From a virus, in the IMG/VR virus record IMGVR_UViG_3300036859_000729, positions 1 to 51,082 of that record: DNA of 51,082 nt. The stretch is one strand, 5' to 3'. The position numbers and the translations under genes were made by a program. Shown piece after piece: positions 1-51,082 of this stretch. The notes below the pieces were generated by a model. It searched no databases and was not told the origin of the DNA. It saw only the letters and a list, made by a program, of their open reading frames with translations. Positions within the stretch are counted from its first letter, which is position 1, and every line of letters begins with the position of its first letter.

Positions 1-179
1 GGCGATCCAGCGAATGATGCCACCCCACGCGTTGAGGCCGAGGTTGAGGCGGGCATCGGTGGTGACAGCGCTCCGCTGCCCACCCGTCGCAGCGGCAACG
101 AAGGTTACGGGGGCGGCTGCCAGCGCCGCCGTCGAGGGGTGCATCGGGCCGTCGCTGTTCGGGGCGGCCAGGGCCGTCG
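1..179. repeat. Left copy of 179-bp terminal repeat
   Basis: Bases 1-179 repeat at 50904-51082 with a single mismatch: G at 111 against C at 51014. The repeat lies inside a virion gene. Joining the two copies restores an uninterrupted 169-codon frame. It is therefore best read as the overlap of a circular or circularly permuted assembly, not as a physical genome end. Confidence 0.9.
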
Positions 180-387
180 GCGTCGTCGCAACGGTGGAGT
201 GGCGGGCGAATTGGAGGATCGTCGGCGCCGAGGTGTTGGCGAAGCCGCTTACCTGAATCTCCTTCACGTCGATCAGTTGGGTGGACGAGCCGCCCTTGAC
301 CGCCATGTAGGTTGCATTCGTCAGCGCCGTCGTGTCGGCCGTCGCCGTGGGCGTCCAGTTCACTGCTTGGAAGGACCGGTAAGCCAT
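1..387 (-). CDS. Virion structural protein candidate, N-terminal part (cut by window start)
   Basis: The frame begins at an ATG behind a good ribosome site (AAAAGGAGCCAACC) and stays open to base 1. It continues across the contig junction in 50781-51082, which gives a 169-residue protein. The visible part starts MAYRSFQAVNW and is rich in Thr, Ala and Val, with predicted beta-strand character, as in phage head or tail decoration proteins. It has no recognised catalytic motif. It lies at the end of the head gene cluster and before the tail adaptor genes, so a virion role is inferred from position. The two terminal copies differ by a Pro (left) to Ala (right) codon. Confidence 0.75.
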   Translation of the reverse strand, partial: MAYRSFQAVNWTPTATADTTALTNATYMAVKGGSSTQLIDVKEIQVSGFANTSAPTILQFARHSTVATTPTALAAPNSDGPMHPSTAALAAAPVTFVAAATGGQRSAVTTDARLNLGLNAWGGIIRWIA

Positions 388-400
388 GGTTGGCTCCTTT

Positions 401-748
401 TCAGGTTGGGGTCAGGATCAGGGCGCTGGGATCACCGCTGACGGTGAAGCGCCCGCTTCTCACCTTGTCAGCAAGTTCGGAGAAAGAACGGTGGATGTAA
501 CCGGAGGCGAGGGTGGCAGCCTTGCACGCGTCGCAGATGTAATCGCCGCACTTCATGCAGGAGTAGCGCTCCCGCGAGCGCTCCGGGTTGAGAACGGAGA
601 CGCCGCCGCAGTGGCGACACTTCTTCGTCTTGAGTTCGAGGAACGCGCCCTCGCGGAGACCGCCGGCGGGGAGACCACCCCGCCAGGCGAGGGCCTCGGG
701 GATTCCCGGGCTCGCCCGGTGATCGATCATGAGGTAACCTTCAGACAT
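401..748 (-). CDS. Zinc-ribbon virion-cluster protein, 115 aa
   Basis: The start is MSEGYLMIDHRASPG, preceded by AAGGAGACTCGC. A longer frame exists upstream but has no comparable ribosome site. The middle of the protein has paired cysteines (CRHC, CMKC and a final CDAC), which fits a treble-clef or zinc-ribbon metal site. The N-terminal MxxDHRxSPG pattern is familiar from small proteins in phage head gene clusters. The function is unknown. It sits between virion genes with short gaps and is probably co-transcribed with them. Confidence 0.75.
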   Translation of the reverse strand: MSEGYLMIDHRASPGIPEALAWRGGLPAGGLREGAFLELKTKKCRHCGGVSVLNPERSRERYSCMKCGDYICDACKAATLASGYIHRSFSELADKVRSGRFTVSGDPSALILTPT

Positions 749-761
749 GCGAGTCTCCTTC

Positions 762-1451
762 CTACAAACAAGCTTGACCGAGGAGGACGGGGGTGTCAGT
801 GTCCGCCTCCGAGCGATACCACGCGAAGGCCCAGGCGCCATCCGCGGCGGTCGGGAGGGTGAAGGTCTTCGCGGCGTTGTTCCCCGACGCGGCCTGGACT
901 TGGTCGTGGCGGGAGAGGCCGGAGGCGGAATCGTCTTCCCTCTCCGTCATCTGATTCGGGGTGATGGTTTGGGCTACGCCCTGCGTGATGTGGGCCATCA
1001 ACATGCAGTTGGCCTCATCCGTCGTGACGGTGTTTGCAGGGATGGTTATCGTCGTGCTAGAAGCGGCGTCATCGAACGCAACCGCACCGAAGAAGCCCGT
1101 TGCCTTCGGATTATCGTAAGTGGCGTTCGTGTAGTTCAGCCCGGCGTTCACTCCACCCGTCGTCGAGATCGTGACGGTTGCCGGCTCGGAGCCGTTGGAG
1201 ATCTTGTCGAACCAGAACAAAGCCGCATTCACCGCTCCGCCGACGATAGAGAAGGGGCCGAAGGAACCCCTTACGGTGTAGCCGGAGGGAGTGTCCAAGT
1301 CGGGCGGGGTGGCCGGCGCGATGGAGAACACCCCGGCACAGATCGTGATGAGGTCTCCATTGACGTTCGTTGGGAGGGTTGCAGCGATGCTGTTGTTGGC
1401 GAAGGAAGAATCCGCGCCAACGGTGGAATCGCGGTAGGCTAGGGTTGCCAT
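762..1451 (-). CDS. Virion protein candidate, 229 aa, Ser/Thr/Ala-rich
   Basis: MATLAYRDSTVGADSS is taken as the N-terminus because this short leader matches that of neighbouring virion proteins. A start 36 bases further upstream would overlap the preceding gene and shows no ribosome site. The sequence is dominated by Thr, Ala, Gly and Asn with alternating hydrophobic residues, consistent with an all-beta structural protein. It follows the 293-residue gene after 4 bases. The family is not recognised, and a role as minor head or tail decoration is inference from position. Confidence 0.7.
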   Translation of the reverse strand: MATLAYRDSTVGADSSFANNSIAATLPTNVNGDLITICAGVFSIAPATPPDLDTPSGYTVRGSFGPFSIVGGAVNAALFWFDKISNGSEPATVTISTTGGVNAGLNYTNATYDNPKATGFFGAVAFDDAASSTTITIPANTVTTDEANCMLMAHITQGVAQTITPNQMTEREDDSASGLSRHDQVQAASGNNAAKTFTLPTAADGAWAFAWYRSEADTDTPVLLGQACL

Positions 1452-1455
1452 AGAG

Positions 1456-2337
1456 TCAGGGCGTCCACAGGGTTGGGCGATTCGCATTCGCCCAGGAGGG
1501 GTTGTGCCCGGCGGAGGACTTGTCTGAAATGTCGGTAGGCGTGGGGCTGATGTTGGAGTACCAAATCGAGGCAGCTCCCGCCGCCGTCACCGTCGCGTTG
1601 TTGACCACCGAGGCCTCAGCGACGAGATCGTCTGGCCCCGCTGCGTCGAGGGCGGCGGAGAAGAGACGGAAGAACCGCATCATGTAACCGGGGCACTCGT
1701 CATTCCTCCCCGCGGAGGGCTGGTTTGCTCGCCAGTCAGAGGCGCCGAAGTAGAAGGCAGGGGTGGCGCCGGCCGCAGCGAGGTCGGCAGTGAGAATGGT
1801 CCGCTCGATGTAGTCTCCTGGCGTGTTGATGATGTCGGGGTAGACCCGGTGGATGAGGTTCGCACCGGAGATTCGAACCGTCCGCGCCGAGCGATAGATG
1901 GTTCCTCCACTCGGGTTCGCCTCGTCCACCAGGAACGCCGGCGTCATCGGCTCGGCAATTCCATCCTGTCCCCCGGGCACGCCGGCGAGTTCCATGTACC
2001 TGACCGCGCCAGTCCCGCCAGTTCCTCCCGTTGCATTCCCATTCCCGTCAAACGCCCCGTCACAAGGGAATGGGTGGCCGCCGAACTCGTAGGAATCGAA
2101 GTGGAATGTCCCGTCGTTGTGGGAGGACCACGTCTGGGCCCTGTACCCGTCTGCGCCGGGGAGGGAGTTCCACTCCCAAATCACTGTCTGGGCAGTACGG
2201 GAAAGGAGGTTCGCCCCGTCGAACACGATGCGGATGTCGCTCCCCGGCGCGCCATTCGACGGGAAGATGAGCCCCGTTTCGGGGAGAGCTATGATGGAGG
2301 TCCGAGCCGGTGAGGCGACGGTGAAACCGACTATCAT
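1456..2337 (-). CDS. Virion protein candidate, 293 aa
   Basis: The start overlaps the stop of the 111-residue gene in an ATGA, implying translational coupling. The protein contains Ig-like or galactose-binding-like beta patterns such as RIVFDGANLLSR and TVRISGANLIHRVYP. A Gly/Asn/Thr-rich stretch lies near residues 95-110. Aromatic and Asp/Asn-rich segments resemble carbohydrate-contacting or decoration proteins, but no family is recognised. It is probably a surface or connector component, judging from its place between capsid and tail genes. Confidence 0.7.
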   Translation of the reverse strand: MIVGFTVASPARTSIIALPETGLIFPSNGAPGSDIRIVFDGANLLSRTAQTVIWEWNSLPGADGYRAQTWSSHNDGTFHFDSYEFGGHPFPCDGAFDGNGNATGGTGGTGAVRYMELAGVPGGQDGIAEPMTPAFLVDEANPSGGTIYRSARTVRISGANLIHRVYPDIINTPGDYIERTILTADLAAAGATPAFYFGASDWRANQPSAGRNDECPGYMMRFFRLFSAALDAAGPDDLVAEASVVNNATVTAAGAASIWYSNISPTPTDISDKSSAGHNPSWANANRPTLWTP

Positions 2338-2669
2338 GGCATGAAGAAGTATTCAGCCGACCACGCCACGGTCATGCCGCCGGGACTCAGGGCGAGATTA
2401 AGGGGCTCGGTCAGCTCACCCTGCTGGTAGAACTTCCCGGCGCCAATGTTCCTGGCCCAGATTGCCCCCGGCACGAGGTTGATGGTGTAGATGGGCGCCT
2501 GGGCCCCGAAGCGAACCTGGACCAAGACTTCGTCGGAGTTCGTGCCCAGGGCGCCGAGGCAAAGGTAAAAGAGGCGGACCCTTTCCGCCACCGGGTCGAG
2601 CACAGCCGTGGTTGCGGCAATTGTGCCCGAGGCTCCGTTGATCAGGTGAGGGTCCTGGGGAGGCGGCAC
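2334..2669 (-). CDS. Small virion protein candidate, 111 aa
   Basis: It begins with GTG just downstream of the preceding stop and ends in the ATGA overlap with the next gene. The sequence has regular beta-strand spacing (VRLFYLCLGALG, VLVQVRFGAQ, MTVAWSAEYFFMP). No metal-binding or enzymatic motif is visible. The compact all-beta pattern and the location after the capsid gene suggest a head decoration or head-completion protein. No family is recognised. Confidence 0.7.
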   Translation of the reverse strand: MPPPQDPHLINGASGTIAATTAVLDPVAERVRLFYLCLGALGTNSDEVLVQVRFGAQAPIYTINLVPGAIWARNIGAGKFYQQGELTEPLNLALSPGGMTVAWSAEYFFMP

Positions 2670-2670
2670 G

Positions 2671-3078
2671 TCAGTACCCCGGGATCTTGATCAGGTCGAC
2701 TTCCATGTCGATGGCGTAGGTGCCGGCCGTCCACCCAGTTGTGCCGATCTGGATCTTCCCCGTCACGCCGGCCCCCGCGTTGTTGTGGAGGCCGCCGTCG
2801 CAACGGTAGTCCACCTTCCCGCGCCCGGAGAGGCCAGCAAAGGCGACGTCTGCTGTCGCATCCCAGTAGAGTTCGACGACCAGCCCGTCGGTGATGGAGT
2901 ATCGGATCTTGTCCACGCGGAACGTAGTGGGAGTTGCCTGGGACCCGGCGCAGTTGTAGTTTGCCGGATCGAACAGGTCCTGGACGGCGAGGTTGCTCGT
3001 GTCGAGGAGGGCCACCACGTGAGCGCGGATGTTCCGAACCCCCTCCTCGAGCGTTTGCACTGTGAGGGAGTTGGCCAT
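2671..3078 (-). CDS. Virion protein candidate, 135 aa
   Basis: The ATG start gives MANSLTVQTLEEGVRNIRAHVVALLDTSNLA. A helical N-terminal third is followed by beta-rich sequence (VDKIRYSITDGLVVELYWDA). It contains several isolated Gly/Asp turns and ends KIPGY. Similar short proteins are common just downstream of capsid genes in podovirus-like phages, but the exact role is unknown. It starts one base after the stop of the 260-residue upstream gene. Confidence 0.7.
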   Translation of the reverse strand: MANSLTVQTLEEGVRNIRAHVVALLDTSNLAVQDLFDPANYNCAGSQATPTTFRVDKIRYSITDGLVVELYWDATADVAFAGLSGRGKVDYRCDGGLHNNAGAGVTGKIQIGTTGWTAGTYAIDMEVDLIKIPGY

Positions 3079-3079
3079 G

Positions 3080-3862
3080 TTAACGCTCCACTGCGCCGAA
3101 CCAGAAATCGACGGTCATCGTGCTTGAGGCGGCGGTGCCGCTCTGCACCGCGAGGCCCATGTTCATCGCGGCGGCGGGAAGGGTGATTGCGTTCGAGGCC
3201 ACGGCAGGGCCGCGGGCAGGAGGGCTTGAACCCACACCGGATTGGGGGAGCCAGCCGAAGAGCTGCGCGCCGATGAAGCCGTAGAGGTTCGCGTTGCGAT
3301 CGAGATACCACGCCAGGTCGATGTAGGTGGCGTTGGCGAGGGTGTAGGCGTTCGTGGGGACCGCCGTCGTCACCGCCGTGCCGCCACTCACGTTGACGAG
3401 GTTGATGTTGGTGAGGGAACCGGTTGCCTTGTCGAAGTAGAGGGCGTTGGTCTGGTTGCCGGTGAAGGGGGTTGTCCCGGTGGGGAACATGCCCACCCTG
3501 AACGCCGCGTTCGTCGCGCTGGAGAGCTTGAGGCGCGTGCCGAAGAACGCCTTCTTCCCCGCCTGGAGAAGCCACGGGGCCGCGGCGAGCTGGAGGGAGA
3601 CGAGATCCGAACCCGCCGGGGTGGAGCTGTTTGTCGTGAACAGCAACTCACCCATCGCGTTTGCGTTGGTGTTTGCTGTGATCGCCGCCGTACCGTTCCC
3701 CGTCGCCGTGGTGGTGTAGGTGGATTCCTTGACGAAGAAGTCATCGAACCAGGTGCCGTAACCACTCGGGTCCGGCAGGCCGTAGTTGGCGAAAGGTTGG
3801 TAGGGGAAGTCCGTCGAGACTCCGTTGGGGAATCTGGTCGGAGATTGGGATGGGGTTGCCAT
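3080..3862 (-). CDS. Virion structural protein candidate, 260 aa
   Basis: The chosen start (MATPSQSPTRFPNG) lies about 70 bases after the stop of the capsid gene. An upstream extension would run into the capsid gene. The N-terminus contains FGxYGLPDPSG-like and WFDDFFVKE segments. The rest is Ala, Thr, Asn and Gly rich with repeated beta-strand patterns (AYTLANATYIDLAWYLDRN), like concanavalin-type jelly-roll decoration proteins. It probably coats or completes the head. This is inferred from composition and its place next to the major capsid gene. Confidence 0.75.
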   Translation of the reverse strand: MATPSQSPTRFPNGVSTDFPYQPFANYGLPDPSGYGTWFDDFFVKESTYTTTATGNGTAAITANTNANAMGELLFTTNSSTPAGSDLVSLQLAAAPWLLQAGKKAFFGTRLKLSSATNAAFRVGMFPTGTTPFTGNQTNALYFDKATGSLTNINLVNVSGGTAVTTAVPTNAYTLANATYIDLAWYLDRNANLYGFIGAQLFGWLPQSGVGSSPPARGPAVASNAITLPAAAMNMGLAVQSGTAASSTMTVDFWFGAVER

Positions 3863-3930
3863 GGAGAAGTCCTTTGCGGTTGGCAAAAACCGGGGAGCCG
3901 AAGCCCCCCGCGAAGGAGATCGAACCGGCT

Positions 3931-4851
3931 TTACGGTCCGTTCGAGCCGTAGACGCCACGGGGATCCGTGGCACCGACGGTGAAGCGCATGTAGGCCAGC
4001 GCCTTGGCGTTCTTCGTGTCGAAGTCGTTGTCTCGCTGCAGGCCCGCACGCTCGCGCCAGAAGAACCGCATGCCGTTGGGGCAGTTGGTCCGCACGAACC
4101 ACGCGTGAGGGGCGCTGAAGTAGTGGTTCACCTTCGCCCCGCCGGGGAACATGCTCAGGGAACGCAGTGCGTTCACGTCGTTGTTCGCCGTGCCGGATTG
4201 CTGGGCCGACTTCAGGATCCGCGTCGCGTTAAAGAGCTCCTGACGCGGGACGTGCAGGCTCACCGGCATCAGGGAGATGAGCAGGCCCGAATCCATCGTC
4301 GCGCCCATGATCTGGATGCACATGTCTTCGAGTGCCGCCTCCGAGAGGTCAGCCGCGGGCACGAGCGCGTTGGAGTACGTTCCCCCCGTGGCTTGGAGGT
4401 GGCTGGCCGAAACCAGAGCCGCGCCGTCTGCCGTGGTGAAGTAGGTCGTGACGAAGGCGTTGTTGTAGAGGAACGCACCCACCTGCTCCGCCGTCTGGCT
4501 CATCGAGTACGCGTTGGCGCGTGCGCGACGCTTCGAGACGATGTCGTACTGGTTGTCGTTCAGTTCCTCGTACGACACGATGTAACCCAGGGAGTAGGCG
4601 ATCGGAACGTAGCGAGTCACTCCACCTTGAACCTCCCCGGCGTAGGTGCCCGGGGAACCCTCCGGCTTGACGGGGGCGAGGCCGAAGCCGGTCACCTGAA
4701 CGTCTTCCTCATACGCACGGTCGGTGTCGTCCATGTCGTAGAGGTCGGTGTACTCGGTGGGGTATTGGGTGTAGGTTTGCCCCCACACCGCATTGACGCC
4801 CGGCCAGAGTAGTTTCGGGTGGGCGCCGGTAGTGATGATGCCGCCTGGCAT
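3931..4851 (-). CDS. Major capsid protein (HK97-type head protein)
   Basis: The 306-residue protein starts MPGGIITTGAHPKLLWPG behind AAAGGAGAACACC, one of the best ribosome sites in the window, as expected for the most abundant virion protein. It shows features of Mu-like or HK97-fold head proteins: an N-terminal WGQTYTQYPTEY segment, a central YIVSYEELNDNQYDIVSKRRARANAYSM region of the spine-helix type, a LMPVSLHVPRQELFNATRIL strand, and a C-terminal HAWFVRTN stretch. It follows the decoration and scaffold candidates in the normal order for head genes. A GroES-like gene lies upstream in the same transcript and may assist its folding. Confidence 0.85.
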   Translation of the reverse strand: MPGGIITTGAHPKLLWPGVNAVWGQTYTQYPTEYTDLYDMDDTDRAYEEDVQVTGFGLAPVKPEGSPGTYAGEVQGGVTRYVPIAYSLGYIVSYEELNDNQYDIVSKRRARANAYSMSQTAEQVGAFLYNNAFVTTYFTTADGAALVSASHLQATGGTYSNALVPAADLSEAALEDMCIQIMGATMDSGLLISLMPVSLHVPRQELFNATRILKSAQQSGTANNDVNALRSLSMFPGGAKVNHYFSAPHAWFVRTNCPNGMRFFWRERAGLQRDNDFDTKNAKALAYMRFTVGATDPRGVYGSNGP

Positions 4852-4877
4852 GGTGTTCTCCTTTCAGTTGAGGACGA

Positions 4878-5510
4878 TCACGGCGACGTGGTGCCGGTCG
4901 AAAACTCGTGGTTGTTGATCGAGACCCACCACTTTTGCAGCGCGGTGAAGGGCGTGTTGTCGATGCGAAGGGCCGCCGACAGGATCTTCAGGTTCAGCGT
5001 CGACGTGGTGTTCACCGTGTTGTTGTCGAGGAACGCGGGAGACACGACGATCGAGCTGTTCGGGCGGGTGCCGGTGGAGAAGTTGACGTTCCGGTTCACC
5101 GAGGTTGCGGTGAGGACCGCCCCGACGCCGCCTTCTTGGATCTCGAAGATGATGTTCGGGTCGTCGGCCACGGCCACCCAGTAGTTCTTCGTCTGCGCAC
5201 CCGTCGGCCGGACGATGGTGTTCAGGTTGTCGAAGTTGGCATAGGGGCCGCCGGGTTGGAGCTGGCCGGACTGGGAGATCCCGATCGCGACCACGACGCC
5301 TCGGACGGCGGCGCCGGCAGTGGCGAGCTTGACGGCGGGAACGCCGAAGGAATCGGCGTTGGCCGAAGCGACGGTGGTGACTGGGTCACCGACCCAGAGT
5401 TGCGCGGTCTCCGCGGCGAGGTACGAGTACAGGTTTGCCTGACCGTTCCACGGGGAGCCATCGCGGTACTTCACGGGCACTAGGCCCGCGATGGCGCTGA
5501 CGTTTGGCAT
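4878..5510 (-). CDS. Head decoration or capsid-associated protein, 210 aa
   Basis: The start is MPNVSAIAGLVPVKYRDG behind TTAGGAGGCGTAA, a strong ribosome site. It is Ala/Val/Asn/Thr rich and resembles capsid-associated proteins that precede Mu-like head genes in podoviruses, including the VPVKYRDGSPWNGQANLY opening and the YWVAVADDPN strand. It lies directly upstream of the major capsid gene with a short gap. A role in stabilising the head is inferred from position and composition. Confidence 0.75.
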   Translation of the reverse strand: MPNVSAIAGLVPVKYRDGSPWNGQANLYSYLAAETAQLWVGDPVTTVASANADSFGVPAVKLATAGAAVRGVVVAIGISQSGQLQPGGPYANFDNLNTIVRPTGAQTKNYWVAVADDPNIIFEIQEGGVGAVLTATSVNRNVNFSTGTRPNSSIVVSPAFLDNNTVNTTSTLNLKILSAALRIDNTPFTALQKWWVSINNHEFSTGTTSP

Positions 5511-5519
5511 TTACGCCTC

Positions 5520-6044
5520 CTAACGTTTGGGTTGAAAAAGGTTCCGATTCCCAGCGTCCTTGGGCACGTAGCGATTCTTCGTGTCCACGTCACCGGAGAT
5601 ACCTTCGGTGAAGCCTTGGTCGCCGCGGAGTGTAGCTGCAACACGTTCGTTTCTTTGGGCCAGGGTCGCCTGATCCTGCTCCCACAACTCGAGAGGGAGC
5701 TTCATGAGGTAGAGGCGGCCGGCTTCCTTCCCGTCCTCCGAGAGGCCGGAAATTTGACTGATCCGACTCCCCAGGTCGGTGTTGCCGTTGGAATCTTCGC
5801 CGTTCGCGAGGCCCCAGGTGTTGAGATCGACCTCCCCTTGATTGACGAAGGAGTACCCGGCACGCATCGCCTGTGCAATACGGTCGGGGCGGCCTAGCAT
5901 CCAGTGGAGGTGATACCCGGGGATCTCGGGCACGGCGAGTTTCTGTTGCGGCACCGACATGGGGATACGGGTGCGCTCGGGCTTCGCCGTCGCCGGCGCG
6001 TTCGAGGGGTTGGCTTGGGCAAGGCGTTCTTGAATGGTGGTCAT
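5520..6044 (-). CDS. Head cluster protein of unknown function, 174 aa
   Basis: The start MTTIQERLAQANPSN overlaps the stop of the scaffold candidate in an ATGA. The first 40 residues are Ala/Pro/Lys rich and probably disordered. The middle contains IPGYHLHWMLGRPDRIAQAM, a compact segment I associate with phage head-cluster proteins encoded next to scaffolds. The C-terminus is acidic and polar, then ends NRNLFQPKR. Its position between scaffold and decoration genes suggests a virion assembly or minor head role, but no function can be assigned from sequence alone. Confidence 0.7.
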   Translation of the reverse strand: MTTIQERLAQANPSNAPATAKPERTRIPMSVPQQKLAVPEIPGYHLHWMLGRPDRIAQAMRAGYSFVNQGEVDLNTWGLANGEDSNGNTDLGSRISQISGLSEDGKEAGRLYLMKLPLELWEQDQATLAQRNERVAATLRGDQGFTEGISGDVDTKNRYVPKDAGNRNLFQPKR

Positions 6045-6883
6045 GCTGCTTCTCCGGCGAAGTACTGCTCGACGAAGTGGGCTTCCCATTCCGCCTTGGT
6101 TTTGAAGGCCCGGTTGGGGCCGACCATTTGTTTGGCTTCCTTGTCGATCTGGGCCCGGGCCTCGGCGGGGAGGTCGGCCACGCCGCGCTTCCCGTCCCTG
6201 TGTCCATCCCCCGCGCCACCGCGAGAGGGTTCGACTTTGCCCGGACCACGGGGGCGGGCCTTCATGTTGAAGGTTTCCTCAGCCGCCTCGGTGATCTTGT
6301 CGAAGAAGGCGCGGCCGGTCGAAGTGTCGCCGTCCTTGCGCAGCTTCTCCGCGATCGCCACTGCAGCGGCGGCCTTGACGGGGTCCTGAAGCCACGGGTT
6401 GTCCACGATCCAGGCTTGGTACGTCGGATCCTGAACGGGGTCGGCAGCTTTCTTCGTCGGCCCATCCTTCTTTGCCGGAGCAGGAGCCTCGGCCGCGTCG
6501 AGCGTCTTGTCGATCTGGCGGAGGTCGTCTTCCAGATCCACTGCCGCGTCGTGGTCGCCATCCTTGCGGGCCTTCTTCAGCTGCTCTAGGACGCGGACTC
6601 GCTCGGCCTTCACCTGCCGTTTCGTCTCTTCGATGGAGGAGGACTTGAGGGTCTCGACCGACTCGCGGAGTTCGTTCAAGCTGGTCTCGAGACCCTGGCG
6701 TTGGCGGCGCTCGCCTTCCAGCTCCTGTTGCAGCCGGCGGTTGTTTGCCTTGAGAAGCGGCATGACCGTCTCCCCGCGGCTCACGTACTCGGCGGCATCG
6801 ACCCACTTCTCAGGGTCGCCCTTGAATTGTTCCTTCGGCGCCCAGCCCATCGAGCGGGCGGTGGCTTCGACATCTTCACTCAT
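6041..6883 (-). CDS. Scaffolding protein candidate, 280 aa, coiled coil
   Basis: The N-terminus (MSEDVEATARSMGWAPKEQF) contains the short W-x-PKEQFKGDPEKWVDA module common at the start of phage scaffold-like proteins. Residues about 45-160 form a long charged coiled coil (ANNRRLQQELEGERRQRQG onwards). The C-terminal third is basic and ends near a VEQYFAGEAA helix. The high charge, helical content and location between portal and capsid genes are typical of head scaffolding proteins. Both ends overlap neighbours in ATGA junctions, so its dosage is probably coupled to theirs. Confidence 0.75.
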   Translation of the reverse strand: MSEDVEATARSMGWAPKEQFKGDPEKWVDAAEYVSRGETVMPLLKANNRRLQQELEGERRQRQGLETSLNELRESVETLKSSSIEETKRQVKAERVRVLEQLKKARKDGDHDAAVDLEDDLRQIDKTLDAAEAPAPAKKDGPTKKAADPVQDPTYQAWIVDNPWLQDPVKAAAAVAIAEKLRKDGDTSTGRAFFDKITEAAEETFNMKARPRGPGKVEPSRGGAGDGHRDGKRGVADLPAEARAQIDKEAKQMVGPNRAFKTKAEWEAHFVEQYFAGEAA

Positions 6884-7227
6884 TTCTGGTCTCCAGTTGT
6901 CTTGAACCCTTCGTCGTGGGTGATGCGGGCAAAGACGTCCGCGTCATTGACGATGCGATACCTTCGCCCGTCGGCAGGGCCGGTGAGGGCATAGCCGCTG
7001 AACTTCGCGATGAGGACGCGGTCGCCAGGGACGGCGCGGGGCGGCTCGTTCGGCCAAGCAACCGGGCCCACGGCGATCACCGTGGCGCGCTGCTCGACCA
7101 GAACCGTCCGATCCTTCACATTCTCGGGAATGATGATGCGGGAGGTTTTCACCTCCGGCTCATAGTATTCCACGAGGACCGCTCTTCCCAGGGGTTCCAC
7201 GCCCGAGTGGTTCTGCACTTCATTCAT
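6880..7227 (-). CDS. GroES-like co-chaperonin
   Basis: The 115-residue protein matches the GroES fold. It has an N-terminal PLGRAVLVEYYE strand and a mobile-loop equivalent at KTSRIIIPENVK with the hydrophobic tripeptide III. These are followed by the VEQRATVIAVGPVAW core strand, PGDRVLIAKFSG, and a C-terminal DVFARI strand. GroES proteins cap the GroEL chamber, and phage versions such as T4 gp31 help fold the major capsid protein. Encoding it between portal and scaffold fits such a role. The start is the ATG after AGGAATCGG, inside the end of the preceding gene. It probably works with host GroEL, since no GroEL gene is present. Confidence 0.85.
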   Translation of the reverse strand: MNEVQNHSGVEPLGRAVLVEYYEPEVKTSRIIIPENVKDRTVLVEQRATVIAVGPVAWPNEPPRAVPGDRVLIAKFSGYALTGPADGRRYRIVNDADVFARITHDEGFKTTGDQK

Positions 7228-7468
7228 CCGATTCCTGCGCTTTCTGAATGTCTGTCCAGTTGATTTGAGCGATGTCCATGTAGGCAACGCACTTCCCAAT
7301 CGCCTGGGCGTTGAGTTGGGCGGTGCCGTCTGCGGACTCGCTCGTTTGCCCACCCGTCGCCCAACTCTCCATCAACCGCATCCGCTCGGTGGCGGCGTAG
7401 AGGCGGAGGAGCTTTGTGACGGGGTCTTCAAGCCAGAGCTTGAATTCTTCTTCAGTGACTTGTGCCAT
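7220..7468 (-). CDS. Small portal-adjacent protein, 82 aa
   Basis: A short, mostly helical protein (MAQVTEEEFKLWLEDPVTKLL) whose first part is acidic and amphipathic. It overlaps the portal gene upstream by 17 bases and the co-chaperonin gene downstream by 8. Such tight overlaps suggest coupled translation. No catalytic or metal motif is seen. Similar small helical proteins often sit after phage portal genes, but the role is unknown. Confidence 0.65.
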   Translation of the reverse strand: MAQVTEEEFKLWLEDPVTKLLRLYAATERMRLMESWATGGQTSESADGTAQLNAQAIGKCVAYMDIAQINWTDIQKAQESDE

Positions 7469-9527
7469 TGGGTTTCGCCTTTGCTGCGGCGACTTGGGCC
7501 GAGGCCTCGGTCTGGGCGATGTGGACGTCAGCCTGGATGCGGAGGGCTTCGAGGCCCAGTTTCACCCGCTCGTTGAGCGCGGCGGTGCGTTCCTTCGTCG
7601 CGTTGAGCATGGCGTTGATGAGTTCGACCTGCTGCCACCCCGACTCGCTCTGCGCATCCGCGGCGAACTTCTCTGCCTGGGCCTGGAGTTGGAGAATCGT
7701 CGCGTCGTTGACCCGAATCTGCTCCTGCATCTCAACGATGAATTGGAGTTGGGCTTGCTGAGCCTTCGCCTGCTCTGTCTGCGCCTTCAGCTCCGCCACG
7801 GTGATTTGGTAAGGCTTGGGCTGCGGGGTGTTGGCGGCGCCGATGTAGAGTTGCTGATACCCCTCCACGCGGAGGGACTTGAGGAAGTGCACCTCCGCGG
7901 CGTCGACGTTGTAACCGGGATAGGCACGGGCACGGTCCGCAATCGCGAAGGCTTGCTGCACCCGTGTGTGCTCCGAGACAACGTTGGGGTCGGCGACGGG
8001 GCAGATCCGATCCGGGTTCATCCGATAGTCCTCTCGCCCCACCTTGTACCCATCCCCGAAGCTCAGCTTGTCCGGCATGAACATAGAGTTGAGGACGTAA
8101 AGCTTCTTGAACTCTTCCTTCATCGAGCGCCAGATCCGCTTGAAAATTGCGGCGTAGACCTTCGAGCCCTGCTCTACCATCCCCTCGTAGGTTCCGACCT
8201 TCGTGTTCTGGCCCGGGTTCTCCCCCGTGATTGCCTCGGTGGACCCGGAGACCCGGTCGGTGTACTGGATGAGAAGGGTGAGGAGGTTAAAGAGAACGGC
8301 GGAGGGCTCGGGGAGTTCGAGGGGGACGAGGTTCTTCCTCACGTCATCCCCTGTCGAGTCGAGGCGTTTCCACTCCCCGGGACGGAAGGAGTATGCCCCA
8401 CCCCGAATCTTCGCCCCGCGGCCGAGGAACCCGCCGCCGAGGTTCTTCATCGTCCCGGCATCGATCAACTGATTGATGTTCGTGTTGACGGCGTGGTTGA
8501 GGCTGCCGATGAGGACGCCGAAGCCCATGTCGTAGATGGAACCGTCGGGGGAGGGAATGAAACCGTACTTGGTGAAGTACTCCGTCGCGCGGATGGAGAT
8601 GATCTCGCTGGAGCTGTTCCTCTCGATGTCCTCCAACCGTTCGAAGCGCAGGGCAATGCGGAGGAGGAATTTCGAGGTGCGCTCGAAAGTGAGAATGGCG
8701 GGTTCGGCATACCCGTCTCCGTCGAGGTCGAGGTAGGTATGTTGCTCGCAGATTTGGAAGGGGGCGAGACTGGAGGGAGTTGCCGGCGGCACTGTGCGAT
8801 CGCGCCGGGCCTCGTCCTCGCCGTCCTCGGGTTGGGGGAGTTGGGGCTCGGCGTACCATGTCTCCTTCAAGCAATCCCGATACGCGCCGGACTTGACGAG
8901 GGAGTAAATGTCATTCCTCGACTTCGGGATGACGTGAGTCTTTCTCCCGCAGGTCTCCACAGACTTGGCGTAGTAGTCCATCACGAGGTCGCGAGCGAGG
9001 ACAAGCTCGGAAACGTTTTGCCCCTTGATGCCGTCGTAGTATGACTTCTTGAACGCACACCCCACTATTGGAATGTTGATGAGCATGCGGTCGTGTTGCT
9101 CTTCCCAGGCTTGATCTTCCTCCATCACCTGGTAAGACATGTGGCAACCGATCCGGGCCGCAGCTTCGCCGAGGGTCCCCGTTGGGTCCTCTCCCACCAC
9201 GCGATACCTCACCACCTCGGGGCCCTGAATGATCGCGGGGTAGGCGCGGGAGTGGAACTGGAGCGTCGCAATCGTGATGAGGGGGAACTGGACGTTCGAG
9301 GCGTCGGGCCAGGGGAAGGTCTTCGCCTGGGTGACCTGCATCGCCAGGTCCATCGCCGCGCGGTTGAGATCCTCCCACCCGAGACGGGACCGGCGATCCT
9401 CTTCGTAGCCGTCCCACGCCCAGTTGCCGATCGAAGTGAGGTCGTCGGGGGAGAATGAGCCCGTGAGGTTGGGAGACTTAACCGTCTCCTTGTCCAACTT
9501 GATCTTCCGCGTGATGGTGGGAAGCAT
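7452..9527 (-). CDS. Portal protein, 691 aa
   Basis: The size, the position directly after the large terminase, and the organisation match podovirus portal proteins. The N-terminal region contains FPWPDASNVQFPLI. A middle region includes RTSKFLLRIALRF and a NTNINQLIDAGTM stem-like segment. RVSGSTEAITGENPGQN is followed by a helical region, a pattern typical of large portals. The last 170 residues form a long Gln/Ala/Glu-rich coiled coil (AELKAQTEQAKAQQAQLQF), as in the barrel of P22-like portals. It forms the dodecameric DNA channel at one capsid vertex, where terminase docks and the tail attaches. Confidence 0.85.
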   Translation of the reverse strand: MLPTITRKIKLDKETVKSPNLTGSFSPDDLTSIGNWAWDGYEEDRRSRLGWEDLNRAAMDLAMQVTQAKTFPWPDASNVQFPLITIATLQFHSRAYPAIIQGPEVVRYRVVGEDPTGTLGEAAARIGCHMSYQVMEEDQAWEEQHDRMLINIPIVGCAFKKSYYDGIKGQNVSELVLARDLVMDYYAKSVETCGRKTHVIPKSRNDIYSLVKSGAYRDCLKETWYAEPQLPQPEDGEDEARRDRTVPPATPSSLAPFQICEQHTYLDLDGDGYAEPAILTFERTSKFLLRIALRFERLEDIERNSSSEIISIRATEYFTKYGFIPSPDGSIYDMGFGVLIGSLNHAVNTNINQLIDAGTMKNLGGGFLGRGAKIRGGAYSFRPGEWKRLDSTGDDVRKNLVPLELPEPSAVLFNLLTLLIQYTDRVSGSTEAITGENPGQNTKVGTYEGMVEQGSKVYAAIFKRIWRSMKEEFKKLYVLNSMFMPDKLSFGDGYKVGREDYRMNPDRICPVADPNVVSEHTRVQQAFAIADRARAYPGYNVDAAEVHFLKSLRVEGYQQLYIGAANTPQPKPYQITVAELKAQTEQAKAQQAQLQFIVEMQEQIRVNDATILQLQAQAEKFAADAQSESGWQQVELINAMLNATKERTAALNERVKLGLEALRIQADVHIAQTEASAQVAAAKAKPNGTSH

Positions 9528-9528
9528 T

Positions 9529-11034
9529 TCAGTACCCAGTCACTTTGTTGCGGCCAGAGGCCCTGCGTGGGTCGTTGTGACGCATTTCGCGGTCCTCTTC
9601 GTCCTCGAAGTCCTCCTCTTCAATGTCCCCCATCTGATTCAGCCCTTTCATGAGAGTCGCCGCGGAGTCGAATTGGTCATCGAGACTTGCCTCGCTCATG
9701 CCAGTGAAGCGGAGTTGCTCGTGCTCGAAGCCCTCGTACCACTCCGCGTCCTTATCATACCGGCACTTGCCCATCCGGTGGGCCTTCTGGTAGTCACGGC
9801 CCCGCGTCGCCTTGTCCTTCACGGGGAGGAGAGGCTGGAAGTTGATCCACTCACCTCGCGGGCGACGGAGCATTTCCTTGTAGATGAAGGGGGAAACGGA
9901 CTTCCAAATCACGCCGTCCTCGACGAAGAAGACGGAGGGTTTCCACTTCACCTGAATGTCGAAGAGAAGCTCGAGCCACTCCCGGGTGTCCCACCTTCCG
10001 ACGAACTGGTCCACGAAGTGAGTTGTTTGGGCGGCGTCCACCCCAGCGATGGTGAAGGAGGTGCGGTTTGCCTTGTCCGCTTTCGACACGGCGAAGTCGG
10101 CTCCGGCCACAATCGTCTTGGGCTCGAGGTAGTCGTCCTGATCGTCCTTCCCCCGGGCGTGGCGCATGGGGAGGAAGTCATCCTTCCTCAGATACGCATC
10201 TTCGTTGTCGAAGGGGTCGTTGAGGTACTCTTGGGAGTAACCGCCCGGGTCCTGGTCGTCGATGTACTCTTGCCGCTTATCCCGCAGCCACGCCTCGTTG
10301 AAGCGCTCAGGCCAGAGGATGTCCGAGAAGTCGTCGAACCCGGCGTGGGCTTTGAAGAAGAGAGTCTTCCACCTCTTCCCACGCATGATGCGGTTGAGGG
10401 CTGAGTCCTCGTGGATGATCGTGCCGTGGAAACGGATCTTTCCCGTCGGCTTGAGGCAGGGGATGAGGGCGCGGTAGAACCACCGGCGGAACTTTGTCCG
10501 GCGATCCTTGTTCTCCACCTGCTCATCATCCTCAAGGTCGTCGCAGAGGATGAGGCCGGGGCGTTTCCCTCTCCACTTCATCCCGCGCATCTTCTGCCCG
10601 GAGCCCTTCGCCACGAAGCGACACTGGTGGCCGTCCTCGAAGTCCACCACGATGTCGGTCTTGGCGTCGGTGGAGAGGCCCTTGATCTTGAAGTCCCGGA
10701 TCAAGTCCTCGTTCGAGCGGAATTCCGCGGCGATGTCGCCGAGGTGCTCGATCGCAAGGGTCTCTGTGCTCGATACGACGATGATGTAATCTTCGGCGCG
10801 GAAGCACGCGGCGGCGAGGCCGTAGTTGTGAGTGAGGGCAGTGGACTTGGCGTGCCCCCGGGGTGCGGCTACGGCGGCGAGACCCGTGTCGCTGCAATAA
10901 AGGGTCCAGCACTCTCTGTGGAATTGGGGCGTCGGGGCAACAGCGTCATAAATCGGGCTGAGATAGAGGCCGGCAAAGGCCTCCACCAACTCCGGCGTGA
11001 GCCGGTCAACCCGATTCAGGGCGCCGTTGCGCAT
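9529..11034 (-). CDS. Terminase large subunit (DNA packaging ATPase/nuclease)
   Basis: The 501-residue protein has an N-terminal ATPase and a C-terminal nuclease. The Walker A-like loop is APRGHAKST at about residues 57-65, and the Walker B segment is LILCDDLEDDE. A coupling motif follows at FHGTIIHEDS. The nuclease half contains GADFAVS with its acidic metal ligand and the later FVEDGV segment. It pumps DNA into the prohead and cuts concatemers. I place the start at the ATG sharing bases with the holin stop (TGATG); a GTG one codon upstream is possible. The acidic C-terminus (EEEDFEDEEDRE) may contact the portal. Confidence 0.92.
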   Translation of the reverse strand: MRNGALNRVDRLTPELVEAFAGLYLSPIYDAVAPTPQFHRECWTLYCSDTGLAAVAAPRGHAKSTALTHNYGLAAACFRAEDYIIVVSSTETLAIEHLGDIAAEFRSNEDLIRDFKIKGLSTDAKTDIVVDFEDGHQCRFVAKGSGQKMRGMKWRGKRPGLILCDDLEDDEQVENKDRRTKFRRWFYRALIPCLKPTGKIRFHGTIIHEDSALNRIMRGKRWKTLFFKAHAGFDDFSDILWPERFNEAWLRDKRQEYIDDQDPGGYSQEYLNDPFDNEDAYLRKDDFLPMRHARGKDDQDDYLEPKTIVAGADFAVSKADKANRTSFTIAGVDAAQTTHFVDQFVGRWDTREWLELLFDIQVKWKPSVFFVEDGVIWKSVSPFIYKEMLRRPRGEWINFQPLLPVKDKATRGRDYQKAHRMGKCRYDKDAEWYEGFEHEQLRFTGMSEASLDDQFDSAATLMKGLNQMGDIEEEDFEDEEDREMRHNDPRRASGRNKVTGY

Positions 11035-11210
11035 CACTCCTCGATTCGGTCGGGTATTGCCCAGGAAACGAGGAAGGCGAAGAGGCCCTGGAAGGCCCCG
11101 GCAATCTCCGCCGTGATCTCGGCGTGGGCGTACTTGTTCAGGGCCCAGACCACGATGATGGCAAGGGCAGATGCGCCGGCCCCTGCACTCACTTTTCGCG
11201 TCGGCGTCAT
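11034..11210 (-). CDS. Holin candidate, 58 aa, two membrane segments
   Basis: The protein has a short polar N-terminus (MTPTRKVSAG) and two hydrophobic stretches, roughly residues 11-26 (ASALAIIVVWAL) and 36-51 (GAFQGLFAFLVSWAI), joined by a short polar turn, with an acidic tail. Size and topology match small class II holins that permeabilise the inner membrane to release a cytoplasmic endolysin. The start ATG overlaps the lysozyme stop (ATGA). It lies between the lysozyme and the large terminase, so the lysis pair is transcribed early within the late operon. Confidence 0.75.
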   Translation of the reverse strand: MTPTRKVSAGAGASALAIIVVWALNKYAHAEITAEIAGAFQGLFAFLVSWAIPDRIEE

Positions 11211-11632
11211 GTTTGCCACTCCCCAGTCATCATTTGCCGCGCGAGGATGGCGCAGCGACGTGGAGTTTGCTCATGCCATGTGGAATCGAGCATCTCCGCT
11301 TCGGCGGTTTCCCACCTCTCATCCTCCATCGCGCGGAGGGCGTTCTTGAAGCCCAGGAGACCGGCGAGCCCGAGCTGAAACCACATGTTGACCAGGACCG
11401 AGATCCGCGGCTCGTTGAGGCGGGAGGTCCAAGGCAGATGCTCGCCGATCTCGCGGAGGGCAATCTTCACCCGATTGTTGAGGATGAAATCGATTTCCTC
11501 GTCACGTAACCCTCCACCCTTCCTCTTATCCACAAGGAAGCCCACGCCGATGGTCCACCAGCCCAGGCTGTCCTGGTAAACATGAGGAACCCGGTCCTCG
11601 AACCCTTCAACCTGGGCGGCGATCCGACTCAT
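11207..11632 (-). CDS. Endolysin, T4-type lysozyme (GH24-like muramidase)
   Basis: The 141-residue protein hydrolyses peptidoglycan glycan strands. The active-site region reads VEGFEDRVPHVYQD, then SLGWWTIGVG. The Asp (21) and Thr (27) are spaced as in T4 lysozyme. The catalytic Glu is likely residue 9 or 12, which implies a three-residue change in spacing from the T4 protein. Downstream LVNMWFQLGLAGLLGFKNAL and the C-terminal QTPRRCAILARQM match the family's helical lobe. There is no signal peptide or SAR segment, so export would rely on the adjacent holin. Both ends overlap neighbours in ATGA junctions. Confidence 0.88.
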   Translation of the reverse strand: MSRIAAQVEGFEDRVPHVYQDSLGWWTIGVGFLVDKRKGGGLRDEEIDFILNNRVKIALREIGEHLPWTSRLNEPRISVLVNMWFQLGLAGLLGFKNALRAMEDERWETAEAEMLDSTWHEQTPRRCAILARQMMTGEWQT

Positions 11633-11943
11633 GACGGCTCCGGCACGACGGCAAGGTACCCGCCGATCGTAATGCTGTTGAAGAGGGTGGTGGCAACGCG
11701 GACGGTGAGGTAGTAAATCACGCCGGCCACGCCCCCAACCGCCTTCGCATTCACGGTGGTGCCGGAGATTGAACTCGAGGCGGCGACGAGAGCGGGGTTT
11801 GGGTCTGCGCCGGAGTAAACCGTCGCGGTGTACGCGGTAACGGAGGAAATCGTCTCTCCCGCTCCGAGCTCTGAGGCGAAGTCGAAGGGGATGGTGATGG
11901 TCTCACTCACTCCCTTGGGCTGGATGATGACGCGGGAGGTCAT
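11629..11943 (-). CDS. Small virion or unknown protein, 104 aa
   Basis: A short beta-rich protein (VIIQPKGVSETITIPFDFASELGAGETISSV) with a BACON or Ig-like strand pattern. It has no signal peptide and no motif. It resembles the N-terminal attachment or Ig-like modules found in minor virion proteins. It overlaps the 65-residue gene upstream and the lysozyme downstream by 4 bases each. The role is unknown. Confidence 0.65.
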   Translation of the reverse strand: MTSRVIIQPKGVSETITIPFDFASELGAGETISSVTAYTATVYSGADPNPALVAASSSISGTTVNAKAVGGVAGVIYYLTVRVATTLFNSITIGGYLAVVPEPS

Positions 11944-12137
11944 GCGAGGAGCCCCCGAGCTTCAGCAATTACCACAGCCTCATCGTAATCGCGCTGCCAG
12001 GACTCCTCCAGAGCCTTCCAGGCGAGGGCATGAGCGAGATGGATGCGGTCCTCGATGTGGCGGAGGATCACATTCGCCCCGGCCCGTGAGGGCGTTCGCT
12101 GCATCATCACCGGGCCGCGGGAGCCGAGGAGATCCAT
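11940..12137 (-). CDS. Small helical protein, 65 aa
   Basis: Translation probably starts at the ATG sharing a base with the stop of the tiny basic ORF upstream (TGATG); a GTG one codon earlier is also possible. The product (MDLLGSRGPVMMQRTPSRAG) has a basic, flexible N-terminus and a helical second half containing HIEDRIHLAHALAWKALEES. No family is recognised. Its location next to terminase-type genes leaves packaging or lysis accessory roles open. Confidence 0.55.
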   Translation of the reverse strand: MDLLGSRGPVMMQRTPSRAGANVILRHIEDRIHLAHALAWKALEESWQRDYDEAVVIAEARGLLA

Positions 12138-12250
12138 CACTTCTTCTTTGCCGGCGCCTTGGCAAGGGCGGCAATCTTCGCCAGGGCCTTGCGGGGGGCA
12201 GGGTTACTCGTCGCCGTCTTGGGGCGAAACAACACGGGCGTCTTGCGCAT
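12137..12250 (-). CDS. Tiny basic peptide, 37 aa (candidate gene)
   Basis: An ATG-started frame with a good ribosome site (GTGAGGACC) encodes a Lys/Ala/Pro-rich peptide: MRKTPVLFRPKTATSNPAPR, then a KALAKIAALAKAPAKKK tail. It overlaps the end of the terminase small subunit candidate by 47 bases. Its stop overlaps the next start in TGATG. The histone-tail-like composition suggests nucleic acid binding. The ORF is short and high GC favours chance frames, so the call is tentative. Confidence 0.45.
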   Translation of the reverse strand: MRKTPVLFRPKTATSNPAPRKALAKIAALAKAPAKKK

Positions 12251-12818
12251 CGATGGTCCTCACACGGTTGAGGGTTTGGGACTGGAGGGCGACGAGACGC
12301 TCCGCCAGCTCGTTGAGGTGATTCGGGTTGATTGGGGCGGGGGGCGGGGCAGCCGAGGGAATGCCGAAGCCGAGACTCTTCGCACCCAGTTCCGCGGCCC
12401 GGAGGGCGAGATTGTCCGGGATCTGGTTCACGTCGGGGCGGGAGAGCTTCTCTTGCAGCACGCGGAGGGACTGGTGGAGAACCGCTTGAAACCGCTCCTT
12501 GATCGTCGCACGCAGCTCCGGATCGATGAGGGTCTCTCGCCTCTCCGCGAGAAGAGCCTGAAAGGCATCGGAGTGCATGACCGTAGAGATCCATGCCGGC
12601 GTCTTCCCGAAGAAGGTGGCGAGCTGGTTCTGGTGAACCCAGGGATTCGCAACGATGCAATCCACCATCGCTTCGTGGGAGTAGCGGAGTTTCGCCGGCC
12701 CGACCTCCGCGCGGATTGCCGCCGTCGAGGGCCCGCGGGGGGCGTACCCCAGGGCCTCATCCCGCTGGGCCACGGGCGTCTGGGTCAGCTCGGTGAGAAG
12801 GGTGTCGGCGTCTGGCAT
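12204..12818 (-). CDS. Terminase small subunit candidate (HTH protein), 204 aa
   Basis: The start MPDADTLLTELTQTPV is chosen because a consensus promoter lies directly upstream. The longer in-frame TTG start would be part of its -35 box. Residues about 50-90 form a helix-turn-helix: MVDCIVANPWVHQNQLATFF, then GKTPAWISTVMHSDAFQAL. The pattern resembles phage small terminases that recognise packaging sites. Helical segments and a Pro/Ala linker follow. It is the first gene of the late operon, upstream of the lysis pair and large terminase. A role as an autoregulated transcription factor is also possible. Confidence 0.7.
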   Translation of the reverse strand: MPDADTLLTELTQTPVAQRDEALGYAPRGPSTAAIRAEVGPAKLRYSHEAMVDCIVANPWVHQNQLATFFGKTPAWISTVMHSDAFQALLAERRETLIDPELRATIKERFQAVLHQSLRVLQEKLSRPDVNQIPDNLALRAAELGAKSLGFGIPSAAPPPAPINPNHLNELAERLVALQSQTLNRVRTIDAQDARVVSPQDGDE

Positions 12819-12850
12819 GGCTGGCTCTGGTTGCGGGGCCGAGGCCCCGG

Positions 12851-12878
12851 GCTTCCCCGCGATTGTATGCGGGGAAGC
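12851..12878. promoter_or_regulatory. Perfect 10-bp inverted repeat over the late promoter
   Basis: Arms GCTTCCCCGC (12851-12860) and GCGGGGAAGC (12869-12878) are exact reverse complements around an 8-base centre that contains the -10 box of the leftward promoter. This is the geometry of an operator that would block RNA polymerase. In the transcribed strand it could also form a hairpin near the transcript start. The binding protein is unknown. Confidence 0.75.
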
Positions 12879-12890
12879 GGCGGATGTCAA
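12862..12890 (-). promoter_or_regulatory. Late leftward sigma70-type promoter
   Basis: On the minus strand TTGACA (12890-12885) is followed after exactly 17 bases by TACAAT (12867-12862). This is a consensus -35 and a 5/6 -10. Transcription would begin near 12855 and reach the terminase small subunit candidate about 37 bases later. No other comparably strong leftward promoter was noticed in the late genes, so this one may drive most of the late arm. Confidence 0.85.
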
Positions 12891-12915
12891 GGGGCGGCGC
12901 GGAACGGGCGATTCC

Positions 12916-12945
12916 CGCGTGGGATATCCACCGGTATCTTACGTG
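12916..12945 (-). promoter_or_regulatory. Dispersed 30-bp palindrome, copy A
   Basis: The element has CGCGTG and TACGTG ends with GATATC and GGTATC inside. Read on the minus strand it fits the genome-wide consensus of CACGTG, 3 nt, TATC, 3 nt, GGrT, 5 nt, ACGTG, with two changes: CACGTA at the left end and TACC in the core. CGTG starts are 24 bp apart, as in the other four copies. It sits 26 bases upstream of the late -35 box. Confidence 0.75.
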
Positions 12946-13018
12946 CAAATAGCGGCACTGGGCGAATTCTCACGTGGGAAATGGGCCACTGGGCGCAAAA
13001 TGTAGGGGTGGGTTGCCT

Positions 13019-13037
13019 GTAACAAAAAGTAACTGGA
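13019..13037 (+). repeat. GTAAC direct-repeat element, copy 1
   Basis: Two GTAAC units are spaced 10 bp apart (one helical turn) in GTAACAAAAAGTAACTGGA. A second copy, differing at two bases, lies at 14008-14026 on the other side of the first early gene. Pairing at one helical turn suggests a protein binding site for a dimer. Confidence 0.6.
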
Positions 13038-13090
13038 TTTACCCCCGGGGGTCTCTCGCCGCGATACCGGCGCCACGGGCTGCAGGGCGG

Positions 13091-13109
13091 GGTATCGGGT
13101 GGCGATACC
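13091..13109. repeat. 7-bp inverted repeat GGTATCG/CGATACC
   Basis: Perfect arms at 13091-13097 and 13103-13109 are separated by 5 bases. The core resembles the centre of the dispersed palindromes (TATC then GG then GATA) but lacks the ACGTG ends. It may be a partial or variant site for the same protein. Confidence 0.5.
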
Positions 13110-13224
13110 GGAGGCGAATGCGAATCGTTCTCATGCACAGGTGCAGGATGCAATGCCCGTGCCAGGGGCGGGGTGTCCAATGAATCTTCACTATCGCGTC
13201 GGCCATCCCCATAGCTACAATTCA

Positions 13225-13254
13225 TTGGCCAGGACGCGGGCGGGCGACGATAAT
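13225..13254 (+). promoter_or_regulatory. Possible rightward promoter of the first early gene
   Basis: TTGGCC, an 18-base gap and GATAAT (13249-13254) give a moderate sigma70-type match upstream of the leader hairpin and the first early gene. A TACAAT at 13216-13221 lacks a partner -35. The call is tentative. Confidence 0.35.
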
Positions 13255-13261
13255 TCAGTCA

Positions 13262-13281
13262 CCGGGGCAATGGTGCCCCGG
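13262..13281 (+). promoter_or_regulatory. Leader hairpin before the first early gene
   Basis: Exact arms CCGGGGCA and TGCCCCGG close a 4-base loop. The ribosome site (GAAAGGAACC) follows within a few bases of the stem. No U tract follows, so termination is unlikely. Transcript protection, processing or translational control is more plausible. Confidence 0.65.
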
Positions 13282-13298
13282 ATGAAAGGAACCTCGCA

Positions 13299-13868
13299 AT
13301 GAATGAAAAACGGAAGGTGAATACCACGATCACTCACCGGGTGATTGAAGGGAAGATGGAGTTCACGGTGCATGGCGGGGTGAACCTCGCCCCCATCGTG
13401 TTCGATCCGGGGAAGGCCAGCGCCACGAACCGCGCCCGTGCCATGCTGCACGGGTGGATCCAACGGGTGAGCGATGGCGGGGCCATCGAACGGGCGGATA
13501 AGGAGGGAAATCTCCGCTCGAAGGAAGAACTCGCCGCGATGCGCCACGCCCGGATGCTCGCCATCGTGAACCACTACGAGGCGGGGACGGATGACTGGAC
13601 GATTCGACCCGTCGCCCAGGGCGTGGATGCCGGGATGACGATTCAGGGGATCATCCGGGCGGGGCTGGCGACGGATGTAGACGGCGCGAACGGGCTGGTG
13701 GAACGTCTCGCCACGAAGCGGGGCATCGACCGCACCGCGTCCCTCCGGCTCTGGGCGGCGAGCGACAAGGTGGCCCGGGCGATTGCCGAAATCCGGGCGG
13801 AACGGGCAAGCGGGAATGCCGAAGAACTCCTCGCCGAAATCGAGGAGGGCCCGGGCGAAGAGGAGTGA
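13299..13868 (+). CDS. Early phage protein, 189 aa, paralogue-like of the 23974 gene
   Basis: The start follows GAAAGGAACCTCGCA. The product (MNEKRKVNTTITHRVIEGKM) has a beta-rich N-terminal third and a helical C-terminal half with VERLATKRGIDRTASLRLW and KVARAIAEIRAERAS. It ends with an acidic tail (AEELLAEIEEGPGEEE). Its overall plan resembles the 210-residue protein at 23974: N-terminal strands, central variable part, helix rich in Arg/Glu, acidic tail. Shared ancestry is possible but not proven by eye. It is the first gene after the divergent control region, so likely among the earliest expressed. The function is unknown. Confidence 0.8.
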   Translation: MNEKRKVNTTITHRVIEGKMEFTVHGGVNLAPIVFDPGKASATNRARAMLHGWIQRVSDGGAIERADKEGNLRSKEELAAMRHARMLAIVNHYEAGTDDWTIRPVAQGVDAGMTIQGIIRAGLATDVDGANGLVERLATKRGIDRTASLRLWAASDKVARAIAEIRAERASGNAEELLAEIEEGPGEEE

Positions 13869-13946
13869 GGAGGCGGGATGGGGGGACCACCCCCACCCCC
13901 ACCACCCCTCCTACGCGTCCACCATGGGTCCCCATCCATCCTCATG

Positions 13947-13980
13947 GTCCAGTTTCCTTTTCAGTCCAGTTTCCTTTTAG
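13947..13980 (+). repeat. Two tandem 17-bp repeats
   Basis: GTCCAGTTTCCTTTT occurs at 13947 and 13964 with a 17-base period; the last two bases of each unit differ (CA, then AG). The pyrimidine-rich units flank an AT-rich tract and could be iteron-like binding sites. Confidence 0.7.
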
Positions 13981-14007
13981 CCGTATTTCTTCTACTATAT
14001 TTTTTTT

Positions 14008-14026
14008 GTAACAAGAAGTAACAGGA
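14008..14026 (+). repeat. GTAAC direct-repeat element, copy 2
   Basis: GTAACAAGAAGTAACAGGA matches the element at 13019 in 17 of 19 bases, with the same 10-bp spacing between GTAAC units. It lies directly after the T-rich tract. Confidence 0.6.
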
Positions 14027-14125
14027 ATACAGGCTCGGGAACCTGAGCCCTCGGGATGACGCGGGGGGCATGGTGGACGCGGGGGAGGGGTGGGACGCGG
14101 GGTGACGTGTCGGCGCACATCTTAC

Positions 14126-14154
14126 TTGCAACCACGCCGCGGGTGTGGTATCAT
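14126..14154 (+). promoter_or_regulatory. Early promoter P2
   Basis: TTGCAA, 17 bases, then TATCAT. The -35 lies in a 13-base string CACATCTTACTTG (14116-14128) that recurs exactly at the promoter of the 23974 gene. The transcript would start near 14160, a few bases before a GGAGGT ribosome site for the 14178 gene. Confidence 0.75.
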
Positions 14155-14177
14155 GCGGGGGTTGGAGGTAATGTGGT

Positions 14178-14591
14178 ATGGCACGGAATCGGGCAGTGGA
14201 AATTTGGCCAGGCAAGCCGGGGAGTAGGAAGCTCAGCGATGACGACGTGAGACGGGTGAGGAGGCTGTGCCTGGGGGAGGGGTGGACGTACGGGCAGGTG
14301 CAGAAGGCGTACTACCCGAATGTAGCGAGAGAGACGATTGCAAGGGCGGTGAGGAGGGAGACGCACTTCAATGTGTTGGATGTGGTGAGTTCGCAGGAGA
14401 TGGAGCCGGATGTTGAGGAGGCACTGGTGAGGATGAGGGCGGAAGGGCAGGCGATTCTCGATGCCGCGCATCGGGGGAATGCGATGCTGGACGAGCTTGC
14501 GGGGATGTCGCCGGAGGTGAGGGAAAGGGCCCGGGCGCTGGGTGGGTTGCCGCCGAAGTCGCCGCTCGACGAGCAAGGAGAAGGGGAATGA
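14178..14591 (+). CDS. Helix-turn-helix DNA-binding protein, 137 aa
   Basis: Residues about 19-65 (KLSDDDVRRVRRLCLGEGWT, then YGQVQKAYYPNVARETIARA) form a helix-turn-helix like those in small phage regulators whose recognition helix follows VSRETI-type sequence. A long charged helix (EMEPDVEEALVRMRAEGQAI) may mediate dimerisation. It has its own promoter, a short leader and a GGAGG ribosome site. It is a good candidate for the regulator that reads the palindromes or GTAAC elements nearby. That link is inference. Confidence 0.75.
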   Translation: MARNRAVEIWPGKPGSRKLSDDDVRRVRRLCLGEGWTYGQVQKAYYPNVARETIARAVRRETHFNVLDVVSSQEMEPDVEEALVRMRAEGQAILDAAHRGNAMLDELAGMSPEVRERARALGGLPPKSPLDEQGEGE

Positions 14592-14677
14592 TTGAGCTGG
14601 TGGATGTGATTTGGGCGCTGGGGATCATCCTCGCCGTTGGGGTCCTGGTGCCCGAGGGGTGGTTTGGGGAGGAGTGA
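14588..14677 (+). CDS. Small membrane peptide, 29 aa
   Basis: The start overlaps the previous stop (ATGA) behind AAGGAGAAGGGG. The peptide begins MIELVDVIWALGIILAVGVL and ends VPEGWFGEE: one membrane span with acidic ends. Size, overlap and ribosome site support a real gene although it is very short. Tiny early membrane peptides in phages often alter host envelope functions. The actual role is unknown. Confidence 0.6.
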   Translation: MIELVDVIWALGIILAVGVLVPEGWFGEE

Positions 14678-14689
14678 AGCACTCAGCCG

Positions 14690-14712
14690 AGGAGGACGCG
14701 GGTCGTCCTCCT
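14690..14712 (+). promoter_or_regulatory. Leader hairpin upstream of the 14749 gene
   Basis: Exact 9-bp arms AGGAGGACG and CGTCCTCCT enclose CGGGT. The AAGAAAGGACCTCGC leader and the start codon follow about 20 bases later. The first arm contains an anti-Shine-Dalgarno-pairing AGGAGG that is sequestered in the stem. Confidence 0.65.
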
Positions 14713-14748
14713 GGGGTGCGTGTTGCGCCAAGAAAGGACCTCGCAATC

Positions 14749-15000
14749 ATGACTACAAAGAAGGGAACCTCGCGTCCCTACACCACGGACTATGGGCTGA
14801 CGAAGGGGCACTGTGAGACGCCACGAGGCGCAATTCGCTCAGCCATCCGGCACCTCCTCGAATCGGGGCGCAAGCACTGCGTCATCGAGCAGAAGGCTGG
14901 CGGACCTCCCATCGACGTCTGGTACAATGGGTACTGGGGCGTGCATGTCGAACCGAGGAAGGATCGCACGAACGTCGTCCCTCTACGGAGGAAGGCATGA
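14749..15000 (+). CDS. Early protein of unknown function, 83 aa
   Basis: The ATG follows AAGAAAGGACCTCGCAATC. The product starts MTTKKGTSRPYTTDYGLTKG. A basic N-terminus is followed by a helix (IRSAIRHLLESGRKHCVIEQ) and a small beta end with PPIDVWYNGYWGVHVEPRK. No family is recognised. It overlaps the next gene by 4 bases, heading a run of coupled small early genes. Confidence 0.7.
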   Translation: MTTKKGTSRPYTTDYGLTKGHCETPRGAIRSAIRHLLESGRKHCVIEQKAGGPPIDVWYNGYWGVHVEPRKDRTNVVPLRRKA

Positions 15001-15257
15001 GAACAGGCGTGCTTCGCATGATTGTCTACTCGCCTGAGGGAGCCACCGTCACGATGCAGTCGCCGCGGACCCTTCGCGACAACACCCGAGTCGTTCCCGG
15101 GTTGACGCAGGCGCAATACGAAGATTGGCTCAAGGGGCGTGGCCTGGTTCAAAACATCATGCCCCACGTCAGTGCAGAGGATCGCGAGTTCCTCATGACG
15201 GGGTATACGCCGGAGGACTGGGCGGCGATCTTCCCTCCCGAGGAGGATGAAGGATGA
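14997..15257 (+). CDS. Conserved small phage protein, 86 aa
   Basis: ATGA overlap at both ends. Its second half, LTQAQYEDWLKGRGLVQNIM, then PHVSAEDREFLMTGYTPEDW, matches a short family often seen in phage early operons, where Q-x-x-MPHxSxxDREFLxTGxTPxxW is conserved. The function of that family is unknown to me. An acidic C-terminus (FPPEEDEG) follows. The first residues are strand-rich. Confidence 0.75.
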   Translation: MRTGVLRMIVYSPEGATVTMQSPRTLRDNTRVVPGLTQAQYEDWLKGRGLVQNIMPHVSAEDREFLMTGYTPEDWAAIFPPEEDEG

Positions 15258-15475
15258 ACACCCTCGTCGTGACCTACCACGTAACGAACCTGGATGGAGA
15301 GTTCCTCTTCCTCGTAACGGGGCAGAAGAGGAAGCCAGTTCCCACCTGGGGGAGCTTCCGCGCCGGAGCGAGGTACACGAAGGAAGGCGCGCGGGAGATC
15401 CGCGACATACTCACCGCGGCGGGGCATCAGTGTGAGATCCTCCGCGCAACGACGCGGCTTGAATTGGTGGAGTAA
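15254..15475 (+). CDS. Small early protein, 73 aa
   Basis: Translationally coupled to the previous gene through an ATGA. A compact alpha/beta pattern is visible: strands MNTLVVTYHVTNLDGEFLFL, a basic turn with KRKPVPTWGSF, a helix GAREIRDILTAAGHQCEIL and a final strand. No known motif. The role is unknown. Confidence 0.65.
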   Translation: MNTLVVTYHVTNLDGEFLFLVTGQKRKPVPTWGSFRAGARYTKEGAREIRDILTAAGHQCEILRATTRLELVE

Positions 15476-15479
15476 AACG

Positions 15480-15743
15480 ATGCAAGCCTTCATTCATGTC
15501 AGAAAAGATGGGTCGGTGGAGATGCGGGGAGGGGTGTGCTTCCACGCACATCCGACCACCTTCAATATCGATAGACAAGAAGACGGAGCTAAAGGCGTGC
15601 ACGAGTTTGAGGGGCTGACGTTCATTTCTATTCTGCCGCGGTGGTGGCAGGTCGGGAAGTGGCTGTGGCTCCTGCGCTTGCTGAGGAGAAATACGCTCCC
15701 GCCAGGATTCGTCTTCAACCAGATCACGCCGGTTGAGGAATGA
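15480..15743 (+). CDS. Small early protein, 87 aa
   Basis: Starts 4 bases after the previous stop (MQAFIHVRKDGSVEMRGGVC). It contains a CFHAHPTT segment with His and Cys that could bind metal and a WWQVGKWLWLLRLLRR stretch, Trp-rich and amphipathic, suggesting membrane-surface or protein contact. No family is recognised. Confidence 0.65.
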   Translation: MQAFIHVRKDGSVEMRGGVCFHAHPTTFNIDRQEDGAKGVHEFEGLTFISILPRWWQVGKWLWLLRLLRRNTLPPGFVFNQITPVEE

Positions 15744-15747
15744 CTCT

Positions 15748-15780
15748 CCCCGCCAGCGAGGGAAGCCGCCGCTGGCGGGG
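15748..15780 (+). promoter_or_regulatory. Leader hairpin upstream of the 15808 gene
   Basis: Exact 11-bp arms CCCCGCCAGCG (15748-15758) and CGCTGGCGGGG (15770-15780) close an 11-base loop. It starts 5 bases after the stop of the preceding gene and ends 28 bases before the next start. No U tract is present. The AAAGAAAGGAAACCTC leader follows. Confidence 0.7.
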
Positions 15781-15807
15781 CAAGTTGCCCGAAAGAAAGG
15801 AAACCTC

Positions 15808-16173
15808 GTGGAGATGACAAGGCAGGAAATGTTTGAGACGGCCGTAAGGGGGCTGCACAAGCAGGGCAGGAAGTCGACAACGGATAGGCACGACTTCTGC
15901 CTCTACCGCGGCCTAGGAGGATCGAAATGCGCCGTGGGTTTTCTCATCCCGGACGGAATCTATACGCCGGCGATGGAAGGTAGGTCAGTCGAGAGACTAG
16001 GGATCTTCCCGAGGGAGGAATACACCTTCCTCGATGAGATGCAACTGCGTCTTCATGACAGGCTGCGTGAAAAAGAGTTCCGCAGCGACCTGCTTCCTGC
16101 CGCACGCCGGTTCGCGGTCGAGTGGGGCCTCAAACCCACCTTCCTCGACGAACTCGAAGGAGCTGCCTCGTGA
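15808..16173 (+). CDS. Unknown early protein, 121 aa
   Basis: The GTG after AAAGAAAGGAAACCTC is preferred; an ATG two codons later is an alternative. The sequence (VEMTRQEMFETAVRGLHKQG) continues RKSTTDRHDFCLYRGLGGSKCAVGFLIPDG, a pattern I associate with phage and plasmid proteins of unknown function that have a conserved C-x-YRG-x-G-x-KCAVG segment. The C-terminal half is helical (LLPAARRFAVEWGLKPTFLD). It overlaps the next gene by 4 bases in a GTGA. Confidence 0.7.
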   Translation: MEMTRQEMFETAVRGLHKQGRKSTTDRHDFCLYRGLGGSKCAVGFLIPDGIYTPAMEGRSVERLGIFPREEYTFLDEMQLRLHDRLREKEFRSDLLPAARRFAVEWGLKPTFLDELEGAAS

Positions 16174-17030
16174 AGAACCCGACCATCTCGGAACTCTCCA
16201 CCCTCGCCACCACGCTGACCCGTTGCTTCGGCCGGGCGTGGATCGCCGGGGGGTGTCTCCGCGACATCATTCACAACAAGCCGGTGAAGGACATTGATGT
16301 GTTCCTGCCGGACTATCCCACCTACGCGCAGAGGGAGAAGCTCTATGAGGCGTTGACGGGCTACCCGCCGATTTCGGTTAAGGGGCCGGGGCGACTTCCC
16401 TACGATACGCCGGCGCTCCCGGGGCTTTGGAACAACTTCGAGCACGAGGTGGATTACGACGCGGAGCAAATCCTCAACGTCTACAGCGGCGGGCCGACGT
16501 GGCACGGGCTTTCCCTTCAACTCATTCAGGTGTTCGACGAGGACGTCACTCCTCTCTCTATCGTGCGCAAGTTCGACATCGACTTGTGCAAGATCTACCT
16601 GCACGGGGCCAGGGTAGTGGGGCTGCCGGAGTTCCATCGCGACTCGACGGAGAGACGGATCACGGTCCACCAAGACCTCGCCAGGACGGAGGATCACCTC
16701 GATCGACTCGTGGAGAAGTACCCGGCGCGGGAAGGGTGGAGAGTGAGGAAGGTGGGGGAGGGCGCGATACTCAAAATCACCGCCCTGAAGGGCGTCCTGA
16801 ATAGAGGGAAGGCCTCGCTTGGGAACTTGGTGATCCCACGTGCGGAACCCACCGATACCCCACGTGCCAAATCGCCGCCTCCCTTCCGGACCTGCAGGGA
16901 GTGGCTTGCCATCATCCGCCTGAAACGCGGCCAAGATCGCCTCGACGAGTGGGTGGAGTACGCTGAAGGCAGCTACACTTGGGACTTCTGTTCTTCCGTC
17001 ATCCCCGTGCCGGTGGGAGAGGCGCCGTGA
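16170..17030 (+). CDS. Nucleotidyltransferase (DNA polymerase beta/poly(A) polymerase head type)
   Basis: The GTG overlapping the previous stop gives a 286-residue protein. Residues 25-45 read IAGGCLRDIIHNKPVKDIDVF, the signature of the nucleotidyltransferase superfamily, with GG at 27-28, RD at 31-32 and metal-binding Asp 41 and 43. A third acidic ligand is likely in HEVDYD or FDIDLC downstream. The family includes tRNA CCA-adding enzymes and phage head-domain enzymes with unknown targets. The C-terminal basic, Pro-rich region around residues 220-250 overlaps palindrome copy B. It probably modifies an RNA or a small substrate; the target cannot be read from sequence. Confidence 0.8.
   Translation: MKNPTISELSTLATTLTRCFGRAWIAGGCLRDIIHNKPVKDIDVFLPDYPTYAQREKLYEALTGYPPISVKGPGRLPYDTPALPGLWNNFEHEVDYDAEQILNVYSGGPTWHGLSLQLIQVFDEDVTPLSIVRKFDIDLCKIYLHGARVVGLPEFHRDSTERRITVHQDLARTEDHLDRLVEKYPAREGWRVRKVGEGAILKITALKGVLNRGKASLGNLVIPRAEPTDTPRAKSPPPFRTCREWLAIIRLKRGQDRLDEWVEYAEGSYTWDFCSSVIPVPVGEAP
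16837..16866 (-). promoter_or_regulatory. Dispersed 30-bp palindrome, copy B (inside a gene)
   Basis: CACGTG ends at 16837 and 16861 are exactly 24 bp apart. The minus-strand reading matches copy E in 24 of 30 bases. This copy lies within the 3' part of the nucleotidyltransferase gene and no promoter was seen around it, so simple promoter repression does not explain it. Confidence 0.75.
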
Positions 17031-17215
17031 CCGCCGCAAGAATCTTCACCATCCTCCTTTCCATCGGCTTCATCGTCGCGGTCTGCCTCACCGCGGTGTA
17101 CTACCTGGGGGAGTTGCAAGCCAGCTGGCGCAGGGTCCGGGCAGAGATGAGGTGGCAGGCGTGGAAGCGCAACCACCTCGTCACCATTCAGACGAAGCCT
17201 TGGTGGAGGTTCTGA
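17027..17215 (+). CDS. Small membrane protein, 62 aa
   Basis: The GTG start shares bases with the previous stop (GTGA). MTAARIFTILLSIGFIVAVC continues into a single hydrophobic span up to about residue 27. A basic, Trp-rich cytoplasmic tail follows (SWRRVRAEMRWQAWKRNHLV). The positive-inside rule places the tail in the cytoplasm. The function is unknown; spanin-like and superinfection roles are possible but unsupported. Confidence 0.7.
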   Translation: MTAARIFTILLSIGFIVAVCLTAVYYLGELQASWRRVRAEMRWQAWKRNHLVTIQTKPWWRF

Positions 17216-17234
17216 CCCGCCGCGCGACTCCAGC

Positions 17235-17258
17235 GACATGCCCCCTCCCGGGCATGTC
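17235..17258 (+). promoter_or_regulatory. Leader hairpin upstream of the 17283 gene
   Basis: Exact 9-bp arms GACATGCCC and GGGCATGTC enclose CCTCCC. The ribosome site AAGGAGAACAAT follows 12 bases downstream. This is the same arrangement as at the other early leader hairpins. Confidence 0.7.
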
Positions 17259-17282
17259 AGTGTGGTCGAGAAGGAGAACAAT

Positions 17283-17495
17283 GTGACGGTGATAAGGCAG
17301 GCAGTGGATGACGCAGCGTTCTGGAGGCAGTACATCTGCCTCGACTGCGGAGCCACGGAAGATGATGAGGATGAGGGGATTGAGGAAGCTCTCGAACTCA
17401 CGCAGCTGTGTGAGTGCGGGGGGACGCTCCGCCGCTCCCTCACCGTCCTCGAAATCCTGGATAAGGTGGAACCAAATGAACCTTCCTCCAATTAA
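17283..17495 (+). CDS. Small acidic zinc-ribbon protein, 70 aa
   Basis: The GTG behind AAGGAGAACAAT is the best start. The protein contains CLDCG and CECGG pairs separated by an acidic loop (ATEDDEDEGIEEALELTQL), a probable zinc ribbon. The end overlaps the beta-helix gene by 20 bases. The function is unknown; it could be an adaptor that binds a host protein. Confidence 0.7.
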   Translation: MTVIRQAVDDAAFWRQYICLDCGATEDDEDEGIEEALELTQLCECGGTLRRSLTVLEILDKVEPNEPSSN

Positions 17496-18540
17496 GCTGA
17501 GCAAGTACTTCGGCGCCGCCCTTGACGGGAAGACGGATGACACGAAGGCACTCCAACTGGCCCTCGCGGTGGGAGGGGACCTAGGGCAAGATGTCGTCAT
17601 CCCGGCCGGGGTCACGGTGGCTTACAGCTCGGCTCTCGACATCACAGGGATCGAGCTGGTCGGCGGGATCGGAGCGACTCTCCACGCCCTCGCCGCGGAC
17701 AACATTGCGCTCATCCTCAATGGGACGGAGCCTGCCGTCCGCAATCTGCGCCTGACGGGGATCAAGCCTCCGGGGCGACTGAGGAGTGGAGTGAGCGCCC
17801 GTGTCTTCGTGCGCGGGGCGAGCGATTTCACCGTCAGCGGAATGAGGATTGAGTCAGGGGCCAGCTCTGGCATCTTGATGGAAGAAGCAAGCAGTGGCAC
17901 TGTCTCCGAGAATTCGATCGGCGGCCAGCTTGCCGACTTCATCCACATCTCGAATCGAAGCCACGATATTCTCGTCGAGGAGAACACCTGCGACGGGGCC
18001 ACCAATGACCCCGGGACAGGAGATGATGGCATCGCGGTGGTGAGCTATCGTCGCCAGGGCGCCGTCTGTTACAGCATCGTGGCGAGGCGGAATACGATTC
18101 GCAACCTCAAGGGCGGCCGGGCGATGTCCATCGTGGGTGGGAGCCACGTCACCTACGAGAACAACATGCTGACGAACAACCCGCACGCAGCTGGGCTGTA
18201 CATCTGCCGCGAGAAGGGCTACGACACGTTCGGAGTGACAAGTGTGACGGCGTTCCGAAATACCCTCGTCGACTGCGGGAACTCCGCAGAGCGCGATCAC
18301 CCCGCCATCATGCTTTTCACGGATGATGTGGAGCCGAACCGTGATGTAAGCATCGTGGGGAATCTCGTCCTCTTCACGGAGAAGCTCGCGTCGCGGGACG
18401 GAGTGTTTCTCTACGGCCAGCGACAGACCGAGGTCCGCGTCGAGGGAAACCTCGTGGTCGGAGCGAGGAAAGACTATCGCATTGGGACCCCAGGGGTGTC
18501 TGTTGTGGCGTATTCCTCTGGGGCTGTGGGGGTGATATGA
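17476..18540 (+). CDS. Right-handed beta-helix protein (pectate-lyase-like fold), 354 aa
   Basis: The N-terminus carries the hallmark of phage depolymerase beta-helices, KYFGAALDGKTDDTKALQLA. Repeated coil turns follow: DFTVSGMRIES, SGTVSENSIGG, SHDILVEENTCDG, YSIVARRNTIRNL and VSIVGNLVLF. Such proteins usually bind or cleave polysaccharide. Unlike the tailspike in the late arm, it has no virion-anchoring N-terminal domain and lies in the early operon, transcribed with small regulators. It lacks a signal peptide. It may be a spare depolymerase module, an intracellular glycan-active enzyme or a late addition. The fold is confident, the substrate unknown. Confidence 0.8.
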   Translation: MNLPPIKLSKYFGAALDGKTDDTKALQLALAVGGDLGQDVVIPAGVTVAYSSALDITGIELVGGIGATLHALAADNIALILNGTEPAVRNLRLTGIKPPGRLRSGVSARVFVRGASDFTVSGMRIESGASSGILMEEASSGTVSENSIGGQLADFIHISNRSHDILVEENTCDGATNDPGTGDDGIAVVSYRRQGAVCYSIVARRNTIRNLKGGRAMSIVGGSHVTYENNMLTNNPHAAGLYICREKGYDTFGVTSVTAFRNTLVDCGNSAERDHPAIMLFTDDVEPNRDVSIVGNLVLFTEKLASRDGVFLYGQRQTEVRVEGNLVVGARKDYRIGTPGVSVVAYSSGAVGVI

Positions 18541-18755
18541 GCAAGCAGATATACGTTCCCGCCGGTAGTGTGCACGCTTGGGTGGTGATCAGTCTGTGGG
18601 TTGTGGCCCTGCTCTGCGTGCTGGTGGGCGGTCCAATAGCGTGGTTCGTGTACGGCTCACAGGCGTTCGCTGGCTGGGCTTTCCTTGGATTGATGATCTC
18701 TGCGGCAGCAGGCCCAGTCACGATCGTCGATCCGGATGACGAGCGGCTCGGATAA
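18537..18755 (+). CDS. Small membrane protein, two spans, 72 aa
   Basis: ATGA overlap with the beta-helix gene. Hydrophobic stretches lie at about residues 13-38 (HAWVVISLWVVALLCVLVGG) and 44-62 (AGWAFLGLMISAAAGPVTI), with a short hydrophilic tail DPDDERLG. The layout is holin-like, but the location in the early arm is unusual for a holin. It may be a membrane accessory protein or exclusion factor. Base composition from here on is visibly lower in GC. Confidence 0.65.
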   Translation: MSKQIYVPAGSVHAWVVISLWVVALLCVLVGGPIAWFVYGSQAFAGWAFLGLMISAAAGPVTIVDPDDERLG

Positions 18756-18772
18756 CCAAACAAGGATCCCCC

Positions 18773-19345
18773 ATGACCACGCAGGAAGTGCCCGAGCTGC
18801 CGCCTTTGCCGGGCGGGTTCTTTCACGCAATCGGCATGCTCACAAAAGAGCAGTGCGATGCGCTCACCCACGTCCAAATGGTCGAAGTGCTGCGTAGGCG
18901 TGGCGATCACCTGAGCAATGCCGCGGCAGATTCAATCGCGTATCTCTCGGCGCAGGACGGGTTGATTGAGCGGGCCCAAGGCGAGGCTGAGAAGCTGTCG
19001 GCTGAGTTGGCAGAGGTCAAGCGCCCCCTCGATGAGCAGATGGCGCGCCTAAACGCGCGCGTGGTCGAACTGAACCAAGCCCTCACACAAGCAGTAGCAG
19101 ATGCGCAGCGGTGGTTTCCGATGCAGCACGGCCCATCAATCCCGTGGAAGCTGGCCGAGGCCATCTATGCCGGCTATTCCGCCCAGTACGGCACGCAGCA
19201 GTCGCTGGAGCGGCTAGCCGATCGGGGCGGGTTCTCATGGGGAGAGGTTGAAGTCCTCTACAAAGACCGGCACAACGACTACCAGATGCGTCGTGCGATG
19301 GACGCTGCTATCGAAGCAATGCGACAAGGAGCACAGCATAAGTGA
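18773..19345 (+). CDS. Unknown accessory protein, 190 aa, central coiled coil
   Basis: The start follows an AAGGA site. The protein (MTTQEVPELPPLPGGFFHAI) has a Pro/Glu-rich head, a central coiled coil around residues 60-105 (AQGEAEKLSAELAEVKRPL) and a C-terminal domain with WKLAEAIYAGYSAQYG and SWGEVEVLYKDRHNDYQMRR. It opens the lower-GC accessory cassette. No family is recognised. It overlaps the lipoprotein gene by 4 bases. Confidence 0.7.
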   Translation: MTTQEVPELPPLPGGFFHAIGMLTKEQCDALTHVQMVEVLRRRGDHLSNAAADSIAYLSAQDGLIERAQGEAEKLSAELAEVKRPLDEQMARLNARVVELNQALTQAVADAQRWFPMQHGPSIPWKLAEAIYAGYSAQYGTQQSLERLADRGGFSWGEVEVLYKDRHNDYQMRRAMDAAIEAMRQGAQHK

Positions 19346-19716
19346 GGGCATTCAAAGCGATTCTGCTTGCGGGCGCTTTAGCCGGGTGCAGCGATGCAGA
19401 CGTAGCGTCAAGCAACCTATCCAAGGCAGCAGACCAGTTCGAGATCACACGCCGCATCGTGTTCTACAACGGCATCACGGGCGATTACATGCTGACCATC
19501 ACTGGTCTCTGCTCGCTCGGGAACAACGACCAAGCCCGCAAGTTGTCGGTCACATGCAAGACCGGACCGAACGCCTTCAAGAAGCATTTCCTCGGCTTGT
19601 CGGACAACGTGACTTTCTTTGTCGAGCAGATCGAGCCAAGCGCCGCGAGTCCATACCAGTACCGCGTGGTGTTCAAGCCGTTGGCGATCATCCCCGATGT
19701 CGAGATTCGGAAATAA
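19342..19716 (+). CDS. Beta-sandwich-type lipoprotein, 124 aa
   Basis: The GTG overlapping the previous stop yields MRAFKAILLAGALAGCSDAD, a signal peptide ending in the lipobox LAGC. Cys 16 would be lipidated. The mature part is strand-rich (FEITRRIVFYNGITGDYMLT) with two further cysteines in GLCSLG and VTCKTG that could pair. This resembles small phage and prophage lipoproteins described as beta-sandwich lipoproteins. They are thought to sit in the envelope; a superinfection exclusion role is an inference. Confidence 0.8.
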   Translation: MRAFKAILLAGALAGCSDADVASSNLSKAADQFEITRRIVFYNGITGDYMLTITGLCSLGNNDQARKLSVTCKTGPNAFKKHFLGLSDNVTFFVEQIEPSAASPYQYRVVFKPLAIIPDVEIRK

Positions 19717-19718
19717 CC

Positions 19719-20321
19719 ATGGATAACCGCGATCCCGTCCGAGCCGAGGTTGGGCCAGAAGGAGACAACCAACCGTCATGCACACCTGAAGGGTTGGTGA
19801 GGCGACTTGGATCGCTGCATGCACTGCTGCGTGACCAATCGGATTGGGCGCCGTTTGTCAAACTGCAAGCGGTCAGAACAGTTGCGGACGCAATCGATGT
19901 GCTCAAAATGGCCGCTGCTCGGGCTGCTATCTCTACACCAGCCCCTTCTTTGGGAAATGAGACCGAGCGCGCTGGCGAAGGCGTGCAGCGGCCACTTCCA
20001 CCACCAGACGGCTCTGGACACAGCAGTCGATGGACATACGGCAATCCAGGATCGAAGCACTTGCCGCCAACTGCTGAAGCTCTCTACACCAGCGCTTCGC
20101 TTCTACGGTACGTCGGGCACCTCCAGGCGAAGATCGACGCCTTGATGCTTGAATACTGCCCGTCAGAAATGACGCAAAGCCAGATTGCAGAGTGGCAAGC
20201 GCACCAGCGCCCGTGTAGCGCTGAGACGCAGCAAGCCGTAGCCGAAGCGCTCCGCTCAGATGAACAAGAAACAAGGGCCGGTCCTCCAAAGGAGCCGCCG
20301 CCAATTAAGGAGACGCGATGA
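19719..20321 (+). CDS. Unknown accessory protein, 200 aa
   Basis: The ATG lies 2 bases after the lipoprotein stop. The product has a helical first third (VRRLGSLHALLRDQSDWAPF), a Pro/Gly-rich middle (ERAGEGVQRPLPPPDGSGHS) and a helical, acidic C-terminus. The middle phrase recurs in the 21799 protein as ERAGEAVQRPVPAPF, so the two genes share a linker of common origin. No enzyme motif is visible. Confidence 0.65.
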   Translation: MDNRDPVRAEVGPEGDNQPSCTPEGLVRRLGSLHALLRDQSDWAPFVKLQAVRTVADAIDVLKMAAARAAISTPAPSLGNETERAGEGVQRPLPPPDGSGHSSRWTYGNPGSKHLPPTAEALYTSASLLRYVGHLQAKIDALMLEYCPSEMTQSQIAEWQAHQRPCSAETQQAVAEALRSDEQETRAGPPKEPPPIKETR

Positions 20322-20644
20322 GCCGCCACTTCAACAAACTCACCCCGGCCGAAGCCGAACTGCTGGCACTACTTGCTGAGGAATGCGGCGAGGTCGTGCA
20401 GGTCATTGGCAAGATCCTACGGCACGGCCTGGAGAGTACGCACCCGAACGCGGCGCCAATCGAGACGAACCGCTACCTCTTGCAAAAGGAGTGCGGCGAC
20501 CTGTGGGCTGCGATGGATCTGTTGGCGGCAAACGGCGTGATCGACAGCAAGGCGGTGGCACAACACAGCACGTACAAGCTGCGCCGCGTGTTCCAGTACC
20601 TGCACCACAACAAGCAGCTTCAGTCTGCCGAGGAGACGCGATGA
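20318..20644 (+). CDS. MazG-like nucleotide pyrophosphohydrolase, 108 aa
   Basis: The all-alpha NTP pyrophosphatase signature is present: EECGE at residues 21-25 and ECGD at 58-61, giving the EExxE then ExxD pattern that holds magnesium. Such enzymes hydrolyse nucleoside triphosphates to monophosphates. In phages they may alter nucleotide pools or host alarmone levels. ATGA overlaps link it to both neighbours. A second, divergent MazG-like gene lies at 29874. Confidence 0.8.
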   Translation: MSRHFNKLTPAEAELLALLAEECGEVVQVIGKILRHGLESTHPNAAPIETNRYLLQKECGDLWAAMDLLAANGVIDSKAVAQHSTYKLRRVFQYLHHNKQLQSAEETR

Positions 20645-21342
20645 GCGCAGAACAAAGAGAAGCACACACGCACGCAACCGCGACGATCACGCTGCCTCGC
20701 CCGGCCGAAGGGTGGCGATACATGCTGACGCGAGATGCACCCCTCCCAGGGGTGCAGGCCGATCCCACAGAGGGCAATTGGATCGCGGCTGATGACTACT
20801 ACCGGAACGTCAAGGAACTGGACGAAGCCCTAAACGGCCCAGGCGGCGCCACACGTCCGCTGTTGATCGATGTCCTGTCTCAGGTGCAGGCGATCGTGAG
20901 GAAAACGGGCAAGCCGCTTCTCGCGCATACAGCAGAGCCTCCCATCAATGCAGCAGCGCAGGAAGGGGACGAAAGTCCAGAACGCTGTTTCCGTTCTCCT
21001 GCCAGCCTTCCTGCTGCTGCTGCACCCAATGAGCTTGTAGCGCCTCTGCCGTCTGCCGACATTGCCATGCTTCGCTCAATGTTCCCTGTGACCGCGGCTG
21101 GCAAGCTGAAGTTGCATCTAGACCGTGAGGCAATCGATAACATGCACGCCCTCATTGATCGCCTTGAGCTGGCAGTGCGCGCATCGCCTGTGCCCAAGTT
21201 GGATGTGCAGCCGTGCGCTCTGTGCCATACGAACGAGACCGGCTACGTCTGCACTGGCGCTTGCAATGAATGGTCGGAGCCATCGCCGCAGAAGGCCGGC
21301 GGTACTGTGCACTGCCCTATCTGCGGGAAGGTCTGGAAATGA
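20641..21342 (+). CDS. Accessory protein with C-terminal zinc ribbon, 233 aa
   Basis: The start follows GGAGACGCG, identical to the junction at the previous gene. The N-terminal part (WRYMLTRDAPLPGVQADPTE) and a helical middle are followed by a Cys-rich C-terminus: CALCH, CTGAC and CPICGKVWK. These form one or two zinc ribbons. It probably binds nucleic acid or protein; no specific family is recognised. Confidence 0.65.
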   Translation: MSAEQREAHTHATATITLPRPAEGWRYMLTRDAPLPGVQADPTEGNWIAADDYYRNVKELDEALNGPGGATRPLLIDVLSQVQAIVRKTGKPLLAHTAEPPINAAAQEGDESPERCFRSPASLPAAAAPNELVAPLPSADIAMLRSMFPVTAAGKLKLHLDREAIDNMHALIDRLELAVRASPVPKLDVQPCALCHTNETGYVCTGACNEWSEPSPQKAGGTVHCPICGKVWK

Positions 21343-21806
21343 CGCTCAAGCCAGACTCGCGCGCCGTGTTGCCTTCGCCGCAGTCGCTGAAGCCGTGCGC
21401 CCACTGCGGATCACCGGCCTACATGCTCAAGGGCGATGTTGACTTCAATGTCAAGTGCACGAACGGCGACTGTCAGATGGCCTCACCGCGCACGATCATG
21501 AGTCGGATGGCTGCTGAAATCTGGAACGCGCGCGCACCTCAGGCTGTGGATGCGCCCGAAGAAATTCACTCGTGCAGCTACTTCTGCGAACGGCCGGCTT
21601 GCATCAAAGCGCAGAGGGACGAACTGCGGGATAGGGCTGTGGATGCACCTGTGGCCTTGCGTGAAATCACGGACGAAGAGCGCCAGTTCCTGTCCTACAA
21701 CCCGAACACGGATGACCTAGTTGTATGGATTCAGGACTACGCAAGCGAGGCGGTACGGTCTGCGCTATCCCAAGAGCGGCCCAATGAAGGGGGAGCAGAT
21801 GTCTGA
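21339..21806 (+). CDS. Lar-like zinc-ribbon protein (restriction alleviation family), 155 aa
   Basis: Residues 18-60 read KPCAHCGSPAYMLKG, then KCTNGDC and MAAEIWNARA. This is the layout of Lar-like proteins: CPxCG opening, second Cys pair and a closing A-x-WNxR helix. Rac prophage Lar modulates host type I restriction and modification, but many phage members are untested. A second Cys-rich stretch (CSYFCERPACIKAQ) follows, then an acidic helix. Overlaps: 4 bases with the previous gene, 8 with the next. Confidence 0.65.
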   Translation: MTLKPDSRAVLPSPQSLKPCAHCGSPAYMLKGDVDFNVKCTNGDCQMASPRTIMSRMAAEIWNARAPQAVDAPEEIHSCSYFCERPACIKAQRDELRDRAVDAPVALREITDEERQFLSYNPNTDDLVVWIQDYASEAVRSALSQERPNEGGADV

Positions 21807-22254
21807 ATGCGCCAAATGCGAGGAACTGAAGGCGAAGGCAACTGAGGTCATTAGGCAGTGTCACCTTGCCGGCTTGAATGGCCACACCAACGCCTGCAAC
21901 AAGGACCCGCGAGGGTGCTGGAATGTTCGGTGCCAACTCGGGAAGCAATGCATTCAGGAAGATTTGACCGAGCGCGCCGGCGAAGCGGTTCAGCGGCCTG
22001 TGCCTGCGCCTTTTTCGTTCGATGTTTGGACTGATGCGGTCTGGGCGGCGATGCGCGATCTAGCCCAAGAAGACACGGCTGTGAAGATGCTGAACGCTCA
22101 CACCGTGCGCGAATTCTGCAAGGCGTCATGGGTTGCGCTGTCGAAGGCCGGCGGTCTGCCATCCGATCCGAGGGCTTCGGATCATTTGACCGAGCAACAG
22201 CGGCAGGCAATCACGGACGCAAACGCTGGCCGCATGGACATCGATGATGATTAG
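21799..22254 (+). CDS. Cys-rich accessory protein, 151 aa
   Basis: The ATG following AAGGGGGAGCAG is selected. The first 50 residues contain several cysteines (MSECAKCEELKAKATEVIRQ, CNKDPRGCWNVRC, QLGKQC), suggesting metal binding or disulfides. The repeated linker ERAGEAVQRPVPAPF follows, then a helical C-terminal domain. No family is assigned. Confidence 0.65.
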   Translation: MSECAKCEELKAKATEVIRQCHLAGLNGHTNACNKDPRGCWNVRCQLGKQCIQEDLTERAGEAVQRPVPAPFSFDVWTDAVWAAMRDLAQEDTAVKMLNAHTVREFCKASWVALSKAGGLPSDPRASDHLTEQQRQAITDANAGRMDIDDD

Positions 22255-22651
22255 CCCTCTGTGCAAGTGCCAACCACCGAGTTGGGACGATCCGCACGAC
22301 TACCTGTGCAGTTGGTGCCAAGAGCAGGCCGACCGCGAGCACACCGGTGCCGACCAGATCGAGGCGCAGCAGGACATCGAAGCCGATAGCGCTCGGTCAG
22401 ATAACAAAGGTCAAAAATCTGTTCTACCCGAAGCGCCGAAGGCCCCTGAGTGGATTCCAGTGTCAGAGCGGTTGCCTGAGCCAGGCCAGCATGTCTTGGC
22501 GTTCTGGCCTGGGATCGAGGGCGATGACGATGTGTTGATGGTTGACTGGCGCAGCAAGGTCACAAGCGAGTGGGTCGAGACAGAGCCAACGCATTGGATG
22601 CATTTACCCGCTGCACCAATTACAGAGGAAGCGCCAAAGGAGACAGAGTGA
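22244..22651 (+). CDS. DUF551-domain protein, 135 aa
   Basis: The C-terminal half matches DUF551: EWIPVSERLPEPGQHVLAFW, then a WRSKVTSEW strand and THWMHLPAAP. The N-terminus has CKCQPPSW and CSWCQEQ cysteine pairs. DUF551 proteins are common phage and prophage cargo of unknown function. It overlaps the previous gene by 11 bases. The tail EEAPKETE sits on the junction repeat that also ends the next gene. Confidence 0.75.
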   Translation: MMISPLCKCQPPSWDDPHDYLCSWCQEQADREHTGADQIEAQQDIEADSARSDNKGQKSVLPEAPKAPEWIPVSERLPEPGQHVLAFWPGIEGDDDVLMVDWRSKVTSEWVETEPTHWMHLPAAPITEEAPKETE

Positions 22652-22896
22652 ACCTCGCAGAACGAATTCGCAAGGCAGCGTTAGGGCCAACGCCGAGAGA
22701 TTCGCAATGGCTGCATGGGTGGGTTGGCATTCACACTGCAGAGCACAAGGCGCTGATTGAACACATCGGATTCAAAACCCCGGGGGTAACGGCATTCACT
22801 AATCGCGGCATCAACGAAAACGTGCGCCGAATGTTCCTGCTGTTCGTCGCTGAAGCAATCGGGGAATCAGGCGAAGCGCCGAAGGAGAGAGAGTGA
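22648..22896 (+). CDS. Small accessory protein, 82 aa
   Basis: The GTG overlaps the previous stop behind AAAGGAGACAGA. The product (MNLAERIRKAALGPTPRDSQ) is mostly helical with a central HGWVGIHTAEHKALIEHIGF segment. It ends SGEAPKERE, nearly the same tail as its neighbour, encoded over the repeated junction sequence. No family is recognised. Confidence 0.65.
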   Translation: MNLAERIRKAALGPTPRDSQWLHGWVGIHTAEHKALIEHIGFKTPGVTAFTNRGINENVRRMFLLFVAEAIGESGEAPKERE

Positions 22897-23162
22897 CCGG
22901 CTGTCCAATTTACTGCGCTTACTGTCAGCGCCCAATCGGTGGGTCGGCTGTGTGGTGCGGCTCGTTTCCGTACCACGAGGAATGCACGCGCGGGCCTGCT
23001 TATCAGCCGCGCTACTACACCCCGGTCGGAGCGGGCGACGGCAACACGTTCATCCCGCGACAACTTACCGAAGCCGAAGTGCGCCGCATCGTTCGCGAAG
23101 AACTTGCACGCATGGAATCAGGCGAGAGCGCACCTACTGCCCAACCAACGGAGAAATCATGA
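22893..23162 (+). CDS. Small zinc-finger accessory protein, 89 aa
   Basis: GTG start overlapping the previous stop. The N-terminus reads CPIYCAYCQRPIGGSAVWCG, followed by YHEEC, a Cys/His set typical of a treble-clef zinc finger. The C-terminal half is a helix (LTEAEVRRIVREELARMESG). It ends on the GAGAGCGCACCTACTG repeat. It may be an adaptor binding a host factor. Confidence 0.65.
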   Translation: MTGCPIYCAYCQRPIGGSAVWCGSFPYHEECTRGPAYQPRYYTPVGAGDGNTFIPRQLTEAEVRRIVREELARMESGESAPTAQPTEKS

Positions 23163-23368
23163 GCGTCCGAATCAAGGCAGAGCAAGTCGTCAGGATCATC
23201 GAGCAAGGCTTGTCAGGTGGCTGGCAGTACGAAGCCAGCTACCGACACACGCTGCAGTCGATGATCCACGATCTTGCTGGTGCAAACCTGCCACCCGAGT
23301 GCAGCCTATCAGCGGCCACGAACTACCTGCTCATGTTGTGGCTTGCTCGCGGCAGCTACGCCGAGTGA
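23159..23368 (+). CDS. Small helical accessory protein, 69 aa
   Basis: ATGA overlap. The product (MSVRIKAEQVVRIIEQGLSG) is compact and helical, with GWQYEASYRHTLQSMIHDLA in the middle and LMLWLARGSYAE at the end. No motif is visible. The following 33 bases before the next gene contain a copy of the GAGAGCGCACCTACTG repeat, showing that a gene or gene end was lost or recombined there. Confidence 0.6.
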   Translation: MSVRIKAEQVVRIIEQGLSGGWQYEASYRHTLQSMIHDLAGANLPPECSLSAATNYLLMLWLARGSYAE

Positions 23369-23401
23369 TGGGCGAGAGCGCACCTACTGGTAGCCAGACC
23401 A

Positions 23402-23605
23402 ATGGTTGAACGCATTGACCCGGATCGCATTGAAGTGCTCGGCGGCGAGCCCGGCGACAAGGAGCGCTTTCTGCGCAGCGACTACCTGATCCGCAGCGGC
23501 ATGTGCCCCAACGGCCACGGGTTGATGACTCTTGGCGGCTGGGGGCAGGAGTGCCCGACGTGCGGCTTTACGTGCAACACGCTACCTGAGTTGGACGCGC
23601 AATGA
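23402..23605 (+). CDS. Small zinc-ribbon protein, 67 aa
   Basis: The start MVERIDPDRIEVLGGEPGDK is followed by FLRSDYLIRSGMCPNGHG, with CPNGHG and CPTCGF pairs that make a zinc ribbon. It overlaps the next gene by 4 bases. The function is unknown; small phage zinc ribbons often bind host transcription or nuclease complexes. Confidence 0.65.
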   Translation: MVERIDPDRIEVLGGEPGDKERFLRSDYLIRSGMCPNGHGLMTLGGWGQECPTCGFTCNTLPELDAQ

Positions 23606-23838
23606 ACCACATCACCGTTGTCGCACACGGGGCGCCCGGCTCATTCGTCAGGCGCGTGCAGGAGAACCCAAGCATTGCCGTTGATCTGCTGGACGCATTG
23701 ATGCACGTCCACGCATACGACAGCGCAAGTCTGGGCGCTATCGGCGAAGCGCTTGTGCGCCGTGCCATCCAGCAGGCAACCGAAGGCAAACCGTACTACG
23801 GGCCCGAATCGGGCGCACCTACTGGGGACAAGGGCTGA
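23602..23838 (+). CDS. Small accessory protein, 78 aa
   Basis: ATGA overlap. MNHITVVAHGAPGSFVRRVQ is followed by helices (NPSIAVDLLDALMHVHAYDS, LGAIGEALVRRAIQQA) and a Gly/Pro-rich end. It closes the accessory cassette: a promoter and higher-GC sequence begin directly after it. The role is unknown. Confidence 0.6.
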   Translation: MNHITVVAHGAPGSFVRRVQENPSIAVDLLDALMHVHAYDSASLGAIGEALVRRAIQQATEGKPYYGPESGAPTGDKG

Positions 23839-23873
23839 CGCGTCAAACCCACCCGGGCGGGATCACATCTTAC

Positions 23874-23902
23874 TTGACGCACACCCCCACCCATGCCACA
23901 AT
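23874..23902 (+). promoter_or_regulatory. Early promoter P3
   Basis: TTGACG, 17 bases, then CACAAT. The -35 region lies in CACATCTTACTTG (23864-23876), identical to promoter P2. It drives the 210-residue gene at 23974. Confidence 0.7.
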
Positions 23903-23920
23903 TCGATTCGCGGCTCCATC

Positions 23921-23948
23921 GCGGGCATGCCGCAACCCAAATGCCCGC
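23921..23948 (+). promoter_or_regulatory. Leader hairpin upstream of the 23974 gene
   Basis: Exact 8-bp arms GCGGGCAT and ATGCCCGC enclose a 12-base loop. It lies within the 5' leader made from promoter P3, upstream of the AAGGAAAAGCAAC ribosome site. Confidence 0.65.
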
Positions 23949-23973
23949 ATCAACTGACTGAAGGAAAAGCAAC

Positions 23974-24606
23974 ATGGCAAGCGAAGATAACACCGCAACG
24001 GCCCCTGCGAAGGCCAAGACGGAGTACGAGAAGGTCGTGATGGCGGATGGCCGGGAGGTCGAGTTCCCGGGCAAACGCCAGATCTTGAAAACCGTGACGA
24101 TCGATGAGGCCGCTGCGACGGTCGCCGTCCGCTTCGACTTCCGCAACGGCAAGGTGCTGAGCCTCGGCTCCACCGAACTGGGCGCAGTCACGCAGCTGCA
24201 ATCGCTGGGGCACGGCCTGGCGCAGAAGTGCGGCGACGAGGCCGCGGGAGAGAAGAAGATCGACGACATCGTCGCCGCGGTCGAAGACATGATGGGTCGC
24301 CTCCGCAAGGGCGAGTGGAACGTGCCTCGCCAGCCGGGCGACTCGTTCTCCGGCACCAGCGTGGTCATCCGCGCCGTGGCCGAGGTGACGGGCAAGTCGG
24401 CCGAGGACGTGAAGGCGTTCCTGCAGGGCAAGCTGGACAAGGCGAAGGCCGAGGGCAAGGCGCTCTCGCGTCAGGAACTCTACGCCTCGTTCCGCAAGCC
24501 GGGTACGCGGACGGCCGAGGTCATTCGCCGGATCGAGGAAGAGGACGCGGCCGGCAAGACCACCAAGGTCTCGGCAGACGATCTCCTGGGCGAACTCACG
24601 GCGTAG
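23974..24606 (+). CDS. Early phage protein, 210 aa
   Basis: It has its own promoter, leader hairpin and a downstream terminator, so it is a single-gene unit. The N-terminus is Ala/Lys/Glu rich (MASEDNTATAPAKAKTEYEK), then a beta part with VRFDFRNGKVLSLGSTELGA. A helical region (IDDIVAAVEDMMGRLRKGEW) comes before the acidic C-terminal tail SADDLLGELTA. The FDFRNGKV string is familiar from abundant phage proteins of unknown function. Its independent control suggests high early expression. Its tail resembles those of the 13299 and 25803 proteins. Confidence 0.8.
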   Translation: MASEDNTATAPAKAKTEYEKVVMADGREVEFPGKRQILKTVTIDEAAATVAVRFDFRNGKVLSLGSTELGAVTQLQSLGHGLAQKCGDEAAGEKKIDDIVAAVEDMMGRLRKGEWNVPRQPGDSFSGTSVVIRAVAEVTGKSAEDVKAFLQGKLDKAKAEGKALSRQELYASFRKPGTRTAEVIRRIEEEDAAGKTTKVSADDLLGELTA

Positions 24607-24864
24607 GCTCGGAGTCTGCGGAAAGGGGAGGGCCCGAGGCGCCCCTTTTCGGAGGCTCTCGCAGCTCAGTGCTAGCAACCACAGGCTGATGCCGCCGGTT
24701 GCAGGCGACTGCGGAGTCCTCAAGTCAGCCGGGCTTTGGTTCGCGAGGCCTTTCTCCCGGCTGGCGGTCGCCGCCCCGAGGGTCGCTCCCTCGGTGGCCG
24801 GTGGCTTGGGCGGGGGTGGTTACAAAGAAAGGTAAGGATTGCCGCAAATTCGGAGACCTCTTAG
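24607..24864 (+). other. Non-coding stretch with terminator and structured sequence
   Basis: No convincing gene is seen. It begins with a terminator hairpin, continues through a GC-rich, potentially folded section with a perfect 7-bp hairpin (CCGAGGG and CCCTCGG, 24776-24794), and ends at the next promoter. A small RNA or a remnant gene is possible. Confidence 0.5.
24622..24649 (+). terminator. Rho-independent terminator candidate after the 23974 gene
   Basis: Arms AAAGGGG (24622-24628) and CCCCTTT (24642-24648) pair around a GC-rich loop able to extend the stem, followed by TTTTC. It lies 16 bases after the stop codon. Confidence 0.65.
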
Positions 24865-24893
24865 TTGACACCGCGGTAATTCACGTGTAATAT
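24865..24893 (+). promoter_or_regulatory. Early/middle promoter P4, consensus sigma70 type
   Basis: TTGACA (24865-24870), 17 bases, TAATAT (24888-24893). Its upstream part CTCTTAG resembles ATCTTAC at P2 and P3. It should drive the replication module beginning at 24938. The -10 box lies inside palindrome copy C. Confidence 0.85.
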
Positions 24894-24911
24894 CGGCGGA
24901 TATTAGACGTG
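24882..24911 (+). promoter_or_regulatory. Dispersed 30-bp palindrome, copy C (operator over P4)
   Basis: CACGTG and GACGTG ends are 24 bp apart, with a perfect inner inverted repeat TAATATC-GGCG-GATATTA. The site covers the -10 box and the expected transcript start, so binding would block initiation. This is the clearest functional clue to the palindrome family. Confidence 0.8.
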
Positions 24912-24937
24912 CATTTCCCCCAAGAAAGGGCCTCGCC

Positions 24938-25174
24938 ATGCCACTCTCCCCCCTCCGTAAGGAGGAACTCCGCCTTCAGAATGAAGAGGCGCGAGAGGCG
25001 ATAGAGAAGGTGCTCCAACTCCTCCGCGCGTCGGGGGTTGCGGAGATAAGCCTCGCCATCACCCTCGCGGGAGTTGCGGCGGCCTACACGAAGGCTCTCC
25101 CTCCTTCCCAACGCATCCCCGTCGCGAGGGCAACGCTCCTTTCCTTCTACAACGCCGCGCGAGGAGACATCTGA
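24938..25174 (+). CDS. Small protein heading the replication operon, 78 aa
   Basis: The start follows CAAGAAAGGGCCTCGCC, another copy of the extended leader. The product (MPLSPLRKEELRLQNEEARE) is helical and charged at first, then Ala/Leu rich (ISLAITLAGVAAAYTKALPP). No motif. As the first gene behind the regulated promoter it may have a regulatory or replication accessory role; this is not shown by the sequence. Confidence 0.65.
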   Translation: MPLSPLRKEELRLQNEEAREAIEKVLQLLRASGVAEISLAITLAGVAAAYTKALPPSQRIPVARATLLSFYNAARGDI

Positions 25175-25467
25175 TGCCTCGCCGCCCCGCTATCACCCCG
25201 AGCGAGAAGCTCACCCTCATGCTCCCCCAGGACGTGCGGGTCCGGCTCGATCTCTTCCTCCACTCCGATCTCCAAGGCCGCGTCCCGGTCGGAGCGTACC
25301 AGCGCTTCTTCACCGCACGCATCCTCGAGTTCTTCGGCGACAAACCCCTCGACCTCGCGCCCTTCCTCGGCTCGCCTCCCGGCGAGTTCGTCGTCCGCGC
25401 TCCGATCGACACGATCGCGAGGCTGCAGGACTATCTCCTCCGCTCCCGCGTCGAGGCCGGCGAATGA
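25174..25467 (+). CDS. Conserved phage protein, 97 aa
   Basis: TGATG overlap with the previous gene. The sequence SEKLTLMLPQDVRVRLDLFL, then GRVPVGAYQRFFTARILEFF, resembles a family often found in proteobacterial phage early regions. Its opening L-x-LPxDVRxRLDL has a ribbon-helix-helix-like look. A role as DNA-binding regulator is possible but unproven. Confidence 0.7.
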   Translation: MPRRPAITPSEKLTLMLPQDVRVRLDLFLHSDLQGRVPVGAYQRFFTARILEFFGDKPLDLAPFLGSPPGEFVVRAPIDTIARLQDYLLRSRVEAGE

Positions 25468-25661
25468 AGTGCAAGTGCGGGGGCACGACCCGCAACCTCG
25501 CGACGCGGGCCACGGCTTACTACATCTCACGTCGACGTGAGTGCAAGCGCTGCCGCATCCGTTTCTCCACCCGTGAGGTGCGAACGGAGGAACTCCTCCT
25601 CCTCCGCGCGGCGATGGAGCAGGTCCGCAAACTTACCACCATGAAAGGACTTGGCAGATGA
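25464..25661 (+). CDS. NrdR/Ogr-like zinc-ribbon protein, 65 aa
   Basis: Paired cysteines CKCGG and RRRECKRCRIRFSTRE make a zinc ribbon very similar to the N-terminal domain of NrdR (RRRECxxCxxRFxTxE). There is no ATP-cone domain. Phage proteins of this type, such as Ogr/Delta, activate late genes by contacting RNA polymerase. That is one possible role here, in a phage with no other obvious late activator. Confidence 0.65.
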   Translation: MKCKCGGTTRNLATRATAYYISRRRECKRCRIRFSTREVRTEELLLLRAAMEQVRKLTTMKGLGR

Positions 25662-25816
25662 TTTGCTTCGGGCTTTCCCTTCTCTCCTTTGCCCTCTCCC
25701 TCCTCTCCCTCTACTCCGCAATTCGCGCGTGGAGGATGGCGACGGTGGCGAAGCGCCTCTCGCTCGAGGCCCTCGAAACCCTGAAATATTGGAGACCCAC
25801 CCATGCAGATGAGTAG
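25658..25816 (+). CDS. Small membrane protein, 52 aa
   Basis: The start overlaps the previous stop (ATGA). MICFGLSLLSFALSLLSLYS is a single hydrophobic span, followed by a basic amphipathic helix (IRAWRMATVAKRLSLEALET). The end overlaps the start of the next gene by 14 bases. The tight packing supports a genuine gene despite its size. Confidence 0.6.
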   Translation: MICFGLSLLSFALSLLSLYSAIRAWRMATVAKRLSLEALETLKYWRPTHADE

Positions 25817-26021
25817 TGAAATTCAGGCGAAGGTTGCCATGTGGCGACGGAAGTCGATCGAGGGAACCCTCTCCCCCGAAGAGATGCGCGAGGCGGTCGA
25901 TCTCCTTCGGGCGGGGAGGACCTCCGCCGCGATGACGGCCGCCGCCGCGAAGAAGAGAACGAAGGCCGCCAAGGCGATTGTCTCGGCGGATGACTTGCTT
26001 GACGAACTGGGAGGCCTCTAA
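25803..26021 (+). CDS. Conserved small phage protein with SADDLL tail, 72 aa
   Basis: GGAGA before the ATG marks the start; a second ATG two codons later is possible. The sequence (WRRKSIEGTLSPEEMREAVD, LLRAGRTSAA, KKRTKAAK) ends SADDLLDELGGL. This small protein type is widespread next to phage recombination genes. The C-terminal motif matches that of the 23974 protein. A peptide that binds a replication or transcription partner is a reasonable guess. Confidence 0.7.
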   Translation: MQMSSEIQAKVAMWRRKSIEGTLSPEEMREAVDLLRAGRTSAAMTAAAAKKRTKAAKAIVSADDLLDELGGL

Positions 26022-26022
26022 C

Positions 26023-26268
26023 ATGATGCAATCGATTTGCGGGAACTGCAAGTGGTACAACCACACCGAGGAGATGCCGGATGGCTTCGGCCACTGCCAC
26101 CTCAACCCCCCGCAACTTTCCCACGTCCTCGTCCCCGTGCAGCAGCAGAACATCGCGATGGCACAGCAGAGCCGCGGCCTCACCCTCCAGGACTTCACCG
26201 GCTGGCCTGTCGTGAAGTTCCGTGACTTCTGCGGCCAGTATGGACCCAAAATCACCCTGGTGCAATAG
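26023..26268 (+). CDS. Cys-rich phage protein, 81 aa
   Basis: The start MMQSICGNCKWYN contains a CGNCKWY pair, followed by HCHLNPP and a late FCGQY. Together these suggest a metal site. The CxNCxxY, C-LNPP and WP-x-V strings are familiar from short phage proteins of unknown function. It lies one base after the previous stop and two before the nuclease gene. Confidence 0.7.
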   Translation: MMQSICGNCKWYNHTEEMPDGFGHCHLNPPQLSHVLVPVQQQNIAMAQQSRGLTLQDFTGWPVVKFRDFCGQYGPKITLVQ

Positions 26269-26270
26269 CC

Positions 26271-27188
26271 ATGAACCAAGACATCGTACCTTTCCCCGAG
26301 GTGGTTGACTCCACCATGATTGCGGAATTCCGCGCTTGCCCGTGGAAGTTCTTCACCACCTACCTCCAACACTGGAAGACGCGGAACCTCTCCGTCCATC
26401 TCCACGCAGGGGCGGCATTCGCCCGAGGCCTGGAGGTGGGGAGGAAGGCGTTCTGGGACCAGGGGTTCCCGGAGCAAGAGGCCATCGCCCTCGGGATGGG
26501 GGCACTCCTCACCGCCTACGGTGACTTCGAATGCCCGGAGGACTCTCCCAAGAGCGCCGACCGGATGGCCGCGGCCTACGAATACTCCATGTCGATGTAC
26601 CCCATGTCGCAGGAGAGGATGCCCCCGATCCGCCTCGGCGACAAGCATGCCATCGAGTTCTCGTTCGTCGAGCCCCTCGACTTCCTCCACCCCACGACCG
26701 GCCAGCCCGTCCTCTACTCCGGCCGCTACGACCAGATTGTGGAGTACGCGGGCCAGCCCTTCGGGTTCGATGACAAGACAACCGGGTCGATGGGCGCAGC
26801 GTGGCCGAAGCAGTGGGACCTCCGCTCCCAATTCACCGCCTATTGTTGGGGAGCCAGACGCGCCAAGATCCCCGTCGCCGGCTTCATCGTTCGGGGGACG
26901 GGCATCCTCAAGACCAAGTTCGACACGCAGCAAGCCATCACCTATCGCGCTGAGTGGCAAATCGAACAGTGGATGGAAACCCTCCTCCAAGATCTCCGCG
27001 ACATGCAGACGTATTGGGAAAGAGGGTTCTGGAAACGAAACCTCTCCGAGTCCTGCAACGCGTATGGCGGGTGCGGGTATAAGAAGGTTTGCCAGAGCCA
27101 AGACCCAGGGCCGTGGCTCGCCGTGGACTTCGCGCGGAGGGTTTGGAACCCGATCCTCAGGGAGGAGAGGGAATGGGTGGAGGTGTGA
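26271..27188 (+). CDS. Cas4/RecB-like PD-(D/E)XK exonuclease, 305 aa
   Basis: Motifs run in the order of this nuclease superfamily: an N-terminal FRACPWKFF, the core GRYDQIVEYAGQPFGFDDKT with its Asp and D-x-K residues, and QFTAYCWGARR corresponding to the Q-x-x-x-Y helix. The terminal cysteines CNAYGGCGYKKVC may bind an iron-sulfur cluster together with the Cys in FRACPW. It should act as a 5'-3' or end-resecting DNA nuclease in recombination or replication, partnered with the Sak4-like ATPase nearby. Confidence 0.85.
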   Translation: MNQDIVPFPEVVDSTMIAEFRACPWKFFTTYLQHWKTRNLSVHLHAGAAFARGLEVGRKAFWDQGFPEQEAIALGMGALLTAYGDFECPEDSPKSADRMAAAYEYSMSMYPMSQERMPPIRLGDKHAIEFSFVEPLDFLHPTTGQPVLYSGRYDQIVEYAGQPFGFDDKTTGSMGAAWPKQWDLRSQFTAYCWGARRAKIPVAGFIVRGTGILKTKFDTQQAITYRAEWQIEQWMETLLQDLRDMQTYWERGFWKRNLSESCNAYGGCGYKKVCQSQDPGPWLAVDFARRVWNPILREEREWVEV

Positions 27189-27631
27189 GCCGGGCATTCG
27201 AGGATGCGTTCAATCTGCTGTGTGATCGGCAGGTAGGCAACGGAATGAGTCGCAAGGTGTTCACAAGTGTCTTGCTGCCGGAGTGCGTAATTAAAGTCGA
27301 AGACGACGCACACCGATTCCAGAATGTTGTGGAATGGGAAACTTGGAATCGCATCAAGTACACGCCGGCGAGCCGCTGGTTTGCTGAATGCAAGTGGATC
27401 AGCCCCAACGGCATCGTGCTGATCATGGAACGCACTTTGCCGCCGCGTGCCGAGGACTTTCCGAAACGAATGCCAGTGTTCCTGAGTGACTTCAAGCGCA
27501 CGAACTATGGTATGGCGAAGTCCAAGGGGAAGAAACAGTGGCTCGTGTGCCACGATTACGGCACCCACCTCCTGTGGCAAGAAGGCTGCCACACCAAGCG
27601 AACCAAAAACGCAGACTGGTGGGATGAGTGA
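27173..27631 (+). CDS. Miniature protein-kinase-like protein, 152 aa
   Basis: The start follows GGAGGAGAGGGA. The order of motifs recalls a protein kinase core: VIKVE (Lys 41), VVEWETW (Glu 54 or 56), a hinge-like GIVLIMERT (80-88), DFKRTNYG (Asp 106, Lys 108, Asn 111) and HDYG (Asp 128 to Gly 130). This is DLKxxN then DFG spacing in a protein about half normal length. The activation segment and the C-lobe after DYG are nearly absent. It may phosphorylate a host or phage protein, or bind nucleotide without catalysis. Codon use is lower in GC than its neighbours. Confidence 0.55.
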   Translation: MGGGVSRAFEDAFNLLCDRQVGNGMSRKVFTSVLLPECVIKVEDDAHRFQNVVEWETWNRIKYTPASRWFAECKWISPNGIVLIMERTLPPRAEDFPKRMPVFLSDFKRTNYGMAKSKGKKQWLVCHDYGTHLLWQEGCHTKRTKNADWWDE

Positions 27632-28011
27632 TGGCTCGCTGGCCCGTCACCTACTTCCTCTTCGACCGCGTCTTCGACACCGGGGAGATTGAATCCGACT
27701 CTCCCCCGGATTCCCTCGCCTATTTCTGCGCCTCGTGCGGGCGGGTCTGGGGCCGGGCCTACATCGAAGGCACGACGTGGCACCAACGCACGACGCCCTG
27801 CGAGCGGCACTGGAAAACCGGGGTAGCTGACTGGGCGACGGTGCCCGGCTCCTTCCTCCCCTTCTCCATCGGGTGGTGGAGTGTGGAAGTCTCGACCATG
27901 TTCTGGGCAGCCACACTCGACTACCTTCCTCCCAAAGTTCTTAGCCGCGAGCTTCGGCTCGCATTACTTGAGGTAGAACGAAGTGAGCACACTGAAATTA
28001 GCGGGACCTAA
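27631..28011 (+). CDS. Zinc-ribbon-containing protein, 126 aa
   Basis: TGATG overlap with the kinase-like gene; a GTG one codon earlier is possible. The protein contains YFCASCGRVWGRAYIEG and a CERHW pair, consistent with one zinc site. The C-terminal third is hydrophobic and Trp-rich (FSIGWWSVEVSTMFWAATLD). It overlaps the Sak4-like gene by 29 bases. No family is recognised. Confidence 0.65.
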   Translation: MARWPVTYFLFDRVFDTGEIESDSPPDSLAYFCASCGRVWGRAYIEGTTWHQRTTPCERHWKTGVADWATVPGSFLPFSIGWWSVEVSTMFWAATLDYLPPKVLSRELRLALLEVERSEHTEISGT

Positions 28012-28822
28012 GGTCCTTCTCCTCGGCGCCGCCGGGACGGGGAAGTCCTATTCCATCGGAACCCTCGTCGACTGGGCGGAGAAGAATGGATTCCACTGCC
28101 ACGTCATCTACACGGAGAACTCGCTGGAGACTCTCCTCGGTTACTGGCTCGACCGGGGGAAAGAGGTGCCGAAGTCCCTCGCTTGGCACGTAAACATCGT
28201 CCCTGCCCTCCCTCTCGACTCCCTCATCAAGGGGGCGAAGGACTCCGGCATGATGTCGTACAAGCAGCTCACCGAGATGACGGACCCCGACCGGATGAAG
28301 AACAATCCGTGGGAGAAGTTCCTCCGCCTCCTCACCGACGTGCCAGATGACAGGACGGGGGCGAAGTTCGGGAGTATCGACACGTGGGACAACCGCAAGA
28401 TCCTCGTCATCGACTCCCTTACCGAGGCGGCGAATGCGGCGTTCAGGATGCAGACGGGGAACAAACCTACCGCCTCGCCGCCTGAGTACCAGGTTGCCCA
28501 GAACAACTTCTACAACTGGCTCCGCTACATGGCGCAGAGTCTCAGGTGTACCTTCGTCATGACGGGCCACCCGCAGCGGCAGATGAACGAACTCACCGGT
28601 GCGCAGAACGTCACGACCTCGGCGATCGGGAAGGCGTTGGGGGAGGATATCCCCCGCCAGTTCTCCGAGGTGGTGTGGTGCCGCCGGGAGGGTGTCTCGT
28701 GGGTTTGGGACAACATGACTTCGGGCATCGACACGAAGAAGAGGTATCTCCCTCTCTCCGCGAAGATTCTCCCCGACTTCGCTCAGATCATGGACCCGTG
28801 GATGAAGAGGGCGGTGGTATGA
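27983..28822 (+). CDS. RecA-fold recombination ATPase, Sak4-like, 279 aa
   Basis: The GTG start overlaps the preceding gene. Walker A is GAAGTGKS (residues 15-22), and Walker B is KILVIDSLTEA around residue 140. A TFVMTGHPQRQ strand follows. These features and size match phage Sak4-type single-strand annealing or recombinase ATPases that work with SSB. Its neighbours, a nuclease upstream and an SSB-tailed protein and DUF669-like protein downstream, are the usual partners in such recombination modules. Confidence 0.85.
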   Translation: MSTLKLAGPKVLLLGAAGTGKSYSIGTLVDWAEKNGFHCHVIYTENSLETLLGYWLDRGKEVPKSLAWHVNIVPALPLDSLIKGAKDSGMMSYKQLTEMTDPDRMKNNPWEKFLRLLTDVPDDRTGAKFGSIDTWDNRKILVIDSLTEAANAAFRMQTGNKPTASPPEYQVAQNNFYNWLRYMAQSLRCTFVMTGHPQRQMNELTGAQNVTTSAIGKALGEDIPRQFSEVVWCRREGVSWVWDNMTSGIDTKKRYLPLSAKILPDFAQIMDPWMKRAVV

Positions 28823-29079
28823 GCAAGATCAAACTCGGCGACGCGATGGCGTACCTCGGGCCGGGGAACTATGTGAAGGTCGGCGCCCTCTTCGCCGAGT
28901 CGGATAACCCCGACCGAATGACACTGAAGCTCGACGCCGTCCCTCTCCCCAACGTGAAGTGGGACGGGTGGATCAACATTTGGACGGAAAAGCCGAAGCC
29001 GGCGGCTCGTGTGGAATCGGCTCCAAAAGTACCGATTGACCCTTCTGACACCCCTCTCGACGACGACACCCCCTTTTGA
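28819..29079 (+). CDS. Small SSB-like protein with acidic tip, 86 aa
   Basis: ATGA overlap with the ATPase gene. The body (KLGDAMAYLGPGNYVKVGAL, WDGWINIW) is short and strand-rich. It ends PLDDDTPF, very close to the DDDIPF tip by which bacterial SSB recruits its partners. It could be a minimal single-stranded DNA-binding protein or a decoy that attracts host SSB-binding enzymes. The fold is not confirmed. Confidence 0.65.
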   Translation: MSKIKLGDAMAYLGPGNYVKVGALFAESDNPDRMTLKLDAVPLPNVKWDGWINIWTEKPKPAARVESAPKVPIDPSDTPLDDDTPF

Positions 29080-29084
29080 CTGAA

Positions 29085-29109
29085 CCTAGGCCGCAGGCAG
29101 AGGCCCAGG
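29085..29109 (+). promoter_or_regulatory. Imperfect leader hairpin before the 29147 gene
   Basis: CCTAGGCC and GGCCCAGG pair with one mismatch across a 9-base loop. It lies between the SSB-tailed gene and the DUF669-like gene, upstream of an AAGGAAG ribosome site. Confidence 0.45.
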
Positions 29110-29146
29110 TCCTCATCGACCAACCTGCCAATTCAAGGAAGACACT

Positions 29147-29605
29147 ATGCAATTCGATCCCATGCAGTACATGGACATGGAAACCACGGAGGAGGCGAAG
29201 AAGCGCCCGCCGCTCCCTGTCCGCGACTATCCCGCCATCATCAGTGACCTCGTCGTCAAGCCCTGGGCGAATGACGAGGGGAAGAGCGGCATGCAGGCGC
29301 TCGTGACCCTGGACGTCGAGGTCCCCCTCGAAGTGCAGGAAGCCATCGGCTACAAGCCGAAGGACAACACGATGCGCTTCACCGATCGTCCCTTCATCGA
29401 CATCAATGAGGGCGGCGCGATCGACTGGTCGCCGGGCGCCAACCGCCGCCTCCGCCAGTACCGCGTCGCCGCGGACATGAACAAGGCAGGCGAGTCCTTT
29501 TCCCTCCGCCGCCTCGTCGGCCGTCCCGTCCTCGTCAAGATCACCCACGAGATGTATCAGGGCGAGACGCAAGAGCGGATCGGCGGCGTGGCACCGCGGG
29601 GCTGA
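29147..29605 (+). CDS. DUF669-like recombination protein, 152 aa
   Basis: The protein starts MQFDPMQYMDMETTEEAKKR and shows the pattern of DUF669 or SSB-like phage proteins: an early LPVRDYPAIISDLVVKPW, then ALVTLDVEVPLEVQ strands and a late VGRPVLVKITHEMYQGE. These lie beside Sak4-type ATPases and probably bind single-stranded DNA through an OB-like fold. The assignment rests on context and general pattern. A hairpin follows its stop. Confidence 0.7.
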   Translation: MQFDPMQYMDMETTEEAKKRPPLPVRDYPAIISDLVVKPWANDEGKSGMQALVTLDVEVPLEVQEAIGYKPKDNTMRFTDRPFIDINEGGAIDWSPGANRRLRQYRVAADMNKAGESFSLRRLVGRPVLVKITHEMYQGETQERIGGVAPRG

Positions 29606-29620
29606 GACAACGAAACCTGG

Positions 29621-29646
29621 GGCACCTTCGCGGTGCCTCTCTTTCT
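29621..29646 (+). terminator. Terminator-like hairpin
   Basis: GGCACC and GGTGCC (29621-29637) close a TTCGC loop, followed by TCTCTTTCT. The U content is modest, so partial termination or processing is possible. The ribosome site of the next gene overlaps the tail. Confidence 0.55.
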
Positions 29647-29656
29647 GGAGAACCGA

Positions 29657-29872
29657 ATGACAACCTACATCATCGTGACGGAGGACGGCGACGTCTTCAA
29701 ATCCTCGGACGAGGACCAACTGAATAAGTGGTTGGAAAGTAATTCCCTCGTCATCAACCCGGCGACGCTGCAGTGTGTCGAGGGCGACGCGGCAGATATG
29801 GACGGGCCCTGGGAAGACATCGACGACGCGCCGAGCATCGAGGATCCGGCCGACGAGGAAGAGGGGAACTGA
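29657..29872 (+). CDS. Small acidic protein, 71 aa
   Basis: The start follows GGAGAACCGA. After strand-rich MTTYIIVTEDGDVFKSSDED, the protein becomes very acidic (DAADMDGPWEDIDDAPSIED and DEEEGN). The charge suggests a DNA mimic or an inhibitor of a nucleic-acid-binding host protein, but this is only inferred from composition. Confidence 0.6.
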   Translation: MTTYIIVTEDGDVFKSSDEDQLNKWLESNSLVINPATLQCVEGDAADMDGPWEDIDDAPSIEDPADEEEGN

Positions 29873-29873
29873 G

Positions 29874-30374
29874 ATGCGGCCTCCCTATGCAGAATTCGTC
29901 CAACAGCGTTTCACCAAGCGGGCGGAAGGTGGGGAGGCCCTTCTCCACTCCGCGATCGGGATGGCAGGAGAACTCGTCGAACTCCTCGATGCGAAGTCAC
30001 GAGAGAACGTGATTGAGGAACTCGGGGACTTCGAGTTCTATTACGAAGCGGCGCGGGCGATCCTCGGGGTTGACCCTGCCATTCAGCACCATGGCGGGGT
30101 CACCACCAATCTGGTCTCTACCCTCAACCAGGCCCTGGTCGCCGCCAACGACTTCCTGGACCAGGCAAAGAAGGTTTGGGTTTACGGGAAGGAGGTTGAT
30201 GCGCAGATTTTCCGATTCTGCCTCATTCAAACCCGCCTCGCCGTGAATGAGGTTGAGTGTCTCCTCGCCGTCACCTCCACCCAGGCGCAAGACGCCAACA
30301 TGGAAAAGCTGTTCAAGCGCTACCCCACCGGGTATACAGACGCCCTCGCCCTGGCGCGGAAGGACAAGGAATGA
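29874..30374 (+). CDS. MazG-like pyrophosphohydrolase, 166 aa
   Basis: AIGMAGELVELLDA (GE at 32-33, E 36) and IEELGDFEFYYEA (E 49, D 52) give the MazG metal-binding pattern. The later LFKRYPTGYTDALALARKD tail is typical of longer phage MazG-like enzymes. It would hydrolyse nucleoside triphosphates, affecting the DNA precursor pool or alarmone balance. It lies next to replication genes and overlaps the ParB-methyltransferase by 4 bases. This and the 20318 gene are separate MazG types. Confidence 0.8.
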   Translation: MRPPYAEFVQQRFTKRAEGGEALLHSAIGMAGELVELLDAKSRENVIEELGDFEFYYEAARAILGVDPAIQHHGGVTTNLVSTLNQALVAANDFLDQAKKVWVYGKEVDAQIFRFCLIQTRLAVNEVECLLAVTSTQAQDANMEKLFKRYPTGYTDALALARKDKE

Positions 30375-31705
30375 GAATTCAGAACTTCGCCGACATCAAG
30401 GCGATCAAAATTCCTCCAAATCGCCAGCGAACCGAGTTCGATGAGGGAGAGCTGAGAGAGCTGAGCGAGTCGATTCAAGCCCGCGGCCTCCTCCACGCAA
30501 TCGTGCTACGGGAGGACGCCGGCAACCTCTTCCTCGTGTCGGGAGAGAGACGGCTCCGCGCAATCGAGGATCTCTGGGCGTTGGGGGGCCAGTTCAAGTA
30601 CGATGGCTTCTACGTACCCGAAGGCACCGTCCCCTTCAACAACCTCCGCGAACTCTCGCCTCTCGAAGCGATGGAGGCGGAGTTCGAGGAGAACGTTCGC
30701 CGGACGGACCTCTCGTGGCAGGACCGCGCGAAGGCGACGAAGGCCCTCGAGACCTTGCGGGGGGAGCAAGCGAAGGCAAAAGGTCTTCCTCCTCCCTCCC
30801 TCGCCTCAATCGCGAAGGAGGTTCGCGGCGCGACCTCCGGCAGTCCCATCGGCGACACGAAGATGGAACTCATCCTCGCCGGCCACCTCAACGACCCGGA
30901 CATCGCGAAGGCGCCGACGCTCCGCGAAGCGTTTAAGGTGGCGCAGCGGAAGGAGGTCGCCCGTCAGAACGCCGAACTCGGGGAACTCGTTGGCCGGGCC
31001 TTCACCTCCGCGGTCCACAAGATCTACAACGAGGATGTAACCGAGTGGGTGAAGGAGCAAGCGGATGAGCAGTTTGACGTGATTCTCACCGACCCCCCTT
31101 ACGGGATGGGGGCGGATGAGTTTGGGGATTCCGGAGGGATGGCGGCGGGCGGGCATGGCTACGGCGACGATCCGGTCACTTTCTATGAACTCTTCTACAC
31201 GGCAGCAGCTGACGGCCACGGCATGCTCGAACACTTCTTCCGCCTCGCCAAGCCGGAGGCCCACCTCTACCTCTTCTGCGACGTCGACAAGTTCGGGTTT
31301 CTGAAGGGCCAAGCGGAGGAGGCGGGGTGGAAGGTCTTCCGCACGCCGCTGATCTGGCACAAGCCCACCGCCGCTCGGGCGCCGTGGCCCGAGCAAGGAC
31401 CGCAGAGGAAATACGAGACGATCCTCTACGCCGTGAAGGGTGGCATGAAGGTGAACAAGATGGCAGGGGATGTCCTTACCTACATGCCGGACGAGAACCT
31501 GGGAAATGCGGCGCAGAAACCCGTTTCCCTCTTCACCGACCTCCTCTCCCGCTCCGTCCGTCCAGGGGGACGGGTGTTGGATGCGTTCTGCGGCTCGGGG
31601 CCGATCTTCCCGGCTGCGCACCTCCTCAAGGTGGCTGCGGTGGGGGTGGAAAAGGATGTGGCGAGCTATGGGATTGCACTGAAGAGGTTGGAGGGGTTAA
31701 AATGA
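30371..31705 (+). CDS. ParB-like domain fused to a DNA methyltransferase, 444 aa
   Basis: The N-terminal part (residues 1 to about 100) is a ParB/Srx-like domain with SGERRLRAIED. It is followed by a ParB-type helical region including LSWQDRAKATKALETLRGEQ and a helix-turn-helix-like SLASIAKEV. The methyltransferase half has motif IV DPPY (241-244) before motif I DAFCGSG (about 403-409), the beta-class order for N6-adenine or N4-cytosine methylation. It likely marks phage DNA against host nucleases, and its ParB part could direct it to a specific site such as the dispersed palindromes. The target sequence is unknown. Confidence 0.85.
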   Translation: MRIQNFADIKAIKIPPNRQRTEFDEGELRELSESIQARGLLHAIVLREDAGNLFLVSGERRLRAIEDLWALGGQFKYDGFYVPEGTVPFNNLRELSPLEAMEAEFEENVRRTDLSWQDRAKATKALETLRGEQAKAKGLPPPSLASIAKEVRGATSGSPIGDTKMELILAGHLNDPDIAKAPTLREAFKVAQRKEVARQNAELGELVGRAFTSAVHKIYNEDVTEWVKEQADEQFDVILTDPPYGMGADEFGDSGGMAAGGHGYGDDPVTFYELFYTAAADGHGMLEHFFRLAKPEAHLYLFCDVDKFGFLKGQAEEAGWKVFRTPLIWHKPTAARAPWPEQGPQRKYETILYAVKGGMKVNKMAGDVLTYMPDENLGNAAQKPVSLFTDLLSRSVRPGGRVLDAFCGSGPIFPAAHLLKVAAVGVEKDVASYGIALKRLEGLK

Positions 31706-31968
31706 ACGACCCTCTTCACCGCCGGGTGTGGGTTTCCGCGCAACTTCTCTCCGACTACAGGGCCGCGGGCGGGGAGACCTTCTTCCGCCGAGACAACCTC
31801 GTTGAGGAATTCGCCCGGCGCTTTCCACCAGAAGGGCCGCTAACCGGCGGACCGATAACGTACCTGCAGATCCGCTGCCTCTACGCCCCCACGCGTCACC
31901 AAGTCGAGAGCGTCCTCGTGTTCCTCACGAAGCAAGCCAGGACGTGGCGTGCCCAACAGCCATCTTGA
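31702..31968 (+). CDS. Small protein of unknown function, 88 aa
   Basis: ATGA overlap with the methyltransferase gene. The sequence MNDPLHRRVWVSAQLLSDYR is followed by a helical core with FFRRDNLVEEFARRFPPEGP and a LVFLTKQARTW end. No motif. It overlaps the next candidate frame by 20 bases. Confidence 0.6.
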   Translation: MNDPLHRRVWVSAQLLSDYRAAGGETFFRRDNLVEEFARRFPPEGPLTGGPITYLQIRCLYAPTRHQVESVLVFLTKQARTWRAQQPS

Positions 31969-32377
31969 ATCCTCGATCGAGCTGAGCCGCGAGGCGATGC
32001 AGATCTTCATCTCAGGGCCAATCACCATCGCCCTGAGAGAAGGAGACGAAGCCCTCCTTCGCACTCATCTAACTCTCTGCCTCCGGCTCGTGGAGGTGGC
32101 GATTAAGCTAAGGAATGAACGTGAGCAACGAAAGCGCGCAAGTCGAGTGGCCCCGGATGGCTCTCCTCCGCGAGGCCCTGGCGATCACCTCGAAGGACAG
32201 GCACACAGCGTACGGCCAGCCGGAGGACAACTTCCAGAACATCGCCGACAACTGGAATGTCTACTTGCGACAGAGATTTGGGGGGTCAGCGCCCTCGCTC
32301 AACTCGATGGACGTGGCATATCTGATGATTCTGATGAAGATGGCCCGGCTGGCGACGAACCAGACACATCGGGATAG
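31949..32377 (+). CDS. Candidate ORF, N-terminal part only convincing
   Basis: The first 55 residues from the GTG (LESSIELSREAMQIFISGPI, then LRTHLTLCLRLVEVAIKLRN) look like a real helical protein. From about 32115 the frame runs over the DUF6378-like gene and turns Gly/Arg/Pro-rich, as shadow frames do. There may be an early stop lost by mutation or sequencing error, or a genuine long overlap. Confidence 0.35.
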   Translation: MPNSHLESSIELSREAMQIFISGPITIALREGDEALLRTHLTLCLRLVEVAIKLRNEREQRKRASRVAPDGSPPRGPGDHLEGQAHSVRPAGGQLPEHRRQLECLLATEIWGVSALAQLDGRGISDDSDEDGPAGDEPDTSG

Positions 32378-32537
32378 CCTCGTGGATGTCGCAGGGTATG
32401 CGGCCTGCGGGGCGGACTGTCAGGAGAAAGCCGGGAGGCAAGCAGCAGTTGGCCAGGAATCGAGACTGACTCCTGGGTCCTGGGTCACAGTGTCGGCGGG
32501 ATCAGAACTCGGTCAGGCACTCGGGACGCTTCGGTGA
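32121..32537 (+). CDS. DUF6378-like phage protein, 138 aa
   Basis: The GTG six bases after TAAGGA is the best start; an ATG two codons earlier is possible. The core LLREALAITSKDRHTAYGQP, then NFQNIADNWNVYL and MDVAYLMILMKMARLATNQT, is characteristic of a phage family near nucleotide metabolism genes. The pattern (YGxPxxNF, MxxxKxxR) recalls all-alpha pyrophosphatase-like helices. The precise function is unknown. The C-terminal 40 residues are a variable extension. It overlaps the glycosylase gene by 4 bases. Confidence 0.75.
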   Translation: MSNESAQVEWPRMALLREALAITSKDRHTAYGQPEDNFQNIADNWNVYLRQRFGGSAPSLNSMDVAYLMILMKMARLATNQTHRDSLVDVAGYAACGADCQEKAGRQAAVGQESRLTPGSWVTVSAGSELGQALGTLR

Positions 32538-33568
32538 TCGATGTCACTCGCTCCGGGGAAGGCCCCTCCCCTGCCCAGATCATGCTCGTTGGAGAGTATT
32601 GGGGTGAAGACGAGCGCCGTCATCAAGCCCCCTTCATGGGCGCCTCGGGAATGGAACTCAACCGCATGCTCCACGACGCCGGCGTCATGCGGAGCGAGTG
32701 CTACGCCACCAACCTCTTCAACGCGGTGCCGCCCTGGGGGTTTAAAGGAGTAGCGACGACGAAGAAGGAACTCACCGCCGCCCATCAAGCCTTCGGCCCG
32801 AAGATGGTCCTGCCGGAGTTCACCGCGGCCCTCATCCGGCTCAACCGCGAGATTTCCCTCGTCCAGCCCAACGTCATCATCACCTTGGGCACCGAGCCCA
32901 CCCTCGCCCTGACTCAGAAGTGGGGCATCGCCCGGTGGCGGGGGAGTCAACTTACCTCCTCCCTCGGCGTCAAAGTCATCCCCACCTATAACCCGGCGGC
33001 GGTCCTTCGCGAATTCTCTCTCCGCCCTACCGTGGTCCACGATCTCCGCCGTGCGGCTCGCGAACGCGCGACGAAGGAGTACACGAATGTCCCACAATGG
33101 CGCTTCAACATCCGTCCTTCCGCCGAAGGGTCACTCAAGGTCCTGGGAGACCTTCTGGCTCAAGTCGATTCAGGCGCACTATCCTGGATCGATTTTGATC
33201 TGGAAACCGCATACGGTCACATTACTTGTGCCGGCCTTTCCTGGAGCCGCACCGAGGCCATCTCAATTCCCTTCACCACCGGCTTCCTCGGGTACTTCAA
33301 TGCGGAAGAGGAAGCGGCGGTGGTGTATGCGCTGTATCGTCTCCTGACCCACCCCCGAGTGAAGGTGAGGGGACAAAACCTCCTCTACGACGCGCAATAT
33401 ACCTGGCGGCATTGGCACTTCGTCCCCAGGGTGGCGCAGGACACGATGATTACTTTCCACACGTGTTACGCGGGGATGAGGAAGAGTCTCGATTTCCAGG
33501 CCAGCCTGCTCTGCGACCACTACGTTCAGTGGAAACCGGATCGCGAGAATTGGAAGGAGGGAGGATGA
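32534..33568 (+). CDS. Uracil-DNA glycosylase-like plus 3'-5' exonuclease N-terminal part, 344 aa
   Basis: Residues 16-70 carry a family 4-type glycosylase signature: GEYWGEDERRHQAPFMGASG, then YATNLFNAVPP and a VIITLGTEPT strand. The four iron-sulfur cysteines of classical family 4 enzymes are not evident, so activity is uncertain. From about residue 215 a DEDD exonuclease begins, with ExoI at DFDLET (220-225) and ExoII at GQNLLYDAQY (about 280-288). ExoIII is encoded at the start of the next gene. The product therefore appears to be the front half of a DNA polymerase split in two. Confidence 0.8.
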   Translation: MIDVTRSGEGPSPAQIMLVGEYWGEDERRHQAPFMGASGMELNRMLHDAGVMRSECYATNLFNAVPPWGFKGVATTKKELTAAHQAFGPKMVLPEFTAALIRLNREISLVQPNVIITLGTEPTLALTQKWGIARWRGSQLTSSLGVKVIPTYNPAAVLREFSLRPTVVHDLRRAARERATKEYTNVPQWRFNIRPSAEGSLKVLGDLLAQVDSGALSWIDFDLETAYGHITCAGLSWSRTEAISIPFTTGFLGYFNAEEEAAVVYALYRLLTHPRVKVRGQNLLYDAQYTWRHWHFVPRVAQDTMITFHTCYAGMRKSLDFQASLLCDHYVQWKPDRENWKEGG

Positions 33569-34944
33569 GCCGCCACGAAACAGAAGACGATCTCTGGGCA
33601 TACAACGCTCAGGATTGCGTCCGCACGCGGGAGGTCGGGGAGGTCTCCGCCGCCGCCGTCACCTCTCTGGGGCTCGAGGGTCCCGAGGCGTTCCAACAAG
33701 CTCTCTTCTGGCCCGTCCTCTGGGCCATGCAACGGGGCGTGCGGGTGGACGAGAAAGCCCGGGCGAGGTTCTCTGGCCAGCTCCTAGAGGAGATGGACGA
33801 GCGGATGGGGTGGCTCACCGCGGTCCTCGGCCACTCCCTCAACCCCGGGTCGCCGAAGCAGATGTGCACCCTGTTCTACGACGACTTGGGGCAGAAGAAG
33901 AATTTCAAGAAGTCGACGAAGCCCGGCATCCCTGGCGGTCTCTCGTGCGACAAGGAAGCCCTCCTCAAGATCGGGAACCGCGAGCCTCTCCTCCAACCCC
34001 TCATCCAGAAGATCGAGGAGTATCGCTCCCTCGGCGTCCTCCTCAAAACCTTCGTCCTCGCCCCCGCCGACATAGATGGACGGATGCGATGCTCCTACAA
34101 CATCTGCGGCGCGGAGACCTTCCGCTTCTCCTCCTCCAAGAACGCCTTCGGCTCCGGCGGGAATATGCAGAATATTCCGAAGGGCGGGGAAGATGACGAA
34201 GGCCTTGTCCTCCCCAACATCCGGGAGATGTATATCCCCGACGAAGGCTTCACCTTCTTCGACACCGATCTCTCGAAGGCGGATCTCCGCATCGTGACGT
34301 GGGAGTCGGGGGAGGGGGAAATGAAGGCCCTCCTCCGCGCCGGAAAGGACCCCTATGTGGAAGCAGCCCGCGAGTTCTACAAGGACCCGTCTCTCAAGAA
34401 AACCCGCGACGACGGATCCGAGCATCCTCGCTATCGAACGTTCAAATCCTTCGCCCACGGTAGCCATTACCTCGGCACGCCGCACGGCCTCTCCCGGCGC
34501 CTGGGTCTTACAGTCCATGAGGTTGATCGAGTACAAAAATGGTACTTTGGTCGTTTCCCTGCGATTCCGAAGTGGCAGCAAGATTTCAAAGCTCAACTTC
34601 GTGCTAGGAGATACGTTCAAAATATCTTCGGATATCGCCGATACTACTTTGATCGAATTGATGAGAGTACTGAGCGAGAGGCCATTGCCTGGCTTCCACA
34701 AAGTACGGTGGCCTGTTACATCAACCGGATCTGGATGAATCTGTGGGAGCAGACAGATCGAGCCCTGATGCAGGTCCTGATGCAGGTGCACGATTCGCTG
34801 GCCGGCCAGTTCCCCACGCATAGGAAGGCCGAGGCGCAGGCGGCGTTGAAGCAAGCGGGGGAGATTGTGCTTCCCTACGCGGACCCTCTCGTCATCCCGG
34901 TGGGGGTGAAGACAAGTGAGGTAAGTTGGGGGCACTGCGGGTGA
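33565..34944 (+). CDS. DNA polymerase family A, C-terminal part, 459 aa
   Basis: Begins MSRHETEDDLWAYNAQDCVR; YNAQD (13-17) is an ExoIII motif that completes the exonuclease of the previous gene. Motif A is DLSKADLR (235-242), with the usual Glu of DYSQIELR replaced by Asp. Motif B has Lys 294, then HG at 298-299 and Tyr 302, so the usual Phe/Tyr is His, as in several phage enzymes. Motif C is VHDSLAGQFP (catalytic Asp 410). An ATGA overlap with an internal GGAGGGAGG site would allow re-initiation. It replicates the phage DNA. Confidence 0.88.
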   Translation: MSRHETEDDLWAYNAQDCVRTREVGEVSAAAVTSLGLEGPEAFQQALFWPVLWAMQRGVRVDEKARARFSGQLLEEMDERMGWLTAVLGHSLNPGSPKQMCTLFYDDLGQKKNFKKSTKPGIPGGLSCDKEALLKIGNREPLLQPLIQKIEEYRSLGVLLKTFVLAPADIDGRMRCSYNICGAETFRFSSSKNAFGSGGNMQNIPKGGEDDEGLVLPNIREMYIPDEGFTFFDTDLSKADLRIVTWESGEGEMKALLRAGKDPYVEAAREFYKDPSLKKTRDDGSEHPRYRTFKSFAHGSHYLGTPHGLSRRLGLTVHEVDRVQKWYFGRFPAIPKWQQDFKAQLRARRYVQNIFGYRRYYFDRIDESTEREAIAWLPQSTVACYINRIWMNLWEQTDRALMQVLMQVHDSLAGQFPTHRKAEAQAALKQAGEIVLPYADPLVIPVGVKTSEVSWGHCG

Positions 34945-36149
34945 CACGCCGTCTCCCTGACTGGCTCTCTGCCTACGTCCGCTTCGCCGGCGTCACCGAG
35001 GCGCCCAAACTGATGCACTTCTTCGCCGGCGTCTCCGCGATCGCCGGCGCCCTGCGCCGCAAGGTGTGGATTGACATGAAGAGGTTTCAATGGACCCCAA
35101 GCTTCTATATCGTGTTCGTGGCCCCGCCTGGGATTGTTGCCAAGTCGACGACGGCCGACATTGCGATGGACCTGCTGAAGCACATCCCTGGTGTGAAGTT
35201 CGGTCCGGATGTGATAACGTGGCCTGCGCTTGTGTCTGCGTTCGCGTCGGCGGGAGAGAGCTTTCAGTTTGGCGACGAGTGGTTCCCGATGAGTGCCCTG
35301 ACACTTGTTGCTTCGGAACTCGGCAACCTAATCAACCCGCAGGATCGAGACATGGTGAACCTCTACATCACGCTCTGGGATGGAAGGAAGTCGCTTGAGA
35401 AGGTGACAAAAACGTCGGGGAATGACTCGGTTGAGGCGCCGTGGATCAACATGCTTGGATGTACGACGCCGCACTGGATTGCAGACAACATGCCGCCGGC
35501 AACGGTGGGAGGGGGATTCACTTCCCGCTGCGTCTTCGTCTACGCGGAGAAGAAGGAACAATTCGTCGCCTACGTGGATGAGGTGGTGAGAGATGGGGAT
35601 GAGGAGGAGCGACTTGCTCTCATCCACGACCTTGAACACATTGCCCTCAACCTCACCGGGCCCTACACCATCCTCCCCGAGGCCCGAGCGTGGGGGCGGG
35701 AGTGGTACGAAGATGTCTGGACGAACCGCCCACCCGAGTTGGAGGATGACCGCCTCGACGGCTACCTAGCGAGGAAGCAAACCCACCTCCACAAACTCGC
35801 GATGGTGATGGCGGCTTCGGCGCGAGATGAAATGGTCGTGACGAAGGAGGATCTGATGATGGCCAATCAGATGCTACGGTCGGCGGAGGGCGACCTGGTG
35901 AAGGTGTTCTCGCGGATTGGGCGGTCAGAAGACGCCGCGCAGGTCGACCGCTTCGTCAGCTACATTCGCCGGCGGGGCGAGTGCCCTTACTCCGAGGCCC
36001 TTCGCGCCGTCCAGGATCATTTCATCGACCTGCGTGACTTCGAAGGCATGCTCAATGGGCTGCTGCGGAGCGGCGTCCTCAAGCTCGTCGGGAATGGGGC
36101 AGGGATACTGCTGAAGTATGCCGGGGAAGAGAACCCGAAACCCACGTGA
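34941..36149 (+). CDS. DUF3987-like primase/helicase-associated protein, 402 aa
   Basis: The GTG overlapping the polymerase stop is preferred. The protein has RLPDWLSAYVRFAGVTEAPK, an early helical region, then YIVFVAPPGIVAKSTTADIA. The latter looks like a degenerate Walker A (GIVAKST, 64-70), lacking the second glycine. A later LVASELGNL strand may be Walker B. The overall arrangement recalls DUF3987 proteins thought to be helicase-primase or replication initiators. It lies at the end of the replication block. ATP binding is unproven. Confidence 0.7.
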   Translation: MTRRLPDWLSAYVRFAGVTEAPKLMHFFAGVSAIAGALRRKVWIDMKRFQWTPSFYIVFVAPPGIVAKSTTADIAMDLLKHIPGVKFGPDVITWPALVSAFASAGESFQFGDEWFPMSALTLVASELGNLINPQDRDMVNLYITLWDGRKSLEKVTKTSGNDSVEAPWINMLGCTTPHWIADNMPPATVGGGFTSRCVFVYAEKKEQFVAYVDEVVRDGDEEERLALIHDLEHIALNLTGPYTILPEARAWGREWYEDVWTNRPPELEDDRLDGYLARKQTHLHKLAMVMAASARDEMVVTKEDLMMANQMLRSAEGDLVKVFSRIGRSEDAAQVDRFVSYIRRRGECPYSEALRAVQDHFIDLRDFEGMLNGLLRSGVLKLVGNGAGILLKYAGEENPKPT

Positions 36150-36172
36150 GGTATCAATGGGTAAGCCACGTG
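36143..36172 (+). promoter_or_regulatory. Dispersed 30-bp palindrome, copy D
   Basis: Two perfect CACGTG hexamers (36143 and 36167) lie 24 bp apart. It spans the end of the primase-like gene and the start of the small HTH gene, covering the latter's start codon. A bound protein would sit at the end of the rightward arm. Confidence 0.8.
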
Positions 36173-36375
36173 CGAAACGAATCACTATCCACACCCTCAT
36201 CTGCGACAAGGAGATGGGGTTGGGGTATTGCTGCGAGTGGATATTCTTCCGCCTCTACAAAGACACAGCCCTCATCGCCACCCGGCTAGGAGTGACGAAA
36301 AGGGCAGTGAGGTATCACAAGGCGGCGGATCGGGCGTGCGCGGCGTCGCCGGCGTGCCTGAAGGGGCGGGTTTAG
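36157..36375 (+). CDS. Small HTH-type protein, 72 aa
   Basis: MGKPRAKRITIHTLICDKEM leads to a helical CCEWIFFRLYKDTALIATRL and GVTKRAVRYHKA, a helix-turn-helix pattern. The end has CAASPACLK cysteines. It is the last rightward gene and its start lies within palindrome copy D, so autoregulation is possible. Phage relatives of this short type are known but have no assigned role. Confidence 0.65.
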   Translation: MGKPRAKRITIHTLICDKEMGLGYCCEWIFFRLYKDTALIATRLGVTKRAVRYHKAADRACAASPACLKGRV

Positions 36376-36384
36376 GCCACCCGC
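36366..36384. terminator. Hairpin at the convergent junction
   Basis: GCGGGT and ACCCGC pair around a 7-base loop that holds the stop codons of both converging genes (36373-36375 rightward, 36372-36374 leftward). It is a likely boundary between the two arms. No strong U tract is seen in either direction. Confidence 0.5.
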
Positions 36385-36581
36385 TTGAGCTCCACCGGCT
36401 CCGGAGGCGTGTGGACCAAGCCGTCGGTGTAGATCAGCCCGCACTGCTCGCACAACTCCGCGATCGTCCTCTTCTGACCCTTGAACGGCATGAGCGATGG
36501 CTTGCGAAGTGGGTGCGGCTGCGGCTCCTGGCTCGCAGCAGCCTGGAGGGCGAACCAGTCTTTCACTTTATCTCGCGACAC
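36372..36581 (-). CDS. Small late protein, 69 aa
   Basis: A GTG start overlaps the end of the exported protein gene by 19 bases. MSRDKVKDWFALQAAASQEP continues into a basic middle (HPLRKPSLMPFKGQKR) and a CEQCGLIYTDG cysteine pair. It is the last leftward gene. The function is unknown. Confidence 0.55.
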   Translation of the reverse strand: MSRDKVKDWFALQAAASQEPQPHPLRKPSLMPFKGQKRTIAELCEQCGLIYTDGLVHTPPEPVELKRVA

Positions 36582-37177
36582 AGCGTCACCCTCACCGGCT
36601 CCTGAGGATCGAAACTCGCCTTTGCTGTCGGCCAGGTCCCGTAGATGCTCGAAGTCGTTTCAACCGACCGGATCCACGGGTAGCACGACATCTGGCCTCC
36701 CTCGAACACGGTCGGCGCCTGTCCACACACCGCTCCTCGCTTCTTGGTCACCGGGTCGAGACAGTAGGCCGGGCGGAAGCCGTCAGCGTCGGGAGCCACA
36801 ACCCAGGTCTTTGGCGGGGGCTGGAGCTTGTCCATGCACGGCTGCATCGCGGGGTCGTCGTTCACCGGGAACTGGTCCCGCAGCGAGATCGTCCGCATCG
36901 AGGCCAACAGGGCGAGGTTCTGCGTGGAGATCCCCGCGGTGATCTGCTGCAACTGTTGGCCGACCAGTCTCGAGACATCGACCGCAGCTTGTTGGAGGTA
37001 GTAGGGTTCGAACCGGTCTTTCGTTCCTCTCTTCCAACCCGCAACACAGCCGCCCATCGTTGTGACGTGGATCACAGTCCCGGTCCATTCGGTAGGCCAG
37101 ACAGTGATCGGGCGATCGGGGACCTGGGCCCAACTCGGCGCGCAGGCTAGCAAAACGATAAGCAAAAAGCGTTTCAT
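36563..37177 (-). CDS. Exported Cys-rich protein, 204 aa
   Basis: MKRFLLIVLLACAPSWAQVP is a signal peptide with cleavage likely after SWA. The mature part has six cysteines (GGCVAG, QPCMDK, AYCLDP, AVCGQA, MSCYPW, TLCREI), enough for three disulfides, and a helical middle (SRLVGQQLQQITAGISTQNL). An exported, disulfide-rich protein at the end of the late arm, next to receptor-binding genes, may act in the periplasm during release or in superinfection exclusion. No family is recognised. Confidence 0.7.
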   Translation of the reverse strand: MKRFLLIVLLACAPSWAQVPDRPITVWPTEWTGTVIHVTTMGGCVAGWKRGTKDRFEPYYLQQAAVDVSRLVGQQLQQITAGISTQNLALLASMRTISLRDQFPVNDDPAMQPCMDKLQPPPKTWVVAPDADGFRPAYCLDPVTKKRGAVCGQAPTVFEGGQMSCYPWIRSVETTSSIYGTWPTAKASFDPQEPVRVTLCREIK

Positions 37178-37186
37178 GGTATCCTT

Positions 37187-37753
37187 TCAGTTCGGCACAT
37201 CGACGCCAGTCTGGCTCGCTTGCACCCAGTTGGTTCCGTTGTAGAGGAAGGTGATCGAGCGGTTGAATCCGGTGGCCGGCTGCGTCCATGCCGACATGCG
37301 GAAAGTGGCGTCCCAGGTCACCGCGCCGAGGGCGCCGGCAGATTCGTTTCGAAGATTGATTGTGATGGGCTGGCCCTCCGAGGGATTCGTCGGTGCGTTG
37401 ATGGTGAAGGCGACGGCGTCGACCGCGGCGATGTGGAAGTAGTTTCCCAGACCCGCATTGATCGTCATGCTGGGGGAGTAAGTGACCGTCGTCCGCTTGT
37501 AGACGATGCGAGCAAGGGAGATGAGGCCGGCGTTGACGACAGGGGAGTTGAGGGAAGCGGAGTTGAGGATCTTGTTCGAAACCGTCTGCGAGTCGGAGAG
37601 GGTGACGAGGGCAAGGTTGGTGATGATGTCCGCGGCCGTCGCCGGCGCCACTCCTGCCGCCCCGAGCGCCGTGTAGATTGCGACGTTGACGTCGTTCAGC
37701 CAGGCCGCGCTGACCGGCGGATCCTGGAAATCCGTGTAAACTGTGCTAGCCAA
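37187..37753 (-). CDS. Tail fibre-like protein, 188 aa
   Basis: A TTG start behind GGGAGACCAAC encodes MASTVYTDFQDPPVSAAWLN, followed by DVNVAIYTALG. The same PPxxWLNDVxxxxYxAL anchor begins the larger tailspike upstream, so both probably attach to the same virion site. The C-terminal ITINLRNESAGALGAVTWDA, then NRSITFLYNGTNWVQAS resembles a module at the ends of many phage tail fibres. It is a probable second, smaller receptor-binding or branching protein. Confidence 0.75.
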   Translation of the reverse strand: MASTVYTDFQDPPVSAAWLNDVNVAIYTALGAAGVAPATAADIITNLALVTLSDSQTVSNKILNSASLNSPVVNAGLISLARIVYKRTTVTYSPSMTINAGLGNYFHIAAVDAVAFTINAPTNPSEGQPITINLRNESAGALGAVTWDATFRMSAWTQPATGFNRSITFLYNGTNWVQASQTGVDVPN

Positions 37754-37766
37754 GTTGGTCTCCCGA

Positions 37767-39329
37767 TTAAACCGCTTTGAAGAAGCCGTGGATCGTGAAC
37801 GTCACCGGATCCGAACACTCGGCGAGGGTGAGCTGCGCGTTTCCTGCGCCGGCTGCATGGCACTTGATGGGAGCCAGGGTGGCTCCGCTGATCCGCCCCA
37901 CCATGGTGAAGACGTTCGCCGTAAAGGTGATGCCGGCCCAGTTCATCGTCATGACCTGGAACGCAGGCCCGGCCCAGTCCGAATCCGCGATGAAAGGCAT
38001 GCCGGCGACGCTGAGGCTCCCCGCCCCGAGCGTTCCCTTCGCGGCGCTGATCTGGCAGGTGAAGTGCACGATCTTCCCGTTGAGCCAGACGCGCCCTATT
38101 GAGGTTGCGGCGCCCTGCGCTCCACCTCCCGTCGAGTTGAGGATGGGAGTCCAGCTCCGAGGGGTTGAGATTCCGTCATCGTAGGCTGACACGAACGAGC
38201 GCCACGGGACGTCGGATCCTCCCCCGGGATGGTACCCGTTCGAGAATACGTTGTCCGCGAAGGCGTCAACGGCGAGCGTGCAGCCCTCGGCAAGGCCGCC
38301 GACGAACTGGATGCGGGAGCAATCGATGCCGACGTAGCGGGCAGTGGGAGTGACTAGAGGCGTCACGCCGTTGGCGATCAGGTTCTCGTTGCAGCCGATG
38401 AGGCTGATTTCCGAACCGCACTCGAAGTGATAGCCGACGTTCCCTCGATTGAGGCGCTGTCCGATGAAGTTCGACCGCGTCATGCGGTTGCCGTCAGTGC
38501 CGAACGTGATGCCCTTCGCGACGTGGACGTGCCGGCCACCGCTGACGAAGTTGGAGAAGCCGCCGATGATGTTGTGGAAGAAGCCACCGGAGTCAGCGCC
38601 ACCGACGTGCGGGCCGCACTGGAACATCAGGCCAGTGACGCCCGGGCCGCCGATGCGGTCGACGTTCTCGATCGTGCAGTCGGAGTTGGAAACGAGTGTG
38701 GTAGTCTGGGTGAGGGATTCCGGGACCACGCCGAGTAGGATCACGTTCGTGTGGCCGTTGGAGTCGAGGCAGATATCCCTGAACGTCACGTTGTTCCGCG
38801 AGTTGCGAATCAGGAACATGTTGTCCGATCCGCACTTGAACCTCGTGAGGCCGGCATCGCCGTGGACGAGGAGGGAGTCGCTCGGATCGGCGTTCACCGT
38901 GCCGAAGGGAATGAGCAACCCGTTAGCGAAGGTGTCGGAGCCGGCAACCCCGTTGAGGAGATAGTTACCACCGGGGCAGTAAAGAGAACGCTTCTGCGCG
39001 AGCGCGGAGGTGGCGGCAGCCTGCAGCGCGGCGGTGTCGTCCGTCACTCCATTGGCAGCACACCCGCCGTCAGTGATGGCGTTGAAGGGCTGGCCCTCGT
39101 GCCACGCATGTTCCGTCGTCGCGATGCCACTCGTCCGCTGCACCCCCACCAACGCGTCACCGAGTCCCACACTCGCCGTGTTCGCGAGGTCGGCAAGGGA
39201 AACCGCGCCGAGGGAAGCCATCCACGCGATCTTCCCCATTGGGGGAAGGGCCTCGTAGACCAGAGCGTCAACGTCGTTGAGCCAGCTTGGCGGGACGATG
39301 GTCCCGTTGATGAAGTCGATTGTTGCCAT
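37767..39329 (-). CDS. Tailspike, beta-helix (pectate-lyase-like), 520 aa
   Basis: The start MATIDFINGTIVPPSWLNDV overlaps the previous stop (TAATG). An N-terminal anchor is followed by a beta-helix opening, NGVTDDTAALQAAATSALAQ, and coil turns such as NVTFRDICLDSNGHTNVILL and DCTIENVDRIGG. The C-terminus forms a trimerisation-like domain (GRVWLNGKIVHFTCQISAAK). Tailspikes bind and often cleave surface polysaccharide of the host. Which sugar is recognised cannot be read from sequence. Confidence 0.85.
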   Translation of the reverse strand: MATIDFINGTIVPPSWLNDVDALVYEALPPMGKIAWMASLGAVSLADLANTASVGLGDALVGVQRTSGIATTEHAWHEGQPFNAITDGGCAANGVTDDTAALQAAATSALAQKRSLYCPGGNYLLNGVAGSDTFANGLLIPFGTVNADPSDSLLVHGDAGLTRFKCGSDNMFLIRNSRNNVTFRDICLDSNGHTNVILLGVVPESLTQTTTLVSNSDCTIENVDRIGGPGVTGLMFQCGPHVGGADSGGFFHNIIGGFSNFVSGGRHVHVAKGITFGTDGNRMTRSNFIGQRLNRGNVGYHFECGSEISLIGCNENLIANGVTPLVTPTARYVGIDCSRIQFVGGLAEGCTLAVDAFADNVFSNGYHPGGGSDVPWRSFVSAYDDGISTPRSWTPILNSTGGGAQGAATSIGRVWLNGKIVHFTCQISAAKGTLGAGSLSVAGMPFIADSDWAGPAFQVMTMNWAGITFTANVFTMVGRISGATLAPIKCHAAGAGNAQLTLAECSDPVTFTIHGFFKAV

Positions 39330-39724
39330 TACTGAGTCACTCCTACGGTCCAGCACCCGGCGCCAGCAAAGCCGGCACGTGAGTACACGCTTGTGATTGT
39401 GCAGAAGGGGAAGTTGGCCGGCGTGAGGTGGTCGTTCCGGCCAGGGATCATGCAGCCGGGGGTGCCGAGGCCGGGGATGGCCTGGCTGTCCGCCGGAGTA
39501 CACATGGGGGCGAAATCGGGAGGGAGATCGGGTTGGGCCCAAGGCGGCGCCATCTTGTCCGGGATGGCGCGGACGAAGTCTTGAGGCTGCCGCGGCTCCC
39601 AGTCCCGGAGGCAGGTGTAGAAGCCCTGCCAGTTCTTCCGCATGAGGGAGGCTTTGAACTTCCTCCCGCACCGAAAGCAAAGGGCATTCCAATCGCCCAG
39701 GGCGAGACGGTCGGCATCACTCAT
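39329..39724 (-). CDS. Small Cys-containing virion-cluster protein, 131 aa
   Basis: ALCFRCGRKFKASLMRKNWQ, then FYTCLRDWEPRQPQDFVRAI, contains a C-x-x-C and a later Cys typical of small zinc-binding proteins encoded beside phage tail genes. A Pro-rich middle follows and three late cysteines (MCTPAD, PGCMIP, FPFCTI). It overlaps the large ejection protein gene by 4 bases. Its function is unknown; virion attachment or assembly is likely. Confidence 0.7.
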   Translation of the reverse strand: MSDADRLALGDWNALCFRCGRKFKASLMRKNWQGFYTCLRDWEPRQPQDFVRAIPDKMAPPWAQPDLPPDFAPMCTPADSQAIPGLGTPGCMIPGRNDHLTPANFPFCTITSVYSRAGFAGAGCWTVGVTQ

Positions 39725-42700
39725 CGACTTCCCCTATATTCCTGCGCCTTGAGCTGGTCGAGGAGGCGGCGGCGTTCCTCCCTCCGTCGCTTCCTCTCAG
39801 CCTTCTCGTCGGGGGAGAGGCCGGCTTCACGCGCCTCGCGCTCTTCCCTCCGGCGTGCTCCTGCCTTCCACCTCTCCGCTCCACCCATCCCGTGAGCGTA
39901 GTAGAGTTTCCCGACCAGTGGAATGTATTGAACGGAACGCTCCCTCCCATTCACCACATCATCGAGCATGGAGACAGGAGGGAGGGTTGCCCCGACGAGG
40001 GCTTCCTTAAGCTTCCCCTGCTTCAGTTTGTCGCCGAGGTAAGGGGAAAGCCCCATCGTCTGAAGGAGGCCGGCGGGGAGGTCGGTTGCCTTCGGGTCGA
40101 AGCCGCGGCCGAGGAGCCAATCGCGGATCCAGTCCTGACTCGCCCCCGCAGCCATGAAGGCGGCACTGAGGCGGGCGAGATTTCCGAGACCCTCCGCCGT
40201 CTTCCCCTCCTTAATCTTGTTGTACGCATCCCGGCGGAAGAGGTCGGCTTGCTTGATGGCGTAGGTTTTCAGCATCCACAGCACCCGGCCGTTGGGATGG
40301 TTGAGGTAGGCTTCGGGGAGTTCGAACCGGGAGACAGGTTGAGAACGAGAGAGTTCGGAGAAAATCACCGAGCGCACGAGGTCGCTCTTCGTCCCGGAGT
40401 TGAGGTCGGAGATGAGTTGGGCGGCGTCGCCGGCGCCGAGGGACTTGTCGAATCGGCTCGCGAGGGCCTGGGGGTTCTTCTTCGCAAGGTTCCTAAGCTC
40501 TGCGAAGGCCGAATTCACCACGACGTTCTTGGAGAAGGTGTCCATCGCCGTGAAGAGGCCGAGTTGGAAGGCCTTCTTCATCGCCCGGGTGGAGGTACGC
40601 TCGCCGGCATACTCTTCTGCGATGTGGTTCATCAAGCCCATCTCGCGGATGGAGAAGTTTTTCTTTCCGGTGAGGGTCCGGGCTACGCCTTCGAGAGTGG
40701 GGCCAAGGCCGCGGACGGCAATCTGGATGGGAACGTCGGTGAGCTGTACGGTCGCGGAGACGGGGTTGGCGAGGAGGGCTGTGTAGGTGGCGTTCTTCAC
40801 GTCTTGGAGGAGCTTGTTGCCTCCACGCTCCCCAGGGCCGAACCGCGCGGTGAGCATGTCGCCGAGTTCCCGCGCCTGCTCCGCTGAAATCCCATAGGTC
40901 GCTTGCGCGTCCTGCGTGAACTGGGCGATGGAGCGGCGGAGGTTGAGACTCGTCCCCTGCTTATTCGGCTTGGCAGAGGAACCGAAGAAGTCGGCCTTTT
41001 GCACCTCGGCAGTGGCGGAGCGAATGAAGGTGGCAAGGGTCTCGGCCGGGGAGGCCTTCGGATCGGTGCCGAACTGGGGGAAGGCGCCGTGCTGGTACGC
41101 CGAATGCATCCCTCGGCTCGCGAGTTCGAGGTTCTGCACCTGTATGACGTTGGCCGTCCGCGGCCACTCCTTCGCCACGTCGGGGTGGGACTGGAGAAAG
41201 GCTTGCCACCCTGCCACGTCGCTGGCTTGCCAGAGGGCCCGGGCGCGGGAGCGCTCCGCCCGCGGCAGCTTGTTCATCGCGTTGATGAAGGGATGGACGG
41301 CCTCGAGCGCCTGGTAAGCGTTCGCGATGGTGTGGTATTCGAGGTCGCTCCATGCTCGGGCGAGCCGGGGACTCATGTTCAGGACGCGGGTGGAGATGAG
41401 GCCGAGAGTCTTGTCGGCGACGTTGAGGGTGGAAGCGGCGGCGTTGCGGACGGCGGGGGACTTAGCGGCGAGGAGGGCTCCCCCTGCGGCAAGGGACGCA
41501 CCGATGAGGGCACCGGTGGGCTTGTCGGAGGCGAAATAGGAACCGGCCAGGGCGCCGACAGAGATGCCGGCGAGGGTTGCGAGGGCTCGCTCGGTTGCCC
41601 CACCGAACATCTGGGCACGGCGCGCCGCGGCACTCTCTCCCGCACGGGTGGGAACCTCGAGCCACGTGTGGCCGGCCGAGTCGGTGTGGGGCTGGGCGCC
41701 GAGCTGACGAAGGAACTTCTCGATGTCGCCGCGGTAACGGTCGTAGATGGATTGGTGCTCGGGCTTGAACCTCGCTTTCGGCGGGGATACCAAGCCAGCA
41801 CGCTCTTCTCCGCTCCCGCGATAGGTACGTTCGTAAGCTGCTTGCTGATCCGGCCACCCTTCCACCTTCGCCATAGTATCTGCCGTGGCGAAGCGCACCG
41901 TCGGCTCCCCCCTCGCCGCTGCCGCCGCAAGTTCCTCCCGCACGAGCCGCTTCGGCCAATTCTTCAGCATCGGGGAGAGGCCTTCGACCTTCGTGTTCTC
42001 GGCGAGCTTGATCTTGTGCTCGGCGATCCGGGCCTTGATACGGGAGAGGGCGGTGGCGGCAGACCATTCGTTGACGCCAGAGACGTGCTTCTTGGCGATC
42101 TTGACTGCTTCGGGATTTGATGACCAGTCGCCACTCGTCCAGGCTTTTTCCAAGTACGCGTAATCCGCTTCGAGCCCTGCCTGCTCTCCACGGAGAACAC
42201 GTGTCTCCTCCACCGAAAGCGGCTTCCTCGCCTTCTGCGCATAGTCACTCTGCACCTCCACCACGTGCCGCACACCGCCTTCGTCAAAGCTCCGCGTGTG
42301 GCCGAAGTACTGCGGGTCGTTGAAGTGGTTGGCCTTGCCGAGGTCAAGGCGCTCGGGCACGCGGTAGAGGACGGTGCGGGCTGGCATGCCGCCGACGCGT
42401 CGCAGCTCTGCGACGTCTGCCCCCTCCATCTCTGCGGCACGGACCTCGGCGGGGTCAGCTTCAAGCCGGTCGATGTTCTCGAGGCCGTAGTCGGCGTAGG
42501 TCTGAGTCTCCTTCCTCCTCAGCTCAAAATCCCCCGTCGCCTTCTTGAACCCCAAGACAAGGTCCTTCGCGGAGATCTTCCCGCCCTGGGGAACCTCCGC
42601 AAGCACCGCGGCGAGGGCTTCCTTCTCGGCCTTCGTCACGTCGGGTCGGCGGAGTTGTTCCTCAACCATCTGCCGCGGGAACTCGATTCGGTTCTGGGGG

Positions 42701-44037
42701 AGGCGTTCGAGAGTTTTCAGAGTCGTGCCGGACTCGGCCAGCATGGCAGCGAGGCTTGAGGAAGCGGGGCGCTCGGCCATCCGCCGCAGATCCCCCGTGA
42801 GAATCGCGCCGCCGGCTAGGGAGGCGAGGGCGGCGTCCTGGGCCTCTTCGGGATAGGCGAGGGCGAGGGCGGCACCCGCCCCTCCAACTGCGAGGACGTT
42901 GAGGAGGTCACGGTCCACCGCACCACCCTGACGCGCCTTCTCCTGCCCCCAGCCACGGAGAGCTGCCTTCTCTTCCATCGTGAGATCGAAGCCGCGGCCG
43001 GCGGCCGTCTTTTCGAGAGCGGAGACGAGGGCGGCGTTGGGTTTCACCCCACTCCCCCGTGTGGCAATCCGTTCTTCAGGGGTGAGGTCGAAGGCCCGGC
43101 CCTCACGGATTTTCACCTCCCCAGTCACCTTGGCCGGGGAAACCACCTCGGTGGGAGGGACGTCAGGACTGGGCGGCGGGGCGCCTTCCTCCTTCGGCGG
43201 CTCGACACGAGGGGCTTCCTCAACTACTGGTCCTCGGACCCCACCCGCCTGCTTCTCAAGCTGCCGCTGCGTCGCCGTCTGCGTCTGCCTCGCAACCTCA
43301 CCCTTCGGCTTCAGTGGGGCCGCCGCCCCGCGCAGCCCTCCCAACGCCATTATCTGACTCACCACGGAGTCGAAGTCGGCGGACTTGATCTTCCCGCCAG
43401 TCCTCTTCTCTATCCACCCACCACCCTTTTCCACTCCCTCGGTAATCAGGGCCATTCCCTTCTCGACGGAAGTGGGATCGACTTCCTGGTCATCCGGGCT
43501 CACCGCGGAGATGGCCTTCTCGACAAGGCCGCGGATGAGGGGGATGCCGGAGGGGAGGTGAGGGGAGTATTGCTGCGTGAGGTCGCGGCGCGTGGTTTGG
43601 GCGAGCTGGCCAGTCTCCGCGGGACTCCGGCCACGAAGGAGGGAATCGATCCGCACGCCGAAGTCCCCCACCGTTCCCACAGCCATGCCGGGGATGGAGA
43701 GAATCATGTCGCCGAAGTCCGCCACCTCGCGGGCCAGGGAACGGGTTGCCGCCTTCGCACCGCCGGCACGGATGTCAGTCTCCGATCGCGGCCCGTACGC
43801 TTCCTCGAGAGAAAAGGTTGTGCGTGGCGGCTCTGGCACTTTCCCCGTCGCCCGAATCCTCTGCAGATCTTTCCCAATCGCGATCTTGTCCTCGTGAGAG
43901 ATCTTGGGGTCGGCAAGTTCCCTCTCCCGGATGCGGATCTGATCCGAGTTTTGCATGGCGAGGCGAGCAGCCTCTTGCGCCCCGGGGTCGCCGCGAGAGC
44001 CATAGGCGTCTTCGAGGGAGAAAGTGACTTCGGGCAT
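39721..44037 (-). CDS. Very large internal virion (ejection) protein with embedded polyvalent-type domain, 1438 aa
   Basis: By size and order this is the largest of three ejection-type proteins, as in P22 gp16/gp20/gp7. It opens with a repeat, TFSLEDAYG and TFSLEEAYG (residues about 5 and 73). Another pair of FDLTxEE repeats lies near residues 320-360. Around residues 540-760 lies a domain recalling large polyvalent proteins: HFNDPQYFGHTRSFDEGGVR, VEVQSDYAQ and MLKNWPKRLVREELAAAAAR. Hydrophobic stretches follow (ERALATLAGISVGALAGSYF). The last 400 residues resemble internal virion proteins that form the trans-envelope channel and end in a basic tail. Confidence 0.8.
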   Translation of the reverse strand: MPEVTFSLEDAYGSRGDPGAQEAARLAMQNSDQIRIRERELADPKISHEDKIAIGKDLQRIRATGKVPEPPRTTFSLEEAYGPRSETDIRAGGAKAATRSLAREVADFGDMILSIPGMAVGTVGDFGVRIDSLLRGRSPAETGQLAQTTRRDLTQQYSPHLPSGIPLIRGLVEKAISAVSPDDQEVDPTSVEKGMALITEGVEKGGGWIEKRTGGKIKSADFDSVVSQIMALGGLRGAAAPLKPKGEVARQTQTATQRQLEKQAGGVRGPVVEEAPRVEPPKEEGAPPPSPDVPPTEVVSPAKVTGEVKIREGRAFDLTPEERIATRGSGVKPNAALVSALEKTAAGRGFDLTMEEKAALRGWGQEKARQGGAVDRDLLNVLAVGGAGAALALAYPEEAQDAALASLAGGAILTGDLRRMAERPASSSLAAMLAESGTTLKTLERLPQNRIEFPRQMVEEQLRRPDVTKAEKEALAAVLAEVPQGGKISAKDLVLGFKKATGDFELRRKETQTYADYGLENIDRLEADPAEVRAAEMEGADVAELRRVGGMPARTVLYRVPERLDLGKANHFNDPQYFGHTRSFDEGGVRHVVEVQSDYAQKARKPLSVEETRVLRGEQAGLEADYAYLEKAWTSGDWSSNPEAVKIAKKHVSGVNEWSAATALSRIKARIAEHKIKLAENTKVEGLSPMLKNWPKRLVREELAAAAARGEPTVRFATADTMAKVEGWPDQQAAYERTYRGSGEERAGLVSPPKARFKPEHQSIYDRYRGDIEKFLRQLGAQPHTDSAGHTWLEVPTRAGESAAARRAQMFGGATERALATLAGISVGALAGSYFASDKPTGALIGASLAAGGALLAAKSPAVRNAAASTLNVADKTLGLISTRVLNMSPRLARAWSDLEYHTIANAYQALEAVHPFINAMNKLPRAERSRARALWQASDVAGWQAFLQSHPDVAKEWPRTANVIQVQNLELASRGMHSAYQHGAFPQFGTDPKASPAETLATFIRSATAEVQKADFFGSSAKPNKQGTSLNLRRSIAQFTQDAQATYGISAEQARELGDMLTARFGPGERGGNKLLQDVKNATYTALLANPVSATVQLTDVPIQIAVRGLGPTLEGVARTLTGKKNFSIREMGLMNHIAEEYAGERTSTRAMKKAFQLGLFTAMDTFSKNVVVNSAFAELRNLAKKNPQALASRFDKSLGAGDAAQLISDLNSGTKSDLVRSVIFSELSRSQPVSRFELPEAYLNHPNGRVLWMLKTYAIKQADLFRRDAYNKIKEGKTAEGLGNLARLSAAFMAAGASQDWIRDWLLGRGFDPKATDLPAGLLQTMGLSPYLGDKLKQGKLKEALVGATLPPVSMLDDVVNGRERSVQYIPLVGKLYYAHGMGGAERWKAGARRREEREAREAGLSPDEKAERKRRREERRRLLDQLKAQEYRGSR

Positions 44038-45224
44038 CAGTCTTCCTCCTCGCCTTCCTCATTGTCATCCTCGTTGTCTTCGGGGAGGGGGGCAGCGCGG
44101 GACGCCGGAGAGGCCGCCACGAAGTTTTGCCCTGTCCACTTCGCCGGCCCCTTCGCCGTATTATAAACCTGCCCCACGACGAGACTCTTGCGGTCTGGGG
44201 GAAGGGCCACGGGCTTGTCAGCCGTCTTCGGCTGGCGATACCTCGCCTCCTTCCCCCGCTCGAAACCGAGGAAAGTCTTCGCCACGGTCTCAAAATCGCC
44301 GCGGGCTTCCTCGAGCGCCTGCCGCATCGCCTCCCCGGCATCGAGACCGGCGTGAGCCTTCCGCAGCTGCCTTGCCCGGCTTGCCACGTTGAAGGCGGCT
44401 TCGGAGAGCTCCTCGGGCGGGAGGGAATCTCCGCCCTCGATCTCCTTCCGGATCAGGTTCCGAGCTTGCGAAACCTCGCTCCCCACCGGGCTCCCCGGGT
44501 CCTTCACCTTGTCCCCCGCAGCTTTCGCGCGATTTGCCTCCCTCTCCCGGCGGAGGCGAAGAACCTCCTGCATATACCCTGCGCGGGTCTTGCGGAACTC
44601 GGCCTGGCTCTCCCGCGCCGCCACCTTGGACCCGACATCCTCGGCCCGCAGCTCGACCTCGATCCGCTTCAGCCCCTCCGCCGTCGAGGCAACGAGCTGA
44701 TCCACGGCGGCCTGATCGTAGCGTTGGAAGACTGGGGGGAGGGCTCTGGCCTCCGGGTGGTTCGCCATGAAGTTCATACGGGCGCGGTTGAACGAAGCCT
44801 CATCCGTGATGCCGGAGGCGAGGGCGTTCACCTCGGAGAGAGTTTGCTTGGCAACCTGGGCCTCGAGGTATCTCTTCCTCGCCGCGGAGGTTTCCTCTTG
44901 CTGCCCTTTCAACGTGATGTCGGCGGCGCCCTTCGCGACCTTCGCCGCCTCGTTTGGGAGGCCGGCCGCGGCCAGGGCCTGAGCCTGCTTGTTGAGGATG
45001 GAGACCGTATCGGGGACCTCGGGCGGGCCCATGAAACTAGGATCCTGCCCCGAGCCGAGCCGCGCGAGGAGGGCCTGGGCTTGCTTCCCTTGCGCGGCCT
45101 TATCCTCGGCCGCCCCGGCCTGGGCGTTGTAGAGCCGGGTGTGGGCGGCGCGGAGAGCAAGGTCCGCTTGATCCTCGTCGTAGAGACGGGACCCTGCCGC
45201 AAAGCCGAAGAGTTCACCGGCCAT
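44037..45224 (-). CDS. Ejection protein candidate, 395 aa, coiled coil
   Basis: MAGELFGFAAGSRLYDEDQA is followed by long Ala/Gln/Glu/Arg-rich helices, with coiled coils near residues 15-60 and 175-260. The C-terminus is strongly acidic (EDNEDDNEEGEEED). Order and composition match the second of three podovirus ejection proteins, which leave the capsid before the DNA and line the path into the cell. The TGATG overlap couples it to the 1438-residue gene. Confidence 0.75.
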   Translation of the reverse strand: MAGELFGFAAGSRLYDEDQADLALRAAHTRLYNAQAGAAEDKAAQGKQAQALLARLGSGQDPSFMGPPEVPDTVSILNKQAQALAAAGLPNEAAKVAKGAADITLKGQQEETSAARKRYLEAQVAKQTLSEVNALASGITDEASFNRARMNFMANHPEARALPPVFQRYDQAAVDQLVASTAEGLKRIEVELRAEDVGSKVAARESQAEFRKTRAGYMQEVLRLRREREANRAKAAGDKVKDPGSPVGSEVSQARNLIRKEIEGGDSLPPEELSEAAFNVASRARQLRKAHAGLDAGEAMRQALEEARGDFETVAKTFLGFERGKEARYRQPKTADKPVALPPDRKSLVVGQVYNTAKGPAKWTGQNFVAASPASRAAPLPEDNEDDNEEGEEED

Positions 45225-45225
45225 A

Positions 45226-51082: not shown

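Follow-up and report, generated by a model that had tools for sequence, protein, structure and literature searches.

The window analyzed here, a virus record of 51,082 bases, carries a 179-bp direct repeat at its ends (positions 1 to 179 and 50904 to 51082, 99% identical), and the genome is therefore probably complete and either circular or terminally redundant. Its replication operon stands behind a sigma-70-type promoter (Table 1). As the original prediction had proposed, the −10 box of this promoter lies inside a palindrome (site C), the inner repeat TAATATC-GGCG-GATATTA (24888 to 24905) is perfect, and the promoter heads a run of plus-strand genes that includes the replication genes. Site C lies 27 bases before g45, the first of these genes. 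The exonuclease of the operon is of the PD-(D/E)XK type, and two overlapping open reading frames (32534 to 33568 and 33565 to 34944) make up DNA polymerase A, which most relatives have as a single frame. The products of g44 (23974 to 24606) and g49 (25803 to 26021) have almost identical C-terminal peptides, VSADDLL(G/D)EL, perhaps a common tail for interactions. g44 also forms one protein cluster with g21 (13299 to 13868); these paralogues are present in all complete relatives and adjoin sites C and A, respectively.

Table 1. Coordinates of the features discussed, in positions of the window
Feature	Positions	Strand	Description
Site A	12916–12945		Between the divergent genes g20 (−) and g21 (+)
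Single extra core CACGTG (GAATTCTCACGTGGGAAATG)	12971–12976		Lone half-site, at about 31 bp from site A's second core
Site B	16837–16866		Within nucleotidyltransferase-like gene g29 (16170–17030)
Sigma-70-type promoter TTGACA-N17-TAATAT	24865–24893	+	−35 TTGACA, 24865–24870; spacer, 17 nt; −10 TAATAT, 24888–24893
Site C, CACGTGTAATATC-GGCG-GATATTAGACGTG	24882–24911		30-bp palindrome, 12/13 arm pairs
Replication operon behind C	24938–36149	+	Exonuclease, Sak4-like, MazG-like, ParB-methyltransferase, PolA (two ORFs), primase
g45	24938–25174	+	First gene behind C; 78 aa; stop overlaps start of g46
g46	25174–25467	+	Second gene behind C; 97-aa predicted ribbon-helix-helix (RHH) protein; proposed binder of sites A to E; beta-strand triad Lys12-Thr14-Met16
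g59	30371–31705	+	ParB N-terminal domain fused to N6/N4 DNA methyltransferase; rival candidate binder
Site D	36143–36172		Overlaps primase stop codon (36149); equivalent at primase end in relatives with sites
Site E	48441–48470		Directly upstream of predicted start of Hc3-like head-closure gene (46839–48440, −)

Palindrome C is the best palindrome with a 4-nt gap in the window and by itself only mildly unusual, as 12 of 13 arm pairs were reached in 3 of 40 dinucleotide shuffles; the evidence for it is therefore the family of sites to which it belongs and not the palindrome alone. Its two cores, CACGTG (24882 to 24887) and GACGTG (24906 to 24911), have centers 24 bp apart and A/T-rich DNA on both sides. 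The window has two promoter-like sites in which TTGACA is perfect, versus 0.4 in shuffles, and one of the two overlaps a palindrome. The sequence WTCTTASTTGMM around the −35 hexamer is common to promoters at 14119, 23867, and 24858 (that of site C), which places promoter C in a set of promoters of this phage, perhaps a host- or phage-specific class. CTCTTAG lies upstream in the −35 part of promoter C and recurs in two other promoters of the window.

The dispersed palindrome copies that had been predicted do exist. With a matrix built from all five and run over the whole window, sites A to E scored 30.2 to 34.6 bits versus 13.3 bits for the next best place, and leave-one-out matrices built from the other four sites recovered each of them at 24.8 to 29.4 bits versus at most 15.1 bits elsewhere. 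C is the only one of the five that overlaps a recognizable sigma-70 promoter.

Relatives were gathered with an alignment of four primases, which led to 80 IMG/VR loci, most of them at 50 to 64% identity; a nucleotide search of phage records with the replication region gave no match, a single-protein search with PolA gave no relatives, and exact-pattern scans of viral contigs gave matches in 0 and 1 contig. Many relatives have a different palindrome right behind the primase, at the position of site D in the window. Seeds taken from these palindromes found more copies in their own genomes, the best matches in other genomes being mostly lower; since the seeds were picked by palindromicity, the palindromic character of the sites is partly by construction, while their match to a protein residue, described below, is not. 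With refined matrices, 17 genomes (window included) had two to eight sites each, with accepted sites at 23 to 43 bits versus 5 to 17 bits for the next best places; no sites were found in L038, L067, or L080. An AGTACT family in MW202489, obtained by mechanical counting of dyad words, was rejected, as it looks coding; such counting is dominated by codon bias.

Each half-site contains a 6- to 8-bp palindromic core, with core centers 24 to 25 bp apart, and across 160 half-sites A or T occupies positions ±7 and ±8 of each core, on both sides, in 81 to 92% of cases versus 44% expected. The cores include CACGTG, TACGTA, GACGTC, CGCGCG, GGCGCC, CCCGGG, ACCGGT, TGAACA/TGTTCA, and CGnnCG. The core letters differ between phages while the architecture and the places are kept.

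The core word follows a single residue of gp46, the product of g46. An alignment of the family shows a strand of the form x-L-x-L-x-L-P in which the outward residues are variable, and the middle one, residue 14, sorts with the site core. With the core register fixed at 24 to 25 bp, Thr accompanies ACGT in 8 of 25 phages, Asn accompanies GCGC in 7, His accompanies GNNC in 6, and Glu accompanies CCGG in 3; no phage contradicts the scheme, and one further Asn phage has G at ±2 and a degenerate center. Automatic choice of the register misplaced some CGCG and TGAACA cores, and when core pairs were scanned for without bias, most genomes yielded no clear class. None of 50,000 permutations matched residue and core as well as the 25 phages do. 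Among 2,600 alignment columns of 11 families, g46 column 14 ranked first (z = 13.5; next, 8.9), although the shuffles ignore relatedness and so inflate all z values, which the tree and the sister pairs offset only partly. The polymerase/primase tree requires at least eight changes of core class, and sisters differ in class and residue together, as in L044 (KTN, ACGT) versus G010 (SHT, GNNC) and in G016 (KNS, GCGC) versus G017/L060 (HHT/RHT, GNNC), so that the match does not go back to one inherited difference. Three phages outside the table also fit, namely, G013 (Glu, CCCGGG), G015 (Asn, CGCGCG), and L054 (His, mostly G-NN-C), the sites of G015 having been noticed earlier and those of G013 and L054 not. 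This covariation between residue 14 and the base at ±2 of the core, seen in 25 plus 3 phages, suggests indirectly that alternate residues of the gp46 strand read operator bases.

The predicted structure of gp46 is consistent with such a role. Its AlphaFold2 model (pLDDT, 92.5) has an extended segment at residues 11 to 17 followed by helices at 19 to 29 and 41 to 55, which is the RHH order, and in VIA-align the NikR RHH domain was the only listed match to residues 10 to 56 (Z = 3.8); Foldseek alone gave nothing significant. The window's gp46 matched no Pfam or PHROG family, and Pfam RHH_5 was matched weakly by 1 of 24 members of the gp46 family (E = 0.09). Many gp46 relatives consist of the RHH part only. 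Taken together, the model and, more weakly, the sequence identify gp46 as a predicted RHH protein.

Few protein families are conserved throughout, or almost throughout, the complete genomes. The small g65 (36157 to 36375) encodes GLGYCC, an HTH-like LIATRLGVT stretch, and cysteines, and homologues directly follow the primase in about 22 related loci; g65 was rejected as the site binder, as it was not detected in most phages with sites. The HTH-like g20 (12204 to 12818, minus strand), which lies beside site A, was likewise rejected, having no significant correlation with the sites. Even relatives whose capsid, portal, and terminase genes are unrelated retain g20, which is therefore perhaps not a small terminase; a promoter, TTGACA-N17-TACAAT (12862 to 12890, minus strand), faces g20 about 26 bp from site A, with no overlap.

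A more serious competitor is g59, and the sites would then be parS-like loading sites from which its product spreads to methylate or silence phage DNA in the manner of KorB. The gene is present in 17 of 17 genomes, its product has conserved ParB-like motifs and an AlphaFold2 model (pLDDT, 89), and CACGTG and CCCGGG are also the centers of chromosomal parS and Noc sites. KorB silences over long range from dispersed operators (PMC11790492), and phage ParB-methyltransferase fusions are known (PMC12704722). Whole-protein distance also correlates best with site distance for g59 (partial r = 0.40, versus 0.23 for g46), a ranking that is not decisive. Against this, the fit of g46 column 14 to the core classes has no equal in any column of g59, which is why g59 was rejected as the binder, and the methyltransferase domain of g59 correlates with the sites as well as its N-terminal part does, which looks like linkage. 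The spacing from core to A/T arm in parS differs from that in the phage sites. In ParB/parS systems parS is bound by ParB with ParA as partner, and ParA (PF13614) was found in none of 20 records, which sets the phage sites apart from this class. We therefore regard loading of g59 as improbable.

On this evidence, sites A to E are most likely docking points of a self-regulating phage repressor, and we put at about 0.78 the probability that site C serves as operator for gp46, an RHH repressor that would regulate its own expression and whose binding we infer from the sequences. In each palindromic 6-mer, a gp46 dimer would insert its two-stranded ribbon into the major groove, with Thr14 reading the A at ±2 as Thr25 of MetJ does in the met box, and two dimers 24 bp apart would fill one site, aided by the A/T-rich DNA flanking each core. 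Because the inner part of C contains the −10 box, bound gp46 would cover it and exclude RNA polymerase, stopping initiation of the replication operon, and because that operon includes g46, accumulating gp46 would shut down its own operon. Promoters with at least 10 of 12 matches occurred on 7 of 51 site strands that have a downstream gene, compared with 0.2% of random positions, and sites are overlapped by a promoter that is perfect or nearly so in G008, G009, G005 (two sites), G010, G014, and G017. The nearest site lies 0.3 to 1.1 kb upstream of g46 on the same strand in most genomes in which g46 was detected (in G009, the exception, 3.7 kb), which fits autoregulation. It counts against a gp46 repressor that RHH dimers usually occupy adjoining sites, which makes a spacing of 24 bp long for them, and that most sites overlap no recognizable promoter.

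The original prediction had further suggested that the dispersed sites bind a repressor of replication genes. For site C, the claim gains from the promoter overlaps in relatives and from the covariation with gp46, whereas its extension to all sites does not hold up as well. Only C lies on a promoter, D lies at the primase stop, and B lies in a coding sequence. In the relatives, sites recur between the divergent genes g20 and g21, between g44 and the replication operon, behind the primase, and between the capsid gene and g7. In five genomes (G003, G006, G007, G019, and G027, two of them near-identical), g71 or its counterpart, a large late gene, contains a site about 1.2 kb from its start. The large virion gene that holds sites in relatives is 4 kb; the window's own g71 has no site. 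Such placements at D and B and, in relatives, between the capsid gene and g7 or in late genes fit transcription roadblocks or DNA organization better than repression of replication genes. Away from promoters, gp46 would most likely block elongation or bridge distant sites, and the sites other than C probably block transcription or organize DNA. Structural modules vary between some of the genomes while the replication genes are constant, suggesting that it is the replication and regulatory part with which the sites are inherited.

Bidirectional terminators or other RNA hairpins would also suit the position of the D-type sites, which come after the primase stop and in many cases separate convergent genes. 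This explanation is very improbable, because the arms pair poorly at E (6/13) and A (9/13), some sites lie on promoters, a terminator scan of 12100 to 32000 listed none at A, B, or C, and the sites of one genome share their sequence, which hairpins would not require.

The distribution of the sites bears on whether repression is their main function. Most of them (67 of 83) are mostly intergenic, noncoding sequence making up 9.5% of the DNA, and the gaps between sites are more even than under random intergenic placement (coefficient of variation, 0.42 versus 0.95 ± 0.08; 0 of 2,000 placements as even), so that even spacing as a chance by-product of intergenic location was rejected. It is conceivable, therefore, that gp46 binds the sites mainly to bridge or organize the phage genome and that its overlap with the promoter at C serves autoregulation only; the sites inside coding DNA, including those in the g71 position, point the same way. 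Several sites, however, have a promoter close to consensus that is directed toward a gene, and one site per transcription unit could also yield even spacing; we consider a mainly architectural role doubtful but the strongest competitor to the gp46 operator reading.

A search of 20 records, which may be incomplete, found no tyrosine integrase (PF00589), serine recombinase/resolvase (PF00239), or ParA, and this argues, though not decisively, against a prophage function; that the system times events in the lytic cycle, or excludes related phages that enter the cell, is thus likelier than maintenance of lysogeny. The same result bears on the possibility that a lysogeny repressor uses the sites as stoperators, which would define immunity groups as in cluster A mycobacteriophages. 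Dispersed sites in conserved places, with a phage-specific sequence and with some on promoters and most not, are what cluster A has as well (PMC6550527). Besides this negative search, relatives in bacterial assemblies lie on contigs of 6.5 to 51 kb and not in long chromosomal ones, and cluster A repressors bind as monomers to asymmetric 13- to 14-bp sites (PMC6550527) set in the orientation of transcription, whereas the sites here are palindromic and the candidate protein is of the RHH type. Stoperators of this kind are therefore unlikely.

Returning to gp46, we speculate, with somewhat less than even confidence, that in an apparently virulent phage lineage the genome is marked, at more or less regular distances, with sites for the phage's own RHH protein, that each lineage uses a private word set largely by one residue, and that the array acts genome-wide, as roadblock, bridge, or mark of self and nonself, and not only at promoters. 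The four core classes that go with Thr, Asn, Glu, and His would document, in natural replicates, how DNA specificity is set by a strand residue of an RHH protein, and gp46 would represent an unrecognized repressor family in phages that yielded no lysogeny genes. This raises the question of why a lytic phage keeps evenly spaced copies of a repressor site, some of them within genes.

Among RHH repressors, MetJ of Escherichia coli is alike in its strand (KKITVSIP in translation, against KLTLMLP in gp46; the comparison covers the strand only, and gp46 is not classed as a MetJ), in which Lys23 and Thr25 contact the met box, in the central ACGT of its palindromic element, in having more than one element per operator, and in autoregulation. 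Four tandem met-box-like 8-mers adjoin E. coli metJ. Met boxes are adjacent 8-mers, whereas the phage cores are 24 bp apart with A/T-rich flanks, and MetJ acts at promoters with a corepressor. NikR, whose RHH domain is the best structural match to gp46 residues 10 to 56, is an RHH tetramer that binds two separated half-sites about two helical turns apart, much like the phage sites; it differs in having a C-terminal metal-binding domain, which the many RHH-only gp46 relatives lack.

A search of open-access papers showed no description of the gp46 family or its sites, and the closest described systems are the cluster A stoperators (PMC6550527), the KorB operators (PMC11790492), and AmrZ (PMC3325190). 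Cluster A stoperators are likewise dispersed, phage-specific repressor sites with some on promoters and many not, but those phages are temperate and have 20 to 30 asymmetric sites for a monomeric repressor (PMC6550527), compared with 2 to 8 palindromic sites, an RHH protein, and no lysogeny genes found here. The operators of KorB in plasmid RK2 are also dispersed and silence at long range (PMC11790492); KorB is a ParB-family CTP clamp, whereas gp46 is a predicted RHH protein encoded in the operon that it would regulate. AmrZ differs in its 5-bp linker and adjacent half-sites and is not a dispersed phage system, but it is an RHH autorepressor that binds as a dimer of dimers, with an A/T-rich, narrowed minor groove between its half-sites (PMC3325190), which resembles the arrangement proposed for gp46.
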